A stretch of DNA of 64,000 nucleotides from assembly GCF_037971845.1 (NCBI RefSeq), contig NZ_CP150227.1, positions 3,906,001-3,970,000 of the forward strand, read 5' to 3'. The translations under genes were made by a program, and so were the position numbers. How positions within the stretch are numbered: the stretch's first letter is position 1; each line of letters opens with the position of its first letter. This stretch comes from Paenibacillus sp. FSL R5-0766 (GTDB lineage Bacteria > Bacillota > Bacilli > Paenibacillales > Paenibacillaceae). Under the pieces are notes generated by a model. That model searched no databases and was not told the DNA's origin. It saw nothing but the letters and a program-made list of their open reading frames with translations. This document shows, one piece after another, positions 1 through 64,000 of the stretch.

Positions 1-234
1 GTAAGCCGCATACTCCACCAGAAGCCAGGCAAACAGGATGCAGCATACAATCCACATTCGGTTGATATCCAGTCCTTTGTCCGGTTCAGCGAAAGACTTA
101 TAAATCGTATTGAATATATCCACAAGTAGCGCCGCAGGAACAATCTTTGCAATCCCGTCCAGAATCGCTGCAATTACCGAAGGAAGCAGACTACGCGGGT
201 TACCGCCAGATATATTGTATAAATAATTTTTCAT
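1..234 (-). CDS. ABC exporter-type transporter, N-terminal fragment (cut by window edge)
   Basis: Only the first 78 codons are in the window. The ATG at 234-232 overlaps the stop of the upstream ABC gene as ATGA, which implies translational coupling. The visible peptide begins MKNYLYNISGGNPRSLL, followed by a hydrophobic segment (about residues 15-40) and a second one near residues 62-78, as in the first membrane helices of type-1 exporter-fold half-transporters. With the upstream half-transporter and the shared Fur box it probably forms a heterodimer of the IrtAB/YbtPQ kind, which imports or exports siderophores. Family assignment is inferred from the partner and the N-terminus; the ATPase domain lies outside the window. 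Confidence 0.8.
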   Translation of the reverse strand, partial: MKNYLYNISGGNPRSLLPSVIAAILDGIAKIVPAALLVDIFNTIYKSFAEPDKGLDINRMWIVCCILFAWLLVEYAAY

Positions 235-2030
235 CGTACTGCACCCCCAAGCTTCCAGGAAGCCGCACTGATATGGGCCTGCCACATGTGCTCATATACT
301 CCGCCTAATGCACGCAATTGATTATGTGTCCCACGCTCGGCAATCGTTCCCTTGCGGATCACGAGTATTTGCTCGGCTGCACGAATCGTTGTTAGACGAT
401 GAGCAATAATCAGGACTGTTTTGCCTTGAACCAGTTGGGCTAGACCTTGCTGGATCTTGTGCTCATTCTCTGCATCTGCGTAGGCCGTCGCTTCATCCAG
501 GACCAGAATGGGAGCATTTTTGAGCAATGCTCGTGCAATAGCAATTCGCTGTGCTTCGCCGCCGGACAGGTACGTGCCGCCTTCTCCGATTTTGGTGTCA
601 TATCCAGCATCGAGTTTCTCAATGAATTCATGACAGCAAGCAGTTTGAGCCGCAGCTATAACGTCCTGTCGTGAAGCTGATGTATTGCCCATCCGAATAT
701 TTTCTTCAATCGTATCGTAGAACAGATGTACATCCTGAAATACAAAGGACACGGTATCCATCAGTTTCTCCGTACCCATCTCCTGAATCGGAATTCCACC
801 AATCGTAATCTCACCTTCCTGTACATCCCAGAAACGAAGTAATAGATTCGCAATGGTTGACTTTCCTCCACCAGAAGGTCCGACAAGTGCGGTCATCTCT
901 CCTGCGTTGGCTACAAAATCAACCTGATCAAGTACAGGTTTATAGGCTTCGCTCTCCTTACGTTCATAAGCAAAAGATACCTGACGAAAGGCAACCTCAT
1001 ATGTATCCGGAACTTTGGGCAACTCAGGTTCATGTACAACTGGCTCGGCAAACACCGATTCTATCCGCTTCTGTCCTTCCACAATCTCTCGCATCCCACT
1101 GCCCAGATACATTAACTTCAATAACGGAGCAGATAGACTCGGGGTAATGATCAGAAACAGAATAAACGTGATCGCAAACGACTGATTCCCCGCATTTCCA
1201 CTCGACAGCAGAATACCCACCGGAACGATGAAGGTAAATAACGAGATCATGATTACAAAAAACAGCCCGTAGGAGGTTCTACACAAATCTGTTATTTTCA
1301 ACGAAATATCCCGATAACGCGTCACCGCCTGTTTAAACGTCAGAAACGAATCGGCTGTAATCCCAAATACTTTCACTGCCGGCATACCTCTCACGTATTC
1401 AACACCCGTCGCATTCATCTCTTCGATGGCAAGTTGAAAATCACGATAAGCCTGACGGCCTTTTTCGCTGCGGAAGAGGCGACTTTGGAGCCAGAACCCG
1501 ATTCCGATTGGTACCAACAGCGCCAGCGCCATCCGATAATCGAGCCAGAACAAGTAACCCAGCAGCATTAACGGAATAACGATCGCACTCACCAGATCCG
1601 GCAACTGATGGGCGATAAACTTCTCAATTTTCTCCACACTAACTTCGATGATCTTCTTCAGCTCACCGGTTGCCGTCCGGGTATGATACCCCATGGGTAC
1701 TTTGGCAACATGCTCAGCAAGTCTCACTCTGAGCTGGTACAAAATGTTGAACGCAGCGATGTGTGAGCACATCCCCCCGATATAGAGTGCAATAAGTCCT
1801 GCAATCAGGGCTACGAATGCGACGATCCCCCAATAGATCAACAGATCTTTGTCCATGGCAGAGGGTTGCCCCGCATGTGTTAGCAGTTCCTCAACGATCT
1901 TATACACTCCGACAAAAGGAACAATCTGCAACAGACTCGACAGGGTCGAGAAGATACTTGCTATAATCAGCAGACCTTTGCGCTCCTTCGTTACTTGCAT
2001 TAGTTCGGACACTTCAGACGTGTTGTTCAT
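231..2030 (-). CDS. ABC transporter half-transporter, membrane domain plus ATPase (IrtA/YbtP-like)
   Basis: A 599-residue half-transporter. About six membrane helices fill residues 15-320 and a nucleotide-binding domain follows, with Walker A GPSGGGKS (about 384-391), signature LSGGEAQ (about 488-494), Walker B VLDEATA (about 510) and the switch histidine in AHRLTT (about 544). I start at the ATG at 2030, which has AGGAGGGGTGAG in front; a TTG at 2063 in frame would lie inside the Fur box. The stop overlaps the next ABC gene. Fused membrane-ATPase halves in pairs under Fur control are known for siderophore uptake (IrtAB, YbtPQ) or siderophore export; direction and substrate cannot be decided here. 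Confidence 0.9.
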   Translation of the reverse strand: MNNTSEVSELMQVTKERKGLLIIASIFSTLSSLLQIVPFVGVYKIVEELLTHAGQPSAMDKDLLIYWGIVAFVALIAGLIALYIGGMCSHIAAFNILYQLRVRLAEHVAKVPMGYHTRTATGELKKIIEVSVEKIEKFIAHQLPDLVSAIVIPLMLLGYLFWLDYRMALALLVPIGIGFWLQSRLFRSEKGRQAYRDFQLAIEEMNATGVEYVRGMPAVKVFGITADSFLTFKQAVTRYRDISLKITDLCRTSYGLFFVIMISLFTFIVPVGILLSSGNAGNQSFAITFILFLIITPSLSAPLLKLMYLGSGMREIVEGQKRIESVFAEPVVHEPELPKVPDTYEVAFRQVSFAYERKESEAYKPVLDQVDFVANAGEMTALVGPSGGGKSTIANLLLRFWDVQEGEITIGGIPIQEMGTEKLMDTVSFVFQDVHLFYDTIEENIRMGNTSASRQDVIAAAQTACCHEFIEKLDAGYDTKIGEGGTYLSGGEAQRIAIARALLKNAPILVLDEATAYADAENEHKIQQGLAQLVQGKTVLIIAHRLTTIRAAEQILVIRKGTIAERGTHNQLRALGGVYEHMWQAHISAASWKLGGAVR

Positions 2031-2042
2031 CTCACCCCTCCT

Positions 2043-2061
2043 GATATTAATAATCATTCTC
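2043..2061 (-). promoter_or_regulatory. Fur box upstream of the ABC pair
   Basis: On the minus strand the 19 bases read GAGAATGATTATTAATATC, which match the classical Fur consensus GATAATGATTATCATTATC at 16 of 19 positions. It sits immediately upstream of the ribosome binding site of the first ABC gene, so Fur bound to iron would block transcription or initiation. This is the strongest evidence that the two ABC genes handle iron. Confidence 0.75.
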
Positions 2062-2063
2062 AA

Positions 2064-2425
2064 TATAACACAGTGTTATATACGCACATTAATATCTCAT
2101 AGAGCCCTGAATGATCACTACCTCTTCACGGAGCAATAATACCTCATCACGGATTATTGTTGTCTCACAGCATCTTATAAGCCCTATTGGACATATGACC
2201 TCGTCGCGTAGAATGACTGGTGAAGGAGTTACATTCTCGCCAAGCAAAAAAATTGTTGTTGGAGAAAGTTTTCGTTTTTGATTGTATAGATAAATATGAC
2301 TTCTTTGATCTGTAACTCCCGTAATATTTTCCATTTAGTATGGATAAATATGTGAAGGAGTTACTTACATCATTAAACTGCCTCCTATTGAACCCAACTA
2401 TTAGTATGTTATATTATATTTTAAA
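2064..2425. other. Intergenic region, no supported gene
   Basis: This gap separates the ABC promoter from the XRE gene. A minus-strand open frame at 2089-2334 has no ribosome binding site and low-complexity content, so I do not call it. The short string GAAGGAGTTAC occurs twice (near 2221 and 2353) without a following open frame. Near 2405-2437 the sequence is very AT-rich with repeated TATGTTATA half-sites, likely the XRE promoter and operator. Confidence 0.5.
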
Positions 2426-2437
2426 ATGTTATAACAT
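2426..2437. promoter_or_regulatory. Candidate XRE operator palindrome
   Basis: ATGTTATAACAT is a perfect 12-base palindrome 17 bases before the XRE-cupin start; a related half-site TATGTTATA lies about 20 bases further upstream. XRE regulators commonly bind such sites in their own promoter. The assignment rests on position only. Confidence 0.35.
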
Positions 2438-2454
2438 ACAAAAGGAGTGATGCA

Positions 2455-3012
2455 ATGCAATCGCCAGTATTAACTATTGGAGAACGGTTAAAAGAAATAC
2501 GAGCAACTAGAAATCTTACACTTGAAGATGTTTCTAAACTTACTGATGTAAGTAAGCCTATGCTTGGACAAATTGAAAGAGGACAGTCTTCACCAACGAT
2601 TACAACTCTTTGGAAAATCGCAGTCGGCTTAAAAGTTCCTTTATCTTTATTATTGGAAGAGCTAGAAGATGAGTGCAATGTGGTTGATACACGGTCCAAA
2701 GACGCTATCATTGAAAATGATGGAAAAATGAGAGCATTTCCTGTTTTTCCTTTTGACCCTACCCGTAACGTTGAAATATTTTATATCGAATTTGATCCTG
2801 GATGTCACCATCCATCTGAAAGGCACCTTGATGGTGTGGAAGAATATGTTTTTGTGGTACAAGGTATGTTAGAAATGGTAGTCAACACAAAAACAATTGT
2901 TCTAAAAGAAAATCAAGCACTCCGCTTTCGTGCTAATGTTTTTCATTCCTATAATAATCTCTATCAAGAACCATGTGTCATTTACAACATGATTTTTTAC
3001 CCAAGAACATAG
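2455..3012 (+). CDS. XRE-family transcriptional regulator with cupin sensor domain
   Basis: 185 residues. An N-terminal helix-turn-helix of Cro/CI type spans about residues 9-63 (IGERLKEIRATRNLTLEDVS onward, ending in a KIAVGLKVPL segment), and a C-terminal cupin domain spans about 100-180, with histidines and glutamates in HHPSERHLDGVEEYVFVVQG that could bind metal or a small ligand. This HTH-cupin layout is that of PuuR/SutR-like regulators of small-molecule metabolism. The start has AAAGGAGTG upstream. It is followed 45 bases later by a YbaK-type gene in the same direction, its likely target. Both genes are clearly more AT-rich than the neighbours, suggesting acquisition from a lower-GC donor. 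Confidence 0.88.
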   Translation: MQSPVLTIGERLKEIRATRNLTLEDVSKLTDVSKPMLGQIERGQSSPTITTLWKIAVGLKVPLSLLLEELEDECNVVDTRSKDAIIENDGKMRAFPVFPFDPTRNVEIFYIEFDPGCHHPSERHLDGVEEYVFVVQGMLEMVVNTKTIVLKENQALRFRANVFHSYNNLYQEPCVIYNMIFYPRT

Positions 3013-3066
3013 GCAAGTTTCATCTATGATCTTCTAGAAAATATTTTAAAATGAGGTGTGATGATT

Positions 3067-3540
3067 ATGGCAATTGAAAAAGTAAAAGATTTTTTTAAAC
3101 AATATGGTATGGATTCTCAAATTATTGAATTTGAAGTATCTAGTGCAACCGTGGATTTGGCTGCATCTGCATTAGGTTGTGAGCCGGAGAGAATCGCAAA
3201 AACACTTTCTTTTATGGTGAATGGACAAGCTGTTTTAGTAGTTGCCGCCGGGGATGCAAAAGTGGATAACAAAAAATTCAAAGAGTATTTCAAAACAAAA
3301 GCAAAAATGCTTTCTCCTGAGGAAGCCATTGATATGGTTGGTCATGCCATTGGAGGTGTTTGTCCATTTGCTATCAAAAATGATGTTTCTGTTTATCTAG
3401 ACATATCTCTAAAACGTTTTGAGACAATCTATCCAGCTTGCGGGAGTAGCAATAGTGCTATTGAACTTACAATAAAACAATTAGAAAAATACTCTAGTTA
3501 TTCAGAGTGGATTGATGTATGTAAAGGATGGAATGATTGA
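3067..3540 (+). CDS. YbaK/EbsC family aminoacyl-tRNA deacylase
   Basis: 157 residues covering one YbaK/aminoacyl-tRNA editing domain. The family hydrolyses misacylated tRNAs (for example Cys-tRNA(Pro) or Ala-tRNA(Pro)) in trans. Visible marks are the conserved lysine in RIAKTLSF, the AAGDAKVD strand and the GHAIGGVCPFAI loop typical of the active site. Two ATG codons at 3061 and 3067 are possible; GAGGTG at 3053-3058 gives proper spacing only to 3067. It probably forms an operon with the XRE-cupin gene. Which mischarged tRNA is edited cannot be told from sequence; base composition is AT-rich like its partner. Confidence 0.88.
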   Translation: MAIEKVKDFFKQYGMDSQIIEFEVSSATVDLAASALGCEPERIAKTLSFMVNGQAVLVVAAGDAKVDNKKFKEYFKTKAKMLSPEEAIDMVGHAIGGVCPFAIKNDVSVYLDISLKRFETIYPACGSSNSAIELTIKQLEKYSSYSEWIDVCKGWND

Positions 3541-3559
3541 TTTATAGTAGTTCCTATGT

Positions 3560-3691
3560 GGGGTAGCGCCAACATTTTGACTGTTATATACACTAAGCAT
3601 CAGCGGACATTTGCTTAAAGCAGGAAAAATTCGCTGTCTTTGCGCCTTAACGTCCCTAGCGTATATTTTCGTTAAAATGTTGGCTGTACCC
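3560..3691. repeat. Imperfect long inverted repeat between convergent genes
   Basis: The arms at 3560-3591 and 3661-3691 are imperfect reverse complements: GCCAACATTTTGAC on the left pairs with GTTAAAATGTTGGC on the right, extending outward through GGGTAGC/GCTGTACCC and inward through the TATATAC/GTATAT segments. The element fills the gap between the YbaK gene and the convergent WG-repeat gene. It could act as a bidirectional terminator or be a mobile miniature element; no open frame is inside. Confidence 0.55.
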
Positions 3692-3695
3692 TCAA

Positions 3696-6203
3696 TCACT
3701 CATGGAAAGCTTTCCAGAACGAACCTTCTGTATTAATGATGTCCTTGATCTGGACAAAAGGAATCGTAAACGTTGGAAACCCTGCCGCATAGGGAGCGAT
3801 GTCATATGGATTGAAGTAGAGATGCAGAGCCTCCGCTGTGACAAAAAACGGCTGATCCGCACTAATCCCCGTATAGGTGTCCGGAAACACATACGAGTAT
3901 TGAGGATCGTTTTTGATCTGATCCCCCACAATCTGGCTTAACACTTTTACGTAGTCGCTATTCGGCTTAAATAAATCCTTCAGCTCATACAACTGACCAT
4001 TCGTCAGATTAATGATCGCATAGATCATCGTAGGCATACCATGCGCTGCACCTGCCGGGTAGTTATAACCTGTGAGTTGCAGTTGCAGCAATTGCTGCTG
4101 ATAAAACGTAATATCAAAATCCCCTGTATACGTGTAATCCAGCTGCTGATCCTCAGGAATCGGTTTAACCTGAGAGAGCTGCTTCAACTTGGCATTCAGC
4201 GCAAGCTGCTCCGCTTGGTTCGTTAATCCCTCCACCTGCGGATAATATACGAGGTAGTCCCTGTTTGGTTTGTACTTCTCTTCGCGTACACGGTACGGCC
4301 GATGAAGTGGAACGATTGTATTTTGCCGCCAGATGATCTGTCCGGCCCGATTCACATACGATAAGCGCTGATCTACATATGCCTTAATCAGATCTGGTGC
4401 CACGACCTCCAGCGTACCCGAACCTTCAACATGGGGATACCCAGCGGCAGGTCTTCCACTCAGATCCAGCAGATAGGTCTGTCTTCCATCCGATGCGGAA
4501 GCAAGGCCGTTTTTGTAATTGCCTACTTCGCGATATAGGAACTCCGTAAGCCTTCTACCGTTAGTATCTGCAATCGCGTATACAGAGCCAATATAAGGCT
4601 GCTCCGGATTAATTGCTTGCCCCAGCGCATAACGATGCTCGCCTAGTTCGCGGATGTCATTAAACGCGGGTTGAATGATAAACGATCCTTCCGTATTAAT
4701 GACACCGTAAATCGATTTGTAATCCTCAGCTGTATTAACGATCGCTTGGCCGCCGTTAAAAGGAAATGCCGATGAAAACTTAGGCTGAATACGAATATTA
4801 CCCCGTTCGTCGATGTACCCATATTTGCCCGATACTTCTTTTTGAAAAGCCAACAGCCCATCCCCTAGTGGTCCCACATAGGCATATGGATATGTTGCGA
4901 GCCGATGTCCATTGCGATTAATGAGTGCATATTCATTGTCCTTAATCTGCACAACTGCTTTGCCATCTTGAAAATCATTCGCCGAATCGAACTGTGCCGG
5001 AATCACCTCATTGCCCGACGCATCCAAATAACCATACCGACTCACCGATCCATCTGCCTGACCAGGATTTGAATCGTAAAACAACGCTCGGCCGTCGTTC
5101 ATATTCGAGATATACGGGTACGCCCGTTTGGTCAGAACCGTACCTTGTTCATTAATCATCTTAAATCCTTGAGAATCAATTGTTATTGCGCGTTCTTCGG
5201 AAAAGGAATTGATGGAATCGTATACAGGTTGAACGACATATTGCCCCTGAAGATTAATAACGCCGGCACGACCATCCTTCACAACCACAGCCAATCCATT
5301 GGGCTGAAACTCTTGCGCGTCATCCAGTACAGGCTCAAGCCGAATGTGCCCTTGGGCATCCATATACCCCCAACGCGTCCCAATCGTGGTTCGAACGGAG
5401 ACTGGATATAACCATGTTGCTACCCGGGCATGGCTTATAGGGACCATCGCCTGCTCAATTTTCTTTTCCAGCTCTTGTAATACTTCTCTGGAAGGATACG
5501 CTTCCGGGAAACTGAGTGCCTTCTGAACGGAAACGAGTGCTGCCGGATACTGGCCGGCATGGTACTGAGCATCCGCAAGGTAATACCAGTAAAAGATATA
5601 ATCAGGATATTGCTGGGTTAGTTGCTCGTAATATTGCACCACTTTGGGATAATAGGTTGCATATACGTCCGGTGCAGGAACCCATTTCCCATTCTGCCAT
5701 CGGATAATCTCCACACGATAGGCTTCCCCTGTATCATGAATCCAGAGTGCAATCTCCACCTTGCCATCTCGACCATGTGTACCAGGCATATCTATAATCT
5801 CTGCATAGCTATAATATAGATCGTGAGGCGCCAGATCTTTGAGCCCTGATTCAGTCCACTCATATACGGCAAGCTTAGACCAAATAGAACCAATCCGCCA
5901 ACCGATAATGAGATTGTTCCTTGCCGTTGAAGTTACAGGGGCAGCAGTCATTAAAGTCACCCCATACCCCAATCCCTTAATTAGTGCCATCTTGATCCAA
6001 TGCCCTTGAACAAATTTCAGAATGAGCAAATATAGCTCACCATTCAACTGATAGACTGCAGCAATCTCCGGCATGCCGTCACCGGTAAGATCTGCCGCAT
6101 AGATCGCTGGATGTTGAACAGGTTTATCAATAGTGACGACCGTTGCACCAGCCGGAATATGTTGATTCACAATTTGCGTTAACAGCGGTTCGCTCATGGA
6201 CAT
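3696..6203 (-). CDS. WG-repeat protein with C-terminal DUF3298-like domain
   Basis: 835 residues. The N-terminal part (about 30-170) resembles an FG-GAP/VCBS-type fold (ADLTGDGMPEIAAVY). Residues about 185-245 look like a TPR-type helical pair (YYLADAQYHAGQYPAALVSV). From about 275 to 600 come several WG-type repeats, recognisable by GYMDAQGHI, GVINLQGQYVVQP, GYLDASGNEVIPAQF and GYIDERGNIRIQPKF. The C-terminus (about 720-830) resembles DUF3298, found in extracytoplasmic sensors and PdaC/RsiV-type proteins. No clear signal peptide. The start has GGGAGGAAACTGAG upstream. It lies 97 bases behind the DUF4179 gene of a sigma-factor operon and is probably part of it; function unknown. Confidence 0.8.
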   Translation of the reverse strand: MSMSEPLLTQIVNQHIPAGATVVTIDKPVQHPAIYAADLTGDGMPEIAAVYQLNGELYLLILKFVQGHWIKMALIKGLGYGVTLMTAAPVTSTARNNLIIGWRIGSIWSKLAVYEWTESGLKDLAPHDLYYSYAEIIDMPGTHGRDGKVEIALWIHDTGEAYRVEIIRWQNGKWVPAPDVYATYYPKVVQYYEQLTQQYPDYIFYWYYLADAQYHAGQYPAALVSVQKALSFPEAYPSREVLQELEKKIEQAMVPISHARVATWLYPVSVRTTIGTRWGYMDAQGHIRLEPVLDDAQEFQPNGLAVVVKDGRAGVINLQGQYVVQPVYDSINSFSEERAITIDSQGFKMINEQGTVLTKRAYPYISNMNDGRALFYDSNPGQADGSVSRYGYLDASGNEVIPAQFDSANDFQDGKAVVQIKDNEYALINRNGHRLATYPYAYVGPLGDGLLAFQKEVSGKYGYIDERGNIRIQPKFSSAFPFNGGQAIVNTAEDYKSIYGVINTEGSFIIQPAFNDIRELGEHRYALGQAINPEQPYIGSVYAIADTNGRRLTEFLYREVGNYKNGLASASDGRQTYLLDLSGRPAAGYPHVEGSGTLEVVAPDLIKAYVDQRLSYVNRAGQIIWRQNTIVPLHRPYRVREEKYKPNRDYLVYYPQVEGLTNQAEQLALNAKLKQLSQVKPIPEDQQLDYTYTGDFDITFYQQQLLQLQLTGYNYPAGAAHGMPTMIYAIINLTNGQLYELKDLFKPNSDYVKVLSQIVGDQIKNDPQYSYVFPDTYTGISADQPFFVTAEALHLYFNPYDIAPYAAGFPTFTIPFVQIKDIINTEGSFWKAFHE

Positions 6204-6300
6204 CTCAGTTTCCTCCCTTATGACCGCATTCGCCTAATGGTATGCGTCATAAATCGGGATATGACATGTAATTCATTTTATATAAGTTTTACTATTTATA

Positions 6301-7716
6301 TTATCTATCTTGCAAAATCACTTTCTCTCCATTGATTAGCAGGTAGCTCACATCATTCACCGGAATGGTCTTAGGGGATATCCACTTAATGAGATCCTGA
6401 TCCAGCTGGAGGAAACCTGATGCAGCGGTTAATGTAGTCCCATCCTTCAGGTGTACTTCAATACTCAGATCCTCCATCCGAATCTTGCTAAGTGCCTCAC
6501 CTGTAAGTGTGACGCCAACCGAGGAAAGAGTAACATTTTCCAATGAGGCTCCATTTGCATCAAGCTGAACGTTTCCTGTTTTACTCAGACCATTTTGACT
6601 CAAGTTAAAGGTCGTTTTCCAATTTCCCCGCACAACTTCACTAATACTCGTAAAGCTGCCTTGAAGTCTCAGCTTATCTAATTCGTCAACAGAGGACAGA
6701 TTATACACATACTCAATGTAATCCCCACCAATGTCTACTCCATTTTTCATGTATCTCCCGTAGCTAATGGAATATTGGGGAATATCGAGCTTTTGACCTT
6801 GCTCATCCGTGAAGTAGAAATATCCATGATTATACTCGCCAATCTCATTATCCGGATTAATCTGAATGTGTAACTTGCCATCCACAAAACCCATATTGGA
6901 AATATGCACCCAATTAATACCCTCAACAGGGATATTCGTTACATCCTGATGCAATACCGGAATTGGATCGGTTTCCATTTGAATATCAATTTCACCTCCC
7001 CAGCCACTTATACGATCTCGATCCAGGATATCATAGCTATTGATTTGCTTTTCATGTAACAACTGCTCCCAGTCCACTTGTACGTTGTAACCATCTTGAA
7101 GAGATGTACCGGACATCAGCGTATTAATCTGAACGGTAATTCGATTTTTGCTCACTTTTCCTTGAATGAGAAATCGGACAATAGCCGTTTTATTAGCTTC
7201 ATCATAATGAATAATCTGAGCGTTGTTTGCATTACCTCCGGTGACCCTGTAATCATATACATCCAGCGTCTCGTCAATACGTTGACCCGTCAGATCTGAC
7301 AAAGAAACATAGATTTCCGTTGTATCTCCGTCCCTGACAGCACCTATAACCTCCATTCGAATCCCTTGATCTTCACTCACCTGATGAACAGGCTGAAGAA
7401 TGCCAATCCGATCTGCACCTAGAAAATGAAGAATAGAAGGCAGGTCAATGATGCCCACCGATGCAGCTGCACCTGTAACAAGACATAACGATAACGCAGC
7501 GGTTACAGGAATATAGATGGCTTTGCGATACCTTTTTCTTTTATTCATGGACTTCTTTGTCTGTGCAGATGGAGCGGATGGATATAATATAGGTGGTAAT
7601 AATGATGAATCTGATCTCGTAACGGTTGGTGGTTCATTCATGGCCAATTTATCATAGAACAACTTTTTAATATTAAAGAGGTTCTGCTCAGTGAATTCTT
7701 TGTCGGATTTTCGCAT
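6301..7716 (-). CDS. DUF4179 membrane protein, probable anti-sigma factor
   Basis: 471 residues. A basic N-terminal cytoplasmic region (about 1-65) is followed by one membrane segment (about 66-90, after the basic KKSMNKRKRYRK stretch) and a large extracytoplasmic domain with DUF4179-like features (LSDLTGQRIDETLDVYDY). Single-pass DUF4179 proteins typically sit directly behind an ECF sigma gene and act as its anti-sigma factor. Here the gene begins 13 bases after the sigma stop, with GGAGGCGATCC as ribosome binding site. The signal sensed is unknown. Confidence 0.82.
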   Translation of the reverse strand: MRKSDKEFTEQNLFNIKKLFYDKLAMNEPPTVTRSDSSLLPPILYPSAPSAQTKKSMNKRKRYRKAIYIPVTAALSLCLVTGAAASVGIIDLPSILHFLGADRIGILQPVHQVSEDQGIRMEVIGAVRDGDTTEIYVSLSDLTGQRIDETLDVYDYRVTGGNANNAQIIHYDEANKTAIVRFLIQGKVSKNRITVQINTLMSGTSLQDGYNVQVDWEQLLHEKQINSYDILDRDRISGWGGEIDIQMETDPIPVLHQDVTNIPVEGINWVHISNMGFVDGKLHIQINPDNEIGEYNHGYFYFTDEQGQKLDIPQYSISYGRYMKNGVDIGGDYIEYVYNLSSVDELDKLRLQGSFTSISEVVRGNWKTTFNLSQNGLSKTGNVQLDANGASLENVTLSSVGVTLTGEALSKIRMEDLSIEVHLKDGTTLTAASGFLQLDQDLIKWISPKTIPVNDVSYLLINGEKVILQDR

Positions 7717-7729
7717 TGGATCGCCTCCT

Positions 7730-8272
7730 TTATTTCCTGTTCATCCACCATGTCCTCAATCGTTGCCTGGAGCGATAAAGCTTGTTATGGACTTGCCTAA
7801 CGTGTAGGGACAATGCTTCCGATATCTCATGGGGTCTCTGTCCTTCGTAAAACCGACGTTTCATAATCTCCCGTTCAGGTTCTGGAAAAGATTCAATCAT
7901 TTGATTAAGTTCCGTATATGTCTCTTTACTGATCATCTGAACCAACAAATCATCCGTTTGCACCGAATGAATCTCCTCTTCATATGTAAGCTCAGTTCTT
8001 CGATTAAGTTTCCGGTAGCGATCAATCGCTTTATGTTTTGTGATCGTTGCAAGGTAATTTTTCAAGCTGCTTCGCCCAGATTGAAATGCATCCGGATTCT
8101 GCCAAAAAGCAAAAAATGTATCTGCTACACATTCTTCAATCTCTTCTACCGATGCATGATGTAGGATGGAATGAGCAATCTTCCATAACAAACCTGCGTA
8201 GTGGTTCATCACCCATTCCATGGCTTCAGGATCACGATTTACTACTGCCTTCCGTATTTGTTCTTCTTCCAC
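7730..8272 (-). CDS. ECF-type RNA polymerase sigma factor
   Basis: 180 residues, the usual ECF length. Sigma region 2 spans about residues 10-85 (YAGLLWKIAHSILHH, then ECVADTFFAFWQNPDAF, a region 2.2-like core-binding helix, and KNYLATITKHKAIDRYRK). Region 4 is at about 115-175 (FPEPEREIMKRRFYEGQRPHEIS plus a recognition helix). It should direct RNA polymerase to a small regulon, probably including its own operon with the DUF4179 and WG-repeat genes behind it. Promoter specificity cannot be read here. Confidence 0.9.
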   Translation of the reverse strand: MEEEQIRKAVVNRDPEAMEWVMNHYAGLLWKIAHSILHHASVEEIEECVADTFFAFWQNPDAFQSGRSSLKNYLATITKHKAIDRYRKLNRRTELTYEEEIHSVQTDDLLVQMISKETYTELNQMIESFPEPEREIMKRRFYEGQRPHEISEALSLHVRQVHNKLYRSRQRLRTWWMNRK

Positions 8273-8375
8273 GATTATGTATCCCTCCCTTCCATGCTCA
8301 TATCACGAATGCTCGTATTGATCCGTGCTACCTACCTATATTCGTTTAACAAATGACTTTTACTTACTCCACGAT

Positions 8376-8417
8376 AAAAAAAGATTTGCAGTGACCTTGT
8401 GGCCTTCTGCAAATCTT
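8376..8417 (-). terminator. Rho-independent terminator of the MoxR-vWA operon
   Basis: Stem arms AGATTTGCAG and CTGCAAATCT enclose a 15-base loop; read on the minus strand the stem is followed by a run of T. It lies downstream of the small gene ending at 8493, closing the six-gene operon. Confidence 0.8.
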
Positions 8418-8492
8418 CTCATCTTCTATAATACATCTTATTTACTACATCATATCGCTCTCATGGGTCTTCGCTTGGAATACTAACCAATA

Positions 8493-8789
8493 TTACGCCT
8501 CTTCTTGCACACTCAATTGTACATATTGGGTGAGACGACAATACTGAAATAACAGCAACTCTTCATTACCTTGTCCAAGAGCCACGCTACGCCCTTCCTT
8601 GATGAGGTGATTCAACAACTCATGCAGGAAACTCATCTGCAACCGCAAGGATTCCGCTGTGAGCTGCTCAAGTACCTCAATATCCCGGATCGTAAACTGA
8701 GATAACCCACGCAGGAGCAACTCTTCTGACCAGCCGTTAATTCTCTGCATGAACTGATTATATTCTTCCAAGTCTGCCCATCCTCCCAT
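8493..8789 (-). CDS. Small protein at the end of the MoxR-vWA operon
   Basis: 98 residues, predicted largely helical and acidic, with no cysteine/histidine metal motif and no membrane segment. I do not recognise the family. Its start overlaps the end of the SWIM gene by 32 bases, so the two are probably co-translated. Being last in a tight six-gene operon and followed directly by a terminator, it is probably an accessory subunit of the MoxR/vWA system, but nothing in the sequence gives a role. Confidence 0.7.
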   Translation of the reverse strand: MGGWADLEEYNQFMQRINGWSEELLLRGLSQFTIRDIEVLEQLTAESLRLQMSFLHELLNHLIKEGRSVALGQGNEELLLFQYCRLTQYVQLSVQEEA

Positions 8790-10590
8790 TACCGATATCC
8801 AGTTTCAGACTGAGCACCGTTTGACCCTTCAGGAAACTGATTGGGCTAATCCGTTTTGGTTCCACACGCACAAAGGCATAGAAGTGTTCAAGCGATTGGG
8901 AACCATATCCTGACTCCAGTCTTTGGATCATCGCCTGCCAGTCAGATGAATATGGGAGAGTGAGTGCCAGTCTTTCCCCTTCGGTATTCTCAACCGTCAG
9001 GACAAGCTCCTGCGTTTGTTTGACAAAGTTATGGTCCACGATTCGAGCAACTTTGATCACAACCAATCGTTCTTTGGGAGCAGCAAACAAGTCGAACGAT
9101 CGCGATTCCTCTTGAAGTACAGTCGTTACATCTTGCATGGTTTTGCCCAGATTCAACGTTTCCACACTCGTTCGTGGCAAAATAGCAAGTTTGGCACCTT
9201 CCCCGGAAGATATCCGGCGTTCTTCATTCACTTTAACGGAATGGAATTGAACTTCTTCGCCCACGAACTGGCGAAAGGTCAGATTAGGCAACCATGGTGT
9301 GAATGCACCATAATGCTCTGTATATGAGAACTGCTGATCATCATAATATACAGCACGTACATCGCTATAGGTGTAGATTTCCTCATCATCGAAACAATAG
9401 AAATAATAGGTGATTCCACGGAAACCGGATCGTGTCTCCCACGCATCAGCTCCCAGTCCATACAGGTGAAGTGAAGGAACCGTAAAGTATTTACTTCGAA
9501 AACTGCCAATGAGCTGACTCTGCTGAATGACAGACACCTGTTCTTCTTCAAGAACCCGGAGTGCAAGATACAGCTTGCTTACCCGATCCAACATGGATTG
9601 CATGGAGAAACGTATATGTCTGTTAAAAAACAACTGTAGTTCTCCTTGAATCCCTCGCAGACTACGTTCTATATCAGGCAGGTTGCCACTATGAGCTGCA
9701 ATTGCCAAAGTCTCCAGTTGTGCCATATAGGACTGAGGAAGGCGGGCCAGTCCCGTCTTCAACAATCCTGCCAGCATAACCCGACATTCCTGCACTGTCT
9801 GAAGAGAGAACTCGGCCTCGTACACCCGTCCACTTAATGCATCCGTATCATCCAGGCCTTTTAAGTTCCGGTACCGTAGCAGAGCTTCAAGCTTGGCCAT
9901 TTTCCCAGCAGTCTGCTGCACCTTACATAGTGCTTTGGCAAGGTTCGGTTCCTCAGTAAAAGACACCTCGATATTCTGGGTGGTCAGATGAACCGTAAGA
10001 AGTGAATCTTCAATGATCTTAATTTCCTCTGGGTACCTCAGTCGGAAAACAACTTCCTCAATCATGGAAGAACTATACGATTTAATTAACACAGTAAGGT
10101 CAGACTCCGTCATCCAGCGGAAGCGAGACTCGATCTCACGAGAAACTGAATGCGGATTTTCGCTTGAATCATCCACGTTTGATACTAAGTTTGATGCTGA
10201 TTCTGTTACTGATACGTTTTTTGGTACGTCCAACGGATTATTATCCGGTATCCCTGAGCCCTTATCCAGCGCATGCTTATCGTCTGTATTCATTGAATCC
10301 TCTGCCGTATATTCACGTTGATCATACAGAATTGCAATCAGCACATGCTTGCAGATATGATCGGCCGGGCAGGAGCATTCCCAATGATCTAGTGTATTCT
10401 CAAGCGTACATTGTGTCCCGTCACTGAGCTGACAACTCACAGATGATGCATTCCATGTGTACGATACACTTACACCATTGTCCAACTCCTTCAAAGACCT
10501 TTTGTACAACCCCTTGTTGGCATACCGGATCAGATAATCCTCCGTACACAGCTTCGAAAAAATCCGGAATTTTTCCTTGAATCCACTCAC
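8758..10590 (-). CDS. SWIM zinc-finger protein (YehQ-like)
   Basis: 610 residues. A SWIM zinc finger lies at about residues 70-85: ECSC followed by CKH gives the C-x-C...C-x-H ligand set. SWIM domains bind nucleic acid or protein partners. The rest (about 150-600) is a long region without a motif I recognise. It starts 4 bases after the DUF4132 gene and overlaps the small downstream gene. In E. coli the yehQ product is also a SWIM protein encoded beside MoxR (YehL) and vWA (YehP) genes, so I infer the same system; its biochemical role is unknown. Confidence 0.82.
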   Translation of the reverse strand: MSGFKEKFRIFSKLCTEDYLIRYANKGLYKRSLKELDNGVSVSYTWNASSVSCQLSDGTQCTLENTLDHWECSCPADHICKHVLIAILYDQREYTAEDSMNTDDKHALDKGSGIPDNNPLDVPKNVSVTESASNLVSNVDDSSENPHSVSREIESRFRWMTESDLTVLIKSYSSSMIEEVVFRLRYPEEIKIIEDSLLTVHLTTQNIEVSFTEEPNLAKALCKVQQTAGKMAKLEALLRYRNLKGLDDTDALSGRVYEAEFSLQTVQECRVMLAGLLKTGLARLPQSYMAQLETLAIAAHSGNLPDIERSLRGIQGELQLFFNRHIRFSMQSMLDRVSKLYLALRVLEEEQVSVIQQSQLIGSFRSKYFTVPSLHLYGLGADAWETRSGFRGITYYFYCFDDEEIYTYSDVRAVYYDDQQFSYTEHYGAFTPWLPNLTFRQFVGEEVQFHSVKVNEERRISSGEGAKLAILPRTSVETLNLGKTMQDVTTVLQEESRSFDLFAAPKERLVVIKVARIVDHNFVKQTQELVLTVENTEGERLALTLPYSSDWQAMIQRLESGYGSQSLEHFYAFVRVEPKRISPISFLKGQTVLSLKLDIGNGRMGRLGRI

Positions 10591-10594
10591 GTCA

Positions 10595-13500
10595 TCAACG
10601 CCCCGTTGCTCTCAGAATGTCGTAGATCGTTTCACTGAACACGCGACCTGGAACGTTGCCTAGAGCAATGGATTTGTTGTCACCATAGTAATAATATTGC
10701 TTGTTATTCGGTTTGAAGAAATGAAGGGATTCCAGGGTAATGTCATCCAATCCCTCGTAATACGTGATGCTCGTACCACTGAACTGCAATTCCGCAACAA
10801 GATCTCCGTACTCTTTATAAAATTCATGATACCAGCCGCCGTCCTGAGCCGGTCCTTTGATCCAACCGTATTTCTCCAGTGCTTTGGGGAAAGCCGTTGG
10901 TGAAAAATCAGACTCGGGCAGATGATCGTATTCATTCTTCGTTTTATCCTCATCTTCTGGCTGGTGAATCTCACGATTTAATTGCTCGAATGGCTGCTTG
11001 ATCTCGTAATCCTCCAACTGCGTTGTCCAACCTTCAAGTGTCACCTGATCCAGCTCCAACGGGTGTATAAGTCCGACTTGTGCACCTGAAGGCAGATCAA
11101 CCTCGTCTTCATCCACGGAATTGAAGGTGCCGTCCTCCATATAACGGAACGTGCTGATTAATGCGCCATCCTCATACGTTCCCCAGATCAGACCAACAGC
11201 AAATTTCTGCATGATTACATTTTGTACAAACAGGGCTTTCCACTCATCGGCAGACCACAGACGTTGCTTGGACAATGACTCTTCCAGACGCTGCGCCTGA
11301 ATGTTAACCATGGATTTGAGATCTTTTTTCAGCTGTGTGAAACGTGCCTTGGACTGCGCTGCCAATTCAGGATCATCTTTCTGTGCAGGAGCAGGCAGAC
11401 TCTTCACAGATTTGCCTGTTTCTTCATTTAAGACAACGACTTGTAAGTCCCCATTGACCTTAACAAGGAAGGAACGCTCTCCGTAACTCAGCTGCATGGT
11501 TCCTTTTTCATCAAAACCAAGCGTGGTGACTAACCGATCTTCGAGTTGTTCCGAGGTAAGCCCCATATTATCGGCTGCAAGCTGCAACGCTTCTTCTGCT
11601 GCACCTTTCACCTGACGGTTCTTCACGCCACATTTGATTTTATCAATCGCCATAAGAGCGGATGGATCTTTCAGATAAGCGAGCACTTTTACAGCATCTG
11701 CTGCAATCGCGCCACGGCTATTCTCTGTCCATTCCTTAATTTGCGGAGCCAGAATATTCACAATCTGAATATCGCCAAAGAGTGCTGAAACATACATCAC
11801 CCACTTTTCTTTCGCGGGGGCACCTTCTTGAATCCAGACCTGAAGCAATTCACTTGCAAAACGAGCGAGCGATGCCTCACTTACGTAATCTCGTAATTCA
11901 TTCAACCGTTCATTAGGACCGGATGTATGATCCAATGATTGGACCAAAGCATACTGTTTAATCCGGTCATCTAAAGGCTGATTGTCTTCAATACGTATCA
12001 GTGAAGTGAGATCTTTCAAGGACAACCAGCTCAGTCTCGACAACTTTTTGGCATCCGCCTGATCAGCGAGTGCAGCATGGGCATACTCTGGACTTAGATC
12101 TGCGGTATCCAGCAGAATTTGGATCAAGCTCTTCCACTCATCGGACTTCTCTTTTTTCAAAAGCTCACCATACAGCTCCTTGCTGTTTTCCAAACTGCGG
12201 ATCGCGGTCAAAGCCATCTCTTTGATCGCCACTTTTTTCTCCGAGAGGTATACGAGCGTATACAAGTCCTGATCAGGAATACGGTTGAATTCCGCTAACG
12301 CCACGCCGTTGGCCTTTTTGGAAGAATCCTGCAGTCCGGCACGAATCGCTTCAGCCAATATTTTCTTCGATAACTCATCACGCTGTTCAAAGGTAATCTC
12401 CAGAATTAAAATGCGTGTATCTGTTGGCAGTTTCTTGTACTGTGTCAGTGCATAGTCCAGATTCTGCTGAATGATTCGGCGGTATTCGTCATGCGGCATC
12501 GATTTGTATCTGTAGTCGGTCATGCCATTGAGTGAGATCAGGCTGGTTAGCAATTTCTCACGTTGCACCTCAGGATCTTGCCCATAACGTTGAAGTAGCT
12601 GCTCTCCACTAAACGCGTATGAATTGTACATGTCCGAGATAATATCCAGTGTCCAATCGGGATGAGTGGTCAGGATTGCGAACCTGCGCATCGCCTCCGA
12701 ATCCAAGGGCAGAAAACTAATACTAATGAGGTTGTGAACACGCTTCTTATCCCGATTCAATTGATTAAACAACCCGCGACTACTCGGGTCCTCCCAGTAT
12801 TCCTCCAGGGTGTTTTCCCCACTTAAGTATCGTGCAATCGCAAGTCCTTGACGTCCCCCGTCCAAAGGATGCCGAAGAGCGTTAAATACCGCTTGCTCCA
12901 GTGACCCCTCCGCATTAGGCAATGTCAATCCTTGATCCTCCATGAATTTCTGAATGCAGAGTTTGAGGAATGGCGGTTTGATAATCTCGTATGCTCGAAT
13001 CGCTTGTTCAGGACGATTCGCGATCGCGGATTGTAACATGTTCCAAGATACCGTGTACGAATTAAGCTCGTCCCGCAACATTTCAACCAACTGATAAGGT
13101 TCATCCAGAGGCACAAGTCCAGCAAGCAGATCATTTGGACTCTTGGCTCTAGGGTCCATACTCAGCAAGTAACGGCGAACTTCAAGTGGATAAATCTCAT
13201 GTAATTGATGTACTGTGTGAAGCAAAACATGCCCAATCTCACTATTTGTATCAAGGAACCGTTGTTTACCTCCACTAATGTTAATCAGGTACAACAAGGC
13301 ACCACTCACAAGTATCATAGTTTGATGGAATACTGTGTTTGAACATTGCTCTTTTGAAGAGAAAGACGTATTGGGATACAGTTCAGCTATGAGCTGACTA
13401 CGCTTCTCCTTGAGGAATTCATCCTTCAATTCTTGGGAAGATCCGTTATGTTTTCCTTGAATATTACTGACCACTACAGGTTCAATCAACGTATGTAGCT

Positions 13501-14152
13501 CGTCTCGCAACTTATCTGCATCATTAGCCATCACATGTTGAAACAACACTGGTAACGATTGAACAGAAGATTGAACCTCTGCAAGATGAGAAGCCGTGTC
13601 ACTGAGTCTTGAATATAGTTGCAGCAGCATTAATGCATTAATTACATCCCGGTAATCCCCTTGACTGTCCGCTTTTTTGGAATCAAAAAGCCACTGGGCA
13701 CGCTTTAATTTACTCTTTAATTCAGTCAAAATTTCGTTCTCGCCTGCAAACTGTTTGATCTTCTCCAACCGAGACAACAATCCATCCATGCGATCAGCGC
13801 TTTTGCTCTTCCCGCTTAATCCGTAAGCTTCGGAATCATTTCCCATACAGACAGTAAAGGCATCCGTTCTCCATGAATTTCTTTTGGAATAATTGGATTC
13901 CAGATATATCACAATAGCCCCGGCACGGTAAAAGATATCTCCATCGTCTTTTTTGGCAAGCTTCATGAGCAGATCAATCGTTTGATACACATAATGACTC
14001 GAATTTCCCATCATATCCGGGAACTTGTCTGTCGTTCCCAAGACGTAATCGATAATTTCGGAGCTGCGATCTGTTTTTAATGAATACTCGTTTGAACAAG
14101 TTACTGCGAATTTCTCCACCAAAGTTTCAACTGCGCGGTCTGCGGTAAGCAT
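10595..14152 (-). CDS. DUF4132 protein (YehI/MolR-like), large scaffold-type protein
   Basis: 1185 residues. Most of it is a long helical, repeat-like region reminiscent of HEAT/ARM repeats (for example AAQTLEELQ-type helices around KDPSALMAIDKIKCGVK and AAEEALQLAADNM). The C-terminal ~250 residues carry DUF4132 marks: FAVGLIWGTYEDG, a LEDYEIKQPFEQLNREI core and YGWIKGP. I use the ATG at 14152, with AAGGAGG 8 bases upstream, instead of a TTG at 14191. It fits between the vWA gene and the SWIM gene. E. coli YehI and MolR are DUF4132 proteins of similar length near the yehLMPQ genes. Molecular function unknown. Confidence 0.82.
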   Translation of the reverse strand: MLTADRAVETLVEKFAVTCSNEYSLKTDRSSEIIDYVLGTTDKFPDMMGNSSHYVYQTIDLLMKLAKKDDGDIFYRAGAIVIYLESNYSKRNSWRTDAFTVCMGNDSEAYGLSGKSKSADRMDGLLSRLEKIKQFAGENEILTELKSKLKRAQWLFDSKKADSQGDYRDVINALMLLQLYSRLSDTASHLAEVQSSVQSLPVLFQHVMANDADKLRDELHTLIEPVVVSNIQGKHNGSSQELKDEFLKEKRSQLIAELYPNTSFSSKEQCSNTVFHQTMILVSGALLYLINISGGKQRFLDTNSEIGHVLLHTVHQLHEIYPLEVRRYLLSMDPRAKSPNDLLAGLVPLDEPYQLVEMLRDELNSYTVSWNMLQSAIANRPEQAIRAYEIIKPPFLKLCIQKFMEDQGLTLPNAEGSLEQAVFNALRHPLDGGRQGLAIARYLSGENTLEEYWEDPSSRGLFNQLNRDKKRVHNLISISFLPLDSEAMRRFAILTTHPDWTLDIISDMYNSYAFSGEQLLQRYGQDPEVQREKLLTSLISLNGMTDYRYKSMPHDEYRRIIQQNLDYALTQYKKLPTDTRILILEITFEQRDELSKKILAEAIRAGLQDSSKKANGVALAEFNRIPDQDLYTLVYLSEKKVAIKEMALTAIRSLENSKELYGELLKKEKSDEWKSLIQILLDTADLSPEYAHAALADQADAKKLSRLSWLSLKDLTSLIRIEDNQPLDDRIKQYALVQSLDHTSGPNERLNELRDYVSEASLARFASELLQVWIQEGAPAKEKWVMYVSALFGDIQIVNILAPQIKEWTENSRGAIAADAVKVLAYLKDPSALMAIDKIKCGVKNRQVKGAAEEALQLAADNMGLTSEQLEDRLVTTLGFDEKGTMQLSYGERSFLVKVNGDLQVVVLNEETGKSVKSLPAPAQKDDPELAAQSKARFTQLKKDLKSMVNIQAQRLEESLSKQRLWSADEWKALFVQNVIMQKFAVGLIWGTYEDGALISTFRYMEDGTFNSVDEDEVDLPSGAQVGLIHPLELDQVTLEGWTTQLEDYEIKQPFEQLNREIHQPEDEDKTKNEYDHLPESDFSPTAFPKALEKYGWIKGPAQDGGWYHEFYKEYGDLVAELQFSGTSITYYEGLDDITLESLHFFKPNNKQYYYYGDNKSIALGNVPGRVFSETIYDILRATGR

Positions 14153-14171
14153 TACACATTCCTCCTTGAAT

Positions 14172-15395
14172 TTAAGTGATGATCTCGCCAATCCAATCCG
14201 CGAGTTCGTTAGGCGTAATTGCGGCTACATGTGCGCCCATATTCGTTAACGTCTGTGCGGCATGTTTGTTATAGACTGAATCCCCGTTAAAATCGAGCGC
14301 GGTGAGAACCAGTAGCTTGCATCCTGTATCGATGATATCTTTACAGGCTTTGTACATCTGCGCAATCGGGTACCCTTCCTCCAGATCACTGACCAGAATA
14401 AAGATGGTTTTGCCTGGATTATCGATTAACGTCTCGCCATAACGCAACGCTTTCGTAATATGTGTGCCCCCGCCAAGCTGTACATTCATGAGCACGTCTA
14501 CGGGGTCTTCCAGTCTGTCGCTCAGATCAACAACCTGCGTATCAAATATGAATAATTGGGTGCGTAGCGCATTCAAGCGATAGAAGATGCTGGCCATCAC
14601 CGAACTGTAGATGACTGAATCCAGCATACTGCCACTCTCGTCCACACCAATGATGATGTTCCACTTGTTATGGGGCTGGATATTCCCGTCGAAATACAGA
14701 CGATCAATTACAAACCTGCGCTTGTTTTTATCGTAATTCTTCAAATTTTTGGTGATAGTTCGCTTGAAATTCAGATTGCGCAAAGATCGTACTGAACTCG
14801 AGGTATAGCGACTGCGCTTGCCCATGATACTCGCTCGGGTCTGAGATTCCAGCTTACTACGCAGCTCTTCAACCACGGTTCGCACGATATCCTTGGCGCT
14901 CTTTAATACCTCACCTTTCATCCGTCCTTTGAACTGCATAATATTCTTGAGCAGATTCATGTTGGGTTCAAGGGATTCAAGCAGCTTTTTGTCCGTTAAC
15001 AATTCTGTCAGCCCATAACGATCAAGCGCCTGTTTCTCCAATATTTCGACCGTTGGTTTGGGGAATAGGTCCCTGACTTTGTGCAGCCATTTTGGTACAG
15101 TCAAGTTAGACGCACCGCGTCCTCCCTCTTTTCGGTAACCTTGTTCTTCACCGTATTCACGGTTATAGAGATACCCCAAAATCTCATCGATTTCCGTATA
15201 TTGAAATTCAGCCGAAGTGTATTGGTCTGTATTACACAACCCTTCTTCGGCTGATTCACCGAGAATGAGACGCCATCGATTTAAAGTTTCAGCAGGCTGT
15301 TGATCCCCTCGGTTGCTTCCATCTGGATTGGAAGTTTCATCTATTTCTCCGATTTCTTCCGTTGTCCGATTCGCTTTATTCATATTAGCTTCCAT
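14172..15395 (-). CDS. von Willebrand factor A domain protein (YehP/CoxE-like)
   Basis: 407 residues. A charged N-terminal half (about 1-235) is followed by a vWA domain with a complete MIDAS site: DESGS (about residue 252), the threonine of GGGTHITKAL, and the aspartate of LVSDLEEG. vWA proteins paired with MoxR ATPases act as metal-dependent adaptors that hand substrates to the ATPase. The ATG at 15395 has AAAGGAG 8 bases upstream and overlaps the DUF5682 stop by 16 bases; an earlier in-frame start at 15428 lacks a site. Likely partner of the MoxR protein encoded two genes upstream. Confidence 0.88.
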   Translation of the reverse strand: MEANMNKANRTTEEIGEIDETSNPDGSNRGDQQPAETLNRWRLILGESAEEGLCNTDQYTSAEFQYTEIDEILGYLYNREYGEEQGYRKEGGRGASNLTVPKWLHKVRDLFPKPTVEILEKQALDRYGLTELLTDKKLLESLEPNMNLLKNIMQFKGRMKGEVLKSAKDIVRTVVEELRSKLESQTRASIMGKRSRYTSSSVRSLRNLNFKRTITKNLKNYDKNKRRFVIDRLYFDGNIQPHNKWNIIIGVDESGSMLDSVIYSSVMASIFYRLNALRTQLFIFDTQVVDLSDRLEDPVDVLMNVQLGGGTHITKALRYGETLIDNPGKTIFILVSDLEEGYPIAQMYKACKDIIDTGCKLLVLTALDFNGDSVYNKHAAQTLTNMGAHVAAITPNELADWIGEIIT

Positions 15396-17848
15396 GCGGC
15401 AAACTCCTTTCGAAGCGCTTCGTCCCATGCTTTGGACTGGATCAGCATCTGCTCATCCACCGCAGGCCTTAACATCTCCTCTGGTTCAACCTGATGCAGA
15501 CTCGCCACCCGTTCAGCAATCAAGCCCGTCTCCATTGGTGTGAAGTAGGTGAATGCCAGCCTTAATTCCGGTACCATGCTGATGAAATCCTCGTATGACA
15601 GCTGTTCAATCAGATAATTCAACTCGGACAAGAGCTGATCTTCATATAAAAAAGCGTCACGTGCTACAGTGAATACTCCCTGTAAAAAAAGTGCCGTTTG
15701 ACGGGTCTGATCCGGTGTACCATGGATATACCCGCGAGCACGATCAACAATCTCATCCCTGGGCCTGTCACCGAGCCCTGAGGAAATAGCCACACACACA
15801 CCCTCCAGCTGAGCCGGAAGCTGGTGATCAGACAGAAGCTCATTCAGATGTATTCGGAATGTCTCATCCTGAAAATCCCCCTCTGATGACTCCGCGAGCA
15901 TAGCTAAAAGCTTCAATCCCTGAATAATGGCTTCATGTTCATCCGGATTGGCTCTGGAGAGCTGTAACAACTTGTCTACGGCATTCCTGTAAGCCTCGGA
16001 TACTAGCTCAGGGAGTTGTTGCTCGTCAGATAGTCCCAGTAGCCTGCGGTGCTGATGAATTCGGTTCAAGACATGCAGACTGTTACATAAGGAAAGGAAA
16101 TTCCCGTCGGTTCTCAGCGCTGAGCGCACCTGTTCATAAAGTTTCATCGCTGTGTCCTGAAGTCCCATGAGCAGCGCTTGAAGCATGAGTCGGGCAAGTT
16201 CACCGCTATGATGATCCGGTACTTCCTGCATCTGTTCTTCCATTTTGCGTGTAGCCGCCCTGGCAAGTGTTCCACCATAGAGAGAGTTCTCTATCAATCT
16301 GGCTTCAATGCGAGATGAGTACATGTAAACCCAGGTTTCGCGAACAAGATTCATATCATGCTCTGCAATCCAGTCCGGCCCCGATTGCCGTTTCGCGAAT
16401 TCCGGAACCAGATAGGTGATGCATTGAATCAATTGGCTTATCTGACGATGCTCCGGTTTCGCATACAGATCCAGCACTTTCTTGTGTTGACCTGTTGTAC
16501 GAATCTGCAGTTTGTACTCTGTACAACGCGCCTTGAAGTCCTCCACGATGGGAATACTGAATGAATTGGGAGCCACGCTTCCAATGACGTCTCCTGTCAA
16601 TAACTGCTGCAGCTCTTGCAGCGGTTTATCAGTCGCCAAGGTAAGCTCACCCTTCACAAAGGAAGAGAGTGCTGCATCCATCAACTCATAGACGCCGCCT
16701 TCCCTTTTACCACGAAGCCCGGCAAGACCTTGAATCATGCTGTACGCCTCAATTGCATCACTCGTTGATACATGCTCGTGTCCATCCCTTAATTGGCGCA
16801 TCAGCCGAGATAACAAGTCCAGAGCCGTTAGATTATACGGTGTACTCTTTTTGCGAAGCAGCTGGTTCCAGATCTGATCGTAATAATTTACATAAGGCAT
16901 GCCGCTCGCATATCCATTGAGCCGATCCGCTTCAGCAAAGGTATAGACCATTGGGTACATTTGTTGGTGAACCGTATCTGGATTAACCGCACTTTGTTGA
17001 GACGTTCCTGGTTTACCTTGTCCATCCAAACGTTGGTCTGTATGTCGTTTATTCATTTCTGGCTGTTCCAATTCCGATTCATGTTTCTCTGACACCAACA
17101 GTCCATACGTATGAAACCCACCGGTAATGACAAGCACACGGTCATGCTCCTGCACCGCTTGTTGAATACGTTGTCTCATATGTGCTTCTCTTGCCAGATC
17201 ACCTGAAGACTGTAATCGTTCCGTGGAATAACACATTCGGGATAAAGTACAATACGTGAATACATCCTGCACGAATGCCCGAGTGGATTTTTCCAGACCA
17301 CCAATTTCAAACACCTTTTCCCACAATTCATCAAAACTGCGACAGTTTGTTTTTTGGCATAATCGGTTAATGAAATCAGACCCCGCAAGCAAGGTTTCGT
17401 CCTGAATGGAGATCTCCTTTTGTTCTGTCTGGCCGGATTTGGATGCACGAGTGGAGAAGTGTTGATAGTCCAAATCAATAAACTTCGCCGGAATGTCCAG
17501 CCGTTTTGCTTCTTTCAAAGCTACATATTCAGGCGAATACCGAAGCATCGGATAATAGCAGGCTTCTCTCTCCAATTCACTCTCATAGGTATAGTACAGA
17601 CTGACAGGAGGTATCGTTGCCTCATCACTCAGCACCGAAATTAATGGATTACCGCTCTCCGGTCCTTCGATTAGAATGATATCCGGCTTGTACTCCCCGA
17701 TTAATCGTAACAAGTGATACGAACATGCAGGGCTGTGGTGTCTAATAGGATAATAAACCGTATGATTACTCAGGTTATATACCTGGGACTCGAACAAGCA
17801 TTGTAACTGCTCAACATCAGGGTCCAGAACTGCTGTTAACCGATCCAT
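15380..17848 (-). CDS. DUF5682 family protein (YehM-like)
   Basis: 822 residues. The N-terminal ~260 residues carry DUF5682 marks: VYYPIRHHSPACSYHLL, KPDIILIEGPESGNPL and a late ITGGFHTYGLLV. The conserved HHSPA, EGP and GGFHT signatures resemble the TraB/ChaN-like fold and hint at an active or metal-binding site. The C-terminal two thirds are helical and of unknown role. It overlaps the MoxR stop by 13 bases and the vWA start by 16 bases, so all three are almost certainly co-expressed and probably stoichiometric partners. Function not established to my knowledge. Confidence 0.8.
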   Translation of the reverse strand: MDRLTAVLDPDVEQLQCLFESQVYNLSNHTVYYPIRHHSPACSYHLLRLIGEYKPDIILIEGPESGNPLISVLSDEATIPPVSLYYTYESELEREACYYPMLRYSPEYVALKEAKRLDIPAKFIDLDYQHFSTRASKSGQTEQKEISIQDETLLAGSDFINRLCQKTNCRSFDELWEKVFEIGGLEKSTRAFVQDVFTYCTLSRMCYSTERLQSSGDLAREAHMRQRIQQAVQEHDRVLVITGGFHTYGLLVSEKHESELEQPEMNKRHTDQRLDGQGKPGTSQQSAVNPDTVHQQMYPMVYTFAEADRLNGYASGMPYVNYYDQIWNQLLRKKSTPYNLTALDLLSRLMRQLRDGHEHVSTSDAIEAYSMIQGLAGLRGKREGGVYELMDAALSSFVKGELTLATDKPLQELQQLLTGDVIGSVAPNSFSIPIVEDFKARCTEYKLQIRTTGQHKKVLDLYAKPEHRQISQLIQCITYLVPEFAKRQSGPDWIAEHDMNLVRETWVYMYSSRIEARLIENSLYGGTLARAATRKMEEQMQEVPDHHSGELARLMLQALLMGLQDTAMKLYEQVRSALRTDGNFLSLCNSLHVLNRIHQHRRLLGLSDEQQLPELVSEAYRNAVDKLLQLSRANPDEHEAIIQGLKLLAMLAESSEGDFQDETFRIHLNELLSDHQLPAQLEGVCVAISSGLGDRPRDEIVDRARGYIHGTPDQTRQTALFLQGVFTVARDAFLYEDQLLSELNYLIEQLSYEDFISMVPELRLAFTYFTPMETGLIAERVASLHQVEPEEMLRPAVDEQMLIQSKAWDEALRKEFAAWKLI

Positions 17849-18936
17849 TTTCTCTCCTCATAATAGTCCTTCCACATTCCCTCTTCTCTGGAACGCTCTT
17901 TTACGACCTTGGAGAAATAGGTTTTGAGAATGGACAGATCCTTGTCGTTTTCCTTTGCAATGGTGCCCAGCATGTTCTGCACCAACCGATCCAGTGCAAT
18001 AGCCTTATCTTCGTAATAATAGGAAGTCATCGCACTCTGGACATAGACAGACACCGCTTCCGCTGTACTCATGGATGTTTGAGGGGTATCGAGCTTGTAT
18101 CCTTCCCGTGTCATGCCGGTGCGCAGTTCCATAAATGTTGTAGCCAGTAATTCAACCACATCAGGGTTAATGTCAATATCAATTCCACTATGTAATAACA
18201 GGCTTCGTGCCTGGGATTCAATAATTTTGGCTTCCATCTTCACGTTATGAATGGGCTTGATCGTTTCAAAATTGAACCGACGTTTCAATGCACCACTCAT
18301 TTCGTTAACACCTTTATCCCGAATATTAGCTGTAGCAATGACGTTAAATCCTGGTTGAGCAAACAGTACACCACCATCCAGTTCAGGAATGCTCATGACC
18401 TTGTCACTGAGAATACTGATCAGACTATCCTGCGCTTCCGCGGGACAACGTGTAATCTCTTCAAAACGGGTAAGAATACCTTTCTTCATTCCGTTATATA
18501 ACGGTGATGGTACAAGCGCAGCTTCCGAAGGGCCTTTATCGAGCAACATGGCGTAATTCCAAGAATACTTGATCATATCTTCTGTCGTGCCTGCTGTACC
18601 TTGAATCGTATTCAGACTGGTTCCGGAGATTGCTGCGGTCAGCAGTTCGCTCAGCATAGTTTTGGCTGTCCCGGGTTCTCCCACGAGCATTAATCCTCGA
18701 TTGCCTGCCAGAGTAACCACTGCACGTTCAATTAACACGTCATTGCCATAGAATTTGCGGGTAATCGGGATCTCTTCTCCATTCAATGATGCAGGCTTAT
18801 CCCTGCCTATAATAAAATCGCGCACATAGGCGGGAGATAACAGCCAGTTCGGAGGACGTTTCCCCTGATCTTCCTCTCGAAGCGCACGTAATTCAACCTC
18901 GTATAATGTCTCGGCGGGTGGTTTGAGCATCTCCAT
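17836..18936 (-). CDS. MoxR-family AAA+ ATPase (YehL-like)
   Basis: 366 residues with the ATG at 18936 (AGAGGAGAC upstream). Walker A is GEPGTAKT at about 86-93. The Walker B region reads ILTRFEEITR, with Glu-Glu where Asp-Glu is usual. Sensor 1 is VIATANIRDKG and the arginine finger/sensor region is GALKRRF. MoxR ATPases remodel or activate partner proteins together with vWA adaptors; the vWA gene is two genes downstream. It is first in the six-gene operon, so its promoter should lie in 18937-19250. Whether this ATPase serves stress, cofactor insertion or a defence role is unknown. Confidence 0.9.
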   Translation of the reverse strand: MEMLKPPAETLYEVELRALREEDQGKRPPNWLLSPAYVRDFIIGRDKPASLNGEEIPITRKFYGNDVLIERAVVTLAGNRGLMLVGEPGTAKTMLSELLTAAISGTSLNTIQGTAGTTEDMIKYSWNYAMLLDKGPSEAALVPSPLYNGMKKGILTRFEEITRCPAEAQDSLISILSDKVMSIPELDGGVLFAQPGFNVIATANIRDKGVNEMSGALKRRFNFETIKPIHNVKMEAKIIESQARSLLLHSGIDIDINPDVVELLATTFMELRTGMTREGYKLDTPQTSMSTAEAVSVYVQSAMTSYYYEDKAIALDRLVQNMLGTIAKENDKDLSILKTYFSKVVKERSREEGMWKDYYEERKWIG

Positions 18937-19251
18937 CGTCAAGGTGTCTCCTCTCAATTAAACAGATCGTATGTTCTTATTCCTATCATTTTATCACAGC
19001 CCTCGAACAACTACCCGGTAAAACGATAAAAATGGTTGAAACGTCCTTCTTATCAGCACTCTTCCTAAGTCCATGGACATAGCCTCTAGCGCAAGTATGA
19101 AGATAAAACATCCTTACAGCCGTGCCAACACACTGGTTGCGGATCCGAATCAGCATGCTTATTACCCATGTAAACGCATTGTAGGCCATATGACCTCAGG
19201 ATTCATTAAACTTTCGATCATGTGTTTCAACCAAATGAAGCTGAATATTAC
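18937..19251. other. Intergenic region upstream of the MoxR operon
   Basis: This gap should hold the minus-strand promoter of the six-gene operon. I see a TAAAAT-like -10 near 18990 but no convincing -35 partner, no palindromic operator and no supported open frame. Short frames on both strands lack ribosome binding sites. Confidence 0.4.
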
Positions 19252-19288
19252 AAAGAAAACACAGGCCATTAGCAGCCTGTGTTTTCTT
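19252..19288 (-). terminator. Terminator after the aldo/keto reductase gene
   Basis: Arms AAAACACAGGC and GCCTGTGTTTT enclose the loop CATTAGCA, with T-rich flanks on both strands. It follows the aldo/keto reductase on the minus strand and insulates the MoxR operon. Confidence 0.85.
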
Positions 19289-19357
19289 ATATGTTCAAAT
19301 TTCACCCAACATCTATGAATTTTAATCGAAACTGACCAATCTCTCAGAATTCCCTAC

Positions 19358-20335
19358 TTACATTCTACGTCCGCATGAAGCGGAATACAGCTCGTACCAC
19401 TCATAACGGGTAAGCTCCATATTCGTCGCATCACGACAGGCCAGAATACGCTCTGGCCGAATCGAGCCAATCACGGGCTGAATCCCTGCTGGATGTTTCA
19501 TTAACCAAGCCAGTACAATGGATTCAGATGTAACACCACGTTCCTTGGCCATTCGATCTACCAATTGAGCCGTATGCTCAATCTCCGCGCGCTGTCCCTC
19601 GACGATCCTGCCATTAAATCGTCCTTGAGCAAGTGGACCCCAAGCCTGCAGTTGAATATGCTCTGCCTGACAATATTCCATTGTGCCATAGGGAAATACG
19701 TTGTCTCTCGCTTGGGGCCGATTAACTGTCACACCGGCTTCTACGAATCCGATTTTGTCCAGACTCATCTCCAGCTGGTTCACAATCAGAGGTACTTTAC
19801 TATGAAGCTGAAGAAGGCGAATCTGTTCAGACCCCATATTGGACACACCAAAATGGCGCACTTTACCGGAATGATGCAGCTCAGCCAGTGCTTCTCCAAT
19901 CTCTTGCGGATGGGCGAGCGGATCAGGACGGTGTAACAGCAAAATATCCAGGTAATCGATCCCGAGCCGTTCCAGGATACCGTCCACACTCGCCAGGATA
20001 TGTGCACCTGAGGTGTCATAACGCTGCGGTCCTTCATCATCACCCACAAGACGTATACCACACTTCGACTGTATAATGATCTGTTCACGCAAGCCAGGAG
20101 TTTCGGATAAAACTCGCCCCAAGACATACTCTGCCTTGCCACGTGTGTAAATATCCGCCAGATCAAAGTGATTAATGCCGATTTCGATAGCTGCTTCTAC
20201 CGCTCGATGACCTTCTACGACAAGATCTGAAGTAATGGGGAGCCCATCCCATTCACCCCCAAACCGCATACACCCAAGAACAATTCGACTTGCCGGAATC
20301 TGGTGGTGATGCAAAGGAAGTTGTGCGTAAGACAT
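19358..20335 (-). CDS. Aldo/keto reductase (YdhF/YcsN-like)
   Basis: 325 residues covering one (beta/alpha)8 aldo/keto reductase domain, which reduces carbonyl substrates with NADPH. The catalytic tetrad is visible: Asp and Tyr in HFDLADIYTRG, Lys in IIIQSKCGIR and His in ILLLHRPDPL. The start ATG at 20335 (MSYAQLPLHHHQ) has GAGGTGAACG upstream, better than the in-frame starts at 20371 and 20380. It is monocistronic, with a terminator downstream and the P450 gene divergent. Substrate unknown. Confidence 0.88.
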   Translation of the reverse strand: MSYAQLPLHHHQIPASRIVLGCMRFGGEWDGLPITSDLVVEGHRAVEAAIEIGINHFDLADIYTRGKAEYVLGRVLSETPGLREQIIIQSKCGIRLVGDDEGPQRYDTSGAHILASVDGILERLGIDYLDILLLHRPDPLAHPQEIGEALAELHHSGKVRHFGVSNMGSEQIRLLQLHSKVPLIVNQLEMSLDKIGFVEAGVTVNRPQARDNVFPYGTMEYCQAEHIQLQAWGPLAQGRFNGRIVEGQRAEIEHTAQLVDRMAKERGVTSESIVLAWLMKHPAGIQPVIGSIRPERILACRDATNMELTRYEWYELYSASCGRRM

Positions 20336-20524
20336 GTCAGCGTTCACCTCATTTTCATTATTACCAAGCATAATAACCAATTCTCTCTACCATGTCTTCT
20401 TCCATCTTCCTCTATTTTCCTGCTCTATCATCCATATGAAGAAAAAACAAGGTTTCAAAAGCTTGTGTATTGAATATATAGAGGGTGCAGGTATTATGCA
20501 GGAATATGAGAGGAGATTTTGCAT

Positions 20525-21724
20525 TTGAACCCGAATGAAGCCAAAGAGTCCTCAAAGCCAGCGTTTTTCACGAAAGAATTCACACACAACCCTTACCCGG
20601 TATATGAAAAGTTAAGAAAAGAGGAGCCTGTTTTCAGAGTCATGTTTCCTCACGGGGAGTTCGGCTGGATCATTACCCGATACGAGGATGCAGTCCAGAT
20701 CCTGAAAGATCCTCGCTTCACTAAAGATATTGCCAAACGTTATGGACCTGAAAATCAAAGTATCTTTGTCAATAACATGCTGTTCTCCGATCCACCAGAT
20801 CATCGGCGTCTTCGGGGACTTGTGCAGAAAGCATTCACACCCAAACTGGTTGCAGACATGCGCAGCCATATTCAGGACATTGCTGATGATCTGCTGGACA
20901 ACCTTGCGTCACAGGAAAAAATGAATCTGATCGATGACTTTGCTTTCCCGCTGCCCATCATTGTCATCAGTGAGATTCTGGGCGTCCCTATTGAGGATCG
21001 TGACAAATTCCGCATGTGGTCCAATACGGTAATCGATGCTTCCACAGCTGAGAGCGCAGAGCTGTTCGAGCAGCATGCCAGAGAGTTTACGGAATACCTG
21101 ACTGCTTGGTTTGCGAAAGTACGCCAAGATCCCGGCCCTGATCTGATCAGCCAACTCGTCATTGCAGAAGAATCCGGGCAACAGTTAACTGAACAAGAAT
21201 TGCTTGGCGTAGTCTCCTTGTTAATCATCGCGGGTCATGAAACGACGGTTAATCTCATCGGCAATGGGATACTTGCACTGCTGGAGCACCCTGAGCAACG
21301 CGAACTGCTCATCAAGCAGCCGGGGCTTATTCACAACGCCATTGAAGAGATGTTGCGCTACAATGGTCCGGTGGAGTTCAGCACATCTCGCTGGGCTCTG
21401 GAAGATATTGAATTCCGTGGACAGCATATCGCTCAAGGTGAACTTGTCATTGTTGCGCTTGATTCGGCTAATCAGGATGAGGAACAATTCAATAACCCGG
21501 ATATTTTCGATATCACACGCGAGAAGAGTTCGCATCTGGCCTTTGGCAAAGGCATTCATCTCTGCCTCGGAGCACCGCTTGCTCGTCTGGAAGGTGAGAT
21601 TGCAGTCAGCACACTTCTGAATCGTTTTCCTAATATGCAGCTACAGGCTGATGTGGATGAACTCGAATGGAGACCCGGCATGATTGTTCGTGGTGTCAAG
21701 GAAATTCCGGTTCAACTAAAATAA
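20525..21724 (+). CDS. Cytochrome P450 (CYP107-like, soluble bacterial type)
   Basis: 399 residues, the usual soluble bacterial P450 length, without membrane anchor. The I-helix oxygen-activation motif is AGHETT (about 236-241) and the haem-binding loop is FGKGIHLCLGAPLAR with its cysteine thiolate near residue 347. The ExxR pair of the K helix appears in IEEMLRYNGPV. The start is probably TTG at 20525, 9 bases behind GAGAGGAG; the TTG at 20519 is too close to it. No ferredoxin or reductase gene is adjacent, so redox partners are elsewhere. Substrate not predictable; relatives hydroxylate fatty acids or polyketides. Confidence 0.9.
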   Translation: MNPNEAKESSKPAFFTKEFTHNPYPVYEKLRKEEPVFRVMFPHGEFGWIITRYEDAVQILKDPRFTKDIAKRYGPENQSIFVNNMLFSDPPDHRRLRGLVQKAFTPKLVADMRSHIQDIADDLLDNLASQEKMNLIDDFAFPLPIIVISEILGVPIEDRDKFRMWSNTVIDASTAESAELFEQHAREFTEYLTAWFAKVRQDPGPDLISQLVIAEESGQQLTEQELLGVVSLLIIAGHETTVNLIGNGILALLEHPEQRELLIKQPGLIHNAIEEMLRYNGPVEFSTSRWALEDIEFRGQHIAQGELVIVALDSANQDEEQFNNPDIFDITREKSSHLAFGKGIHLCLGAPLARLEGEIAVSTLLNRFPNMQLQADVDELEWRPGMIVRGVKEIPVQLK

Positions 21725-21764
21725 TGCCTAAATATGAATAATTGAAAGTGAGGCACCTTACATC

Positions 21765-22106
21765 ATGGAAATGAACACCTTGGTATGGATCATTTTGCTG
21801 CTTCTGATCCTTGTGTTACTGGTCAGAGTCACCAGCCTGCAACGTCAATTGAATGAATTGAAAAGAGATGTGGAGCGTCTGGAGAACGGTTCAACCGCAG
21901 GCACACGCTCCGACTTCAATTACACCTTGTCGCCGAAGGAAGCATCCCCTTCGCATACAAGCCAACCAGCCCAAACGGATCTGGATCAGGAACTGCTCAC
22001 ACTTATACAACAAGGGAAAAAAATTATGGCGATCAAACGACTGCGTGAAGCCAGAGGTCTTTCGTTGAAGGAAGCCAAAGACTATGTTGATTCCCTAGAT
22101 TCGTGA
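21765..22106 (+). CDS. Membrane-anchored protein with ribosomal L7/L12 C-terminal-like motif
   Basis: 113 residues. One N-terminal membrane helix (about 4-24, WIILLLLILVLLVRV) is followed by a short coiled coil (LQRQLNELKRDVERLE), a linker, and a C-terminal segment KIMAIKRLREARGLSLKEAK that matches the pattern of the ribosomal protein L7/L12 C-terminal domain. Such small anchored L7/L12-like proteins are widespread in Firmicutes and uncharacterised. GTGAGG precedes the ATG. It follows the P450 gene by 40 bases and is probably co-transcribed, ending at a strong terminator. Confidence 0.8.
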   Translation: MEMNTLVWIILLLLILVLLVRVTSLQRQLNELKRDVERLENGSTAGTRSDFNYTLSPKEASPSHTSQPAQTDLDQELLTLIQQGKKIMAIKRLREARGLSLKEAKDYVDSLDS

Positions 22107-22121
22107 AGTTTAAAACAAACC

Positions 22122-22163
22122 AAAAAGAGAGGCACTGTATGTATACAGCAGCCTCTCTTTAAA
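22122..22163. terminator. Bidirectional terminator between convergent genes
   Basis: Arms AAAGAGAGGC and GCCTCTCTTT, with an inner CTGTATGTATACAG palindrome, lie between the L7/L12-like gene (plus) and an SDR gene (minus). Flanking A and T runs suit both directions. Confidence 0.85.
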
Positions 22164-22201
22164 CATTTTAACGGCTATTCTATTACCGATAAGCAGAACT
22201 C

Positions 22202-22957
22202 TTATTGAGCCGTAACTGCACCATCGATTGGATATACTGCACCATTGATATATGGCGCTTCATCTCCAAGCAGGAAGGAAACCAAATTCGCAATCTCTTC
22301 CGGTCTTCCCAGACGTCCGGATGGAATGCTGTCGACGGTTGCCTTGAACACTTCAGGGTTGTCTTTACCGAACTGAATGACCATTGGCGTCTCAATTGTA
22401 CCTGGGGCAATCGCATTTACACGAATGTTGTCCTTGCCATATTCAATCGCAGCTGTGCGGGTCAAGCCCACTACGCCATGTTTGGTTGCTGCGTATGGTG
22501 CAACTGCGGGTACACCAACAATACCCGCTGTGGAGGCCGTGTTCAGAATGGAACCTCCACCTGTTTTGAGCATTTCAGTAATTACATACTTCAACCCGTA
22601 GAATACACTTCTCAGGTTAATATCAATAATCTGGTCAAACTGCTGAATCGTATGTTCAATCAGCTTGATCCCAGGACCTGCAATACCTGCATTATTAAAG
22701 AACATGTCGATTCGTCCGAACTCTTCGACTGCTTTTTTCACATAATTCTCCACTTCAGGTGCTTTACTCACGTCTGCTTGTACAAAAATAGCTTTACTTC
22801 CCAGCTTCTCAATCTGCTTAACCGTTTCAAGACCTGTCTCTTCGACAAGATCCACAACGACAATGGATGCACCCTTCTCAGCTAGCTTCAGTGCTGCTGC
22901 TTGGCCCAATCCACTTCCTGCTCCAGTAATAATGGCTACTTTTCCTGCGTGACTCAT
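22202..22957 (-). CDS. SDR-family NAD(P)-dependent oxidoreductase
   Basis: 251 residues, classical short-chain dehydrogenase. The cofactor-binding glycine motif is TGAGSGLG near the N-terminus, NNAG follows at about residue 87, and the catalytic Ser and Tyr-x-x-x-Lys are in ILNTAST and YAATKHG. The C-terminal IDGAVTAQ is family-typical. The start at 22957 follows GGAGGAGATCAAC; the upstream in-frame ATG at 22972 lies before it. Relatives are annotated as glucose 1-dehydrogenase or 3-ketoacyl-ACP reductase-like, but substrate specificity cannot be inferred. Confidence 0.9.
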   Translation of the reverse strand: MSHAGKVAIITGAGSGLGQAAALKLAEKGASIVVVDLVEETGLETVKQIEKLGSKAIFVQADVSKAPEVENYVKKAVEEFGRIDMFFNNAGIAGPGIKLIEHTIQQFDQIIDINLRSVFYGLKYVITEMLKTGGGSILNTASTAGIVGVPAVAPYAATKHGVVGLTRTAAIEYGKDNIRVNAIAPGTIETPMVIQFGKDNPEVFKATVDSIPSGRLGRPEEIANLVSFLLGDEAPYINGAVYPIDGAVTAQ

Positions 22958-23280
22958 GTTGATCTCCTCCATGTGTGTGTGTCATCTTGTGATTGGATCG
23001 ATGAATACGATATGAAACGTACTTACATGTAATGATGCAATATGTAGGTCAAAAATGGCATAAAACCTTCTTGACTTTACCTATTCTAATAGACTTTCGA
23101 CATAAAAACAAATCATATAATATGTATTCATACTATATTCCCTGTCACATTTTCAGCATTTATATTGAAGGAGCATACAACTATTACGCCTAGTTGCATG
23201 CTCCTCTTTTACATATACAATACTTTTCAAGTCGGTATCTCTATAACTTCAAACGGTGCACATCCGCTTATCGAAACACA
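22958..23280. other. Intergenic region with a stem-loop
   Basis: An imperfect stem-loop at 23168-23211 pairs AGGAGCATACAACT with AGTTGCATGCTCCT. It is followed by CTTTTAC on the plus strand, but no plus-strand gene precedes it; it may still mark the end of the pyruvate oxidase transcript. The rest (22980-23150) is AT-rich and should contain the SDR promoter on the minus strand. Confidence 0.45.
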
Positions 23281-25008
23281 TTAACGCAGCAAATTCGTTT
23301 TTGCCAATTCAATAATCTCGTCACCGCGTCCGTTGAGCACGGCTTTCATCATCCATAAGGTGAATCCTTCCGCCTGTTTGATATCAATCTTCGGAGGTAA
23401 GGACAATTCCTGACGATTCACCACCACGTCAATCAGCACAGGACCATCATGCTGAAGCGCACGCTGTACAGCTCCTTCGAGTTCATCCGGATCCTCTACC
23501 CGAATGCCTTCCATGCCCATGGCTTGAGCAACCATCGCAAAGTTGGGATTGACAAGCTCTGTTCCCGATTCCAGGAATCCGGCAGCTTTCATCTCCAGCT
23601 CAACAAAACCGAGTGCTCCATTATTAAACACCACGACTTTAATCGGCAGATTATGCTGTTTCAATGTCAATAGATCACCCATCAGCATCGTAATACCACC
23701 ATCACCCGACAAAGAGATGACTTGTCTGCCCGGATCAGCGACCTGAGCGCCAATTGCCTGAGGCAAAGCGTTTGCCATCGTACCATGGCTGAATGAACCG
23801 AGCAGCCTGCGATTGCGAGACATCTCGATATAACGGGCCGCCCATACTGTCGGAGTACCGACATCACAGGTGAAGATGGCATTTTCAGCTGCGGCATCAC
23901 TAATGACCTTGGTCAGGTACTGCGGATGAATGGGCTTTTTACCCGGTTTTCCAACGGCCAGCTCGTCCAGATCTTTGCGTACTTTCACATAACGATCCAC
24001 ACTTTTACGCAGATGTTTGTCACTGTGTTCTTCTGTCAGATAAGGAAGCAAAGTTTCAAGGGTCGCTTTCACATCCCCACATACGCCGTAATCCAGCTTC
24101 GTGCGCCGACCCAGATGGGAAGATTGAATGTCGACCTGAAGGACTTTCGCATCTTCGGGATAGAATTGACGATATGGGAAATCCGTTCCCAGCATTAATA
24201 ATACATCACAGTCCATCATGGCATGATAACCGGATGAATACCCAATTAGACCCGTAAGACCCACGGAATAGGGGTTGTCATACTCCAAATATTCCTTGCC
24301 TCGTAGCGCAATAACCATCGGGGATTTCAAACGATCACAGAGCTGCATAAGGGGTTCCCGAGCGCCTGCGCAGCCTGCACCGCACAATAACGTAATTTTT
24401 TTGCCTTGATTCAGATACTCCGCCAGTTTCACGAGTTCAGGCTCAGAAGGATGTACCACGGGGTTGGTTGCGTGATACACATGCTCAGGCACAGGAAGAT
24501 CCGCTGCTTCAAGTCCTGCTACATCCCCCGGCAATACAACCACAGACACACCTGAACGTGCAACTGCTGTCTGAATGGCCATCGTCAGAGAACGCGGCAT
24601 CTGTTTGGCTGTTGTAATGACTTCACAATAATCGCTACATTCCTGGAACAGATACTCCGGATGAGTCGCCTGAAAATATTCACTGCCAATCTCGTCACTT
24701 GGGATATGTGCAGCGATGGCGAGTACAGGAACACGATTGCGGTGACAGTCGTACAGACCATTAATCAGATGCATATTACCAGGACCACTACTACCTGCGC
24801 AGACAGCGATACTTCCACTGACCTGAGCGTCCGCCCCAGCAGCAAATGCAGCTACTTCTTCATGACGTACATGAATCCATTCGATCTTGCCCGATCGACG
24901 GATGGAGTCGAGTACCGCATTCAAGGAGTCTCCAACAATGCCATATATGCGTTTGATGCCAGCGTTCAATAAGGATTCAACCAGAACGTCCGCGACTGTT
25001 TTTTTCAT
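23281..25008 (-). CDS. Thiamine-pyrophosphate enzyme, pyruvate oxidase type (PoxB/YdaP-like)
   Basis: 575 residues with the three-domain layout of the acetolactate synthase/pyruvate oxidase family. The cofactor-activating glutamate is in HVRHEEVAAFAAG, and the C-terminal pyrophosphate-binding motif runs from GDGGITMLM to VVFNN. Such enzymes oxidatively decarboxylate pyruvate to acetate or acetyl phosphate. Close relatives are PoxB of E. coli and YdaP of B. subtilis; the latter is a general-stress gene. AAAGGAG precedes the ATG. It stands alone between two SDR genes. Acetolactate synthase is the alternative reading, less likely given length and motif set. Confidence 0.85.
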   Translation of the reverse strand: MKKTVADVLVESLLNAGIKRIYGIVGDSLNAVLDSIRRSGKIEWIHVRHEEVAAFAAGADAQVSGSIAVCAGSSGPGNMHLINGLYDCHRNRVPVLAIAAHIPSDEIGSEYFQATHPEYLFQECSDYCEVITTAKQMPRSLTMAIQTAVARSGVSVVVLPGDVAGLEAADLPVPEHVYHATNPVVHPSEPELVKLAEYLNQGKKITLLCGAGCAGAREPLMQLCDRLKSPMVIALRGKEYLEYDNPYSVGLTGLIGYSSGYHAMMDCDVLLMLGTDFPYRQFYPEDAKVLQVDIQSSHLGRRTKLDYGVCGDVKATLETLLPYLTEEHSDKHLRKSVDRYVKVRKDLDELAVGKPGKKPIHPQYLTKVISDAAAENAIFTCDVGTPTVWAARYIEMSRNRRLLGSFSHGTMANALPQAIGAQVADPGRQVISLSGDGGITMLMGDLLTLKQHNLPIKVVVFNNGALGFVELEMKAAGFLESGTELVNPNFAMVAQAMGMEGIRVEDPDELEGAVQRALQHDGPVLIDVVVNRQELSLPPKIDIKQAEGFTLWMMKAVLNGRGDEIIELAKTNLLR

Positions 25009-25173
25009 AAGTGATGGGTCTCCTTTAATTGCTCATTTTGGTTATGTTTCCACTCTGTTAATATACCTATTCTTATACCCCAATCTTCCGAAAACCGAAC
25101 CAACTCATATGTATGTCTGGATATATGAAACAAAACCGGCCCCTTATACCGTTATTCCAGCCATAGCAAATGC

Positions 25174-25207
25174 CAAAAAATCCGCTTGTCGAATGACAAA
25201 CGGATTA
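25174..25207 (-). terminator. Terminator after an SDR gene
   Basis: Arms ATCCGCTTGTC and GACAAACGGAT close on a GAAT loop. Read on the minus strand the stem is followed by a TTTTTT run. It terminates the SDR transcript ending at 25262. Confidence 0.85.
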
Positions 25208-25261
25208 CGGTTACACTCAGATTATTCATTTTCATGTGAATTCCCGAATCCAAATCAGATA

Positions 25262-26023
25262 CTAGATAGCAGGCATCACATTGCCACCACTTACCGGGAT
25301 ATAGGCACCTGTGATAAAGGAGGACAGGTCCGAAGCGAGAAAAGCTACCGCATTGGCGATCTCCTGATCCTCACCCCTGCGCTTCAGCGGCACGGTACGC
25401 GTATATGCCTCATCATGTCCAGGCTCACTGGACCGATCACGCTCACTTATCGTCCATCCAGGTGCAACTTGGTTTACGGTAATCTGATACTCGCCAACCT
25501 CCTTGGCAAGTACGCGATATACACCGTCCATTCCACGCTTACCAGCGGTGTAGGCCGATTGGTGAGCGAAATTTTGCATCGCACATTCCGTATTGATACC
25601 AATGAACCGACCGGCTCTGATATCTTGCATATGTGGAATGAAAGCTTTGGCAAGATACACACTCTGCATGACACAGGATTCAAACTGGCTCAAGTAATCT
25701 TCAGGAGACTGTTCCAATACTGTTGTCCATTCATATTGAATGACTGCATTGGCAACAACAATATCCACTCCGCCGAGGACAGGCTGAATTTCATCACGCA
25801 TCCGAAATGCCGTATCCTGCTTTGTAATATCTCCCTGTACAATTACAGCCTGACGACCGAGTGCTTCAATCTCACCTTGAAGCTCCCGAGCCTTGGTATC
25901 ATTATTTATGTAATGTAGAGCCAGATTGGCGCCACAGGCTGCCAACGTGCGGGCGATGACTCTCCCCAGTTGTCCGGTTGCGCCTGTAACCAGAGCCGTT
26001 TTTCCTGAGAGATCCAATTGCAT
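25262..26023 (-). CDS. SDR-family oxidoreductase with atypical catalytic Thr
   Basis: 253 residues, Rossmann-fold short-chain dehydrogenase. The cofactor motif is TGATGQLG, the Tyr-x-x-x-Lys pair is in SAYTAGKRG, and the C-terminus ends in the usual SGG segment. Thirteen residues before the tyrosine, where the catalytic serine normally sits, the residue is threonine (GINTECA). The usual NNAG is replaced by VANAV. It could still be active, since Thr sometimes substitutes. A palindromic operator candidate lies 40 bases upstream. Substrate unknown. Confidence 0.87.
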   Translation of the reverse strand: MQLDLSGKTALVTGATGQLGRVIARTLAACGANLALHYINNDTKARELQGEIEALGRQAVIVQGDITKQDTAFRMRDEIQPVLGGVDIVVANAVIQYEWTTVLEQSPEDYLSQFESCVMQSVYLAKAFIPHMQDIRAGRFIGINTECAMQNFAHQSAYTAGKRGMDGVYRVLAKEVGEYQITVNQVAPGWTISERDRSSEPGHDEAYTRTVPLKRRGEDQEIANAVAFLASDLSSFITGAYIPVSGGNVMPAI

Positions 26024-26062
26024 AACAGCGAAAACCTCCTTGAAATTATTTATTCGAAATAG

Positions 26063-26078
26063 TCGAAAACGATTTCGA
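26063..26078. promoter_or_regulatory. Palindromic operator, cre-like
   Basis: TCGAAAACGATTTCGA is a near-perfect palindrome 40 bases upstream of the SDR start. Twelve of 14 positions of the CcpA cre consensus TGWAANCGNTNWCA fit. It may mediate catabolite repression, or bind a LacI-type regulator. Confidence 0.4.
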
Positions 26079-26121
26079 AAATATGTTATTTTTGTTCATT
26101 AATTACGCGTTATTCAGAGAT

Positions 26122-26149
26122 ATATACAGCATTGTTCAATGCTGTATAT
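26122..26149. repeat. Perfect inverted repeat, 13-base arms
   Basis: ATATACAGCATTG and CAATGCTGTATAT flank a 2-base TT spacer. It lies downstream of the Dabb gene and upstream of the SDR gene. It lacks a T run directly after the stem, so an operator or mRNA 3' hairpin is possible. Confidence 0.6.
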
Positions 26150-26184
26150 GGTAGTTCAACTTTTTTCCTATATGTGGAGACTAT

Positions 26185-26490
26185 TTAATTATGATGTTGA
26201 ATAAGATCAATTTCCTGGAAGCGACTGACTTCCTTTTCCCAACGCTCTTCTACATACTGACGGTGAACCGGGTGATTATTGTATGCATCATACGCAGCCT
26301 GATCTGCAAAGACCATCGAGAAGCTGTAGTCAAACTCATTCTTCTCACTTACCTGTCTCAAAACCTGAAATTGCTCTACCCCAGGAATGACAGCCAGTGC
26401 ATCCGAACTTTCCTTCAAAAAGGCTTCGGCCTCCGGTGTATCTTTACCCGCGTAAAGTGTAAACGTTACCATATGTGTGATGCTGCTCAT
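26185..26490 (-). CDS. Dabb-domain (stress-responsive A/B barrel) protein
   Basis: 101 residues forming one dimeric alpha/beta-barrel domain. The family pattern is visible: HMVTFTLYAG near the N-terminus, a central FQVLRQVSEKNEFDYSF and a C-terminal HPVHRQYVEE. These small ferredoxin-like proteins are widespread and mostly uncharacterised; some plant members are salt-stress induced and some fungal ones are cyclases. The start at 26490 follows GGAGGAGG; an upstream in-frame start at 26559 has none. Confidence 0.85.
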   Translation of the reverse strand: MSSITHMVTFTLYAGKDTPEAEAFLKESSDALAVIPGVEQFQVLRQVSEKNEFDYSFSMVFADQAAYDAYNNHPVHRQYVEERWEKEVSRFQEIDLIQHHN

Positions 26491-26595
26491 CTCTATTTCC
26501 TCCTCCAATATGTTCGTACTCTGTTTCCTAGTGTACATCCGAATGTGTTGTAAGCGCAATAATTGGTTGAATTAATTATTATGAATTGATATTTC

Positions 26596-26787
26596 TATAT
26601 AAATTGAACTAAGGAATATTTACACTGGTCACTTCGATGACAGAACAACCTTCCGATCGCTGTTATCCCCAGATTTTTCGATTCCTTTTTCTAAAGGGGA
26701 AAATCCGGGGATAAAGGCGAACGCTCCGCTTCTTCAGGTTCTTTCTGTCCTCTCCGTTTTGTGTAAATGTTTATCTCAATTTATATA
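26596..26787. repeat. ~190-bp long palindromic repeat, copy A
   Basis: The ends are inverted repeats (TATATAAATTGAAC at left, CTCAATTTATATA at right), next to TTTACAC and GTGTAAA. Inside, GACAGAAC pairs with GTTCTTTCTGTC and TATCCCCAG with the GGGGATA segment, so the whole element folds into one long imperfect hairpin. The core GATCGCTGTT...AAAGGCGAACGCT is shared with the copies at 49823 and 50053. Confidence 0.75.
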
Positions 26788-26840
26788 GTTACAAATATTA
26801 ATTTCAAGTAAAATTCACTAGCCTTTACCCTGAATATGTA

Positions 26841-26875
26841 CAAAAAAAAACCTCAGGACAAATCCCGAGGTTTTC
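26841..26875 (-). terminator. Terminator of the L31 gene
   Basis: Arms AACCTCAGG and CCCGAGGTT enclose ACAAAT. On the minus strand the stem is followed by nine T. It lies directly downstream of the type-B L31 gene. Confidence 0.85.
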
Positions 26876-26894
26876 TTGTAATGTATGGACAAAA

Positions 26895-27146
26895 TTATTT
26901 GGTGATGTTGTATTTACGGTTAAATTTATCAACACGGCCACCGATATCCACGTTTCTTTGTTTACCAGTGAAGAACGGGTGGGATGCGGAACTAGTGTCC
27001 ACACGGATTACTGGGTAAGAGTTACCGTCTTCCCATTCCATAGTTTCGTTAGAGAACTTCGTGGAAGAACTCAGGAATTTGAAATCAGCACTTGCATCGT
27101 AAAAAATTACGAGTTGTGTCTTTGGATGGATGTCAACTTTTGGCAT
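26895..27146 (-). CDS. rpmE2: 50S ribosomal protein L31, type B
   Basis: 83 residues, the usual length for type-B L31. It has no Cys-x-x-Cys zinc motif near the N-terminus, which distinguishes it from the zinc-binding type A. Recognisable segments are [37 protein letters not shown] and FNRKY. In many Gram-positives this isoform replaces the zinc form under zinc shortage. I find no convincing Zur box in its upstream region (27147-27230), unlike the L33 gene at 44572. AAAGGAG precedes the start. Confidence 0.95.
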
Positions 27147-27290
27147 AATCTATTTACACTCCTTTAATATGGGTACTTCTTTAGAATCAAACTACATTTT
27201 ATTATACTCTTTTTTTGGACAAAGTACCAGCAGGATTTGAGGAATAGCTAAAAAAATTATGATATCTGTGATTTTGCACCTAATCAGGTG

Positions 27291-27557
27291 TCACGCCGTC
27301 CCTTTCTCCAGTACATTCAACATGTACTCCAAAGCCTCCAGTTCATCCCTGCCTCTTGTCTGTAATCTGACAACACTACCATATCGAATGGGTAGTAACG
27401 CCATTCCAAGCAGGCTTTTGACATCTACACGATGCTCATGCTCAGACTCCATATACGACAAAATAATATCCGAGGAAAAACGCGACGCTTGAGAAGATAC
27501 CGACATCAGATCATCCCGATGAAAATCAGCGTGTATCATAAATTCATGTACTCTCAC
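27291..27557 (-). CDS. HPr-family protein with altered His-loop
   Basis: 88 residues, HPr length. The regulatory-serine region is HPr-like (VDVKSLLGM, matching VNLKSIMGV) and so is the C-terminal helix (DELEALEYMLNVLE). Aligning HRDDLMSVSSQASRF with the usual HARPASxFVQxAxxF keeps the active-site histidine, but the following Arg and Pro become Asp-Asp. It may therefore be a poor phosphocarrier in the phosphotransferase system, while keeping the serine used by HPr kinase, as the regulatory protein Crh does. It stands alone upstream of the L31 gene. Confidence 0.75.
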   Translation of the reverse strand: MRVHEFMIHADFHRDDLMSVSSQASRFSSDIILSYMESEHEHRVDVKSLLGMALLPIRYGSVVRLQTRGRDELEALEYMLNVLEKGTA

Positions 27558-27673
27558 AACCTTCAGTTCCTTTCGCTAAGTACTTATTCACCAATATGGT
27601 GTGTATCCATTTATATATTAAAATCTTCATGAATTATACCATGTTATGGGAGCTTGACCCATACTTTTTTGCA

Positions 27674-27710
27674 AAAAAAACAAAAAAAGAGTCCTATACC
27701 GCAGGACTCT
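27674..27710 (-). terminator. Terminator of the polyol dehydrogenase gene
   Basis: Arms AGAGTCCT and AGGACTCT enclose ATACCGC. On the minus strand the stem is followed by a long T run. It lies 13 bases downstream of the stop at 27723. Confidence 0.9.
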
Positions 27711-27722
27711 TCCAGGTTGTTC

Positions 27723-28790
27723 TTACATACCGTTCGGATATACCATGACCTTCAGACTGCCGCTTTTATTGTGTAATGCGCGCTCCATCGCTTGCTGTGT
27801 CTCTTCGAGTGAATAACGATCTGTAATCAGGGACATCACGTCATGCTGACCGGAACTCAGGAACTCAATTCCTGCCGGATACGTATTGGCATAACGGAAT
27901 ATGCCATAGATATCAACTTCATTGTCCGCAATAAATGGAACATTGAGTGCGATCTCATCCTGTGCAGGCAGGCCCACAATCGCAAGTTTTCCTCCACGTC
28001 GAAGTGAATACAGAGCAGATTGTAGCGCCTTTGGATTCCCAGCTGTTTCCCATGCAGTATCAACACCCACACCACCTGTTAACTCGCGAATCACAGCCAG
28101 CGCATCTTCATTCCGCACATTAATGGTATGAGTGGCCCCCATGCGGCGAGCTGCTTCCAGCCTAACTTCCTCCAGATCCGTTACAATGATCTTCTCTACA
28201 CCGAAAGATTTGGCAGCAGCTACGGCCATGAGTCCAACGGGACCCATGCCCATAATCGCCAGGGTTGTACCCGGAGCCAGTTTACTGCGGCGTGCAGCGT
28301 GAATACCAACAGAGAATGGCTCGTTCATAGCTGCTTCCTCATAAGACAGGTGATCCGGGATCGGGAATACCATATCTTCACGTACCACCATGTATTGTAC
28401 AAATGCCCCATCCACCGGAGGGGTCGCCAGAAATTGTACATCCGGACACAGGTTATAACGACCTTCCTTACATGCCGTGCAGCGTCCGCAAGTCACCCCA
28501 GGCTCAATAGCAACCCGATCCCCTGTTTTCAGACGTGATACGTTCGAGCCAACAGCAGCAATGATCCCAGCACACTCATGACCCAGAATGATCGGTTTCT
28601 CCACCACAAATCTGCCAATGCGTCCATGTTCAAAATAATGCACATCCGAGCCACACACCCCGACAGCCATTACCTGGATTAACACCTCATCCGCTGCCGG
28701 TTGCGGGACGGGTTGTTCCTCAATAATAATGTGTCCTGGCTCTGTCATGACAGCGGCCTTCATGGTCTCGGGTAGTTGATGTTGTCCCAT
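27723..28790 (-). CDS. Zinc-dependent medium-chain dehydrogenase, sorbitol/xylitol dehydrogenase type
   Basis: 355 residues. The catalytic zinc ligands are visible in GVCGSDVHYF (Cys) and LGHECAGI (His-Glu), and a structural-zinc cysteine cluster in CGRCTACKEGRYNLC. The cofactor-binding motif GMGPVGLMA begins the Rossmann domain. Sequence flavour (HYFEHGRIGRFVV) is that of sorbitol/xylitol/L-iditol 2-dehydrogenases, which oxidise polyols to ketoses. The start at 28790 has GAGGAGGAGAACC before it. It lies just downstream of the xylan-degrading glycosidases, so a role with xylitol or other pentitols is plausible but inferred. Confidence 0.88.
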   Translation of the reverse strand: MGQHQLPETMKAAVMTEPGHIIIEEQPVPQPAADEVLIQVMAVGVCGSDVHYFEHGRIGRFVVEKPIILGHECAGIIAAVGSNVSRLKTGDRVAIEPGVTCGRCTACKEGRYNLCPDVQFLATPPVDGAFVQYMVVREDMVFPIPDHLSYEEAAMNEPFSVGIHAARRSKLAPGTTLAIMGMGPVGLMAVAAAKSFGVEKIIVTDLEEVRLEAARRMGATHTINVRNEDALAVIRELTGGVGVDTAWETAGNPKALQSALYSLRRGGKLAIVGLPAQDEIALNVPFIADNEVDIYGIFRYANTYPAGIEFLSSGQHDVMSLITDRYSLEETQQAMERALHNKSGSLKVMVYPNGM

Positions 28791-28895
28791 ACGGTTCTCC
28801 TCCTCATGTATGTCCATGCTGTCTATTGTACATCAAAGAAAACAAGGTATCTTTTTTCTTCATAACACCAAGTTCATCCGCATTCCCAATTCCAC

Positions 28896-31043
28896 TCAAT
28901 AGATTGTTCGACCTTGTTCATCCGCAATGCCGCTCTTGCGATAGAAGTACGTATTGATCATGTCCCGCCATTCCTTGGCATGTTCGGCCTGGTTGTCCTG
29001 TAATGAAGCAACTTTGCTGAAAATAACCGGGTCGATTTTGCCCTCCAGCTGTCTCCATATCTCGGCTAACGCCTCTGCCTGCACAACACCTTCAAAGTGT
29101 GTATCATAAATATGCTGAATGACCGTTTTACCAGAATGCAGAACATGGGTGTACGGCACGTGATGGAAAAATAAGATCAGCTCATCCGGACAGGTGTCTA
29201 CGGACTCATAACGATCAGCATTCTCAGGGTGATACTGTGAAGTGTATCCTGTGCCGCTGTTCACGGTGCGATCTACACCAATGCCATGACAATCGGCAAA
29301 GTGATACGTTCCCCATTTGGAATACTCGTATCCATCTACATTCGGCCCGTAATGATGTTCCGGGTTAACCATCCAGCCTACACCGAGAGGCGCCGTATAA
29401 TTCTCATAGATATCTAGTGAAGTCAAAAGCATGCCCGTAACCTGCCGCACAACTTCGTCTTCATGTCCAAATGTGAGTCTCACCCACTCATCAGCAATCT
29501 CTTCCGCGGACAGCTCCGGGTTCCACGCAAGTCTTCCATATCCATATAGATTCGCCTGCGCGAGTGGATGTCCTGTCCAACAGGCATCTGCACCAATATT
29601 GGATACTGCGGCGAAGCCACTGTATGGTCGTTTATACAGAGAACCGTCCGCGATTCGCTTGATCTCTGAACCTTCTCCTTTGGCATATGTGTCAAAGTCC
29701 AATACTTCTTTCCACTGAGGAACCAGATAACAGAGATGACGTTGTTGCCCGGTATACTCCTGTGTAATCTGAAATTCAATCACCTGATTTGTATTTTCCA
29801 TGGCACCAAACAGCGGGGATACCGCCTCTCTCACCTGAAAGTCCATCGGCCCGTTTTTGATCTGCAAAATGACATTTTCGGCAAAACGCCCGTCCAGCGG
29901 CGTAAAGTGGTCATAAGCTGCACGTGCACGGTCAGTGGAACGATCCCGCCAGTCCTGCTTGCAGTTATAGACAAAGCAACGCCAGATGACCAATCCACCG
30001 AATGGCCGAAGGGCTTCAGCCAGCATGTTCGCACCATCGGCATGATCACGGTTATACGTGAACGGTCCCGGACGATTCTCGGAGTCTGCCTTGATCAGGT
30101 AACCGCCAAAATCCGGAATCGCTGCGTACACCTTGGCCGTTTGAATGTTCCACCATTCCCGTACCTGCGCATCCAGCGGATCAGCCGTACGTAAACCACC
30201 AATCTCAATTGGACTTGCGTAGTTGGCGCTCAGGAACAATCGAATACCATACGCTCTGAATTCAGCGGCAACCTTCGCCACATCACTAAGATAACGTTCT
30301 GTCAGAAACAGACTCTCACGGCGGTGAACATTGACGTTGTTGATCGATATGGCATTGATTCCCGTGGAAGCGAGCAAACGTGCGTAATCCCGGATGCGTC
30401 CCAAGTCCAGCGTGAATTCCCCGTTATCATAGAAAATGGATTCTCCTGCGTAACCACGCTCAATGCTGCCGTCCACGTTATCCCACTGATTAATCATCCG
30501 TAGCGCATTCGTTGGCTGCTCTGTAATGAAGCTCCACTTCTTCACAGCGCTATCCGCCTCATGTGCACTTCCTTGATCCATTGTCAACTCTCGAAGCAGA
30601 TGGAATGCACCATAGAGCACACCTTGGGGGGTCTCTGATCCAATGACCAGCACACCCTCGGTCTCGTTCTCACGAATGATGTACCCTTCTCCTTGAACAG
30701 TTGAACGCTCTGTCTCGCTGAACAACCCGGCCACGGTATCGCTCCCTGTCCAAGTGCCGATTTGTATTGCGGGAGCGGAAGCATGATTGTCCCGTTCACT
30801 TTCCTGAGTATCAGACAGATGACTGACCGACGGTTTCACGCCATATAACCTTTCCAGTCCCCGTGAAAGTTCGGTCAGAGCTGTTGTGATCACTCCATGG
30901 TTCTCTCCCACCAATATCAGCTTGCTCCACGCAGGAGCCGTCTTTTGAGCAAGTCCATTCGCTTCTGGCAATTCAGAGTGATACCCCAGCCACGCATCGT
31001 ACTGTGGACCCGACAAGACAGATTGAACGACGGATTGGCTCAT
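28896..31043 (-). CDS. aguA: Alpha-glucuronidase, glycoside hydrolase family 67
   Basis: 715 residues with the layout of GH67: an N-terminal region, a central (beta/alpha)8 catalytic barrel (about 150-480) and a C-terminal helical domain. Recognisable segments are [49 protein letters not shown] and WRCFVYN. The enzyme removes (4-O-methyl)glucuronic acid from the ends of glucuronoxylo-oligosaccharides; no signal peptide is seen, so it acts inside the cell on imported oligosaccharides. The ATG at 31043 overlaps the xylosidase stop as ATGA, with AAGGAGG upstream, giving translational coupling. The uronate genes 5 kb to the right would use its product. Confidence 0.93.
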
Positions 31044-33229
31044 TGTACCGCCTCCTTGCTCGCATAGATCTGCGCAAGGCGATTCCCTTTTCCTTCGAGT
31101 AGCCATAGAATCGACGTTACACCACGCGGATAGTACTTGCTGCCAACCGCCACACCAGACAGGATCTGGTCACTCCAGCACCAGTAGGATTCCTCCGGAT
31201 GCAGAAGCCAGTTGACATGAGCCGCGTCTGCTGCCTTGCCTGTCTCATTCCATTCCACACCCAGCAGCTCTCTAGCGATAAACTGGGACAAATAGATTTT
31301 GCTCAGCCACGAGTTATTGCTTGTTGAGGACAGTTTCCAGCCCCCATCTTCGAACAGACATGTTGCCGGTACAAGAACCGTGTTCAGATGAGTTTGGAGT
31401 GCTTTCAGATAAGGTCCAAAACGACCATTGACATCCAGTGCTGCTTCACAGCCTGTAAAGTACGGGAACACCAAACCTTCAATCGCCGGAATGATTCGAG
31501 AATCATTATTTTCTGCAATAACAGCTGGAATGTAGCCGCCATCAGTCAACTGTGCAGCAATACTGGCAGCGCAGCGATCCGCTTGAAGCCCTGCTTGATG
31601 GGACAGATCGGCCAACTTCTCAGTTGCGAACAGCTTCTCCAATGCAACATAGACCGCCCAACATTTACCCGCCAGATAGATATTATTGCGAGACTGACCA
31701 AGTGACACATCCAGGCTATCGTAAGTTGTAATCTCCGCTCCACCTTGGGTGCGGCTGCTATCCAGACCCATCAGACCGTTACGCTGCTCTGCGTCGGGAT
31801 GGTCACGATTAAGCATGCTTTCGAAGCAATCCTGGATAACAGGCAACATGTTTTTCACAAAAGCTTGATCCTGTGTCTGTTCAATGTATACTGTCGCGCA
31901 GCAGAGCCAGTTCACCAGTTCCTCGTGGCTCATCTGTGAGAAACAGTCGTCAATGCCAACCAGCTCATATGCCGAGTGTCCAGGGCGTGAGAACACATTG
32001 GCAACACCAATATCATGGGTAAAGGTAATTCCGCCCGGATATAACTTCTCTTCCCCCGGGAAACGAACCTGATCCGTATAACTGTATCGTTTCACAAACC
32101 ACTCCAGCTCATTACGCACCGTCCATGGATTCAAGGCAAGCTCGAAGTACAACTGATCAGCCGTCAGATCAAGTGTGTTCATCATCCGATACTCCCCTTC
32201 GTTCACCACCCAGAGTGGCTCACCATCGGCATCCAGCAGTTGAGTACTGGCATAATAGCTGTGAATGGAATGAGCAAGCATGAATGATTGATCTTCGGTC
32301 AAAGCAGCCGATCCAAGGCGTTGTTCAACCTCTCCACAGGATGCAGTCAACTCACTGAAGCGTTGAAGTGCATACTCTCCTGCAGCCTGAATATCGGAGA
32401 AGTACCGCGTATACCAATACGTTGTGTCCATTCCTGTCGTCACAATGCCCCCGCGATAGAAACATACTGCGAATTGATACGTACGTTTCTCTCCAGCCGG
32501 AACCTCCATCAGTAGTGCAGCTGTTGAACCAAGTCCAAATGCCAGATTCTCCTGATGTTTCTCCTGCAACAGTTTCTCCAGCGTAAATCCGCGTGCGGGC
32601 CACAGTCCGTCATCTGCTGACATAATCGCTGTAAGTCGACCTTGTCCCACACCTGTGATGGAGCCACCTTCCGGTCCCCCAATCAGACGCATCGCAGAGT
32701 ACGGATCATTGCCCTGATAACCAAAGTAGGCTTTGCGGGATTGTTGACCTTCCGTATTATCAATTGTCATCTCAACCAATACGGCAGGTACGAGTGCATC
32801 CATTAATTCTTCACGATCCCCATTCGTTGGATCAGGTACTGGACGTACAGGCGAGTAGATACGGAACGTCAGATCTCCAGCAGTCCACGTATCCGTACCT
32901 GAGGTAAATTCACGCGTAATATCTTCATCGCGAAAAGCCGTAATAAGAGGTTGTGGAACTTTGGTCGCTGTTGTCGACGCCGGGTCCCCATTTTCCAACT
33001 TCTCTACATCATAGCGGCTGCTCTCATCCTCGGAAGCTTCATAAAAAGGAAGCGCCTGATAATTGTCGCCATCGCGAGATTGTAATCCAATATATACATT
33101 CTGGTCAGCCGGCTTGCCGAGTTCAAGACCCAGCCCGCCTTTGGCTCCTTTGTAACCCAGTGTAAAACTCGCAAAAGCACCAATCGGTGCGTGATGTGCA
33201 TTATAAAAGATGGATTTGAATGTGCTCAT
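31040..33229 (-). CDS. Beta-xylosidase, glycoside hydrolase family 52
   Basis: 729 residues, close to the 705-residue Geobacillus GH52 xylosidase. Diagnostic segments are [70 protein letters not shown] and [11 protein letters not shown]. By family knowledge the nucleophile is the Glu in VNEGEYR and the acid/base is the Asp in TTYDSLD. It releases xylose from the non-reducing end of xylo-oligosaccharides. No signal peptide, so intracellular. First gene of the xylosidase-glucuronidase pair, divergent from an AraC regulator 221 bases away. GH52 is a small family restricted mostly to bacilli. Confidence 0.94.
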
Positions 33230-33349
33230 GAATCATAACCCCTCTCAGAATGGTATGCATACGTTTTCATTAGCCCCATCCTAACACGTGGTTCCACCTC
33301 CGACCATGATCAAATCAATCGGATATTTACCCAAATCAAGCTGATAGAC

Positions 33350-33372
33350 TATAATGAATTAAAGCGGTTACA
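33350..33372 (+). promoter_or_regulatory. Promoter -10 and cre site ahead of the AraC gene
   Basis: TATAAT at 33350-33355 is preceded 18 bases upstream by TTTACC. At 33359-33372, TTAAAGCGGTTACA matches the CcpA cre consensus at 13 of 14 positions and would overlap the transcription start. Glucose repression of the AraC activator, and indirectly of the glycosidases, is the likely effect. Confidence 0.55.
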
Positions 33373-33400
33373 CAAAAACATTCCATTTGATATAAGTGCA

Positions 33401-33425
33401 TGTTCAAAATCGCACTTTTTGAACA
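33401..33425. repeat. Short palindrome related to the 56360 repeat ends
   Basis: TGTTCAAAA and TTTTTGAACA flank a short centre. The arms match the terminal inverted repeats of the 167-bp element at 56360-56526, so this may be a minimal derivative. It sits in the leader of the AraC gene. Confidence 0.4.
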
Positions 33426-33450
33426 ACCTCTAAATAAAGGAGGATCTTCC

Positions 33451-34362
33451 ATGTCTTCAACGTATTTGCCTCCTACTTTGGGAGAAAGTGTCCATGAAGT
33501 TTTTTATCCAGATGTGCAAACAACGGTTAATCTGTTCGCCATTCATTTACGAAGTGTCGGTACGGACTGGGATTATCCGGCGCATGAGCACCCTCAATAT
33601 GAATTGAATTATGTCACGGAAGGCGAGCAACGCATGATGGTGAACGGCACCCTATATATTCAAAAGGCTGGCGAACTACTCCTGATTCCTCCGGGAAGTA
33701 TTCATTCCAGCCAGAGCCATAACGGCAAGGGATTCACGTATTTTTGCATGCATTTTGACATTGATGATCAGTTGTTCCTATCGTTGCTTGCGCGCATCAA
33801 ACAAGTACGATTCAGTGCAGATAGTCCGGTTACGCAGCAGATCGAGCCTGTTTTGCGCAAATTGATGTCATCTGCGGATGATGAAGTAGCAAGTACAATG
33901 GTGCAGCGCATGCAGTTGCAATCTGCGGTATTTGAACTATTTGGCCATCTGTGGGAGGCGGTCTCGCAAGAGGCAGCGCAATGGTTTACCGACGGACACG
34001 AGAAGATCGAACTCGCCCACCAGATTCGTAATCGATTGCAAGGCCTGATGAGTCAGCAATTCAAACAGGGACACAAGTCCAACGGTCACTATGGCATTGA
34101 TGATATAGCAGCAGAGCTGGGCATCAGTTCTTCTCACTGTAATCGAGTGTTTAAGGAGGTGTTCGGTCAGTCTCCACGTGCTGTATTGTCCCAGTTGGTT
34201 TTGCATGAAGCGAAGCTTCTTCTGGGCAATCCGAAGCTGTCCGTTCAAAATATTGCCGTCATGCTTGGTTATAAGGATATCGCCCATTTCAGTCGTCAGT
34301 TCAAGCGCTGGTCCGGCATGTCACCATCCCGTTACCGACAGGAACAGCCTGCTCTGGAATGA
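33451..34362 (+). CDS. AraC-family transcriptional regulator, cupin plus HTH
   Basis: 303 residues. The N-terminal AraC-type cupin (about 25-125, with HEHPQYELNYVTEGEQRM and LLIPPGSIHS) should bind a sugar ligand. The C-terminal double helix-turn-helix occupies about 205-300 (IDDIAAELGISSSHCNRVFK and a second helix pair ending in HFSRQFKRWSGMSPSRYR). The start at 33451 follows AAAGGAGGATC. It is divergent from the xylosidase-glucuronidase operon, so it is the likely activator sensing xylo-oligosaccharide or aldouronate. Confidence 0.9.
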   Translation: MSSTYLPPTLGESVHEVFYPDVQTTVNLFAIHLRSVGTDWDYPAHEHPQYELNYVTEGEQRMMVNGTLYIQKAGELLLIPPGSIHSSQSHNGKGFTYFCMHFDIDDQLFLSLLARIKQVRFSADSPVTQQIEPVLRKLMSSADDEVASTMVQRMQLQSAVFELFGHLWEAVSQEAAQWFTDGHEKIELAHQIRNRLQGLMSQQFKQGHKSNGHYGIDDIAAELGISSSHCNRVFKEVFGQSPRAVLSQLVLHEAKLLLGNPKLSVQNIAVMLGYKDIAHFSRQFKRWSGMSPSRYRQEQPALE

Positions 34363-34384
34363 AGTCCAGTAGCAGGCTGTTTGT
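34343..34384. terminator. Bidirectional terminator, overlapping the AraC gene end
   Basis: Arms AACAGCCTGCT and AGCAGGCTGTT with an inner CTGGA/TCCAG pair give a stem followed by a T-rich stretch. It begins inside the last codons of the AraC gene and serves the convergent aldehyde dehydrogenase gene as well. Confidence 0.8.
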
Positions 34385-34396
34385 CTTTCTTATTTT

Positions 34397-35800
34397 TTAT
34401 TTCAACAAACGCTTAATCAACTTCAGCTTGTTATCATACGGTGGATACAGAATCGGCAGATTCAATTTGGTGCTTTTTTTCAGTACACTTTTGAGATGAG
34501 AGAAGGTTTCGAAGCTGTACTGCCCATGATACGAACCAACACCCGAATGACCAACACCACCAAACGGCAGACGCGGATTAGCAACATGCGTGATGGTGTC
34601 GTTAATGCAGCCGCCTCCAAAAGAAACTTCACGCAGCACTTTGTCCTGAATCTGGGTGTCGGAAGTAAACAGATACAAGGCGAGTGGTTTCGGCCGCTTG
34701 ACGATTTCTACAATGGCTTCATCGAGATTACGGTAGCTAATGATCGGCAGAATCGGTCCAAAAATCTCATCTTCCATCGTTGCTGCTTCCCAGGACTCCG
34801 CATCAATCAGCGTAGGTTCAATGAAGCGATCTTCCTCATCCGAAGCTCCCCCATAGATCACTTTGGCGTGATCCCGTTCAATCAGAGTTGTCAGACGTTT
34901 AAAATGTCCCTTGTTCACGATTCGCCCATAGTCCTTGTTGTGCTGGATATCCGAACCAAAGAAAGACACGATTGCTGCCTTCATCTCTGTAATTAACGCT
35001 TCCTTCACGCGCTCATGCACAAGTAAATAATCGGGTGCGATACAGGTCTGTCCTGTATTGAGCAGTTTGCCCCATATAATGCGCTCAGCTGCTACTTTGA
35101 TATCCGCCTGTTCATCCACGATGACAGGGCTCTTGCCTCCAAGTTCTAACGTAACGGGAACGAGATTTTTGGCAGCTGCCTCCATCACAATCTTGCCTAC
35201 CGGTACACTGCCTGTAAAAAAGATATAGTCGAATGGCGCGTTAATCAGCGCTGTCGTTGTATCTTTTGCACCATCAAGCACTTGTACGTATGCCGGTTCG
35301 AACACGCTCGCAATCATTTCACGTACAACAGCGGACACCGCAGGTGTATTCTCTGACGCTTTGAGCACGGCTGTGTTACCTGCTGCAATCGCACCAACCA
35401 ATGGTTCGATTAAGAGTTGAAAAGGATAATTAAACGGTCCGATAATTAGAACCGCCCCGTAGGGTTCGGGTATGATATAACTTTTCGAACCAAGGAGTGC
35501 CATTTGCGTTTTCACTTTAACGGGTTTCACCCATTTATTCACTTTACGAATGGTGTGTGTGATGCTATCCATCATAAATCCGATCTCGGTTGTGTAGGAT
35601 TCGAACTCACTTTTGCCCAAATCCTGATAGAGAGCTTCTGTCAGTCTGGATTCGTACTTTTGAATGGCCTGCTTCAGTTGGGTCAGACGGGCAATTCGAG
35701 CTTCTGCCGATCGTGTTGCCCCGGAACGAAAGAACTGTCGTTGCTGCTCCAAGATCTGTTCAACTTCCTGACTGGTTACTTCCTGTATCGTCGTTGTCAT
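34397..35800 (-). CDS. NAD(P)-dependent aldehyde dehydrogenase (ALDH3-like)
   Basis: 467 residues. The general-base glutamate lies in TLELGGKSP (about residue 219) and the nucleophilic cysteine in NTGQTCIAPDY (about 253). The short N-terminus and the basic C-terminus (LIKRLLK) are typical of ALDH3-type enzymes, which oxidise medium- and long-chain or aromatic aldehydes. GAGGAG precedes the ATG. An ArsR-type regulator gene lies 90 bases upstream on the same strand, so the pair is likely co-transcribed and possibly derepressed by a toxic aldehyde or another ligand. Substrate inferred only broadly. Confidence 0.9.
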   Translation of the reverse strand: MTTTIQEVTSQEVEQILEQQRQFFRSGATRSAEARIARLTQLKQAIQKYESRLTEALYQDLGKSEFESYTTEIGFMMDSITHTIRKVNKWVKPVKVKTQMALLGSKSYIIPEPYGAVLIIGPFNYPFQLLIEPLVGAIAAGNTAVLKASENTPAVSAVVREMIASVFEPAYVQVLDGAKDTTTALINAPFDYIFFTGSVPVGKIVMEAAAKNLVPVTLELGGKSPVIVDEQADIKVAAERIIWGKLLNTGQTCIAPDYLLVHERVKEALITEMKAAIVSFFGSDIQHNKDYGRIVNKGHFKRLTTLIERDHAKVIYGGASDEEDRFIEPTLIDAESWEAATMEDEIFGPILPIISYRNLDEAIVEIVKRPKPLALYLFTSDTQIQDKVLREVSFGGGCINDTITHVANPRLPFGGVGHSGVGSYHGQYSFETFSHLKSVLKKSTKLNLPILYPPYDNKLKLIKRLLK

Positions 35801-35890
35801 ATATACATACTCCTCTATTCATTATTGATCAAGCGTTTAAACTTACGAACCTATAAGACACATGCAAAAGCATGTTTGATCACTATTACT

Positions 35891-36193
35891 CTACAGACAC
35901 TCTTCTTCCAAAGCAGCTACCAGTTCCTTCAGCAGTTCCACCGATGCATTCAATGAAGCCGAATAATAGCGCTGTGTCCCCTTCTGTTCCACAGATATAA
36001 GTCCCTTCTCTAACAACAGCTTGAGATGATGAGATATGGCTGGGCGGGATAGGCTGGATTGTTCGGTAATTTCATTTACCGTCATTCTGCCCTTCTCGGT
36101 AAGTGTCAGCAAAATGGATTGACGATGGTTGTCACTTAACACCTGAAATAACGGAATACAGGTTTGAAAAACGCTAATTGCTTTTTGTCCCAC
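35891..36193 (-). CDS. ArsR-family HTH regulator
   Basis: 100 residues covering one winged helix-turn-helix, with the recognition helix in SSLSRPAISHHLKLLLEKG. No CxC metal motif of the ArsR/SmtB type is present before it, so ligand sensing is probably not by the classical arsenic or zinc sites. It sits directly upstream of the aldehyde dehydrogenase gene on the same strand and probably controls it. An alternative is global repression as in other non-metal ArsR proteins. Confidence 0.87.
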   Translation of the reverse strand: MGQKAISVFQTCIPLFQVLSDNHRQSILLTLTEKGRMTVNEITEQSSLSRPAISHHLKLLLEKGLISVEQKGTQRYYSASLNASVELLKELVAALEEECL

Positions 36194-36360
36194 GGTTTCA
36201 CCTCTATACTATTTCTTCTTCATTATTTCTACGTCTATTTTCTCCGTTTGGTGTCTGTTGGTTTAAACATTCGAACCTAATGACTGAATTGTACTCTTTA
36301 ATTACTTGAACTGCAAGTGAACCATCAACTAAATTTAATATAATACTTATAAAGCGCTTC

Positions 36361-36388
36361 CATACTACCATACAAGTATGGTAGTATG
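36361..36388. promoter_or_regulatory. GntR operator, perfect 13-base inverted repeat
   Basis: CATACTACCATAC and GTATGGTAGTATG are perfect reverse complements separated by AA, 20 bases before the GTG start of the GntR gene. A TATAAT at 36339-36344 lies just upstream, so bound regulator would block transcription. A cre-like match (11 of 14) overlaps at 36349-36362. It is the most convincing operator in this region. Confidence 0.75.
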
Positions 36389-36408
36389 TCATTGAAGGAG
36401 TTGAAGTT

Positions 36409-37143
36409 GTGGAATATACCCCAAAGTTATCATCCAAAACCGGTTTGTTGCCTGTTGCGAGCAATATGTCTTCCATGAATAATAAGCAGTCTTACTCAAC
36501 GCGAGATGTCGTTTACTTCACGCTGAAACAACTCATTTTGAGTTTGAAAATGCCTCCGGGAACAGCTATTTCTGAGAAGGAAATTTCGCTGGAGTTCCAG
36601 GTCAGCCGGACACCTGTTCGAGAAAGTTTTGTAAGGCTTGCACAGGAAGGTCTGCTGGAAGTGTATCCACAGCGTGGCACATACGTCTCTCTGATTCAGG
36701 TCGATCTCGTTGAGGAAGCACGGTTCATGCGTGAACAGCTCGAACGAGCCGTAATCAGGCTCGCCTGCGAGAACTTTCCGAACGAACAGATGGTAGCTCT
36801 TGAACAGAACCTTGCGTGGCAACAGGAATGCAGGGTCAAACCGGATGATGAACGAATGTTCCAATTGGATGAGGAATTCCATAGCACTCTTTTTGCAGGC
36901 TGCAACAAAAGCAACACCTGGACTGTTATCCAGCAGATGAATGTACATTTGAATCGAAGTCGCATGTTACGCCTGTCCTCGGACCACCAGTGGGATCACC
37001 TGATTGAACAGCACCGGTCTATGGTCAAGGCCATTCAGCAGCATGATGCCGACACAGCAGAGCGACTGATGCAGGAACATTTGCATTTAACTGTCACCGA
37101 TTTGGCTGTCCTGCAGGATACATATCCGTCCTATTTTCAATGA
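36409..37143 (+). CDS. GntR-family regulator (FCD type), probable uronate repressor
   Basis: 244 residues from a GTG start, with GAAGGAG 8 bases upstream. N-terminal winged helix (about 35-100, SEKEISLEFQVSRTPVRESFV) plus a C-terminal all-helical FCD ligand domain (about 105-235) carrying metal-binding histidines (FHSTLF, HLHLT). The gene heads an operon with mannonate dehydratase and an SDR mannonate oxidoreductase, so it is likely an UxuR/ExuR/KdgR-like repressor released by a hexuronate intermediate. The palindrome at 36361 supports autoregulation. Confidence 0.88.
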   Translation: MEYTPKLSSKTGLLPVASNMSSMNNKQSYSTRDVVYFTLKQLILSLKMPPGTAISEKEISLEFQVSRTPVRESFVRLAQEGLLEVYPQRGTYVSLIQVDLVEEARFMREQLERAVIRLACENFPNEQMVALEQNLAWQQECRVKPDDERMFQLDEEFHSTLFAGCNKSNTWTVIQQMNVHLNRSRMLRLSSDHQWDHLIEQHRSMVKAIQQHDADTAERLMQEHLHLTVTDLAVLQDTYPSYFQ

Positions 37144-37183
37144 CTGAATTTTTCTTCCTACTATTCATGATGAGGTGAACGTG

Positions 37184-38251
37184 ATGAGAATGGTTTTTCG
37201 CTGGTTCGGCGAAGGTAATGATACGGTAACGCTGGATCATATCCGGCAGATTCCGGGTGTTGAAGGTATTGTGTGGGCACTGCACGATGTTCCAGCTGGT
37301 GAGGAATGGCCGATGGACAAAATACTCGCTGTCAAAACAGCAGCGGACAAGGCCGGGTTACATCTGGATGTCGTTGAGAGTGTGAACATCCATGAGGATA
37401 TCAAGTTAGGCCTGCCATCAAGGGATAAATACATTGCGAACTATATTAAAACAATGGAGAAACTGGCTCAAGTTGGTGTGAAGGTCATCTGTTACAACTT
37501 TATGCCGATCTTCGACTGGCTTCGCACGGATATGCACAAGGAAATGGAGGATGGCTCAACGGCCCTCTTCTATGAGCACAGTAAACTCGCAGATATAGAA
37601 CCTCTAGAACTCGTTCGACGCATTACGGAAAACTCCGCACTCACCATGCCAGGTTGGGAACCAGAACGATTGCAGTATTTAACAGGTCTGTTCGAAGCCT
37701 ACAAGGATGTAACCGAGGATCATATGTGGGAGCACGCACGTTATTTCTTGCAAGAGATTATGCCTACAGCCGAACGGCTGGGGATTCGAATGGCCATCCA
37801 TCCGGATGACCCGCCATGGCCAATCTTTGGATTACCAAAGATTATTACAAGTCAGGAGAATGTTCGGAAATATTTGAATCTTTATGATAGCCCTTACCAT
37901 AGCGTGACGTTATGCAGCGGCTCTTTGGGAGCGAATGCCGATAATGACATCATCGGGATGATACACGAGTTCAAGGATCGGATTCCATTTGCCCACATTC
38001 GTAATGTAAAAATCTACGATAATGGCGACTTTATTGAAACCTCACATCGCAGTCAGGATGGCAGTGTTGATATTGCAGGGGTTGTTGAGGCTTATCACGA
38101 TATCGGTTATGAAGGTTATGCAAGACCCGACCACGGTCGTCATCTCTGGGGAGAACAGTGCCGACCTGGTTATGGACTCTATGACCGGGCTTTGGGGATC
38201 ATGTATCTCTGGGGCGTCTGGGATTCCCTGCAAAGGAGGGCAAAAGCATGA
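37184..38251 (+). CDS. uxuA: Mannonate dehydratase
   Basis: 355 residues. The enzyme dehydrates D-mannonate to 2-keto-3-deoxygluconate in glucuronate catabolism. Segments typical of UxuA include [15 protein letters not shown] at the start, [48 protein letters not shown] and DHGRHLWGE, where conserved His, Cys and Asp bind the metal. I use the ATG at 37184, six bases after GAGGTG, rather than upstream GTG codons. Its TGA overlaps the next ATG, so the SDR is co-translated. It takes the uronate released by the GH67 enzyme at 28896; glucuronate isomerase and the later enzymes are not in this window. Confidence 0.94.
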
Positions 38252-39111
38252 GTGAACACCAATATGAACGCTCATCTCGTCTCGAAGGCAGAACGGCTGT
38301 AATCACCGGAGGTGCTGGAGTATTATGCCGCTCCATGGCGGAAGAACTCGCTCGGCACGGTGCAAGTGTAGCCATCCTGAACCGCACGGTGTCCAAGGGA
38401 CAGGAAGTTGTAGCTGCGATTGAAGCTGCGGGTGGCAGAGCGATTGCTATTGCCTGTGACGTAACCCAGGCCGATAGTGTGCAAGCTGCGGCAGATGCGG
38501 TGCTGGAACAGCTTGGACCATGTGATATTCTGATCAATGGCGCGGGTGGCAATAATGCCAGTGCCAACACCACGAATGAAATTTTTAGATTGGAAGATCT
38601 GGAAAAGAGCGATGTCACTACATTTTTCGATGTAAGTGTAGAGGGATTTCGTCAAGTGATGGATCTGAATTTTGTCGGTTCTCTCATCCCCACTCAGATC
38701 TTTGCAAAACATATGATAGAGCGCGATGTTCCCGCTACTGTCATAAACATTTCTTCCATGAGTGCCCCATCGCCCATGACCAAAGTTCCAGCGTACAGCG
38801 CTGCGAAGGCAGCCATTAACAACTTCACGCAGTGGCTCGCCGTGCATCTGGCCGAATCCGGAATTCGTGTCAATGCTATTGCACCCGGGTTCTTCCTGAC
38901 CGAGCAAAACCGTAATTTATTACTGCAACCAGACGGCTCACCAACGGAACGTTCCAGTAAAATTATTGCTCATACACCCATGCGCCGCTTTGGCAAGCCG
39001 GAAGACCTGCTTGGTACATTGATGTGGCTTGCGGATGAAAGACAGTCCGGCTTTGTCACTGGTACAGTCATTCCGGTAGATGGCGGATTTATGGCCTATT
39101 CCGGTGTTTAA
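38248..39111 (+). CDS. uxuB: SDR-type D-mannonate oxidoreductase (fructuronate reductase)
   Basis: 287 residues, short-chain dehydrogenase with TGGAGVLC as the cofactor loop, INGAGG at about residue 95, the catalytic serine in NISSMSA and Tyr-x-x-x-Lys in YSAAKAAI. The family members paired with UxuA in Gram-positives reduce D-fructuronate to D-mannonate, in place of the unrelated E. coli UxuB. The assignment rests on the overlap with uxuA (ATGA) and the GntR-led operon. Substrate could also be a related uronate. Confidence 0.85.
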
Positions 39112-39112
39112 C

Positions 39113-39190
39113 GATTTCTTACACAGACACTCCGATGAAAGTTTTTTCTTTCCTCTCCGTTACGTGTAAATAATCAGTTCAACTAATATA
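39113..39190. repeat. Short, internally deleted copy of the palindromic repeat
   Basis: The sequence begins TTACACAGACACTCCGATGAAAG and ends with TTTCCTCTCCGTTACGTGTAAAT, matching the outer parts of copy A at 26596 (TTACACTGGTCACTTCGATGACAG... and TCCTCTCCGTTTTGTGTAAAT) but lacking its central hairpin. It lies between uxuB and the following terminator. Confidence 0.5.
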
Positions 39191-39203
39191 GAGAATTTTA
39201 GAG

Positions 39204-39240
39204 ACCGAAGCTTGGGATACATACCCAGGTTTCGGTTTTT
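39204..39240 (+). terminator. Terminator of the uronate operon
   Basis: Stem ACCGAAGCTTGGGTA-type arms (ACCGAAG...TTTCGGT around a TACATAC loop) are followed by TTTTTTG on the plus strand. It closes the gntR-uxuA-uxuB transcript. Confidence 0.85.
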
Positions 39241-39323
39241 TGCGTTCAAGCATAAGATCCTCCAGCATAGGAAAAGCTTGTTATAGTACTATGCGAAGTG
39301 AAGTAAAGGAAGGTGATACATAC

Positions 39324-40052
39324 ATGATGGAAGAAACATGGGTTGTTGCCGTACGGTCGATTATCGCCTTTATAACCTTGATCATCTATACAAGGGTACT
39401 GGGCAAACAACAGATGGGTAACTTGACGTATTTTGATTACATTAACGGGATCACCATCGGTTCCATCGCAGGAACATTTGCGACGGAGTTATCCTCTAAA
39501 GCATGGATTCATTTTGTCGCCTTGACCATTTTCACAGTCATTACAATCATATTTCAGTTCATAACGATGAAAAATCGAACTCTCTCCAAATTGATGGATT
39601 CCGATCCTACCCTGGTGATTCAGGAAGGCAAAATTCTGGAACAAAACCTGCATAAAATGCGTGTGAAATTCGACGAACTGACCGTCATGCTTCGCCAAAA
39701 GGATGTATTTGATATCACTACAATCAACTATGCAATCATGGAACCCGATGGAAGTCTCTCTGTGGTGTTAAAACCGGAGAATCAGCCTCTTACAGCTAAA
39801 GATATGCATATGCATCCGCCGAAAAGCAAGCTGATGACCGAACTGATCATTGATGGTGTTCTGATCAAACAGAACCTGTATGAGAGACATAAGGACATCC
39901 AGTGGCTTACCGAACAGTTAAAAAAGAAAAAAATAACGATTCAGGATATTGCATTTGCTGCCATTTTACCCAATGACAAATTGTACATTGATCTCTTCGA
40001 TGATCATTTTAACGAGAAAGTGGATATGGGTGACTATGAAGGACCATTCTAA
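39324..40052 (+). CDS. DUF421 membrane protein (YdfS/YetF-like)
   Basis: 242 residues. Three N-terminal membrane helices (about 5-85) are followed by a cytoplasmic part made of two DUF421 repeats (KFDELTVMLRQKDVFDITTI and the IDGVLIKQNLYERHKDIQWL region). This is the architecture of B. subtilis YdfS, YetF and YkjA, linked to the spore inner membrane and germinant receptor environment in some species. GGAAGGTGATA precedes the ATG at 39324. It is followed 26 bases later by a DUF4363 gene, as in the B. subtilis ydfS-ydfR pair. Confidence 0.88.
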   Translation: MMEETWVVAVRSIIAFITLIIYTRVLGKQQMGNLTYFDYINGITIGSIAGTFATELSSKAWIHFVALTIFTVITIIFQFITMKNRTLSKLMDSDPTLVIQEGKILEQNLHKMRVKFDELTVMLRQKDVFDITTINYAIMEPDGSLSVVLKPENQPLTAKDMHMHPPKSKLMTELIIDGVLIKQNLYERHKDIQWLTEQLKKKKITIQDIAFAAILPNDKLYIDLFDDHFNEKVDMGDYEGPF

Positions 40053-40078
40053 ATGTTCACATTGCGGGAGGTGGTTGA

Positions 40079-40450
40079 ATGAAAACACGTTTCTGGTTGC
40101 TATATGTACTTCCGATCTTTTTGATCTTGCTATTCGTAGCGATCATGGCTGGCGGAACATATCTCAAAAAACCATTTGGTACCCAAGATCGATTGCTCGA
40201 ATCAGTGCAGAAGCTGGAAAAGCACGTTGAGAGCAAACAGTGGACGGCAGCCAAGTCCCAGGTTGAGTATGCAATGAAGGCCTGGGATCAAATCGTCAAC
40301 CGAATTCAATACAGTGTGGAACGTGAGATGATCTATGATATACTCGGTGTCCTAGCACGGATCAAAGGCGGCATTGCAGCAGAGGATGATCAGGCGATCA
40401 TGGAAGAAATCTATTACTTTTACGTCTTATGGGACGAATTGGGGAAATAA
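40079..40450 (+). CDS. DUF4363 protein (YdfR-like)
   Basis: 123 residues. One N-terminal membrane helix (about 5-25) is followed by a helical domain containing KQWTAAKSQVEYAMKAWDQI and a C-terminal IYYFYVLWDELGK. This is the DUF4363 pattern. GGGAGGTGG precedes the ATG. It pairs with the DUF421 gene immediately upstream; the two probably act together in the membrane, with no established role I can name from sequence. Confidence 0.82.
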   Translation: MKTRFWLLYVLPIFLILLFVAIMAGGTYLKKPFGTQDRLLESVQKLEKHVESKQWTAAKSQVEYAMKAWDQIVNRIQYSVEREMIYDILGVLARIKGGIAAEDDQAIMEEIYYFYVLWDELGK

Positions 40451-40489
40451 AGTAAAAAGCACCTCCTTTGTCGAAAAAGGAAGTGCCTT
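40451..40489. terminator. Terminator between convergent genes
   Basis: Arms GCACCTCCTTT and AAAGGAAGTGC form a stem. On the minus strand it is followed by TTTTTAC, which suits the M50 gene ending at 40509; it also closes the DUF4363 transcript. Confidence 0.75.
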
Positions 40490-40508
40490 CTGGTGTTACT
40501 ATACAACG

Positions 40509-41219
40509 TTAAGCTCTTCGTAATCCCCGAGACCGTGACGATCGCGAAGTGCTTTCTTTGCGGAAAAAGAGACCGAGTGCTCTGTTCGCACACCACAGTG
40601 CAAACAAAGCGAACAACGTGCCCCAGAACAGCGCGGGAAGGAACGTCTGCTGAGCGAGATTCGCTGCATCCCCTGCCCGTGAAGGCTGAGTCCAGGACAT
40701 TAATCCAACGTATACGGCACTAACGACCGACTCTTCCAGCGTAAGAAACGCCAGTAACAGATAATAGAACTTCACGATCTTGGCACCAAAAATCATAATG
40801 ACAACGTTCAGTACAATGAACCCGGTCAGCCATAACATGCCAAACTCCCCTCTTACATATAACAGGAGTGACACCAGAGCGACAGCCGTCATAATACCGA
40901 GTCCCCACATGTGCAAGCCTTTGCGGTATAAGTAGAACAACAGCCAGGCGAACAGTGATGCACTGATATATCCCGCAAGAGAAACCAGGATCGATCTGCC
41001 TGGCGTCAGCATGGAAGAGTAAGTTACACCACTATGATCAGCGTACAATTCAATGCGCAGCACTTTACCGGACAATACCAGTGTCATTAGTGCATGACCG
41101 AATTCGTGAATCATCGTATCCAGGTTACGGAACAAGGACGAAAATGGGATGAATCGTGTAAGAAAGACGGAGCCTAGTAGAAAAAGTATCGTTTTGACCC
41201 ACTTATTCAATCGTGCCAT
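40509..41219 (-). CDS. M50-like membrane metalloprotease
   Basis: 236 residues with about six membrane helices. The zinc-protease motif HEFGH lies in a helix (TMIHEFGHALMTLVL) after the first membrane segment, as in the M50B family. The conserved Asp near LMSWTQPSRAGDAANL may be the third ligand. M50 enzymes cleave membrane-embedded substrates; the small M50B-type members are mostly uncharacterised. It is in its own transcription unit just before znuA on the same strand. No partner is evident. Confidence 0.85.
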   Translation of the reverse strand: MARLNKWVKTILFLLGSVFLTRFIPFSSLFRNLDTMIHEFGHALMTLVLSGKVLRIELYADHSGVTYSSMLTPGRSILVSLAGYISASLFAWLLFYLYRKGLHMWGLGIMTAVALVSLLLYVRGEFGMLWLTGFIVLNVVIMIFGAKIVKFYYLLLAFLTLEESVVSAVYVGLMSWTQPSRAGDAANLAQQTFLPALFWGTLFALFALWCANRALGLFFRKESTSRSSRSRGLRRA

Positions 41220-41253
41220 ACCTCCTTTACCTTCAAATAAACAAGCCTATCCT

Positions 41254-41736
41254 TTATACTACGCTTTTTTCACTCGATTCGTTTCGGCTTCCGAACTGTA
41301 GGGCACAGTGCTCTATCCACCAGCAGAAGCTCCGATTGTGTCCAATGAAAAAAGAAGATAGATCATAGCGGCCCTTTTCAGTCTCTAGCGTAACAAGCAG
41401 TCGATTCCGCATCTGACGGAGAGCATAGTGCACGAATTGATCTGCAACCTCACTTTGTATCAGGGTAACATAAGCATAAAGGGAATGATCGACAGGTTCA
41501 TCAAGCGGACTCACCCCTGCACATGAAAATTCAGTCTTCACGCCCGCATTCTGAAGTATGGACAATGCGTTCACAAGCTCGGCATCCACTTCAACGCCAT
41601 TCCATATCTCCGTTTTCTTCGCGGATACCGTATGTTTATCACGTTCCGTCCAGTGCATCAGCTCCAGCTTACGCCGTCTCCACAGATGGGCGGGCTGTTC
41701 ACTTAACAGCACTTCATGTTCCTCATTTGAATTCAT
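41254..41736 (-). CDS. Conserved-looking protein of unknown function
   Basis: 160 residues, soluble, basic N-terminus, with a central block EVDAELVNALSILQNAGVKT followed by FSCAGVSPLDEPVDHSLYAY. The strand-rich pattern and a Cys-Gly core suggest a small alpha/beta domain, but I do not recognise the family. AGGAGG precedes the ATG. It stands between the strong znuA terminator and the M50 gene. It may be co-transcribed with the M50 gene 34 bases downstream. Confidence 0.7.
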   Translation of the reverse strand: MNSNEEHEVLLSEQPAHLWRRRKLELMHWTERDKHTVSAKKTEIWNGVEVDAELVNALSILQNAGVKTEFSCAGVSPLDEPVDHSLYAYVTLIQSEVADQFVHYALRQMRNRLLVTLETEKGRYDLSSFFIGHNRSFCWWIEHCALQFGSRNESSEKSVV

Positions 41737-41778
41737 CTACTGCTTCCTCCTGTTTCTTCTCAATCCGGTCACCTTAAA

Positions 41779-41814
41779 CGAAGCAGAGAGCACATCACTG
41801 TGCTCTCTGCTTCG
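41779..41814 (-). terminator. Terminator of the znuCBA operon
   Basis: Two perfectly paired 16-base arms, CGAAGCAGAGAGCACA and TGTGCTCTCTGCTTCG, enclose TCAC. A second stem (AGGAATGG...CCATTCCT) lies at 41827-41846. Both are downstream of znuA on the minus strand. Confidence 0.85.
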
Positions 41815-41900
41815 CAAAAAGGCAAAGGAATGGCACTCCATTCCTCAGCATGTTGTATTATTGTACCCTTTTCGGTGACAGGCATCAAATTGATCTTTTA

Positions 41901-42989
41901 TTATTCGTTCAGCGCCAGTTTCAGTGCCTCCAGATTCTGTTTCATCACGCTAATGTAGTCCATTCCCGCCGCAATTTCTTCCTCGGTGAGTCCCTCAATC
42001 GGGTTCAATACAGCCGTCTTGGCCCCCACTTCACTTGCAATCGTCTCAGACACTTTGGATGAAACCAATGTTTCGAAGAAAATCGTCTTCACCTGATGCT
42101 CTTTCGCAAAATCAATAACGGATGCCATCTGCGCTGCTGAAGGTTCCTGCTCAGGGGATAGCCCGGCAATAGGTACCTGCTGCAGATCATATTCTTTAGC
42201 CAGATAACCAAATGCAGCGTGTTGGGTGATGAAATCCTTGCGTTTGCTATCCGTCACAGCGGTCTTGAAGTCCTGATCCAGTGACTCCAGTTGAGCAATG
42301 TAAGCATCTGCATTCTGCTTGAACTGTTCAGCGTGTTCTGGAGCAGCCTGCGCTAATCCTGTTTCAATATTGCGTACTTCTTTGACAGCCAGTGCAGGCG
42401 ACAGCCATACGTGGGGATCGAGTCCACCGTGATCGTGATCATGTCCTTCTTCTGCCTCGGCATCATGATCGTGGTCGTGATCATGCTCTTCTGTAGTCGC
42501 TTCATTCGCATGGTCATGATCGTGCTCATGTTCTGTTGCCTCTGAATCTTCATGATGGTGATCATGCTCTCCACCCTCAAGCAGGTTGATGCCCTTGCTT
42601 GCTTCCACCTGAATGAGCGAAGCGTTGCTCAGACTTCCGGTGACCTGATCTATCCATGATTCCATACCCGCACCGTTGTATACAAGCACATCCGCTTTTT
42701 CAATGCTGGCAATATCTTGCGGTGTGGGCTCCCAATCATGAGGCTCCATACCTGCTGGAACGAGGGTATGTACATCCGCTAGGTCACCTGCTACATTTTT
42801 AGTGAATTCGTACATGGGATAGAAACTAACCTGCACGTTTAATTTTGCTGCTTCATTCTCTGTGGAGACTGTATTAGCAGCACCCGTAGAACTTGTATTT
42901 GCATCAGAAGCGGATTTTTGTCCGCAGCCTGCGACGATAAGTGTGAGACTGAACAACAATCCAAGCGTTGCTTTTTTACTGAATTTCAT
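41901..42989 (-). CDS. znuA: Zinc ABC transporter substrate-binding lipoprotein
   Basis: 362 residues. The N-terminus has a lipoprotein signal with lipobox VAGC (cysteine at about residue 22). The cluster A-I metal-binding domain shows the ligand histidine in AGMEPHDWEPTP, a second histidine in ITQHAAFGYL and the late acidic ligand region near FFETLVSS. A His/Asp-rich loop (HDHHHEDS... about residues 125-180) is typical of zinc-specific members and collects zinc. The start at 42989 follows AGGAGG. It overlaps znuB by 14 bases, third gene of the znuCBA operon. Confidence 0.95.
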   Translation of the reverse strand: MKFSKKATLGLLFSLTLIVAGCGQKSASDANTSSTGAANTVSTENEAAKLNVQVSFYPMYEFTKNVAGDLADVHTLVPAGMEPHDWEPTPQDIASIEKADVLVYNGAGMESWIDQVTGSLSNASLIQVEASKGINLLEGGEHDHHHEDSEATEHEHDHDHANEATTEEHDHDHDHDAEAEEGHDHDHGGLDPHVWLSPALAVKEVRNIETGLAQAAPEHAEQFKQNADAYIAQLESLDQDFKTAVTDSKRKDFITQHAAFGYLAKEYDLQQVPIAGLSPEQEPSAAQMASVIDFAKEHQVKTIFFETLVSSKVSETIASEVGAKTAVLNPIEGLTEEEIAAGMDYISVMKQNLEALKLALNE

Positions 42990-43869
42990 GTGATGTATTC
43001 CTCCTAGAATGGTTGACCAGAATGACGTGCTGTGATTTCGTTTCTTTGCGGTGACGCTTGCGGTTATATCGTGCAATCAGCTTTTGCGCTGATATTCCAG
43101 TCAATAGGAAGACCAACAGGATGAGTGCAATTGTTCCTCCCGGTGGTGTATTCAGATGATAAGATGTTGTGAGTCCGCAAAAAATACCGATTAAACCTGT
43201 AATTACCGCGACAATGATGGCTGCTGTAAAACTGCGAGACACTCTTAGTGCCAGGGCAGCGGGCAATACAATGAGAGCAGACACTAGCAGCACACCGACG
43301 ATCGGCATGGCTGATGCTACAGTCATTCCTGTCAGAATGGCAAATGCAAACGATAATCCTTTCACCTGAACGCCTCCAATGGAAGCTGTCTCTTCATCAA
43401 ACGTAAAGCTATAGAGCGGTCTTCGGAGAATGATGAAAAAAAGCAATCCCGTGACACATACCCCTGCCATCATCCACAACTGCATATCGCTAACCGCGAC
43501 AATAGATCCAAATAAGTATGAGCTGAATGTTTTGGACAGATTGGTTTTGAGACTCATCAATACCACTGCAAGAGCCAGCCCCGAAGTCATGATGATCGCC
43601 ACAGGTACCTCGCTGTAGGTTCGGTAACTTCGCCGGAGTTGTTCAACCAGTAATGCACCGATAATGGCAATGGCGAATCCGCAGATTACCGGGTTAAGAT
43701 TCATGACCGAACCGAGCGCCACCCCTGCGAGTGAGACATGGGATAACGTGTCTGCCATAAGGACCTGCCGCCTGAGCATCAGATAGACACCCAGAATCGG
43801 AGCTATGACCCCAATCAGTCCACCTGCCCAGAAGGCACGTTGCATGAATTCGTACTCAAACACTGCCAT
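42976..43869 (-). CDS. znuB: Zinc ABC transporter permease
   Basis: 297 residues with about eight membrane helices of the ABC-3 (ZnuB/AdcB) family. Recognisable segments are GVYLMLRRQVLMADTLSHVS, GSVMNLNPV and GLSFAFAILTGMTVASAMP. The polar C-terminal tail (NRKRHRKETKS) is cytoplasmic. The gene overlaps the znuC stop by 55 bases and the znuA start by 14 bases, so all three are tightly co-translated. Confidence 0.94.
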   Translation of the reverse strand: MAVFEYEFMQRAFWAGGLIGVIAPILGVYLMLRRQVLMADTLSHVSLAGVALGSVMNLNPVICGFAIAIIGALLVEQLRRSYRTYSEVPVAIIMTSGLALAVVLMSLKTNLSKTFSSYLFGSIVAVSDMQLWMMAGVCVTGLLFFIILRRPLYSFTFDEETASIGGVQVKGLSFAFAILTGMTVASAMPIVGVLLVSALIVLPAALALRVSRSFTAAIIVAVITGLIGIFCGLTTSYHLNTPPGGTIALILLVFLLTGISAQKLIARYNRKRHRKETKSQHVILVNHSRRNTSHEIQ

Positions 43870-44522
43870 TCCTCACTTTCTTGCCGCTCCAGAGTAATCG
43901 TTCGATCCAATCGATTCCCCATCTCTTCCAGCCCATGAGTAACCATAATAATGGTTAACCCATGAACATCAGCATAGTGGCGCATCAGATTGTAAAATCC
44001 TTCACGGCTGTGGCGGTCCATTCCCGTTGTTGGCTCATCCAGTACCAGAACCTGCGGTTGCCCAGCCATAGCTCTGGCAATACAGATCCGCTGCTTCTGT
44101 CCACCAGACAGCTCACCGACGCGTGTATTCCGATATTCCCACATGCCGACCTCACGCAAACTGCGTTCAACGATGGCATCCTGCTCTGCTGTGAAGCTTC
44201 GGAATAGTCCCAGTCTGGTATAACATCCGGATCGGACCAGTTCGTTCACCGTGCTGGGAAATCCACTATTAAACGATGCCACCTGCTGGGGTACATAGCC
44301 AATATTGGATGTGTTCCCGCGTTTCAACTGCGGACTCATATGTATCGTGCCGCTCCAGGGCTTCAATAGCCCTAGCAGCAGCTTTAACAGGGTCGTTTTG
44401 GCAGAACCATTGGGGCCAGTAATGCCTATGAACTCTCCCACATGGATATCCAGCGACAGTTGATCAATGACCGGCTCTTTGCCATATCCAAATACAACAT
44501 CACGCATGGAGGATAGTATCAT
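43815..44522 (-). CDS. znuC: Zinc ABC transporter ATP-binding protein
   Basis: 235 residues. Walker A is GPNGSAKT with alanine where glycine is common before the lysine; from memory the B. subtilis zinc ATPase also has a non-glycine there, so this is probably a family feature. The signature is LSGGQKQ and Walker B is VLVLDEPTT. The C-terminal WQCLSTNSC has two cysteines that may bind metal. A Zur box lies 10 bases upstream of its start. It heads the znuCBA operon. Confidence 0.94.
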   Translation of the reverse strand: MILSSMRDVVFGYGKEPVIDQLSLDIHVGEFIGITGPNGSAKTTLLKLLLGLLKPWSGTIHMSPQLKRGNTSNIGYVPQQVASFNSGFPSTVNELVRSGCYTRLGLFRSFTAEQDAIVERSLREVGMWEYRNTRVGELSGGQKQRICIARAMAGQPQVLVLDEPTTGMDRHSREGFYNLMRHYADVHGLTIIMVTHGLEEMGNRLDRTITLERQESEEWQCLSTNSCNVPSGQVD

Positions 44523-44532
44523 GCCTTTCCCT

Positions 44533-44555
44533 CTTTTCGTAAATATTACGATTTA
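44533..44555. promoter_or_regulatory. Zur box upstream of znuC
   Basis: TCGTAAATATTACGATTTA matches the Bacillus Zur consensus core TCGTAATNATTACGATTTA with one mismatch, 17 of 22 positions over the full site. It separates the L33 gene from znuC, giving the transporter its own zinc control. Confidence 0.75.
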
Positions 44556-44571
44556 AAAATAACAAAAAATT

Positions 44572-44721
44572 TTATCTGGTTTCCCGGTGGATCGTCATTT
44601 TCTTCAAACGTGGGGAGTACTTCTTCATCTCAAGTCTCTCTGGATGGTTACGTTTGTTCTTGGTTGTTGTATAGTTGCGGTCCCCGCACTCGGTGCAGGC
44701 TAAGGTTACAATGACTCTCAT
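44572..44721 (-). CDS. rpmG: 50S ribosomal protein L33, degenerate zinc-ribbon form
   Basis: 49 residues, full L33 length ([17 protein letters not shown] at the start, IHRETR at the end). Zinc-binding L33 has two Cys-x-x-Cys pairs. Here the first pair remains (ACTECG), while the second, usually YCPRCKK, reads YSPRLKK. Zinc binding is therefore probably lost, as in the alternative L33 forms made under zinc limitation. AGGAGG precedes the ATG, and a Zur box is 20 bases upstream. Such zinc-free paralogues let the cell release zinc by swapping ribosomal proteins. Confidence 0.92.
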
Positions 44722-44740
44722 GGTTGTTGCCTCCTCTTAT

Positions 44741-44763
44741 TTAATCGTAATAATTACTATTTA
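44741..44763. promoter_or_regulatory. Zur box upstream of the L33 gene
   Basis: TTAATCGTAATAATTAC followed by TATTTA matches the Zur consensus at 20 of 22 positions. It lies just upstream of the L33 ribosome binding site. Confidence 0.85.
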
Positions 44764-44791
44764 ATGATATTAGCTGATGCTTTTTCGTTTG

Positions 44792-45991
44792 TCAACTCCA
44801 CGCCGGAAAAGGATCTTTCAGTTCACGCCAGTTCATTAACATCTCTTCCTCCGTAAGAAGGGTCTCATCCAATGTACGTTCAATCTCTGCCCGGTTCATG
44901 TCAATGCCGATAAATACCAATTTCGTCACCCGATCGCCCCACTCATCATCCCAATCCGGTATGCTTGGCAATGTATCACCAAAGTGAAGTTGTCTTTCCT
45001 CCTCACTCATCGCACCTACCCATATTCCTGCTGGCGCAAGCTGCTTCGATGTGCCTGCATGACTGAAAGAGATTGCCATATGGTTTCTTGTCGCCAGCCA
45101 CATCAGACCTTTGGATCGCACGATGTTATCTGGCCATTTCGCAATCCAACGCAGTAAGCGTTCTGGGTGGAATGGACGTTTACGATGATAGACAAATGAA
45201 TGAATTCCATATTCTTCAGTCTCCGGGGTATGTTCCTCTTTCATTAATTCGCGGATCCAACCCGCGGACTGGCTTGCTTTTTCAAAATCAAAACGTCCCG
45301 TATTCAATATCTCTCTCGGATCAATCTGCCCATGTGTCGTGCGAATCAACTTAGCTTCCGGTTGCATGGCATGTAGTGCCTTCTCAAGCTTCGAAAGTTC
45401 TTCCTCCGACACCAAATCACATTTGTTCAGAATCAGCACATCACAGAATTCCACTTGATCCGTCAACAGATGAACGATTCCGCGAACATCATCCTCCCCG
45501 GCTTCCTGTCCACGATCCTTCAATGTTTCTTTGGAATAAAAATCACGCCAGAACTGGGCAGCATCAACAACCGTAACCATCGTGTCGAGACGGGTGAATT
45601 TCGTCAAATCAATGCCGAGTTCCTCGTCGATATACGTAAACGTCTGCGCAACAGGTACCGGCTCACCTATACCCGTGGATTCAATCAATATGTAGTCAAA
45701 AGAACCATCCAGCGCCAGCCGCTCGACTTCTTTCAGCAGATCCTCCCGCAATGTGCAGCAGATGCAACCATTAGACATCTCTACCAACTTCTCATCAATG
45801 CGCGATAATCCTCCACCATCTCGTATTAAACCTGCATCGATATTAACCTCACTGAGATCATTGACGATGACAGCAACCCGCATCCCCTCGCGGTTATGAA
45901 GCACATGATTGAGCAGTGTCGTTTTGCCTGCACCCAAATATCCACTCAGTACGGTTACTGGAACCCGTTGTTGAACCTGTTGATCTGACAT
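44792..45991 (-). CDS. COG0523 GTPase, CobW/ZagA (YciC)-like metallochaperone
   Basis: 399 residues. GTPase motifs are Walker A GYLGAGKT (about 17-24) and a Walker B-type [10 protein letters not shown] region; NKCD is the guanine-specificity motif. The metal site is GCICC (about 75-79), the Cys-x-Cys-Cys of the family. The C-terminal CobW domain follows. In B. subtilis the Zur-controlled YciC/ZagA delivers zinc to client enzymes such as GTP cyclohydrolase. A Zur box lies about 90 bases upstream. The start at 45991 follows GGAGGAAGC. I infer a zinc client chaperone. Confidence 0.93.
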
Positions 45992-46075
45992 TTCTGCTTC
46001 CTCCACTCTGCTTAAGTTGGATTGACTAATCTTCTTTATGAGCCTATGAGAGAGAAAAAAGAGGCTCCCTTTCCT

Positions 46076-46098
46076 TAATCGTAATAATTACTATTAAG
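46076..46098. promoter_or_regulatory. Zur box upstream of the COG0523 GTPase gene
   Basis: TTAATCGTAATAATTACTA followed by TTAA matches the Zur consensus at 19 of 22 positions. It lies between the divergent GTPase and permease genes. Confidence 0.82.
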
Positions 46099-46166
46099 GA
46101 CAATCAATCCGAACTATACCGCAGTTTTCTTTGGGTTGTCAACTCTAATATGATGAAGAATCTTGA

Positions 46167-46189
46167 TTAATCGTAAAAATGTTGATTAG
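46167..46189. promoter_or_regulatory. Weak Zur-like site upstream of the permease gene
   Basis: TTAATCGTAAAAATGTTGAT with flanks matches 15 of 22 consensus positions, mostly in the left half. It lies 76 bases before the permease start and may be a second, weaker site for the divergent transcript. Confidence 0.45.
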
Positions 46190-46264
46190 AACATAGGAAT
46201 GATGTATGTTGCTGCACGTACAAGCATATATTTTAGCAAAGTCCTAGTTGTGGAGGTCTGTTTC

Positions 46265-47299
46265 ATGAAAATGGCAGCCAATTTGAAGCTCCTGTCCTTC
46301 CTGATCCCTTGTGCATTTCTTGTTCCCGTGTTGATCACAATGGCTCCAGACCTGAAGGAAGCATGGAACAGTGAAGCTTTGCAAAATATGAAAACCGTAT
46401 TCATAGGTATTTTCCTTGAAGCCGCACCTTTTCTGCTCATGGGTGTGTTATTGTCCTCGCTCATGCAGTGGTTCGTATCCGAAGAAATGGTCCGCAGACT
46501 TACACCCAAGAATCCGATCGGCGGTGTACTTGTCGCAGGGCTGCTCGGTATTATTTTTCCCATCTGTGAATGTGGCATGATCCCGGTAGTAAGACGGTTA
46601 ATGCACAAAGGCATGCCTGCCTATATCGCAGTGACGTTCATCTTGAGTGGTCCCGTAGTCAATCCCATCGTATTTACCGCAACCTTGCTCGCCTTTCCCT
46701 CCCATCCTGAGATTACCATTGCCCGAATGGTACTGGCCTTTGCTGTAGCAGCTTCAATAGGCATGCTTGTGTATGTGTTCGTTCGTCGAAATCCCCTTCG
46801 GATGCCAAAAGTCGCAGTGACAGAGGTTAAGACGCATCCTGGTTTTAAAATGGCACAACCTCACGCCCACGCAAATGCACATGATCATAACCATGTAAAA
46901 AACTGGCGTAGCTTCTTCATTCATGCCGGAGACGAATTCGTCGATATGAGCAAATATCTGGTGATCGGTGCCCTGATTACAGCCTGCATCCAGACATTCA
47001 TTAGCCGCAGCGATCTGATCTCACTTGGCAATGGTCCTGTCGCCTCCTATGTGTTTATGATGGGATTTGCTTATGTATTGTCTCTCTGCTCCACTTCAGA
47101 TGCTTTTGTGGCTTCTGCGTTCTCACATACGTTTGCACTGGGGCCGCTGGTATCCTTCCTTGTGCTTGGCCCAATGCTGGATTTCAAAAGCACCCTGATG
47201 CTGCTCTCGACCTTCCGTACGCGGTTTGTTATTGGTCTAAGTCTAGCGATTATTACGCTCGTTTTTGCCGGCTCGTGGTTGATTAACCTACTGGTATAA
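46265..47299 (+). CDS. Predicted permease, DUF318 type (YcgR-like)
   Basis: 344 residues with about eight membrane helices. Typical segments are IFLEAAPFLLMGVLLSSLMQ, GIIFPICECGMIPVVRRL with its CEC motif, FILSGPVVNPIV and the C-terminal LSLCSTSDAFVAS. A His-rich loop (QPHAHANAHDHNH) occurs mid-protein and could bind metal. The start at 46265 follows GGAGG. It is followed by a TIGR03943 gene, as in B. subtilis ycgR-ycgQ. In this Zur-controlled cluster I infer transport of zinc or a zinc carrier, but the substrate is unproven. Confidence 0.85.
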   Translation: MKMAANLKLLSFLIPCAFLVPVLITMAPDLKEAWNSEALQNMKTVFIGIFLEAAPFLLMGVLLSSLMQWFVSEEMVRRLTPKNPIGGVLVAGLLGIIFPICECGMIPVVRRLMHKGMPAYIAVTFILSGPVVNPIVFTATLLAFPSHPEITIARMVLAFAVAASIGMLVYVFVRRNPLRMPKVAVTEVKTHPGFKMAQPHAHANAHDHNHVKNWRSFFIHAGDEFVDMSKYLVIGALITACIQTFISRSDLISLGNGPVASYVFMMGFAYVLSLCSTSDAFVASAFSHTFALGPLVSFLVLGPMLDFKSTLMLLSTFRTRFVIGLSLAIITLVFAGSWLINLLV

Positions 47300-47381
47300 C
47301 GGTTGAGCAACATACTTCATGACCTAAATGGTTAATCCCATGAACTTTCATCCTGACTATGAATAGAAATGAGGTGATGTT

Positions 47382-48365
47382 ATGAACCACACTGTCTATA
47401 CGATGACCAAACCTCCTGTTCCAAGGTCACACGTCATCCAATGGCATAACCTGATCCGTGCAGGCTGGATCGGCGGGGTGGCAGTGTACATTATTCAGTT
47501 GAATTCAAGTGATTCGCTTCATTATTATTTGGCTCCTACCATGCAAAAACTGCTATTATGCTGTCCTGTTCCCTTATTGTTTATTGCCATTATCATGGCT
47601 TGGCATGGACTGTTCGGCAGAAACGAGGTTCATTGCGACTGTGAACATCCACCACCCTCGGGGTTCCTTCGTAGCTCAATGGTATATGGTCTGATTGCTA
47701 TCCCCTTGTTGCTGGGGTTTCTGTTACCTGATCGGGCTCTCGGCAGTTCCATGGCCAGTCAGAAAGGCATGTCTCTCACCTATGCCCCTCCCGAGATTCG
47801 TCGAAAAGAGCCTTTACCTGATCCGGCAACGCAATTGAATGTACAAGATCACACACAAAAACCAACGACCGTTCAGCCTGCATCGGCTACCAAAGTACAA
47901 TTCATTCCCCCAGACGAGTATAGCCGTGAATTCGCTGAACTGGCGGAGAAGTTGTATGCAGAACAGGTCATCCGAGTCTATCCCGAGATCTTCTCTGAAA
48001 CCCTCGGCACGATCGATATGTTCCAACGACAATTTGCAGGCAAAGATATCTCCTTAACCGGGTTCGTTTATCGGGACAAAAGCATGGATCATGAATCACA
48101 TTTTGCACTGGGACGATTTCTGGTCATGTGCTGCCCTGCTGATGCGGCTCCCTTTGGCGTGATGATTCACATCCCCGAAGCGGATAGCTTCCCTACAGAC
48201 AGTTGGGTACAAATCGATGGCAGCATCGGGTCTGCACAGGTGAACGGTAAGGATACGATTGAGATTCGGGCCACAAAGGTGACACCTGTAGCCGAGCCAT
48301 CCACGCCTTATATTTACACCAATGCAGATTCGGTGATGGCGTATGAGAAAATAAAGAGCCCGTAG
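47382..48365 (+). CDS. TIGR03943-family protein (YcgQ-like)
   Basis: 327 residues. Several hydrophobic segments occupy the first ~130 residues, with CDCEHPP between helices, and a large soluble domain follows (GFVYRDKSMDHES, FLVMCCPADAAPFG with paired cysteines). Family members are encoded beside DUF318 permeases, often in Zur regulons, and are thought to work with them. The start is 83 bases after the permease. It probably acts as a partner in metal traffic; this is inferred from context. Confidence 0.83.
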   Translation: MNHTVYTMTKPPVPRSHVIQWHNLIRAGWIGGVAVYIIQLNSSDSLHYYLAPTMQKLLLCCPVPLLFIAIIMAWHGLFGRNEVHCDCEHPPPSGFLRSSMVYGLIAIPLLLGFLLPDRALGSSMASQKGMSLTYAPPEIRRKEPLPDPATQLNVQDHTQKPTTVQPASATKVQFIPPDEYSREFAELAEKLYAEQVIRVYPEIFSETLGTIDMFQRQFAGKDISLTGFVYRDKSMDHESHFALGRFLVMCCPADAAPFGVMIHIPEADSFPTDSWVQIDGSIGSAQVNGKDTIEIRATKVTPVAEPSTPYIYTNADSVMAYEKIKSP

Positions 48366-48397
48366 TTGCTAGTAGTAACAACTTGCACCTCAACGAC

Positions 48398-48438
48398 AAA
48401 AAGCCCCGAAGCGATGGATTACATCGCTTTGGGGCTTT
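48398..48438. terminator. Strong bidirectional terminator
   Basis: Arms AAAGCCCCGAAGCGATG and CATCGCTTTGGGGCTTT close on GATTA. On the minus strand TTTTTG follows, so it ends the deo operon and also the plus-strand permease pair. Confidence 0.9.
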
Positions 48439-48484
48439 CATGTTCAGTCAGACATGAGATTACATCTCGTCTTCTCTGATTGTA

Positions 48485-49786
48485 TTATTCCGTTACGATA
48501 TCATGAACCAATACAGGAGCATCGGCATGATCCGCAATCGTAATGTTTTCTTTGATCTTCGCGATGACATCTGCTACGTCTTCACGATTGGCATGAATCG
48601 TTACAAGGGACTCACCAGCTTTGACTGGGTCACCAACTTTTTTGTTCAGCATCAGACCAACCGCGAGATCGATCTCAGACTCTTTTGTTGCACGGCCTGC
48701 GCCGAGCAGCATTGCTGCAGTTCCGATTTCGTCAGCGACGATTCCGGCAACATAGCCGTCTTTGTCTGCTGGGACTTCAACCAGATATTGTGCTTGTGGC
48801 AAACGATCTGGATGATCCACAACCGAAGCGTCTCCGCCTTGGTTTGCCAAGAAATCTTTGAATTTCTCCAGTGCTTTACCGTTCTGGATCACTTCTTTCA
48901 ATTTCTCCTCAGCGTGCTCCAAGGAATCTGCCTTGCCAGCAAGGAATACCATCTGACGTCCAAGTGCCAGACACAGTTCTTCCAGATCTTTTGGACCTTT
49001 ACCTTGCAGTGTGAGGATGGCTTCTTTCACTTCAAGTGCGTTACCAATCGCCAGACCCAGTGGTTGGGACATATCGGAGATAACAGCCATCGTTTTACGG
49101 CCAACATTGTTACCGATGCTTACCATGGCATGTGCCAATTCTTTAGCATCTTCCGTTGTTTTCATGAATGCACCAGCACCCGTTTTAACATCCAATACGA
49201 TTGCATCTGCACCTGCTGCAATTTTCTTACTCATGATGGAGCTGGCGATCAGTGGAATGGAGTTAACGGTAGCTGTTACATCACGCAGTGCATAGAGCTT
49301 TTTGTCTGCAGGCGTAAGGTTACCACTTTGTCCAATAACTGCAACCTTATGTTCGTTTACGAGACGAATGAACTCTTCTTTTTCAAGCTCTACGTGGAAA
49401 CCAGCAACGGATTCCAACTTGTCTGTTGTACCACCCGTGTGACCAAGTCCACGTCCGGACATTTTGGCAACAGGAACATCAAGCGCAGCAACAAGCGGAG
49501 CCAGTACCAGTGTTGTTGTATCGCCCACTCCTCCTGTGGAGTGCTTGTCTACTTTGATGCCTTCGATAGCGGACAGGTCGATTGTTTCACCGGAATTTAC
49601 CATCGACATTGTCAGATCAGCGCGTTCCTTGTCTGACATATCTTTGAAGAATACTGCCATCGCCCATGCGCTGACTTGATAGTCCGGGATCTCTCCTTGT
49701 GTGTATCCTTGAACAACAAAATCAATCTCAGCTGTTGTCAGTTCTTTTCCGTCGCGTTTCTTGGCAATAATGTCTACCATTCTCAT
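48485..49786 (-). CDS. pdp: Pyrimidine-nucleoside phosphorylase
   Basis: 433 residues, the same length as B. subtilis Pdp. The enzyme cleaves (deoxy)uridine and thymidine with phosphate, giving (deoxy)ribose 1-phosphate. The phosphate-binding [18 protein letters not shown] motif, [15 protein letters not shown] and the C-terminal domain [13 protein letters not shown] are present. The start at 49786 has AAGGAGAG upstream; upstream in-frame codons lack a site. It is last in the deo operon, but separated from deoD by 466 bases filled by two repeats. Confidence 0.95.
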
Positions 49787-49822
49787 GATGATCTCTCCTT
49801 GTGTGTGTATTGATTGTATTGA

Positions 49823-50020
49823 ACACTTTGTTGTGAGTCCGTTCCGGCTCCGGATCGTTCTTTTGATCGCTGTTGTCTCCAAGTTTTTTTTATTCCATTT
49901 GCAATGGAGAAAACTCGGAGACAAAGGCGAACGCTAACGCTTCTTCAGAATCGATTCCGGTTCCTTCACTCCGTGCTTAAAACAAAAGTTTCGATCCAAA
50001 TCAAATGATTATGAATATAA
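49823..50020. repeat. ~197-bp palindromic repeat, copy B (tandem left unit)
   Basis: The unit runs from ACACTTTG to GAATATAA. It contains GATCGCTGTTGTCTCC, complementary to GGAGACAAAGGCGAACGCT on the right, with a GCAATGG hairpin centre, so it folds as a long imperfect hairpin. It is a direct repeat of the unit at 50053 at an offset of 230 bases and shares its core with copy A at 26596. Confidence 0.8.
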
Positions 50021-50052
50021 TATGCAACAACATCTTGTTGTCATCCTACAAA

Positions 50053-50249
50053 ACACTTTGTGCAGCAACCGTTACGGCTCCGGATCGTTCCTCCGATCGC
50101 TGTTGTCTCCAATTTTTTTTGATCCATTTTGCAATGGGAAAACTCGGAGACAAAGGCGAACGCTAACGCTTCTTCAGAATCGATTCCGGTTCCTTCACTC
50201 CATGCTTAAAACAAAAGTTTCGATCCACATCAATTGATTATGAATATAA
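50053..50249. repeat. ~197-bp palindromic repeat, copy C (tandem right unit)
   Basis: Near-identical to copy B over its length: GGCTCCGGATCGTTC, CGGAGACAAAGGCGAACGCT and CAGAATCGATTCCGGTTCC are shared. The unit ends 3 bases before the deoD stop. Few base differences suggest a recent duplication or ongoing gene conversion. Confidence 0.8.
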
Positions 50250-50252
50250 CAA

Positions 50253-50960
50253 TTACAGTGTGATTGCTGTGTCCAGGGCAACTACCATCATGTCATTGAA
50301 CGTTTTTTGACGCTCTTCGGCAGATGTTTCTTCGCCTGTCAGCAAGTGGTCACTTACCGTCAGGATGGTCAGTGCGTTAACACCAAACTTGGCAGCGATG
50401 GTGTACAGTGCTGTTGTTTCCATCTCTACGCCGAGTACGCCGTGTTTCATCAACTTCTCGGTGACGGAACGGTCATCGCGGTAGAAAGAATCGGAGCTGA
50501 ATACGTTACCGACGTGGATCTTCATACCTTTAGCTGTTGCACGGTCATATGCTTCTTTCAGCAGGGAGAAGGTAGCGATTGGTGAGAAGTCATATCCACC
50601 GAATACGTGTTTGTTCATGCTGGAATCTGTACATGCTGCTTGTGCAAGGATGACGTCACGTACACGTACATGCTCCTGCATACCGCCACAAGTACCCACA
50701 CGAATCAGGTTTTTCACGCCATATTCGCTGATCAATTCGTTAGCATAGATTGCAAAGGACGGAATTCCCATCCCTGAACCTTGCACCGAAATCCGGTGTC
50801 CTTGATATGTACCTGTGTAACCGAGCATTCCACGAACTTCGTTGTAACATACAACATCTTCGAGGTACGTATCTGCAATATATTTCGCGCGCAAAGGGTC
50901 TCCTGGCAAAAGGATCGTTTCTGCGATATCTCCGGGTTTTGCTCCAATATGTGTACTCAT
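50253..50960 (-). CDS. deoD: Purine-nucleoside phosphorylase, DeoD type
   Basis: 235 residues, the hexameric bacterial form. Marks are [19 protein letters not shown] at the start, [21 protein letters not shown] (phosphate site) and [12 protein letters not shown]. It cleaves purine (deoxy)nucleosides with phosphate. It starts 97 bases after deoB; in that gap a small palindrome (GGAGCAGCTTAAGCTACTCC at 51010-51029) could be an mRNA hairpin. Downstream, repeats separate it from pdp. Confidence 0.95.
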
Positions 50961-51057
50961 GAATGAATCTCCTCCAGTTATACAATTAGTCTATTATGAT
51001 GGCAGGACCGGAGCAGCTTAAGCTACTCCGACCTCCCCTATCCAGTTTTTGAAAAAC

Positions 51058-52236
51058 TTATTTCAAATCCTTCAGGAAGCTGGTACCATATTCCGGCATT
51101 TTCACTCCAAAGTTCTCAGCTACGGTTGCGCCAAGGTCAGCAAATGTGCTGCGCAAATCAAGCTTTTTGCCCTCGCTGAAGCGCGGTGAGTAGGCAAGAA
51201 GTGGTACATATTCACGTGTATGGTCTGTACCGCGGTATGTTGGATCGTTACCATGGTCAGCAGTGATCAGCAGCAGGTCATCATTAGTCATTTTGGCAAA
51301 AATCTCTGGCAGCCGTGCATCATAGTCTTCAAGTGCCTGAGCATAACCTTGTGGATCACGACGGTGACCGTACAGGGCATCAAAATCAACCAGGTTCAAG
51401 AAGCTGAGTCCAGTGAACTCTTCATCCATCGTTTCAGACAACTTGTCCATGCCATCCATGTTAGAGACGGTACGAACAGCCTTGGTTACACCTTCGCCAT
51501 CATAGATATCTGCGATTTTACCCAAAGCAATCACATCAAATCCGCTATCTTGCAGTTCATTCATAACAGTACGACCAAAAGGCTTAAGCGCATAGTCATG
51601 ACGATTCGCAGTACGTTTCCAGTTACCCGCTTCTCCTACAAATGGACGTGCAATAATGCGGCCCAGCATGTACGGATCTTCAAGTGTAATCTCACGGCAG
51701 AACTCACAGATCTCATACAGTTCTTTCAGTGGAACAACGTCCTCATGTGCTGCAATTTGCAGAACCGAATCCGCTGATGTGTACACGATGAGCGCGCCAG
51801 TTTCAACATGCTCTGCACCCAGCTCATCCAGAATTTCCGTGCCACTGGCCGGTTTGTTACCGATCACCTTGCGGCCCGTTTTCTCTTCAATGCGCTGAAT
51901 CAACTCATCGGGAAAACCATTCTCGAACACACGGAAAGGTGTATCAATGTAAAGACCCATCAGCTCCCAGTGACCTGTCATTGTGTCTTTGCCTCTGGAT
52001 GCTTCCTGCATCTTGGTGTAGTACGCTTTAGGTGCATCCGCTACAGGGACACCCTCGATTTCTTTGATGTTGGACAGTCCAAGACTGGCCATGTGAGGCA
52101 TTTTCAGACCTCCGCGTTCACGTGCAATGTGACCGAAGGTATCTACATCAAAATCATCAAATTCTGCTGCATCCGGCGCTTCGCCGATTCCTACAGAATC
52201 CATAACGACCAGATGTACTCTTTTGAATGTTGACAT
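51058..52236 (-). CDS. deoB: Phosphopentomutase
   Basis: 392 residues, the usual length (B. subtilis drm). It interconverts (deoxy)ribose 1- and 5-phosphate. Metal-binding marks of the alkaline-phosphatase fold are [12 protein letters not shown] near the start and [20 protein letters not shown] near residue 330; the phosphothreonine lies in [13 protein letters not shown]. It follows nupC by 30 bases and precedes deoD, so nucleoside products feed it directly. Confidence 0.95.
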
Positions 52237-52266
52237 AACTTAAGCACTCCTTCCAAATAATCCAGC

Positions 52267-53454
52267 TTACAAGAACAGTCCAGTAATGATCGCTGACAGC
52301 ACGCTGACAAGCGAAGCACCGTAAAGCAGTTTCAGACCGAAGCGGGCGACCACATTACCTTGCTTCTCATGGAGTCCCTTCACCGCACCAGCAATGATAC
52401 CGATGGAGGAGAAGTTGGCGAACGACACGAGGAAGACAGATACGATACCCGTTGTTCTGGCAGACATTGCAGTCTCCTTCAAATTAAGCATAGCTACGAA
52501 TTCGTTGGATACCATTTTGGTTGCCATAATACTTCCTGCCTGAATCGCTTCTTTCCATGGAACACCCATGATGAAGGCAAATGGTGCAAACACATAACCA
52601 AGTAGCTCCTGGAACGAAATGCCAAGCACTGCGCTGAAAATTCCGTTAACAAGTGCGATCAAAGCAACAAAACCGATTAACATCGCAGCTACGATGATAG
52701 CAACTTTGAATCCATCCAGAATGTACTCGCCAAGCATTTCGAAGAACGATTGTTTCTCTTCATCCTGCACTTCCAATATATCTTCTTCTTCCGTCACCCG
52801 ATAAGGGTTAACGATCGAAGCAATGATAAATCCGCCAAACAGGTTCAGTACAAGAGCTGTAACCACATATTTCGGCTCGATCATGGTCATATAAGCACCA
52901 ACAATCGACATCGATACCGTGGACATCGCCGAAGCACACAAGGTGTACAGCCGATGTTTTGGCAACAACCCAATTTGTTTTTTCACAGAAATGAACACTT
53001 CAGATTGCCCCAATACAGCCGAAGCAACCGCGTTATATGATTCCAGTCTGCCCATTCCGTTGATTTTGCTTAATACCAGACCAATATATTTTATAACAAA
53101 AGGTAAGATTCGGATATACTGCAGTATCCCAATGAGTGCAGAGATGACAACGATTGGCATCAATACGCTGAGGAAAAATGGTGTCCCCCCGCTTTCGGCA
53201 CCTACGGTAGTCAAACCCCCAAATACAAATGCGATACCTTCATTCGCATAGTCGAGTAAACTTTTAAATACGGTCGCGAAACCGCCAATTAAAAAAGTAC
53301 CCACTCCTGTATTCAACAGAGCATAAGCTAGTATAACTTGCAAAACAATCATGATAGCCAGTGGCCGGTAACGAATCTGCTTTTTGCCGTTGCTTGCGAT
53401 ATAAGCCAGTCCAAAAACAACGAGTAAGCCGATAATGGCAATTAGAAATTTCAT
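52267..53454 (-). CDS. nupC: Concentrative nucleoside transporter
   Basis: 395 residues with about ten membrane helices of the CNT family. The substrate-binding and gating segments are visible: [20 protein letters not shown] and the C-terminal [14 protein letters not shown] plus [12 protein letters not shown]. It imports nucleosides with protons or sodium. The position between deoC and deoB is as in B. subtilis dra-nupC-pdp. A cre-like site and a large stem-loop lie in the 231-base gap upstream. Confidence 0.94.
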
Positions 53455-53546
53455 TTGATTTCTCCTTTGAAGGTAGTTAAGCCGGATGTGAAAATTCAGC
53501 TCAAAGGGCTCTTAAGCATTCTTATCAGTAATCTTTCAGAAAACTT

Positions 53547-53560
53547 ATGAAGCGCTTACA
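53547..53560. promoter_or_regulatory. cre-like site in the deoC-nupC gap
   Basis: ATGAAGCGCTTACA matches the cre consensus at 11 of 14 positions around the AAGCGCTT core. CcpA control of the deo operon is known in B. subtilis, there at another position, so this is a modest inference. Confidence 0.4.
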
Positions 53561-53591
53561 ATTAGTTCCGTTATTTAAAATATAAGTGTAA

Positions 53592-53640
53592 GTTGTATTC
53601 CCTGTACCTGAGTCGAACGCCCAAGTACAGAGAATATAAC
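53592..53640 (-). other. Stem-loop between deoC and nupC
   Basis: GTTGTATTCCCTGTAC pairs with GTACAGAGAATATAAC, two mismatches in 16, with a 17-base loop. Another, TTATTAAGC/GCTTAATAA, overlaps the deoC stop (53652-53692). They may stabilise mRNA ends, attenuate readthrough or mark a processing site; no T run follows, so plain termination is less likely. Confidence 0.5.
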
Positions 53641-53685
53641 ATTACTTTTATTTATTAAGCTTTTTTCTTGATAAGATGCTTTTGC

Positions 53686-54360
53686 TTAATAAGAAGATGT
53701 AGACTGACCACCCTGCATAATCTTCACGCCAGAGCTTGCACCGATCCGAGTCGCACCCGCTTCGATCATTTTTTGCATATCTTCCAGGCTACGTACGCCA
53801 CCGGAAGCTTTAACGCCAACATCAGGACCTACAGTACGACGCATCAAAGCGATATCTTCTGGCGTTGCTCCACCTGTGGAGAAACCTGTAGAAGTTTTAA
53901 CAAAATCAGCTCCAGCTCGCACAGCTGCCTGACAAGCACGTACTTTCTCTTCATCCGTCAACAGACAAGTTTCAATAATAACTTTCACCAAAGCTTTACC
54001 CGCAGCCGCTTCAACAACAGCACGAATATCTTGTTCAACGAAATCATCTTTGCCATCTTTCAAAGCACTGATATTGATGACCATATCGACTTCAGTTGCA
54101 CCTTTAGCAATCGCATCTTTCGTTTCGAAAGCTTTTGTCTCCGATGTAGATGCTCCCAGAGGGAAACCAATAACGGTGCAGATATCTACGCCAGAACCCT
54201 GCAACTGCTCAGCTGCATAAGCAACCCAGCCTGGGTTAACACATACGGAAGCAAACTGATATTGCTTTGCTTCTTCGGTTAACTTGGCCATTTCACTTTG
54301 CGTTGCGTCCGCACGAAGCAACGTATGGTCGATCATTTTAGCTAATTGTGGTGTAGTCAA
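53686..54360 (-). CDS. deoC: Deoxyribose-phosphate aldolase
   Basis: 224 residues, class I aldolase (beta/alpha)8 fold. It cleaves deoxyribose 5-phosphate to acetaldehyde and glyceraldehyde 3-phosphate. The Schiff-base lysine lies in DFVKTSTGF and a second conserved lysine in [22 protein letters not shown] is the typical N-terminus. First structural gene after deoR, with a probable DeoR operator 75 bases upstream. Confidence 0.95.
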
Positions 54361-54434
54361 TTGAATCTCTCCCTTATCTGAACTAGTTATTTTCTATACC
54401 CTTACACTAACATGAACATATGTAAAAATCAACT

Positions 54435-54448
54435 TGAACTTTTGTTCA
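54435..54448. promoter_or_regulatory. Candidate DeoR operator
   Basis: TGAACTTTTGTTCA is an inverted repeat with TGAAC/GTTCA arms and a related half-site ATGAACAT nearby at 54411. It lies between deoR and deoC. Bacillus DeoR recognises a palindrome plus a repeated half-site upstream of dra, which fits. Confidence 0.5.
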
Positions 54449-54549
54449 TAGTTACACTTATATTTCTTCTTCGTTATATTTTCTTCCTAAAAAAGCAAAA
54501 CATCCGCCCTTTTTGCGTGGCAGATGTTGTCATCCATATCCATTTGAAA

Positions 54550-55494
54550 TTAAAATCGAAGTAATGCCTGCGCTGTGTACTGATCCGTAACCAGAATATT
54601 TGCGTAATGACCTTTGAGCGCGGCGTGAATGGCTTCAATTTTGCGTTGTCCCCCGGCAACAAGGATTGATTTTTCCTTATTTCTCAACTCGGCTAGATCA
54701 ATTCCAACGGTTCTGCTGTTAATCTCTTCACTGATCAACTGACCTTCCGCGTCGAAAAAGCGTGAACAAATGTCACCTGCACCGGAGTTCATCAGCAATT
54801 GTTGCTCTTCTTCATTGAAGTAACCGAGCCTGAACAATAATGCATCTTCTTTCACAGTACCCACAGTAAACAAAGCAATGTTGGCCTGTCTGCCAAGTTC
54901 CACGATTCTGCCGATATGCCGATCCGCTTCCACCATGTTTTTCACTTCAATGTTGTCGAAAATAACAGGTAGCGGCAGATACCTTGGTACTGTATGGAAT
55001 GCTTCAGCGAACAAATGAACAATCTCAGCGGCATACGTATTGACATGGGAGTGGCTTACGCCCCCCTTTAATTGCACGACTTCGACACCTTTCACCTGCT
55101 TGGGACGAAGTTGGCGTGCTACAGCATGCATGGTTGTTCCCCAAGTCACCCCGATAATATCTGCATCCTGAACCGTCTCTTGAAGGTAGTCTGCTGCTCT
55201 TTTGCTGATATGCTTCTGTATTTCCTCATCACTCTTCAACGGGGCAAAACACACAAGTGCCGTATCCAGATCATACTTCGACTTAAGTTCTCCGGCAATG
55301 ATGTCGATATCCTCCAGCGGGTCCATAATTTCAATCCGGACGTATCCACGATCTTTGGCGTACTGAAGTAATCTTGACACCGTTGGACGCGACACGCCCA
55401 ACCTTGCGGCAATATCCTGCTGGCTATAATCGGACTGATAATACAATTTCGCTGCTTCAATGCTTAATCGTTGCTTCTCCAGGTCCATTCCCAT
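54550..55494 (-). CDS. deoR: DeoR, sugar-binding transcriptional regulator (SorC family)
   Basis: 314 residues. The N-terminal helix-turn-helix (about 10-60) contains YSQQDIAARLGVSRPTVSRLL, and a C-terminal SorC-type sugar-phosphate domain (about 60-310) has DIIGVTWGTTMHAV and SGAGDICSRFFD. In B. subtilis DeoR represses dra-nupC-pdp and is released by deoxyribose 5-phosphate. It lies directly upstream of deoC on the same strand, 189 bases away. Its own ribosome binding site is weak. Confidence 0.92.
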   Translation of the reverse strand: MGMDLEKQRLSIEAAKLYYQSDYSQQDIAARLGVSRPTVSRLLQYAKDRGYVRIEIMDPLEDIDIIAGELKSKYDLDTALVCFAPLKSDEEIQKHISKRAADYLQETVQDADIIGVTWGTTMHAVARQLRPKQVKGVEVVQLKGGVSHSHVNTYAAEIVHLFAEAFHTVPRYLPLPVIFDNIEVKNMVEADRHIGRIVELGRQANIALFTVGTVKEDALLFRLGYFNEEEQQLLMNSGAGDICSRFFDAEGQLISEEINSRTVGIDLAELRNKEKSILVAGGQRKIEAIHAALKGHYANILVTDQYTAQALLRF

Positions 55495-55724
55495 GTGCGC
55501 TCATCTCACTCATCCTATTGTCTTTGGAAAATAAATACTCGTCCTGTATATTATACATGGATTGAGTATCTGGTCACCATATAGTATCCAATTCAGTATC
55601 ATGATCGATCCATTCATATCCCTTTCTGACGTATAAAACGGGGGCAACGATGCATACTACTGCGGTCGCTTCATCGTTGCCAAGATTGCTTCACCCCATT
55701 AATCGCACAGAGAGGAAGAACTAC

Positions 55725-56351
55725 ATGTCTACCTTATTGTATATTACTGCCCATCCTCATGATCATGAAACCTCCTTCAGCATGGCTACAGGCAAAGCAT
55801 TTATTGATGCATATCGTGAAAGTCACCCGTCTGATGAGGTTGTTCACCTCGATCTGTATCGTTCGGATATCCCCCATATCGATGCGGATGTCTTCAGTGG
55901 TTGGGGCAAACTGCAATCGGGTAGTGATCTGACTGCCGAAGAGCAGACGAAAGTAAGTCGTTTGAATGAACTGTCGGATCAATTTGCCTCAGCAGATAAA
56001 TATGTTTTTGTAACCCCGATGTGGAACTTCTCGTTCCCTCCTATTCTAAAGGCTTATGTGGACTCGATCTGCGTAGCTGGCAAAACATTTCGTTATACCG
56101 AACAAGGTCCTGTTGGACTGTTGTCTGACAAAAAAGCGTTGCATATTCAAGCGCGCGGCGGCATTTATTCCGAAGGTCCAGCTGCTCAGATGGAATCCGG
56201 TCATCGATACTTAAGCATTATCATGTCATTCCTCGGTGTGCCGAAGCTTGATGGCATTTTTGTTGAGGGGCACAATCAATATAAAGATCGTGCGGAAGAG
56301 ATCAAGCAACAAGCTATAGAGCAAGCACGCACTTTCGCAAAACAATTTTAA
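55725..56351 (+). CDS. azoR: FMN-dependent NADH-azoreductase
   Basis: 208 residues, flavodoxin-like fold. FMN-binding marks are [16 protein letters not shown] near the start, [18 protein letters not shown] in the middle, and the [12 protein letters not shown] loop near residue 145. The family reduces quinones and azo compounds with NADH, protecting from thiol and quinone stress. The start at 55725 follows AGAGAGGAAG; an in-frame ATG at 55650 lacks a site. It is divergent from deoR and followed by a palindromic repeat. Confidence 0.92.
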
Positions 56352-56359
56352 GAAAGGTA

Positions 56360-56526
56360 GTTCAAAAAGTCCGCTTTTGATTACGAAGGATGCCTAATGG
56401 CATCATCAGCATCGAATATGGAATTCAGCCGAAATGTCCGTTGCTCACGTAGTTTTCCCTACGCTCCGCTACTCCATTTCTAGCTTCATCCCATCTTCTC
56501 GGTACTGAAAACCGACCTTTTTGAAC
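56360..56526. repeat. 167-bp element with inverted terminal repeats
   Basis: GTTCAAAAAGTCCGCTTTTG at the left end pairs with the right-end complement of GGTTTTCAGTACCGAGA...CTTTTTGAAC, over about 30 bases. The interior has no open frame. It follows the azoreductase gene. The palindrome at 33401 shares the terminal TGTTCAAAA/TTTTTGAACA. It looks like a miniature mobile element. Confidence 0.65.
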
Positions 56527-56564
56527 ACTCACTTAAAGTATAGAATAACAATTAAAGCAAAAAC

Positions 56565-56613
56565 AAAACCCGCGTGCGTCCTAGGGATAATCCCAGGAAA
56601 CACGCGGGTTTTC
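56565..56613 (-). terminator. Terminator of the helical-protein gene
   Basis: Arms AAAACCCGCGTG and CACGCGGGTTTT enclose a loop that itself contains CCTAGGGATAATCCCAGG. It lies just downstream of the minus-strand gene ending at 56635. Confidence 0.85.
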
Positions 56614-56634
56614 AATGTATAATCAACCTAGAGC

Positions 56635-56985
56635 TTATTGATGTCCAGCGCTTGCACGGCTCATGGTTTCAAGTTTACGTGTGATCGCATGACGGTCTAC
56701 TTTCAATCCCCAGATCATTTCAATAATTTGCTCTTTCTCCTCAGGACTGTCGGCATGCTTCAATTGCATTAACAGATCATGCATTTGTTCATTAATGCCT
56801 TCAAATTGAATCCATAAATCCTGTCTTACCTCTTTGGAATCCAGATGATGATTCGCATCGACTTCTTCCTTCAATGCTTGCAGAATAGCATCTTTCCATT
56901 CGTCATCACCCAGCTGTTTCGCAATGTTCAGGAGATCCAGATAATCGTCAACAAGAAGTGAGTTCAATTCAGCATGTGTTTTCAT
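56635..56985 (-). CDS. Small acidic helical protein of unknown function
   Basis: 116 residues, soluble, almost entirely helical by composition, with no cysteine and with repeated LL/EE/KQ patterns (YLDLLNIAKQLGDDEWKDAI, EQIIEMIWGLKVDRHAI). The family is not one I recognise. It stands alone between the repeat at 56360 and the fucose genes, with its own terminator, and has no obvious partner. Confidence 0.72.
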   Translation of the reverse strand: MKTHAELNSLLVDDYLDLLNIAKQLGDDEWKDAILQALKEEVDANHHLDSKEVRQDLWIQFEGINEQMHDLLMQLKHADSPEEKEQIIEMIWGLKVDRHAITRKLETMSRASAGHQ

Positions 56986-57117
56986 CGTTTATTGCATCCC
57001 CTTTTCGTTCTATTTACCAAGTATTATACTCGGTATTTCAGGTTATGCAATAGTTGACGAGAAAAATAGTGGATTGTCCGGTTTCATGTCATGTTTTGAC
57101 GAATGATTAATCTCAGT

Positions 57118-57780
57118 TTAAGACTTGAGTTGTTGCAACAACTGTACACGATAGGCTTCACTTTCAAGGGATTGAATTTCCTTATATTCTTCAGCAGTTA
57201 ACACTTTGGGTTCCCCGGCTGCTTTGGCGATCATATATACCTTCGCGCTTTCTTCCACCACCTGAGTGCGGTAATAGGCTTCGCGGAGGTTTTTACCCGT
57301 TGTGACCAATCCGTGATTGACGAGAATGAGTGCCGTATGTTCTTCTACCTTTGCTGAGACTGCTTCGGCAAGTTGTTTCGTCGTTGGCAAAACATATGGA
57401 ACAAATCCGATATCACCTACCAAAGCGGACTGATCAGGAAACAAGTGTGGCAATTCATCGAAAACGAGACTAAGTGCGATCGTATATGCCGGGTGCGTAT
57501 GCACAATGGCTTGGATATCAGGATTCACACGATAACTATACAGATGCATTAATACTTCGGAAGACGGACGTGTTGATCCCGCGCTAGTCGCCCCTGTCTC
57601 GATATCAATAGCGATCCACTCGTCCGGTTCCAGGTCTTCAAGTGCATAACCGCTCGGAGACAACAACATCGTTCCCCCAGAGCGAGCGCTCAGATTCCCA
57701 CCGGGTCCTACCACCAGTCCTTGAGCAACTGCTCTCCGAGCATACTTCGTTAACTCTTCCCTTACTTGTTGTTCAGACAT
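57118..57780 (-). CDS. Class II aldolase, L-fuculose-phosphate aldolase type
   Basis: 220 residues. Zinc ligands are the histidines of VHTHPAYT and NHGLV, and the catalytic glutamate is in STRPSSEVLM. GPGGNLSAR is the family N-terminal substrate loop. It cleaves L-fuculose 1-phosphate (or the related L-rhamnulose/ribulose phosphates) to dihydroxyacetone phosphate and lactaldehyde. Fucose is favoured because fucI and a kinase precede it in the same direction. The start at 57780 follows GAGGAGTGG. Confidence 0.85.
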   Translation of the reverse strand: MSEQQVREELTKYARRAVAQGLVVGPGGNLSARSGGTMLLSPSGYALEDLEPDEWIAIDIETGATSAGSTRPSSEVLMHLYSYRVNPDIQAIVHTHPAYTIALSLVFDELPHLFPDQSALVGDIGFVPYVLPTTKQLAEAVSAKVEEHTALILVNHGLVTTGKNLREAYYRTQVVEESAKVYMIAKAAGEPKVLTAEEYKEIQSLESEAYRVQLLQQLKS

Positions 57781-57850
57781 GTTGCTCACCACTCCTCATA
57801 CTTTTCTTTTTAGCATTTTGCGTCAATGCTCATTGCATTGAATCTATTTA

Positions 57851-59341
57851 TTACCTTTTGATTTGATTTAGACTTTGGTAGTTTTCATAAGCTTCCTGCC
57901 ACAGCTCAGTATCCTCAGGCTCATAGATCTCGGGGGAAAAGGAAGCAGCCATGACCTCCCGTACCTCGGCCAAGCTACTCACTTCTCCATGCGCAAGGAA
58001 TTGCAGCATGCAATTCCCTGCTGAAGTCGCCTCTGCCGGGCCTGCCACCACCGGGACACCGGCTGCATTGGCTGTAAACTGGCATAATAGTCGATTGTGT
58101 ACACCACCACCAACCATATGAATGACACGAGGTCTTGTACCTGTAACCAACTGCAGTTCATCCAGCGTCTGTCTGAATTCCAGTGCAAGACTTTCCAGAA
58201 TGCAGCGTACAATCGCTCCAGTCGTTTCAGGCACAGTCTGTCCGGTGAGACTGCATTGTTGCCGTATTCGTTCAGCCATATTCCCTGGGGCCAAATATAC
58301 GCCATCTCCCGGCGATACATAACTTTGATGCGGCGCTGCCAAGGTAGCCAATTGAATCAGTTCTTCATGTGTAAGAGGTTGATTCTCCCGCTCCCATTGC
58401 CGTTTGCATTCCTGTAGCAGCCATAAGCCTGAACGATTTTTCAGGGTGCGTACTTTTCCACTTACCGTCCCTTCATTGGTAAATCCCAATGCACGACTTC
58501 GGTCATCCAATACAGGTGTATCACGCTCCACCCCCATAAGAGACCAGGTACCACAGCTGATAAAAGCAAAATCCGAATCCATCGCAGGAATCGCTGCCAA
58601 GGCAGATGCCGTATCATGTGATCCCACAGAGACTACCTGCATCGGTCCAGTCTGTAACTCGGCGCACAACTCATTCGTTAAATTGCCCAGCACGGTGCCC
58701 GGTTGAACGAGTTTTGGAAATAATGTTTCCGGTATACCGAGACGCCCGATCAGATGTTCATTCCAACGTGCCTCGCCTGCATGCAACAGCCCACTGGTAC
58801 TTGCAATCGTATACTCACAAGCCTGCTGACCAGATAGATAATAGTGAAATAAATCCGGCATAAATAACATGCGCACATCCGGACGCAAAACTTCGGCCTG
58901 CTCTCGTACACTGCCTAGCAGTTGAAAAACTGTATTGATCTGCTGCGGTAAAACGCCGGACATGGCATACAGTTCTTCTTCTTTCACCATGTGCAGAACT
59001 TCTTCCATCCACTGTGCATTGCGTGCTTCCCGATAGTGTCGTGGGTTCGAGTACAACCTTCCCGCACCATCCACCAGTCCATAGTCCACTCCCCACGTAT
59101 CCACAGCTATAGAACGGACCGATGGAGAGATGCCTTGCGTCCCTTTCACAATGCCTTGTTTTAATTCATGAAAAAGTCGCAAGAAATCCCAATACAGTCC
59201 GTCGCCCAGCTGCACGGGTTCATTGTTGAATCGATGCACTTCTTGTAACGAGAGTCTGTTTCCATCAAATGAACCCCGGACTACGCGTCCACTCCCAGCG
59301 CCGTAATCGGCAGCAAGCACATGTGTTGCTTGATTGCCCAT
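57851..59341 (-). CDS. FGGY-family sugar kinase, rhamnulokinase/fuculokinase type
   Basis: 496 residues with two FGGY domains. N-terminal ADYGAGSGR is the phosphate-binding loop of RhaB-type kinases, VDTWGVDYGLVD follows, and the C-terminal domain has VGSHDTASA and HMVGGGVHNRLLC (adenosine site). Sequence looks RhaB-like, but the neighbours are an L-fucose isomerase and a fuculose-P-aldolase, so fuculose is the likely substrate; rhamnulose is the alternative. It lies 70 bases upstream of the aldolase gene. Confidence 0.85.
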   Translation of the reverse strand: MGNQATHVLAADYGAGSGRVVRGSFDGNRLSLQEVHRFNNEPVQLGDGLYWDFLRLFHELKQGIVKGTQGISPSVRSIAVDTWGVDYGLVDGAGRLYSNPRHYREARNAQWMEEVLHMVKEEELYAMSGVLPQQINTVFQLLGSVREQAEVLRPDVRMLFMPDLFHYYLSGQQACEYTIASTSGLLHAGEARWNEHLIGRLGIPETLFPKLVQPGTVLGNLTNELCAELQTGPMQVVSVGSHDTASALAAIPAMDSDFAFISCGTWSLMGVERDTPVLDDRSRALGFTNEGTVSGKVRTLKNRSGLWLLQECKRQWERENQPLTHEELIQLATLAAPHQSYVSPGDGVYLAPGNMAERIRQQCSLTGQTVPETTGAIVRCILESLALEFRQTLDELQLVTGTRPRVIHMVGGGVHNRLLCQFTANAAGVPVVAGPAEATSAGNCMLQFLAHGEVSSLAEVREVMAASFSPEIYEPEDTELWQEAYENYQSLNQIKR

Positions 59342-59409
59342 TCTTTCAAGCCTCCTTAACTCTACGCGATAAGCCGTATTCGAGTTCTGAGCACAGCTTT
59401 CAAGAGAAA

Positions 59410-59441
59410 GCCATGTTACCTCATTTCACAAGGTACATGGC
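59410..59441 (-). other. Hairpin between the isomerase and kinase genes
   Basis: GCCATGTTACCT pairs with AGGTACATGGC with one bulged base. It lies in the 124-base gap after the fucI stop on the minus strand and may tune readthrough into the kinase gene. Confidence 0.5.
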
Positions 59442-59465
59442 GTTTGACAGGAATGGAACTTTATT

Positions 59466-61256
59466 TTAACGATACAACGGGCCAAATACACTGCAAGCAC
59501 GGTAGTCTGCACTCTCCGGCTCACTTGTGCCGAACAATCCCCATGCACGCGGACGGAAAATTTCCGTTTCAGGTACATTATGCATATTTACCGGAATGCG
59601 AAGCATGGAAGCGAGGGTGATCAGATCAGCACCGATATGTCCGTATGAGATGGACCCATGGTTCGCTCCCCATTGATTCATGACTTCGTATACGGAAGTA
59701 AACGCTCCCGATCCGGTTAGAACAGGTGCAAACCAGGTGGATGGCCAGGTTGGGTCTGTCCGCTGATCCAGCGTATCATGCACATCTTCAGGCAGATCGA
59801 CTGTGTAACCCTGAGCGATTTGCAGCACGGGTCCCAGTCCTTTGACCAGATTCAGACGTGTCATCGTTACAGGCATGCCGCCTTTGGTCAGAAAATCCGC
59901 TGAATAGCCGCCCCCGCGGAAATACTCTACGGATGCCGGTCTCCACGATGTTGCTTTCAGGCAGTCCTGAACTTCCTCATCTGTAATTTCCCAGAATGGC
60001 TTGAGTACAGGCTTACCATCTCTGGACTGTTGTCCAGTGCCATCCAAGGCTGCCGAACCAGAGTTGATTAGATGCAGAATGCCATCCTTTGCGTTTCCTT
60101 CCAACTGGTGCCCCGTCACACGCTGTACCGAATCCGGACTCCAATACGTGCGCACATCAGCAAAGATCTGTGCCGTATGCGTGAGTAACGAACCGAATAA
60201 CATCGATACCCCGTTCAGGCTGTCATTCTCCGTTGCAACCAGATAAGGCGCACGTTTGCCATTCCAGTCAAAGGAAGAGTTTAATATCGACTCCAGAAAA
60301 TCTCCGTTCGGAGAATGATCCGTCCACTGCCGTTGTCCCTGGAAGCCGGATACAATCGCGTGGTGACCCATCGACTCCTCTGTAAAACCAAGCTCTGCCA
60401 ATCTTGGGTTGCCCGCCATCAAGTCACGCACGATTTGGGTCATTTTCACAACGGTTTCCCATTCGTACTCTTTGCGTTTACGATCCGTTTGCAGATGGGC
60501 AGCGTTGTTGTCCGGACCTTCGCTACAATTCTCCTTCACCCAAGCCAGCGCGAGCTTATACTCCTCAGGATCGTAGATTTCTTCTTCAATACGACGAGTG
60601 AGTTCGCTCATATCCACATATTCGTTGCGCATGCCCAGATACTCCTGGAAAAATGAATCGTTCACAATCGAGCCTGCAATCCCCATGGATACCGATCCAA
60701 TGGACAGATACGCTTGCCCTTTCAAGGTCGTGGCTGCCAAACCCGCACGGCTGAACCGGAGCAATTTCTCACGCACGTCTTCGGGAATTGTTGTATCCCC
60801 TCCGTCTTGAACATCCTCTCCATAGATTCCAAAGGCAGGAATCCCCTTCTGTGCATGAGCAGAAAGTACCGCTGCCAGATAGACTGCACCCGGACGTTCA
60901 GTCCCGTTAAAACCCCAGATGGCTGTTGGAGTGGATGGCGACATATCCATCGTTTCCGTACCATAACACCAGCATGGTGTCACGGTGATCGTTACACCAA
61001 CGTTCGAACGGCTGAACAATTCTGATGCTGCGGCCGCCTCGGCCACCCCGCCAATACAGGTCTCAGCCACAACACACTCCACTGCGGACCCGTCAGGATA
61101 ACGTAGTTCTGCTGCAAGCAACTCGGCAACAGATGTCGCCATCCGCATCGTTTGTTCTTCCAGTGACTCCCGAACGCCTTTGCGTCTTCCATCAATCGTG
61201 GGACGAATACCAATCTTGGGGAAAGCCTGTTTATAACGATAATCCTGATGTGTCAT
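59466..61256 (-). CDS. fucI: L-fucose isomerase
   Basis: 596 residues, usual length. It converts L-fucose to L-fuculose. Metal-site and family marks are [20 protein letters not shown] at the start, VETCIGG-type [24 protein letters not shown], and the late [16 protein letters not shown] and [11 protein letters not shown] segments with catalytic Glu/Asp/His. The start at 61256 follows GAAGGAGGAC. It is the first gene of the fucose operon, divergent from a LacI-type regulator; a cre site lies upstream. Confidence 0.93.
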
Positions 61257-61422
61257 ACTGGAATGTCCTCCTTCAATTCGTTTCATAGAATTTGGGTTGA
61301 ATTGAGAAACCTTCTGTCTGATCCATGTGCGTTGATTGAAATGAGATAATGGGAGATATAACCGATACCCGAGTTGCACGAAAGAACTACATACACAGAT
61401 TACCAAGAGCCTTACTTGATAT

Positions 61423-61436
61423 TGAATGCGTTTACA
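61423..61436. promoter_or_regulatory. cre site upstream of fucI
   Basis: TGAATGCGTTTACA matches the CcpA cre consensus at 13 of 14 positions. It lies 167 bases upstream of the fucI start, consistent with carbon catabolite repression. Confidence 0.6.
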
Positions 61437-61564
61437 TATTTAAGAAAATAACAATAAACCACTTCATTAATTAGCTTTGTATGTAGTTCCTCTATTCAAG
61501 AAAATGGAACGTGCATGAGCGAATTCAACGAAATGGTTTATGTAGTAAAGACGTTCAGAACCTT

Positions 61565-61586
61565 TTAGGGTTATCGGTAACCCTAA
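61565..61586. promoter_or_regulatory. LacI-type operator palindrome
   Basis: TTAGGGTTA and TAACCCTAA are perfect 9-base arms around a central TCGG, with the CG at the centre that LacI-family proteins favour. It lies between the divergent fucI operon and the LacI gene, where the encoded regulator should bind to control both. No other palindrome of this quality exists in the 410-base gap. Confidence 0.75.
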
Positions 61587-61603
61587 CATAGCATGAGCCT
61601 ATG

Positions 61604-61631
61604 TTGCTGTCAATTGGCATTATCCTATAGA
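61604..61631 (+). promoter_or_regulatory. Candidate promoter of the LacI gene
   Basis: TTGCTG and TATAGA are spaced by 16 bases, ending about 36 bases before the LacI start. The operator at 61565 is just upstream, so autoregulation is possible. Confidence 0.45.
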
Positions 61632-61666
61632 ATGGTAAGACTATGTTGCGGAAAGGTTAGATTCTA

Positions 61667-62683
61667 ATGATTACCATTTACGATATTGCCAAAAAAGCCA
61701 ACGTCTCCGCCATGACGGTCTCCAAGGTCATTAATCATACAGGCCGCATAAGCTCCGCGACACGCGAACGTGTGCAACAGGTAATCGACGAACTGGGTTA
61801 CATCCCGAACTCCAATGCACGCAGCCTTGTGCTTCAACGAACCCAGATGCTCTCCCTGCTTATTACGGATATTACCAACCCTTTTTATACAACACTGGCG
61901 CGTGGTGCTGAAGATGCAGCCCATCTTCGTGGGTACCGTCTTTTATTCGGCAATAGTGACGAGGATTATAATAAGGAAAAAGATTACGTGGATGCGATTC
62001 TATCTACTCGCGTGGATGGTGTACTCTATGCCCCAGCGGGAGATCGTTCTCTTCCTCATCTAAAACAACTGCAGGAACGTCACATTCCGTTTGTCTTTCT
62101 GGACCGCATCGTACCTGGCATTACGTCAGATATCATTGCAGGAGATAGCCGGGAAGGCGCGATTGAACTGATCCGATATCTGGTGCAACTGGGGCACCGG
62201 CGCATTGCACTGGTCAATGGTTCGTCGGAGGTTTCTACCGCCAGACTGCGGGAGGAAGGTTATATAGCGGGTTTACGTGAGGCCGGAGCTGATATCGATC
62301 CCGAGCTTGTGCTTCGAACCGGGTACCGGGATTTCAGCGATGAAGAGGGACTGGATGGACTACTCTCTCAACCGAATCAACCAACAGCCATTTTTGCCGC
62401 CAACAACATGCTGGCGATTGGGGTCATTCGGCTTTTGCGCAAACGAGGACTGCGTGTACCAGAAGACATTTCTGTTGTGTGCTTCGACGATCTGGATCTG
62501 GCTTCTGCTTTTGATCCTTTCCTAACTGTAGCTGCACAGCCAGCATATGACTTTGGGTTTCAGGGCGTACAGATGCTGATTGACCGGATTGAAGGCAAGG
62601 CACCTTCCGAAGCCCAAACCGTCATTCTACCGTCAGAACTGCGCATACGGGCTTCAGCCACTACCCCACGTGAGCAAAAATAG
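61667..62683 (+). CDS. LacI-family transcriptional regulator
   Basis: 338 residues. The N-terminal helix-turn-helix is ITIYDIAKKANVSAMTVSKV with a hinge helix near ARSLVLQ, followed by a periplasmic-binding-like sugar domain (TDITNPFY, ALVNGSSEVSTARLREEGY and the late VVCFDDLDLASAFDP). It is divergent from fucI and probably represses the fucose operon until a fucose-derived ligand appears. A strong hairpin terminator lies downstream. Confidence 0.92.
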   Translation: MITIYDIAKKANVSAMTVSKVINHTGRISSATRERVQQVIDELGYIPNSNARSLVLQRTQMLSLLITDITNPFYTTLARGAEDAAHLRGYRLLFGNSDEDYNKEKDYVDAILSTRVDGVLYAPAGDRSLPHLKQLQERHIPFVFLDRIVPGITSDIIAGDSREGAIELIRYLVQLGHRRIALVNGSSEVSTARLREEGYIAGLREAGADIDPELVLRTGYRDFSDEEGLDGLLSQPNQPTAIFAANNMLAIGVIRLLRKRGLRVPEDISVVCFDDLDLASAFDPFLTVAAQPAYDFGFQGVQMLIDRIEGKAPSEAQTVILPSELRIRASATTPREQK

Positions 62684-62769
62684 AGTTAAGCACCAGAGTT
62701 GACTAAATATTATCGTTTAAATGATTAGTCCCACTTATCTAGATTAGGTCCCTTTCCAACTCGAAAAAT

Positions 62770-62824
62770 GTAAAACATGAACAGGGTGCACCGGAGATTA
62801 CGCTCTGGCTGCACCCTGTTTTAC
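62770..62824. terminator. Bidirectional terminator after the LacI gene
   Basis: Arms AACAGGGTGCA and TGCACCCTGTT, extended by AAAACA/TTTTAC-type flanks, lie between the LacI gene and the convergent epimerase gene. Confidence 0.85.
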
Positions 62825-62903
62825 ATTCATTCGTTGAAAAGATTTAGTTCGTCCGAACCGATTTGCCCATCAGGTTTATTTCAGTTCCATCCATGCCGAT
62901 ATT

Positions 62904-63797
62904 CTACCGCTCCGACTGTAATGCAAGAGCGACCTCACGAACGAGTCCCGGGAACCAGTCCATCAGAGGTTCAAACGTATAACCTGCTTGTTCTGCCTTG
63001 GTCGTCTCCATCGTCCATGATTGCTCAATTCCGAAGGGTGACATGTCCTCTTTCACCGTTTCCGTGAGGATCTGGGACTGCATGCCCGTGACCGTCTCGA
63101 TCAGATGAATCATGGCTGACAGCGTAATCGCACCCTTGGAAGCTGCATTCACCGGACCGGTAATGGACGAATGTCCAAGCCAGGCGAGAAATCTTGCCGC
63201 TTCTGTGGAATTGATGAATCCAATCTCTGCATCCGGATTTGGCATGCCGATCGGTTTTCCTTTTTGCACATGTTCAATATGAAAATGAAGTCTTCTCGTA
63301 TAATCATCAATCCCGAGTACAATGGGAATGCGCATCGCCACAACCGGGAAATCCGCTTCCTGGAAAAATACAGCCTCCGCAAGTCGTTTGCCTTCTCCAT
63401 ACGAAAAATCCTCCGCACTCCCATAGTGTAATGGATATGTATACGGGTCAAAATCCGTTTCCTTAAATCCAGGTCTGGGATCACCGTACACAGACAATGT
63501 AGATGTCAAAACGTACCTTTTGGTGCGCCCTGCAAAAGCTTCACATGCCGCTTTCGCTGCATCCGGTGAATAACAGATATTATCGTACACAACATCCCAC
63601 ATGTCTGTCTGCGCAACCTCTGCCAGAGATTCCGGGTCTTCACGATCCATCTTGATTCGGTTTACTTCGGGTCCGAAGTCGACATCCGTTTTACCACGAG
63701 TTGCGACTGTGATCTGAGACTTCCCTTCCCACAGCAAGTGATCCACCAGACGTTTACCAAAAAAACGTGTACCCCCAAGTATAAGTACTTTATTCAT
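62904..63797 (-). CDS. NAD-dependent epimerase/dehydratase (extended SDR)
   Basis: 297 residues. The N-terminal cofactor motif is LGGTRFFGKRLV, a variant of the usual GxxGxxG. The pattern (DNICYSPDAAKAACEAFAGR, VLTSTLSVYGDP, FSYGEGKRLAEAVF with Tyr-x-x-x-Lys at YGEGK, and GPVNAASKGAITL) places it among atypical extended SDRs resembling CSP41-like/reductase proteins. Substrate cannot be named. A short ORF ends 12 bases upstream on the same strand. Confidence 0.87.
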   Translation of the reverse strand: MNKVLILGGTRFFGKRLVDHLLWEGKSQITVATRGKTDVDFGPEVNRIKMDREDPESLAEVAQTDMWDVVYDNICYSPDAAKAACEAFAGRTKRYVLTSTLSVYGDPRPGFKETDFDPYTYPLHYGSAEDFSYGEGKRLAEAVFFQEADFPVVAMRIPIVLGIDDYTRRLHFHIEHVQKGKPIGMPNPDAEIGFINSTEAARFLAWLGHSSITGPVNAASKGAITLSAMIHLIETVTGMQSQILTETVKEDMSPFGIEQSWTMETTKAEQAGYTFEPLMDWFPGLVREVALALQSER

Positions 63798-63809
63798 CCA
63801 AAAAACCTC

Positions 63810-63998
63810 CTATCTTGTTCGATTATGTTTAACAATTTGAAGCATGGTGTGAGCATTCCGTTGAAACTCATATGAAGTTGGTTCTTCGGATACCGTGCAC
63901 CCACATTCTTCGAGTATTAATTTCAACTCATCCATGTGCTTGTAACGTTCGCCAGACAGATCCACTGTTGGAAAAATACGAACCTCTCGTTTGCTCAC
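63810..63998 (-). CDS. Small ORF at window edge, possibly partial
   Basis: 62 codons from a GTG at 63998, close to the edge, so the true start may lie outside. The frame ends 12 bases before the epimerase start, suggesting one operon. The peptide has a hydrophobic-charged mix and a DELKLILEECGCTV segment with a Cys-Gly-Cys. I do not recognise a family. Confidence 0.5.
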   Translation of the reverse strand: MSKREVRIFPTVDLSGERYKHMDELKLILEECGCTVSEEPTSYEFQRNAHTMLQIVKHNRTR

Positions 63999-64000
63999 AC

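Follow-up and report, generated by a model that had tools for sequence, protein, structure and literature searches.

The closest described relative of the locus analyzed here is the yehI-yehK-yehL-yehM-yehP-yehQ region of Escherichia coli K-12. It encodes five homologous proteins in one cluster, as does our window (the whole 64,000-bp stretch of the Paenibacillus sp. FSL R5-0766 genome that was analyzed). The core gene order MoxR, DUF5682, vWA, SWIM is the same in both loci. The E. coli locus differs in that the DUF4132 gene precedes the MoxR gene and in that it contains the gene yehF and the pseudogene yehH, with stretches resembling DUF4132. The K-12 record labels yehK and yehM "uncharacterized" and calls yehL only a "putative" ATPase; DUF5682, DUF4132 and DUF5691 are named solely as unknowns. 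The literature found by searching for DUF5682 or DUF4132 does not mention DUF5682.

Gene content and distribution of the operon

Six open reading frames (ORFs) are present on the minus strand at positions 8493–18936, as described in the initial annotation:

17836–18957, minus strand: MoxR-type AAA+ ATPase, assigned to the YehL subfamily by comparison with the E. coli cluster only, without other MoxR subfamilies (Pfam AAA_5, 4.9e-35; BLASTP vs YehL, E = 2.9e-111, 48% identity; Walker A)
15380–17848, minus strand: DUF5682 protein, YehM homologue (Pfam, 1.9e-93; BLASTP, E = 4.9e-37; predicted structure, conserved residues)
14172–15428, minus strand: vWA protein with an intact MIDAS, YehP homologue (Pfam VWA_CoxE, 1.1e-41; BLASTP, E = 3.2e-102, 41% to YehP)
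10595–14191, minus strand: DUF4132 protein, YehI homologue (Pfam, 2.4e-48; BLASTP, E = 9.5e-52; predicted structure)
8758–10590, minus strand: SWIM zinc-finger protein, YehQ homologue (BLASTP, 35% over 79 residues, E = 1.5e-9; CxCxnCxH pattern)
8493–8789, minus strand: 98-residue protein, sixth component according to an iterated profile (a 92-residue start is also possible)

Likelier starts of the MoxR gene are TTG at 18942 or ATG at 18936, and the ATG at 14152 gives the DUF4132 protein the 1185 residues reported previously. With the longest ORFs used for all genes except DUF4132, for which this ATG was taken, three pairs of neighboring genes overlap, by 13, 49 and 32 bases, and two pairs have gaps of 19 and 4 bases between them. 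The MoxR, DUF5682, vWA and DUF4132 calls are backed by Pfam; the SWIM call rests on the CxCxnCxH pattern, the Pfam SWIM model scoring 13.2 bits on this protein, under its cut-off of 19.6. Chance is excluded as an explanation of the arrangement, since gene content and core order recur in dozens of species. Five homologues clustered on one strand uphold the proposed kinship with the yeh locus.

The families are stably associated. Among 79 loci fetched by DUF5682, all five large-protein families are present in 75 and all six in 73. Within the genus, an independent occurrence of the families in most genomes was not seen: the 22 of 36 genomes with DUF5682 are also those with the short DUF4132 protein, which none of the remaining 14 has. 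DUF4132 as a domain is not confined to this protein; long proteins carrying it, for instance, are present in eight of the 14 genomes without DUF5682. In Bacillota, five of 299 genomes, including the genome of the window, score above the cut-off. The gene set is conserved yet patchily distributed in bacteria.

MoxR, vWA and DUF5682 proteins

Among 93 length-filtered MoxR relatives, the Walker A motif GEPGTAK[TS] is retained in 88 and Walker B, as [FL]EE, in 89. The earlier claim of an intact MIDAS holds, as DxSxS is present in all 91 vWA proteins of 350–480 residues; the pattern for the third MIDAS Asp matches 82 of these, and the MIDAS Thr was identified by eye, for the protein of the window alone. 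By analogy with the family as presented in the available part of PMC9976466, it follows that MoxR would be the motor and the vWA protein its adaptor; according to the same part, NorD requires an intact MIDAS.

A feature of DUF5682 overlooked by the initial annotation is a predicted TIKI-like domain with four candidate active-site residues:

16844–17791, minus strand: predicted TIKI-like domain, residues ~20–335 (VIA-align and model strands; approximate boundaries)
17738–17740, minus strand: His37, first GX2H-like motif ([GP][IV]RH), in 95/95 sequences
17666–17668, minus strand: Glu61 (LIEGP), in 95/95 sequences
17189–17191, minus strand: Arg220 (RExxM), in 95/95 sequences
17111–17113, minus strand: His246, second GX2H motif (GGFH), in 95/95 sequences

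In the structural model (pLDDT 87.3) this N-terminal domain is followed by a long, mostly helical C-terminal half. Structural matches found by VIA-align cover residues 1–263. The best of them are three Tetrahymena complex IV chains, which we take to be the TraB-family subunit of that complex; the TIKI protein HopBA1 also matches, less strongly. All sequences of the alignment, which come from several phyla, retain the TIKI-like set of His, Glu, Arg and His; the correspondence of H37, E61, R220 and H246 to RRSP is based on their order and spacing rather than on a superposition. The alignment was restricted to ORFs of 700–1000 residues, which excluded broken and over-long copies (L041, L042, L080). 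These data make DUF5682 a probable TIKI-type hydrolase, and it is predicted to be, probably, a peptidase coupled to the MoxR–vWA motor.

A further reading, in our estimate very unlikely, makes DUF5682 a pseudoenzyme of the TIKI fold or no TIKI protein at all, and the gene set an assembly around DUF4132 with a structural or DNA-damage-signalling role. Several observations agree with this reading. Two residues before the first His, the second Glu of the Ere/RRSP 2His/2Glu active site is absent, position 35 being I in 57, V in 37 and L in one of the 95 sequences, and TIKI-fold proteins lacking the motifs exist. Fold tests were not conclusive: comparison of DUF5682 with TIKI families by sequence profiles yielded only sub-threshold, non-significant matches (hhalign against a narrow TraB profile, E = 0.024), and whole-chain Foldseek of the model produced no significant TIKI match. 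In Deinococcus the DUF4132 protein DRA0166 is up after mitomycin C (available part of PMC8533742). However, an inactive enzyme would not usually keep four candidate active-site residues invariant across several phyla.

The same invariant set, being consistent with hydrolysis, argues against a dedicated maturation chaperone, in which MoxR and vWA would remodel one client enzyme, for instance for metal or cofactor insertion, and DUF5682 would bind or handle a cofactor instead of cleaving proteins. NorQD acting on nitric oxide reductase is the model for this explanation, which we regard as unlikely. MoxR proteins are thought to mature and activate specific complexes (PMC3893208 and PMC9976466, in the parts available), E. 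coli molR was named after molybdate use (title of a reference in PMC7824862, available in part), and ChaN, a protein with a related fold, binds haem (available part of PMC7979712). In the genome of the window a second, long DUF4132 protein directly follows a molybdopterin oxidoreductase gene. Nevertheless, the seven proteins flanking the operon in the window recur only in a close Paenibacillus group, with the exception of three stray hits.

DUF4132, SWIM and 98-residue proteins

The DUF4132 model (pLDDT 87.3, pTM 0.62) consists of helices up to approximately residue 873 and of an alpha/beta part thereafter. The protein, suggested earlier to be a scaffold, could serve as one, given its predicted long helical structure. 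The initial annotation overlooked that the large partner is exchangeable. In clusters of Deinococcus, Rhizobium, Methylosinus and Hymenobacter a DUF5691 protein occupies the place of DUF4132, and in a cluster from Bacilli this place belongs to a HEAT-repeat protein; MoxR, DUF5682 and vWA are found together in these clusters, usually with a SWIM protein, as in the window. The Hymenobacter DUF5691 protein has about 500 additional N-terminal residues, taken to be a putative SWIM part.

The SWIM protein contains two regions of interest:

10345–10377, minus strand: SWIM motif CSCPADHICKH (from sequence; CxCxnCxH within the first 160 residues in 77/77 SWIM proteins of 500–800 residues)
9571–9810, minus strand: middle region (approximately residues 261–340) resembling the family of the 98-residue protein (hhalign; probability 78.5, E = 1.7e-5 with the wide profile of this family and 14.1, E = 0.0019 with the narrow one)

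The 98-residue protein had been considered an extra, and indeed no homologue was found in the E. coli yeh locus. Its neighborhoods correct this view. In 64 of the 79 loci the family has a gene of its own, and in ten more it is fused to the end of the SWIM protein, the total of 74 coming from an iterated profile in which drift is possible, with fused cases scoring down to 19.5 bits. A non-iterated seed model, built from 54 loci found by plain phmmer (the window included), adds eight stand-alone genes and detects five SWIM-fused cases with E-values from 7.4e-7 to 0.016, in which hits to the central and the terminal part of the SWIM protein are summed. Judged by these sequence matches, the 98-residue protein is a member of the system. 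Direct search with it gave 56 matches, the named ones all from Paenibacillus. Its interpretation as a Paenibacillus-only accessory was dropped, because the neighborhoods contain copies from Brevibacillus and Clostridium as well as the SWIM fusions.

Upstream sequences, genomic context and the proposed machine

The following non-coding elements were found around the operon:

18965–18976, minus strand: conserved operator-like element GAACRTAYGATC (43 of the 79 loci and the window)
18988–18998, minus strand: candidate extended −10 promoter element TGTGATAAAAT (read from upstream sequences)
8376–8415, minus strand: terminator-like stem-loop with a T run at the operon end (by eye)
19256–19285, minus strand: terminator-like upstream stem-loop after an aldo-keto-reductase-like gene (by eye)

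Terminators on both sides had been claimed. The stem-loops can be read at both places, but a consensus scan listed neither, so both rest on reading of the sequence. The element GAACRTAYGATC, which had escaped the initial annotation, appears LexA-box-like, as it is one mismatch away from GAACN4GTTC; recA of the same genome carries CGAACATACATTCG. The genome has six exact matches to the element, one of them that of the operon. Two others lie within ORFs, one falls in the end of an ORF, with the next gene 117 bases further on, and for two no ORF of 60 codons starts within 260 bases downstream. A simple Bacillus subtilis-type LexA box was rejected: it has no exact match genome-wide, the reversed control pattern having four per strand, and at two mismatches it occurs in six of 80 upstream stretches, which is not above the background of 0.16 per stretch. 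A one-mismatch E. coli SOS box, presumably the molR box, lies directly before yehF (L002:1450); as 27 kb contain ten sites of this kind, it is not significant alone. According to the available part of PMC8533742, MolR has been described as a member of the LexA regulon.

The operon had also been proposed to respond to conflict. A broad conflict or anti-phage system of the MoxR–vWA ternary type, in which DUF5682 would be an effector cleaving host or invader proteins, agrees with the patchy spread noted above and with copies on several plasmids, one of them beside type I restriction genes. Systems of conflict driven by MoxR–vWA modules are described in PMC7159879, but the part of that paper available does not contain the word YehL. 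With the MoxR–vWA–VMAP systems the operon has in common MoxR and vWA as an energised switch; it differs in that none of the Pfam hits to its six proteins is a VMAP family (our Pfam copy may not hold VMAP models) and in that the bpMoxR model remains under its cut-off (19.9 of 27). PADLOC 2.0 on the operon gave only a weak hit inside DUF4132 (PDC-S24, E = 4.3e-4), and PADLOC on seven proteins of relatives gave no match. The chromosomal place is conserved in the close Paenibacillus group, where 27 loci keep at least one of the seven flanking proteins. A pattern scan of viral contigs gave 19 matches, among which no relative was confirmed, and a phage or virus origin was rejected accordingly. One unverified "Bacteriophage sp." record also matched; it holds MgsA and DUF5717 genes and hence looks bacterial. 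As PADLOC, the flanks and the viral contigs provide no link, the conflict role is not supported so far, and we consider it quite unlikely.

Overall, the gene set looks like an ATP-driven protein-remodelling machine around a probable peptidase. We tentatively favor, at somewhat less than even chances, the prediction that the operon encodes one machine, an ATP-dependent peptidase or a motor-switched protease, whose components would form a physical complex. The YehL-type MoxR ring would burn ATP and act via the vWA protein, with the target gripped by the MIDAS metal site of the latter; the SWIM protein, its small partner and the long helical DUF4132 would select or hold the target; and the TIKI-type hydrolase domain of DUF5682 would cleave the remodelled target, most likely at a peptide bond. 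The machine would probably act in stress, DNA damage for instance. A more specific version is rather doubtful: a previously undescribed kind of ATP-dependent proteolytic machine, inducible by DNA damage, in which MoxR and vWA deliver targets to a TIKI-superfamily peptidase and an exchangeable arm of SWIM and helical-repeat proteins (DUF4132, DUF5691, HEAT) chooses them. The TIKI-type reading of DUF5682 singles out four residues as targets for mutation, suggests a defined assay, and places a MoxR–vWA motor and a probable peptidase in the same cellular operon. Laboratory strains allow concrete tests of the small sixth protein, of the exchangeable large partner and of the conserved upstream element.

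NorQ/NorD, CbbQ/CbbO and RavA/ViaA combine a MoxR ring with a vWA partner, as the operon does. To our knowledge, none of these pairs has a TIKI-like enzyme, a SWIM protein or a large helical partner. With the TIKI superfamily (TraB, ChaN, Ere, RRSP) DUF5682 shares a probable core fold and the residues His, Glu, Arg and His; it differs from these proteins in lacking the second Glu, in its long helical C-terminal half and in being encoded in an operon with an AAA+ motor.

Composition, conservation and order of the operon

The genome carrying the window is a single 7.0-Mb contig, and its nearest relatives at the protein level indicate a Paenibacillus-like organism. As the initial annotation had it, six consecutive minus-strand genes lie between two terminator-like stem-loops (the latter read by eye). 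The features considered here are the following.

8493-18936, minus strand: operon for MoxR (YehL), DUF5682 (YehM), vWA (YehP), DUF4132 (YehI) and SWIM (YehQ) proteins and a 98-residue small protein
17836-18957, minus strand: MoxR gene
18965-18976, minus strand: operator-like element upstream of the MoxR gene
6301-8272: gene resembling a sigma factor (identified by eye), with its neighbor, adjoining the operon

Four of the large proteins are assigned to families by Pfam; in the fifth, the SWIM motif scores below its cut-off. The kinship to the E. coli yeh locus noted initially was supported by BLASTP against E. coli K-12: the five proteins match YehL (48% identity), YehM (25%), YehP (41%), YehI (30%, across 421 residues at the C-terminal end) and YehQ (35%, across 79 residues). 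The Walker B motif of AAA+ proteins is usually Asp-Glu; Glu-Glu is found there in 89 of 93 MoxR relatives.

Gene neighborhoods were surveyed in 79 distinct loci (hereafter L-numbers denote fetched loci), obtained from the best 80 of 480 DUF5682 relatives in genome contigs, and hence tilted to close kin. MoxR was found in 79 loci, vWA in 78, SWIM in 76 and DUF4132 in 75; for the small protein the count is 74. The full set of six families is present in 73 loci, and the five large ones occur together in 75 of the 79 DUF5682 loci of this sample. The set of large families is incomplete in four loci: the contigs of L067 and L070 are short, that of L064 ends 4 kb past DUF5682, and L074, with 10 kb on either side, has only MoxR and DUF5682. 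The core order is invariant and the position of DUF4132 varies: it follows vWA in Paenibacillus and others, SWIM in Lachnospiraceae and some Clostridium, and DUF5682 in two Rhizobiaceae plasmids, and it precedes MoxR in E. coli, some Clostridium, one member of the Bacillaceae and one of the Lachnospiraceae. Several operon genes are in pieces in L042 (CP094668), DUF5682 is split in two in L080, about 2.5 kb interrupts the vWA gene of L065, and L078 and L077 contain approximately 2.6 and 4.2 kb of extra DNA within the operon, at the DUF5682-vWA or the vWA-SWIM junction.

In the same genus, DUF5682 occurs in 22 of 36 genomes (own included). The short, operon-type DUF4132 protein is encoded in the same 22 genomes, on the same contig as DUF5682, and is missing from the remaining 14, eight of which encode a long DUF4132 protein. 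Across Bacillota, 5 of 299 genomes (own included) score above the cut-off, and 7 at E 0.001. Plasmid and mislabelled chromosome records (31, every one below 60% identity) extend the range to Pseudomonadota, Actinomycetota, Deinococcota, Fusobacteriota and Bacteroidota. On one E. coli plasmid (L093, NZ_CP103756) the yeh cluster and its chromosomal neighbors are flanked by IS26 copies, with resistance genes adjoining.

The small protein and the exchangeable large partner

By plain search, 54 loci (counting the window) encode a stand-alone homologue of the small protein, the weakest at E 6.5e-7. The model built from these added eight stand-alone genes from Clostridia and relatives, and also picked up a copy at the C terminus of longer SWIM proteins, most strongly in L077 (7.4e-7), L078 (1.7e-5) and L084 (0.0014), these E-values including a second, mid-protein match in the same proteins. 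With an iterated profile, the small protein is stand-alone in 64 of the 79 loci and only fused in 10. Compared family against family, it aligns to residues 261-340 of the SWIM protein of the window (probability 78.5, E 1.7e-5 with a wide profile; 14.1 and 0.0019 with a narrow one). Given the homologue and fusion searches and the family comparison, the small protein is a true component of the system and may be a duplicated SWIM-protein domain. It had been described as not obviously part of the E. coli set; it belongs to the system in 74 of the 79 loci.

The large partner was surveyed in 17 loci, comprising 12 of the 32 plasmid or phage matches (31 + 1) and five further genome loci. MoxR and vWA are in the same cluster in all 17, the vWA gene of L092 being in pieces. 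The partner is DUF4132 in seven loci (L088, L089, L093, L094, L097, L098, L104) and DUF5691 in four (identified by Pfam in L087 and L091, from the annotation in L090 and L092). Its place is taken by a HEAT-repeat protein in L099 (2.3e-8), a protein without a match in L095 and, by size only, a similar gene in L100 and L103; the partner calls cover all of the 17 but L101. In L096 (MT835988), labelled Bacteriophage sp. and probably bacterial DNA, neither a partner of this kind nor a SWIM gene was found; DUF5682, MoxR and vWA stand there alongside MgsA and DUF5717 genes.

The own genome encodes a second, long DUF4132 protein (L102, C1:1013000-1032000, at 2880-10790 of that locus; DUF5724-DUF4132-DUF7737, 1662 aa), directly 3' of a molybdopterin oxidoreductase gene. 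Searching these 19 kb with profiles for the families of the operon gave no match.

Upstream element, regulation and the defence question

The sequence GAACRTAYGATC, likely preceded by an extended −10, is located just upstream of MoxR in the window and in 43 of the 79 loci, the pattern being derived from these same upstream sequences. The 43 loci come from Paenibacillus and Saccharibacillus records, apart from one titled Neobacillus mesonae. Among 44 occurrences in the 43 loci (1.9 Mb, both strands), 43 are at this site. In 16 more diverged, hand-chosen loci 10 of 12 element positions are invariant, and the flanks average 50–55% identity. The element is missing upstream in Brevibacillus, Aneurinibacillus and Clostridia loci and in L059 (Paenibacillaceae). 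The Brevibacillus relatives (L047, L048, L050-L053, L061) share a different stretch upstream of MoxR, which in some of them holds an inverted repeat resembling GGGTACAAATACCC.

The element differs from GAACN4GTTC at a single position. Upstream of lexA in this genome lie two exact sites of this form and three with one mismatch; upstream of recA lies CGAACATACATTCG, which shares its first half with the window element. The likeness calls for caution because the mismatch is conserved. The B. subtilis-type LexA box CGAACRNRYGTTYG has no exact match in the 7.0-Mb genome, the reversed control pattern having four per strand. The Deinococcus protein DRA0166, compared here at the level of the DUF4132 family, increases with mitomycin C in an IrrE-dependent manner, according to PMC8533742. 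DNA-damage control of the operon is a tentative reading, to which we lean slightly less than to its opposite.

PADLOC scans were empty save one weak match, and 27 loci of the close Paenibacillus group retain at least one of the seven proteins flanking the operon; the conflict-response role suggested initially is possible but unsupported. The adjoining sigma-factor-like gene and its neighbor occupy this position in a subset of the close relatives, the sigma-like gene in 12 of the 27 loci.

DUF5682 and comparison with known systems

Alignment of 95 DUF5682 sequences from both kinds of system revealed the conserved pattern [GP][IV]RH, LIEGP, RExxM, GGxH, with Arg36, His37, Glu61, Glu107, Asp125, Arg220, Glu221, Met224, Gly243 and His246 invariant. 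Comparison with a profile of 25 TraB sequences from relatives was not significant (E 0.024) and aligned the Arg220-His246 stretch with a similar TraB stretch; other profile comparisons gave E 0.18–0.57. In the TIKI endopeptidase RRSP, activity requires H3902, E3930, H4030 and E3900, plus R4001 (PMC6254334). By order and spacing, all of these except E3900 have counterparts in DUF5682, with a His-to-Glu spacing of 24 versus 28 in RRSP and an Arg-to-His spacing of 26 versus 29. We consider it quite probable that DUF5682 belongs to TIKI; given that fold, peptidase activity is slightly favored.

Among the papers returned by a literature search on DUF5682 or DUF4132, none names DUF5682. PMC3893208 counts YehL among seven MoxR subfamilies. 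The system, whose function we infer, is already known through the E. coli gene names; what is added here is the interpretation of DUF5682 as a TIKI protein, along with a sixth component, a large partner that can be exchanged and a conserved element upstream.
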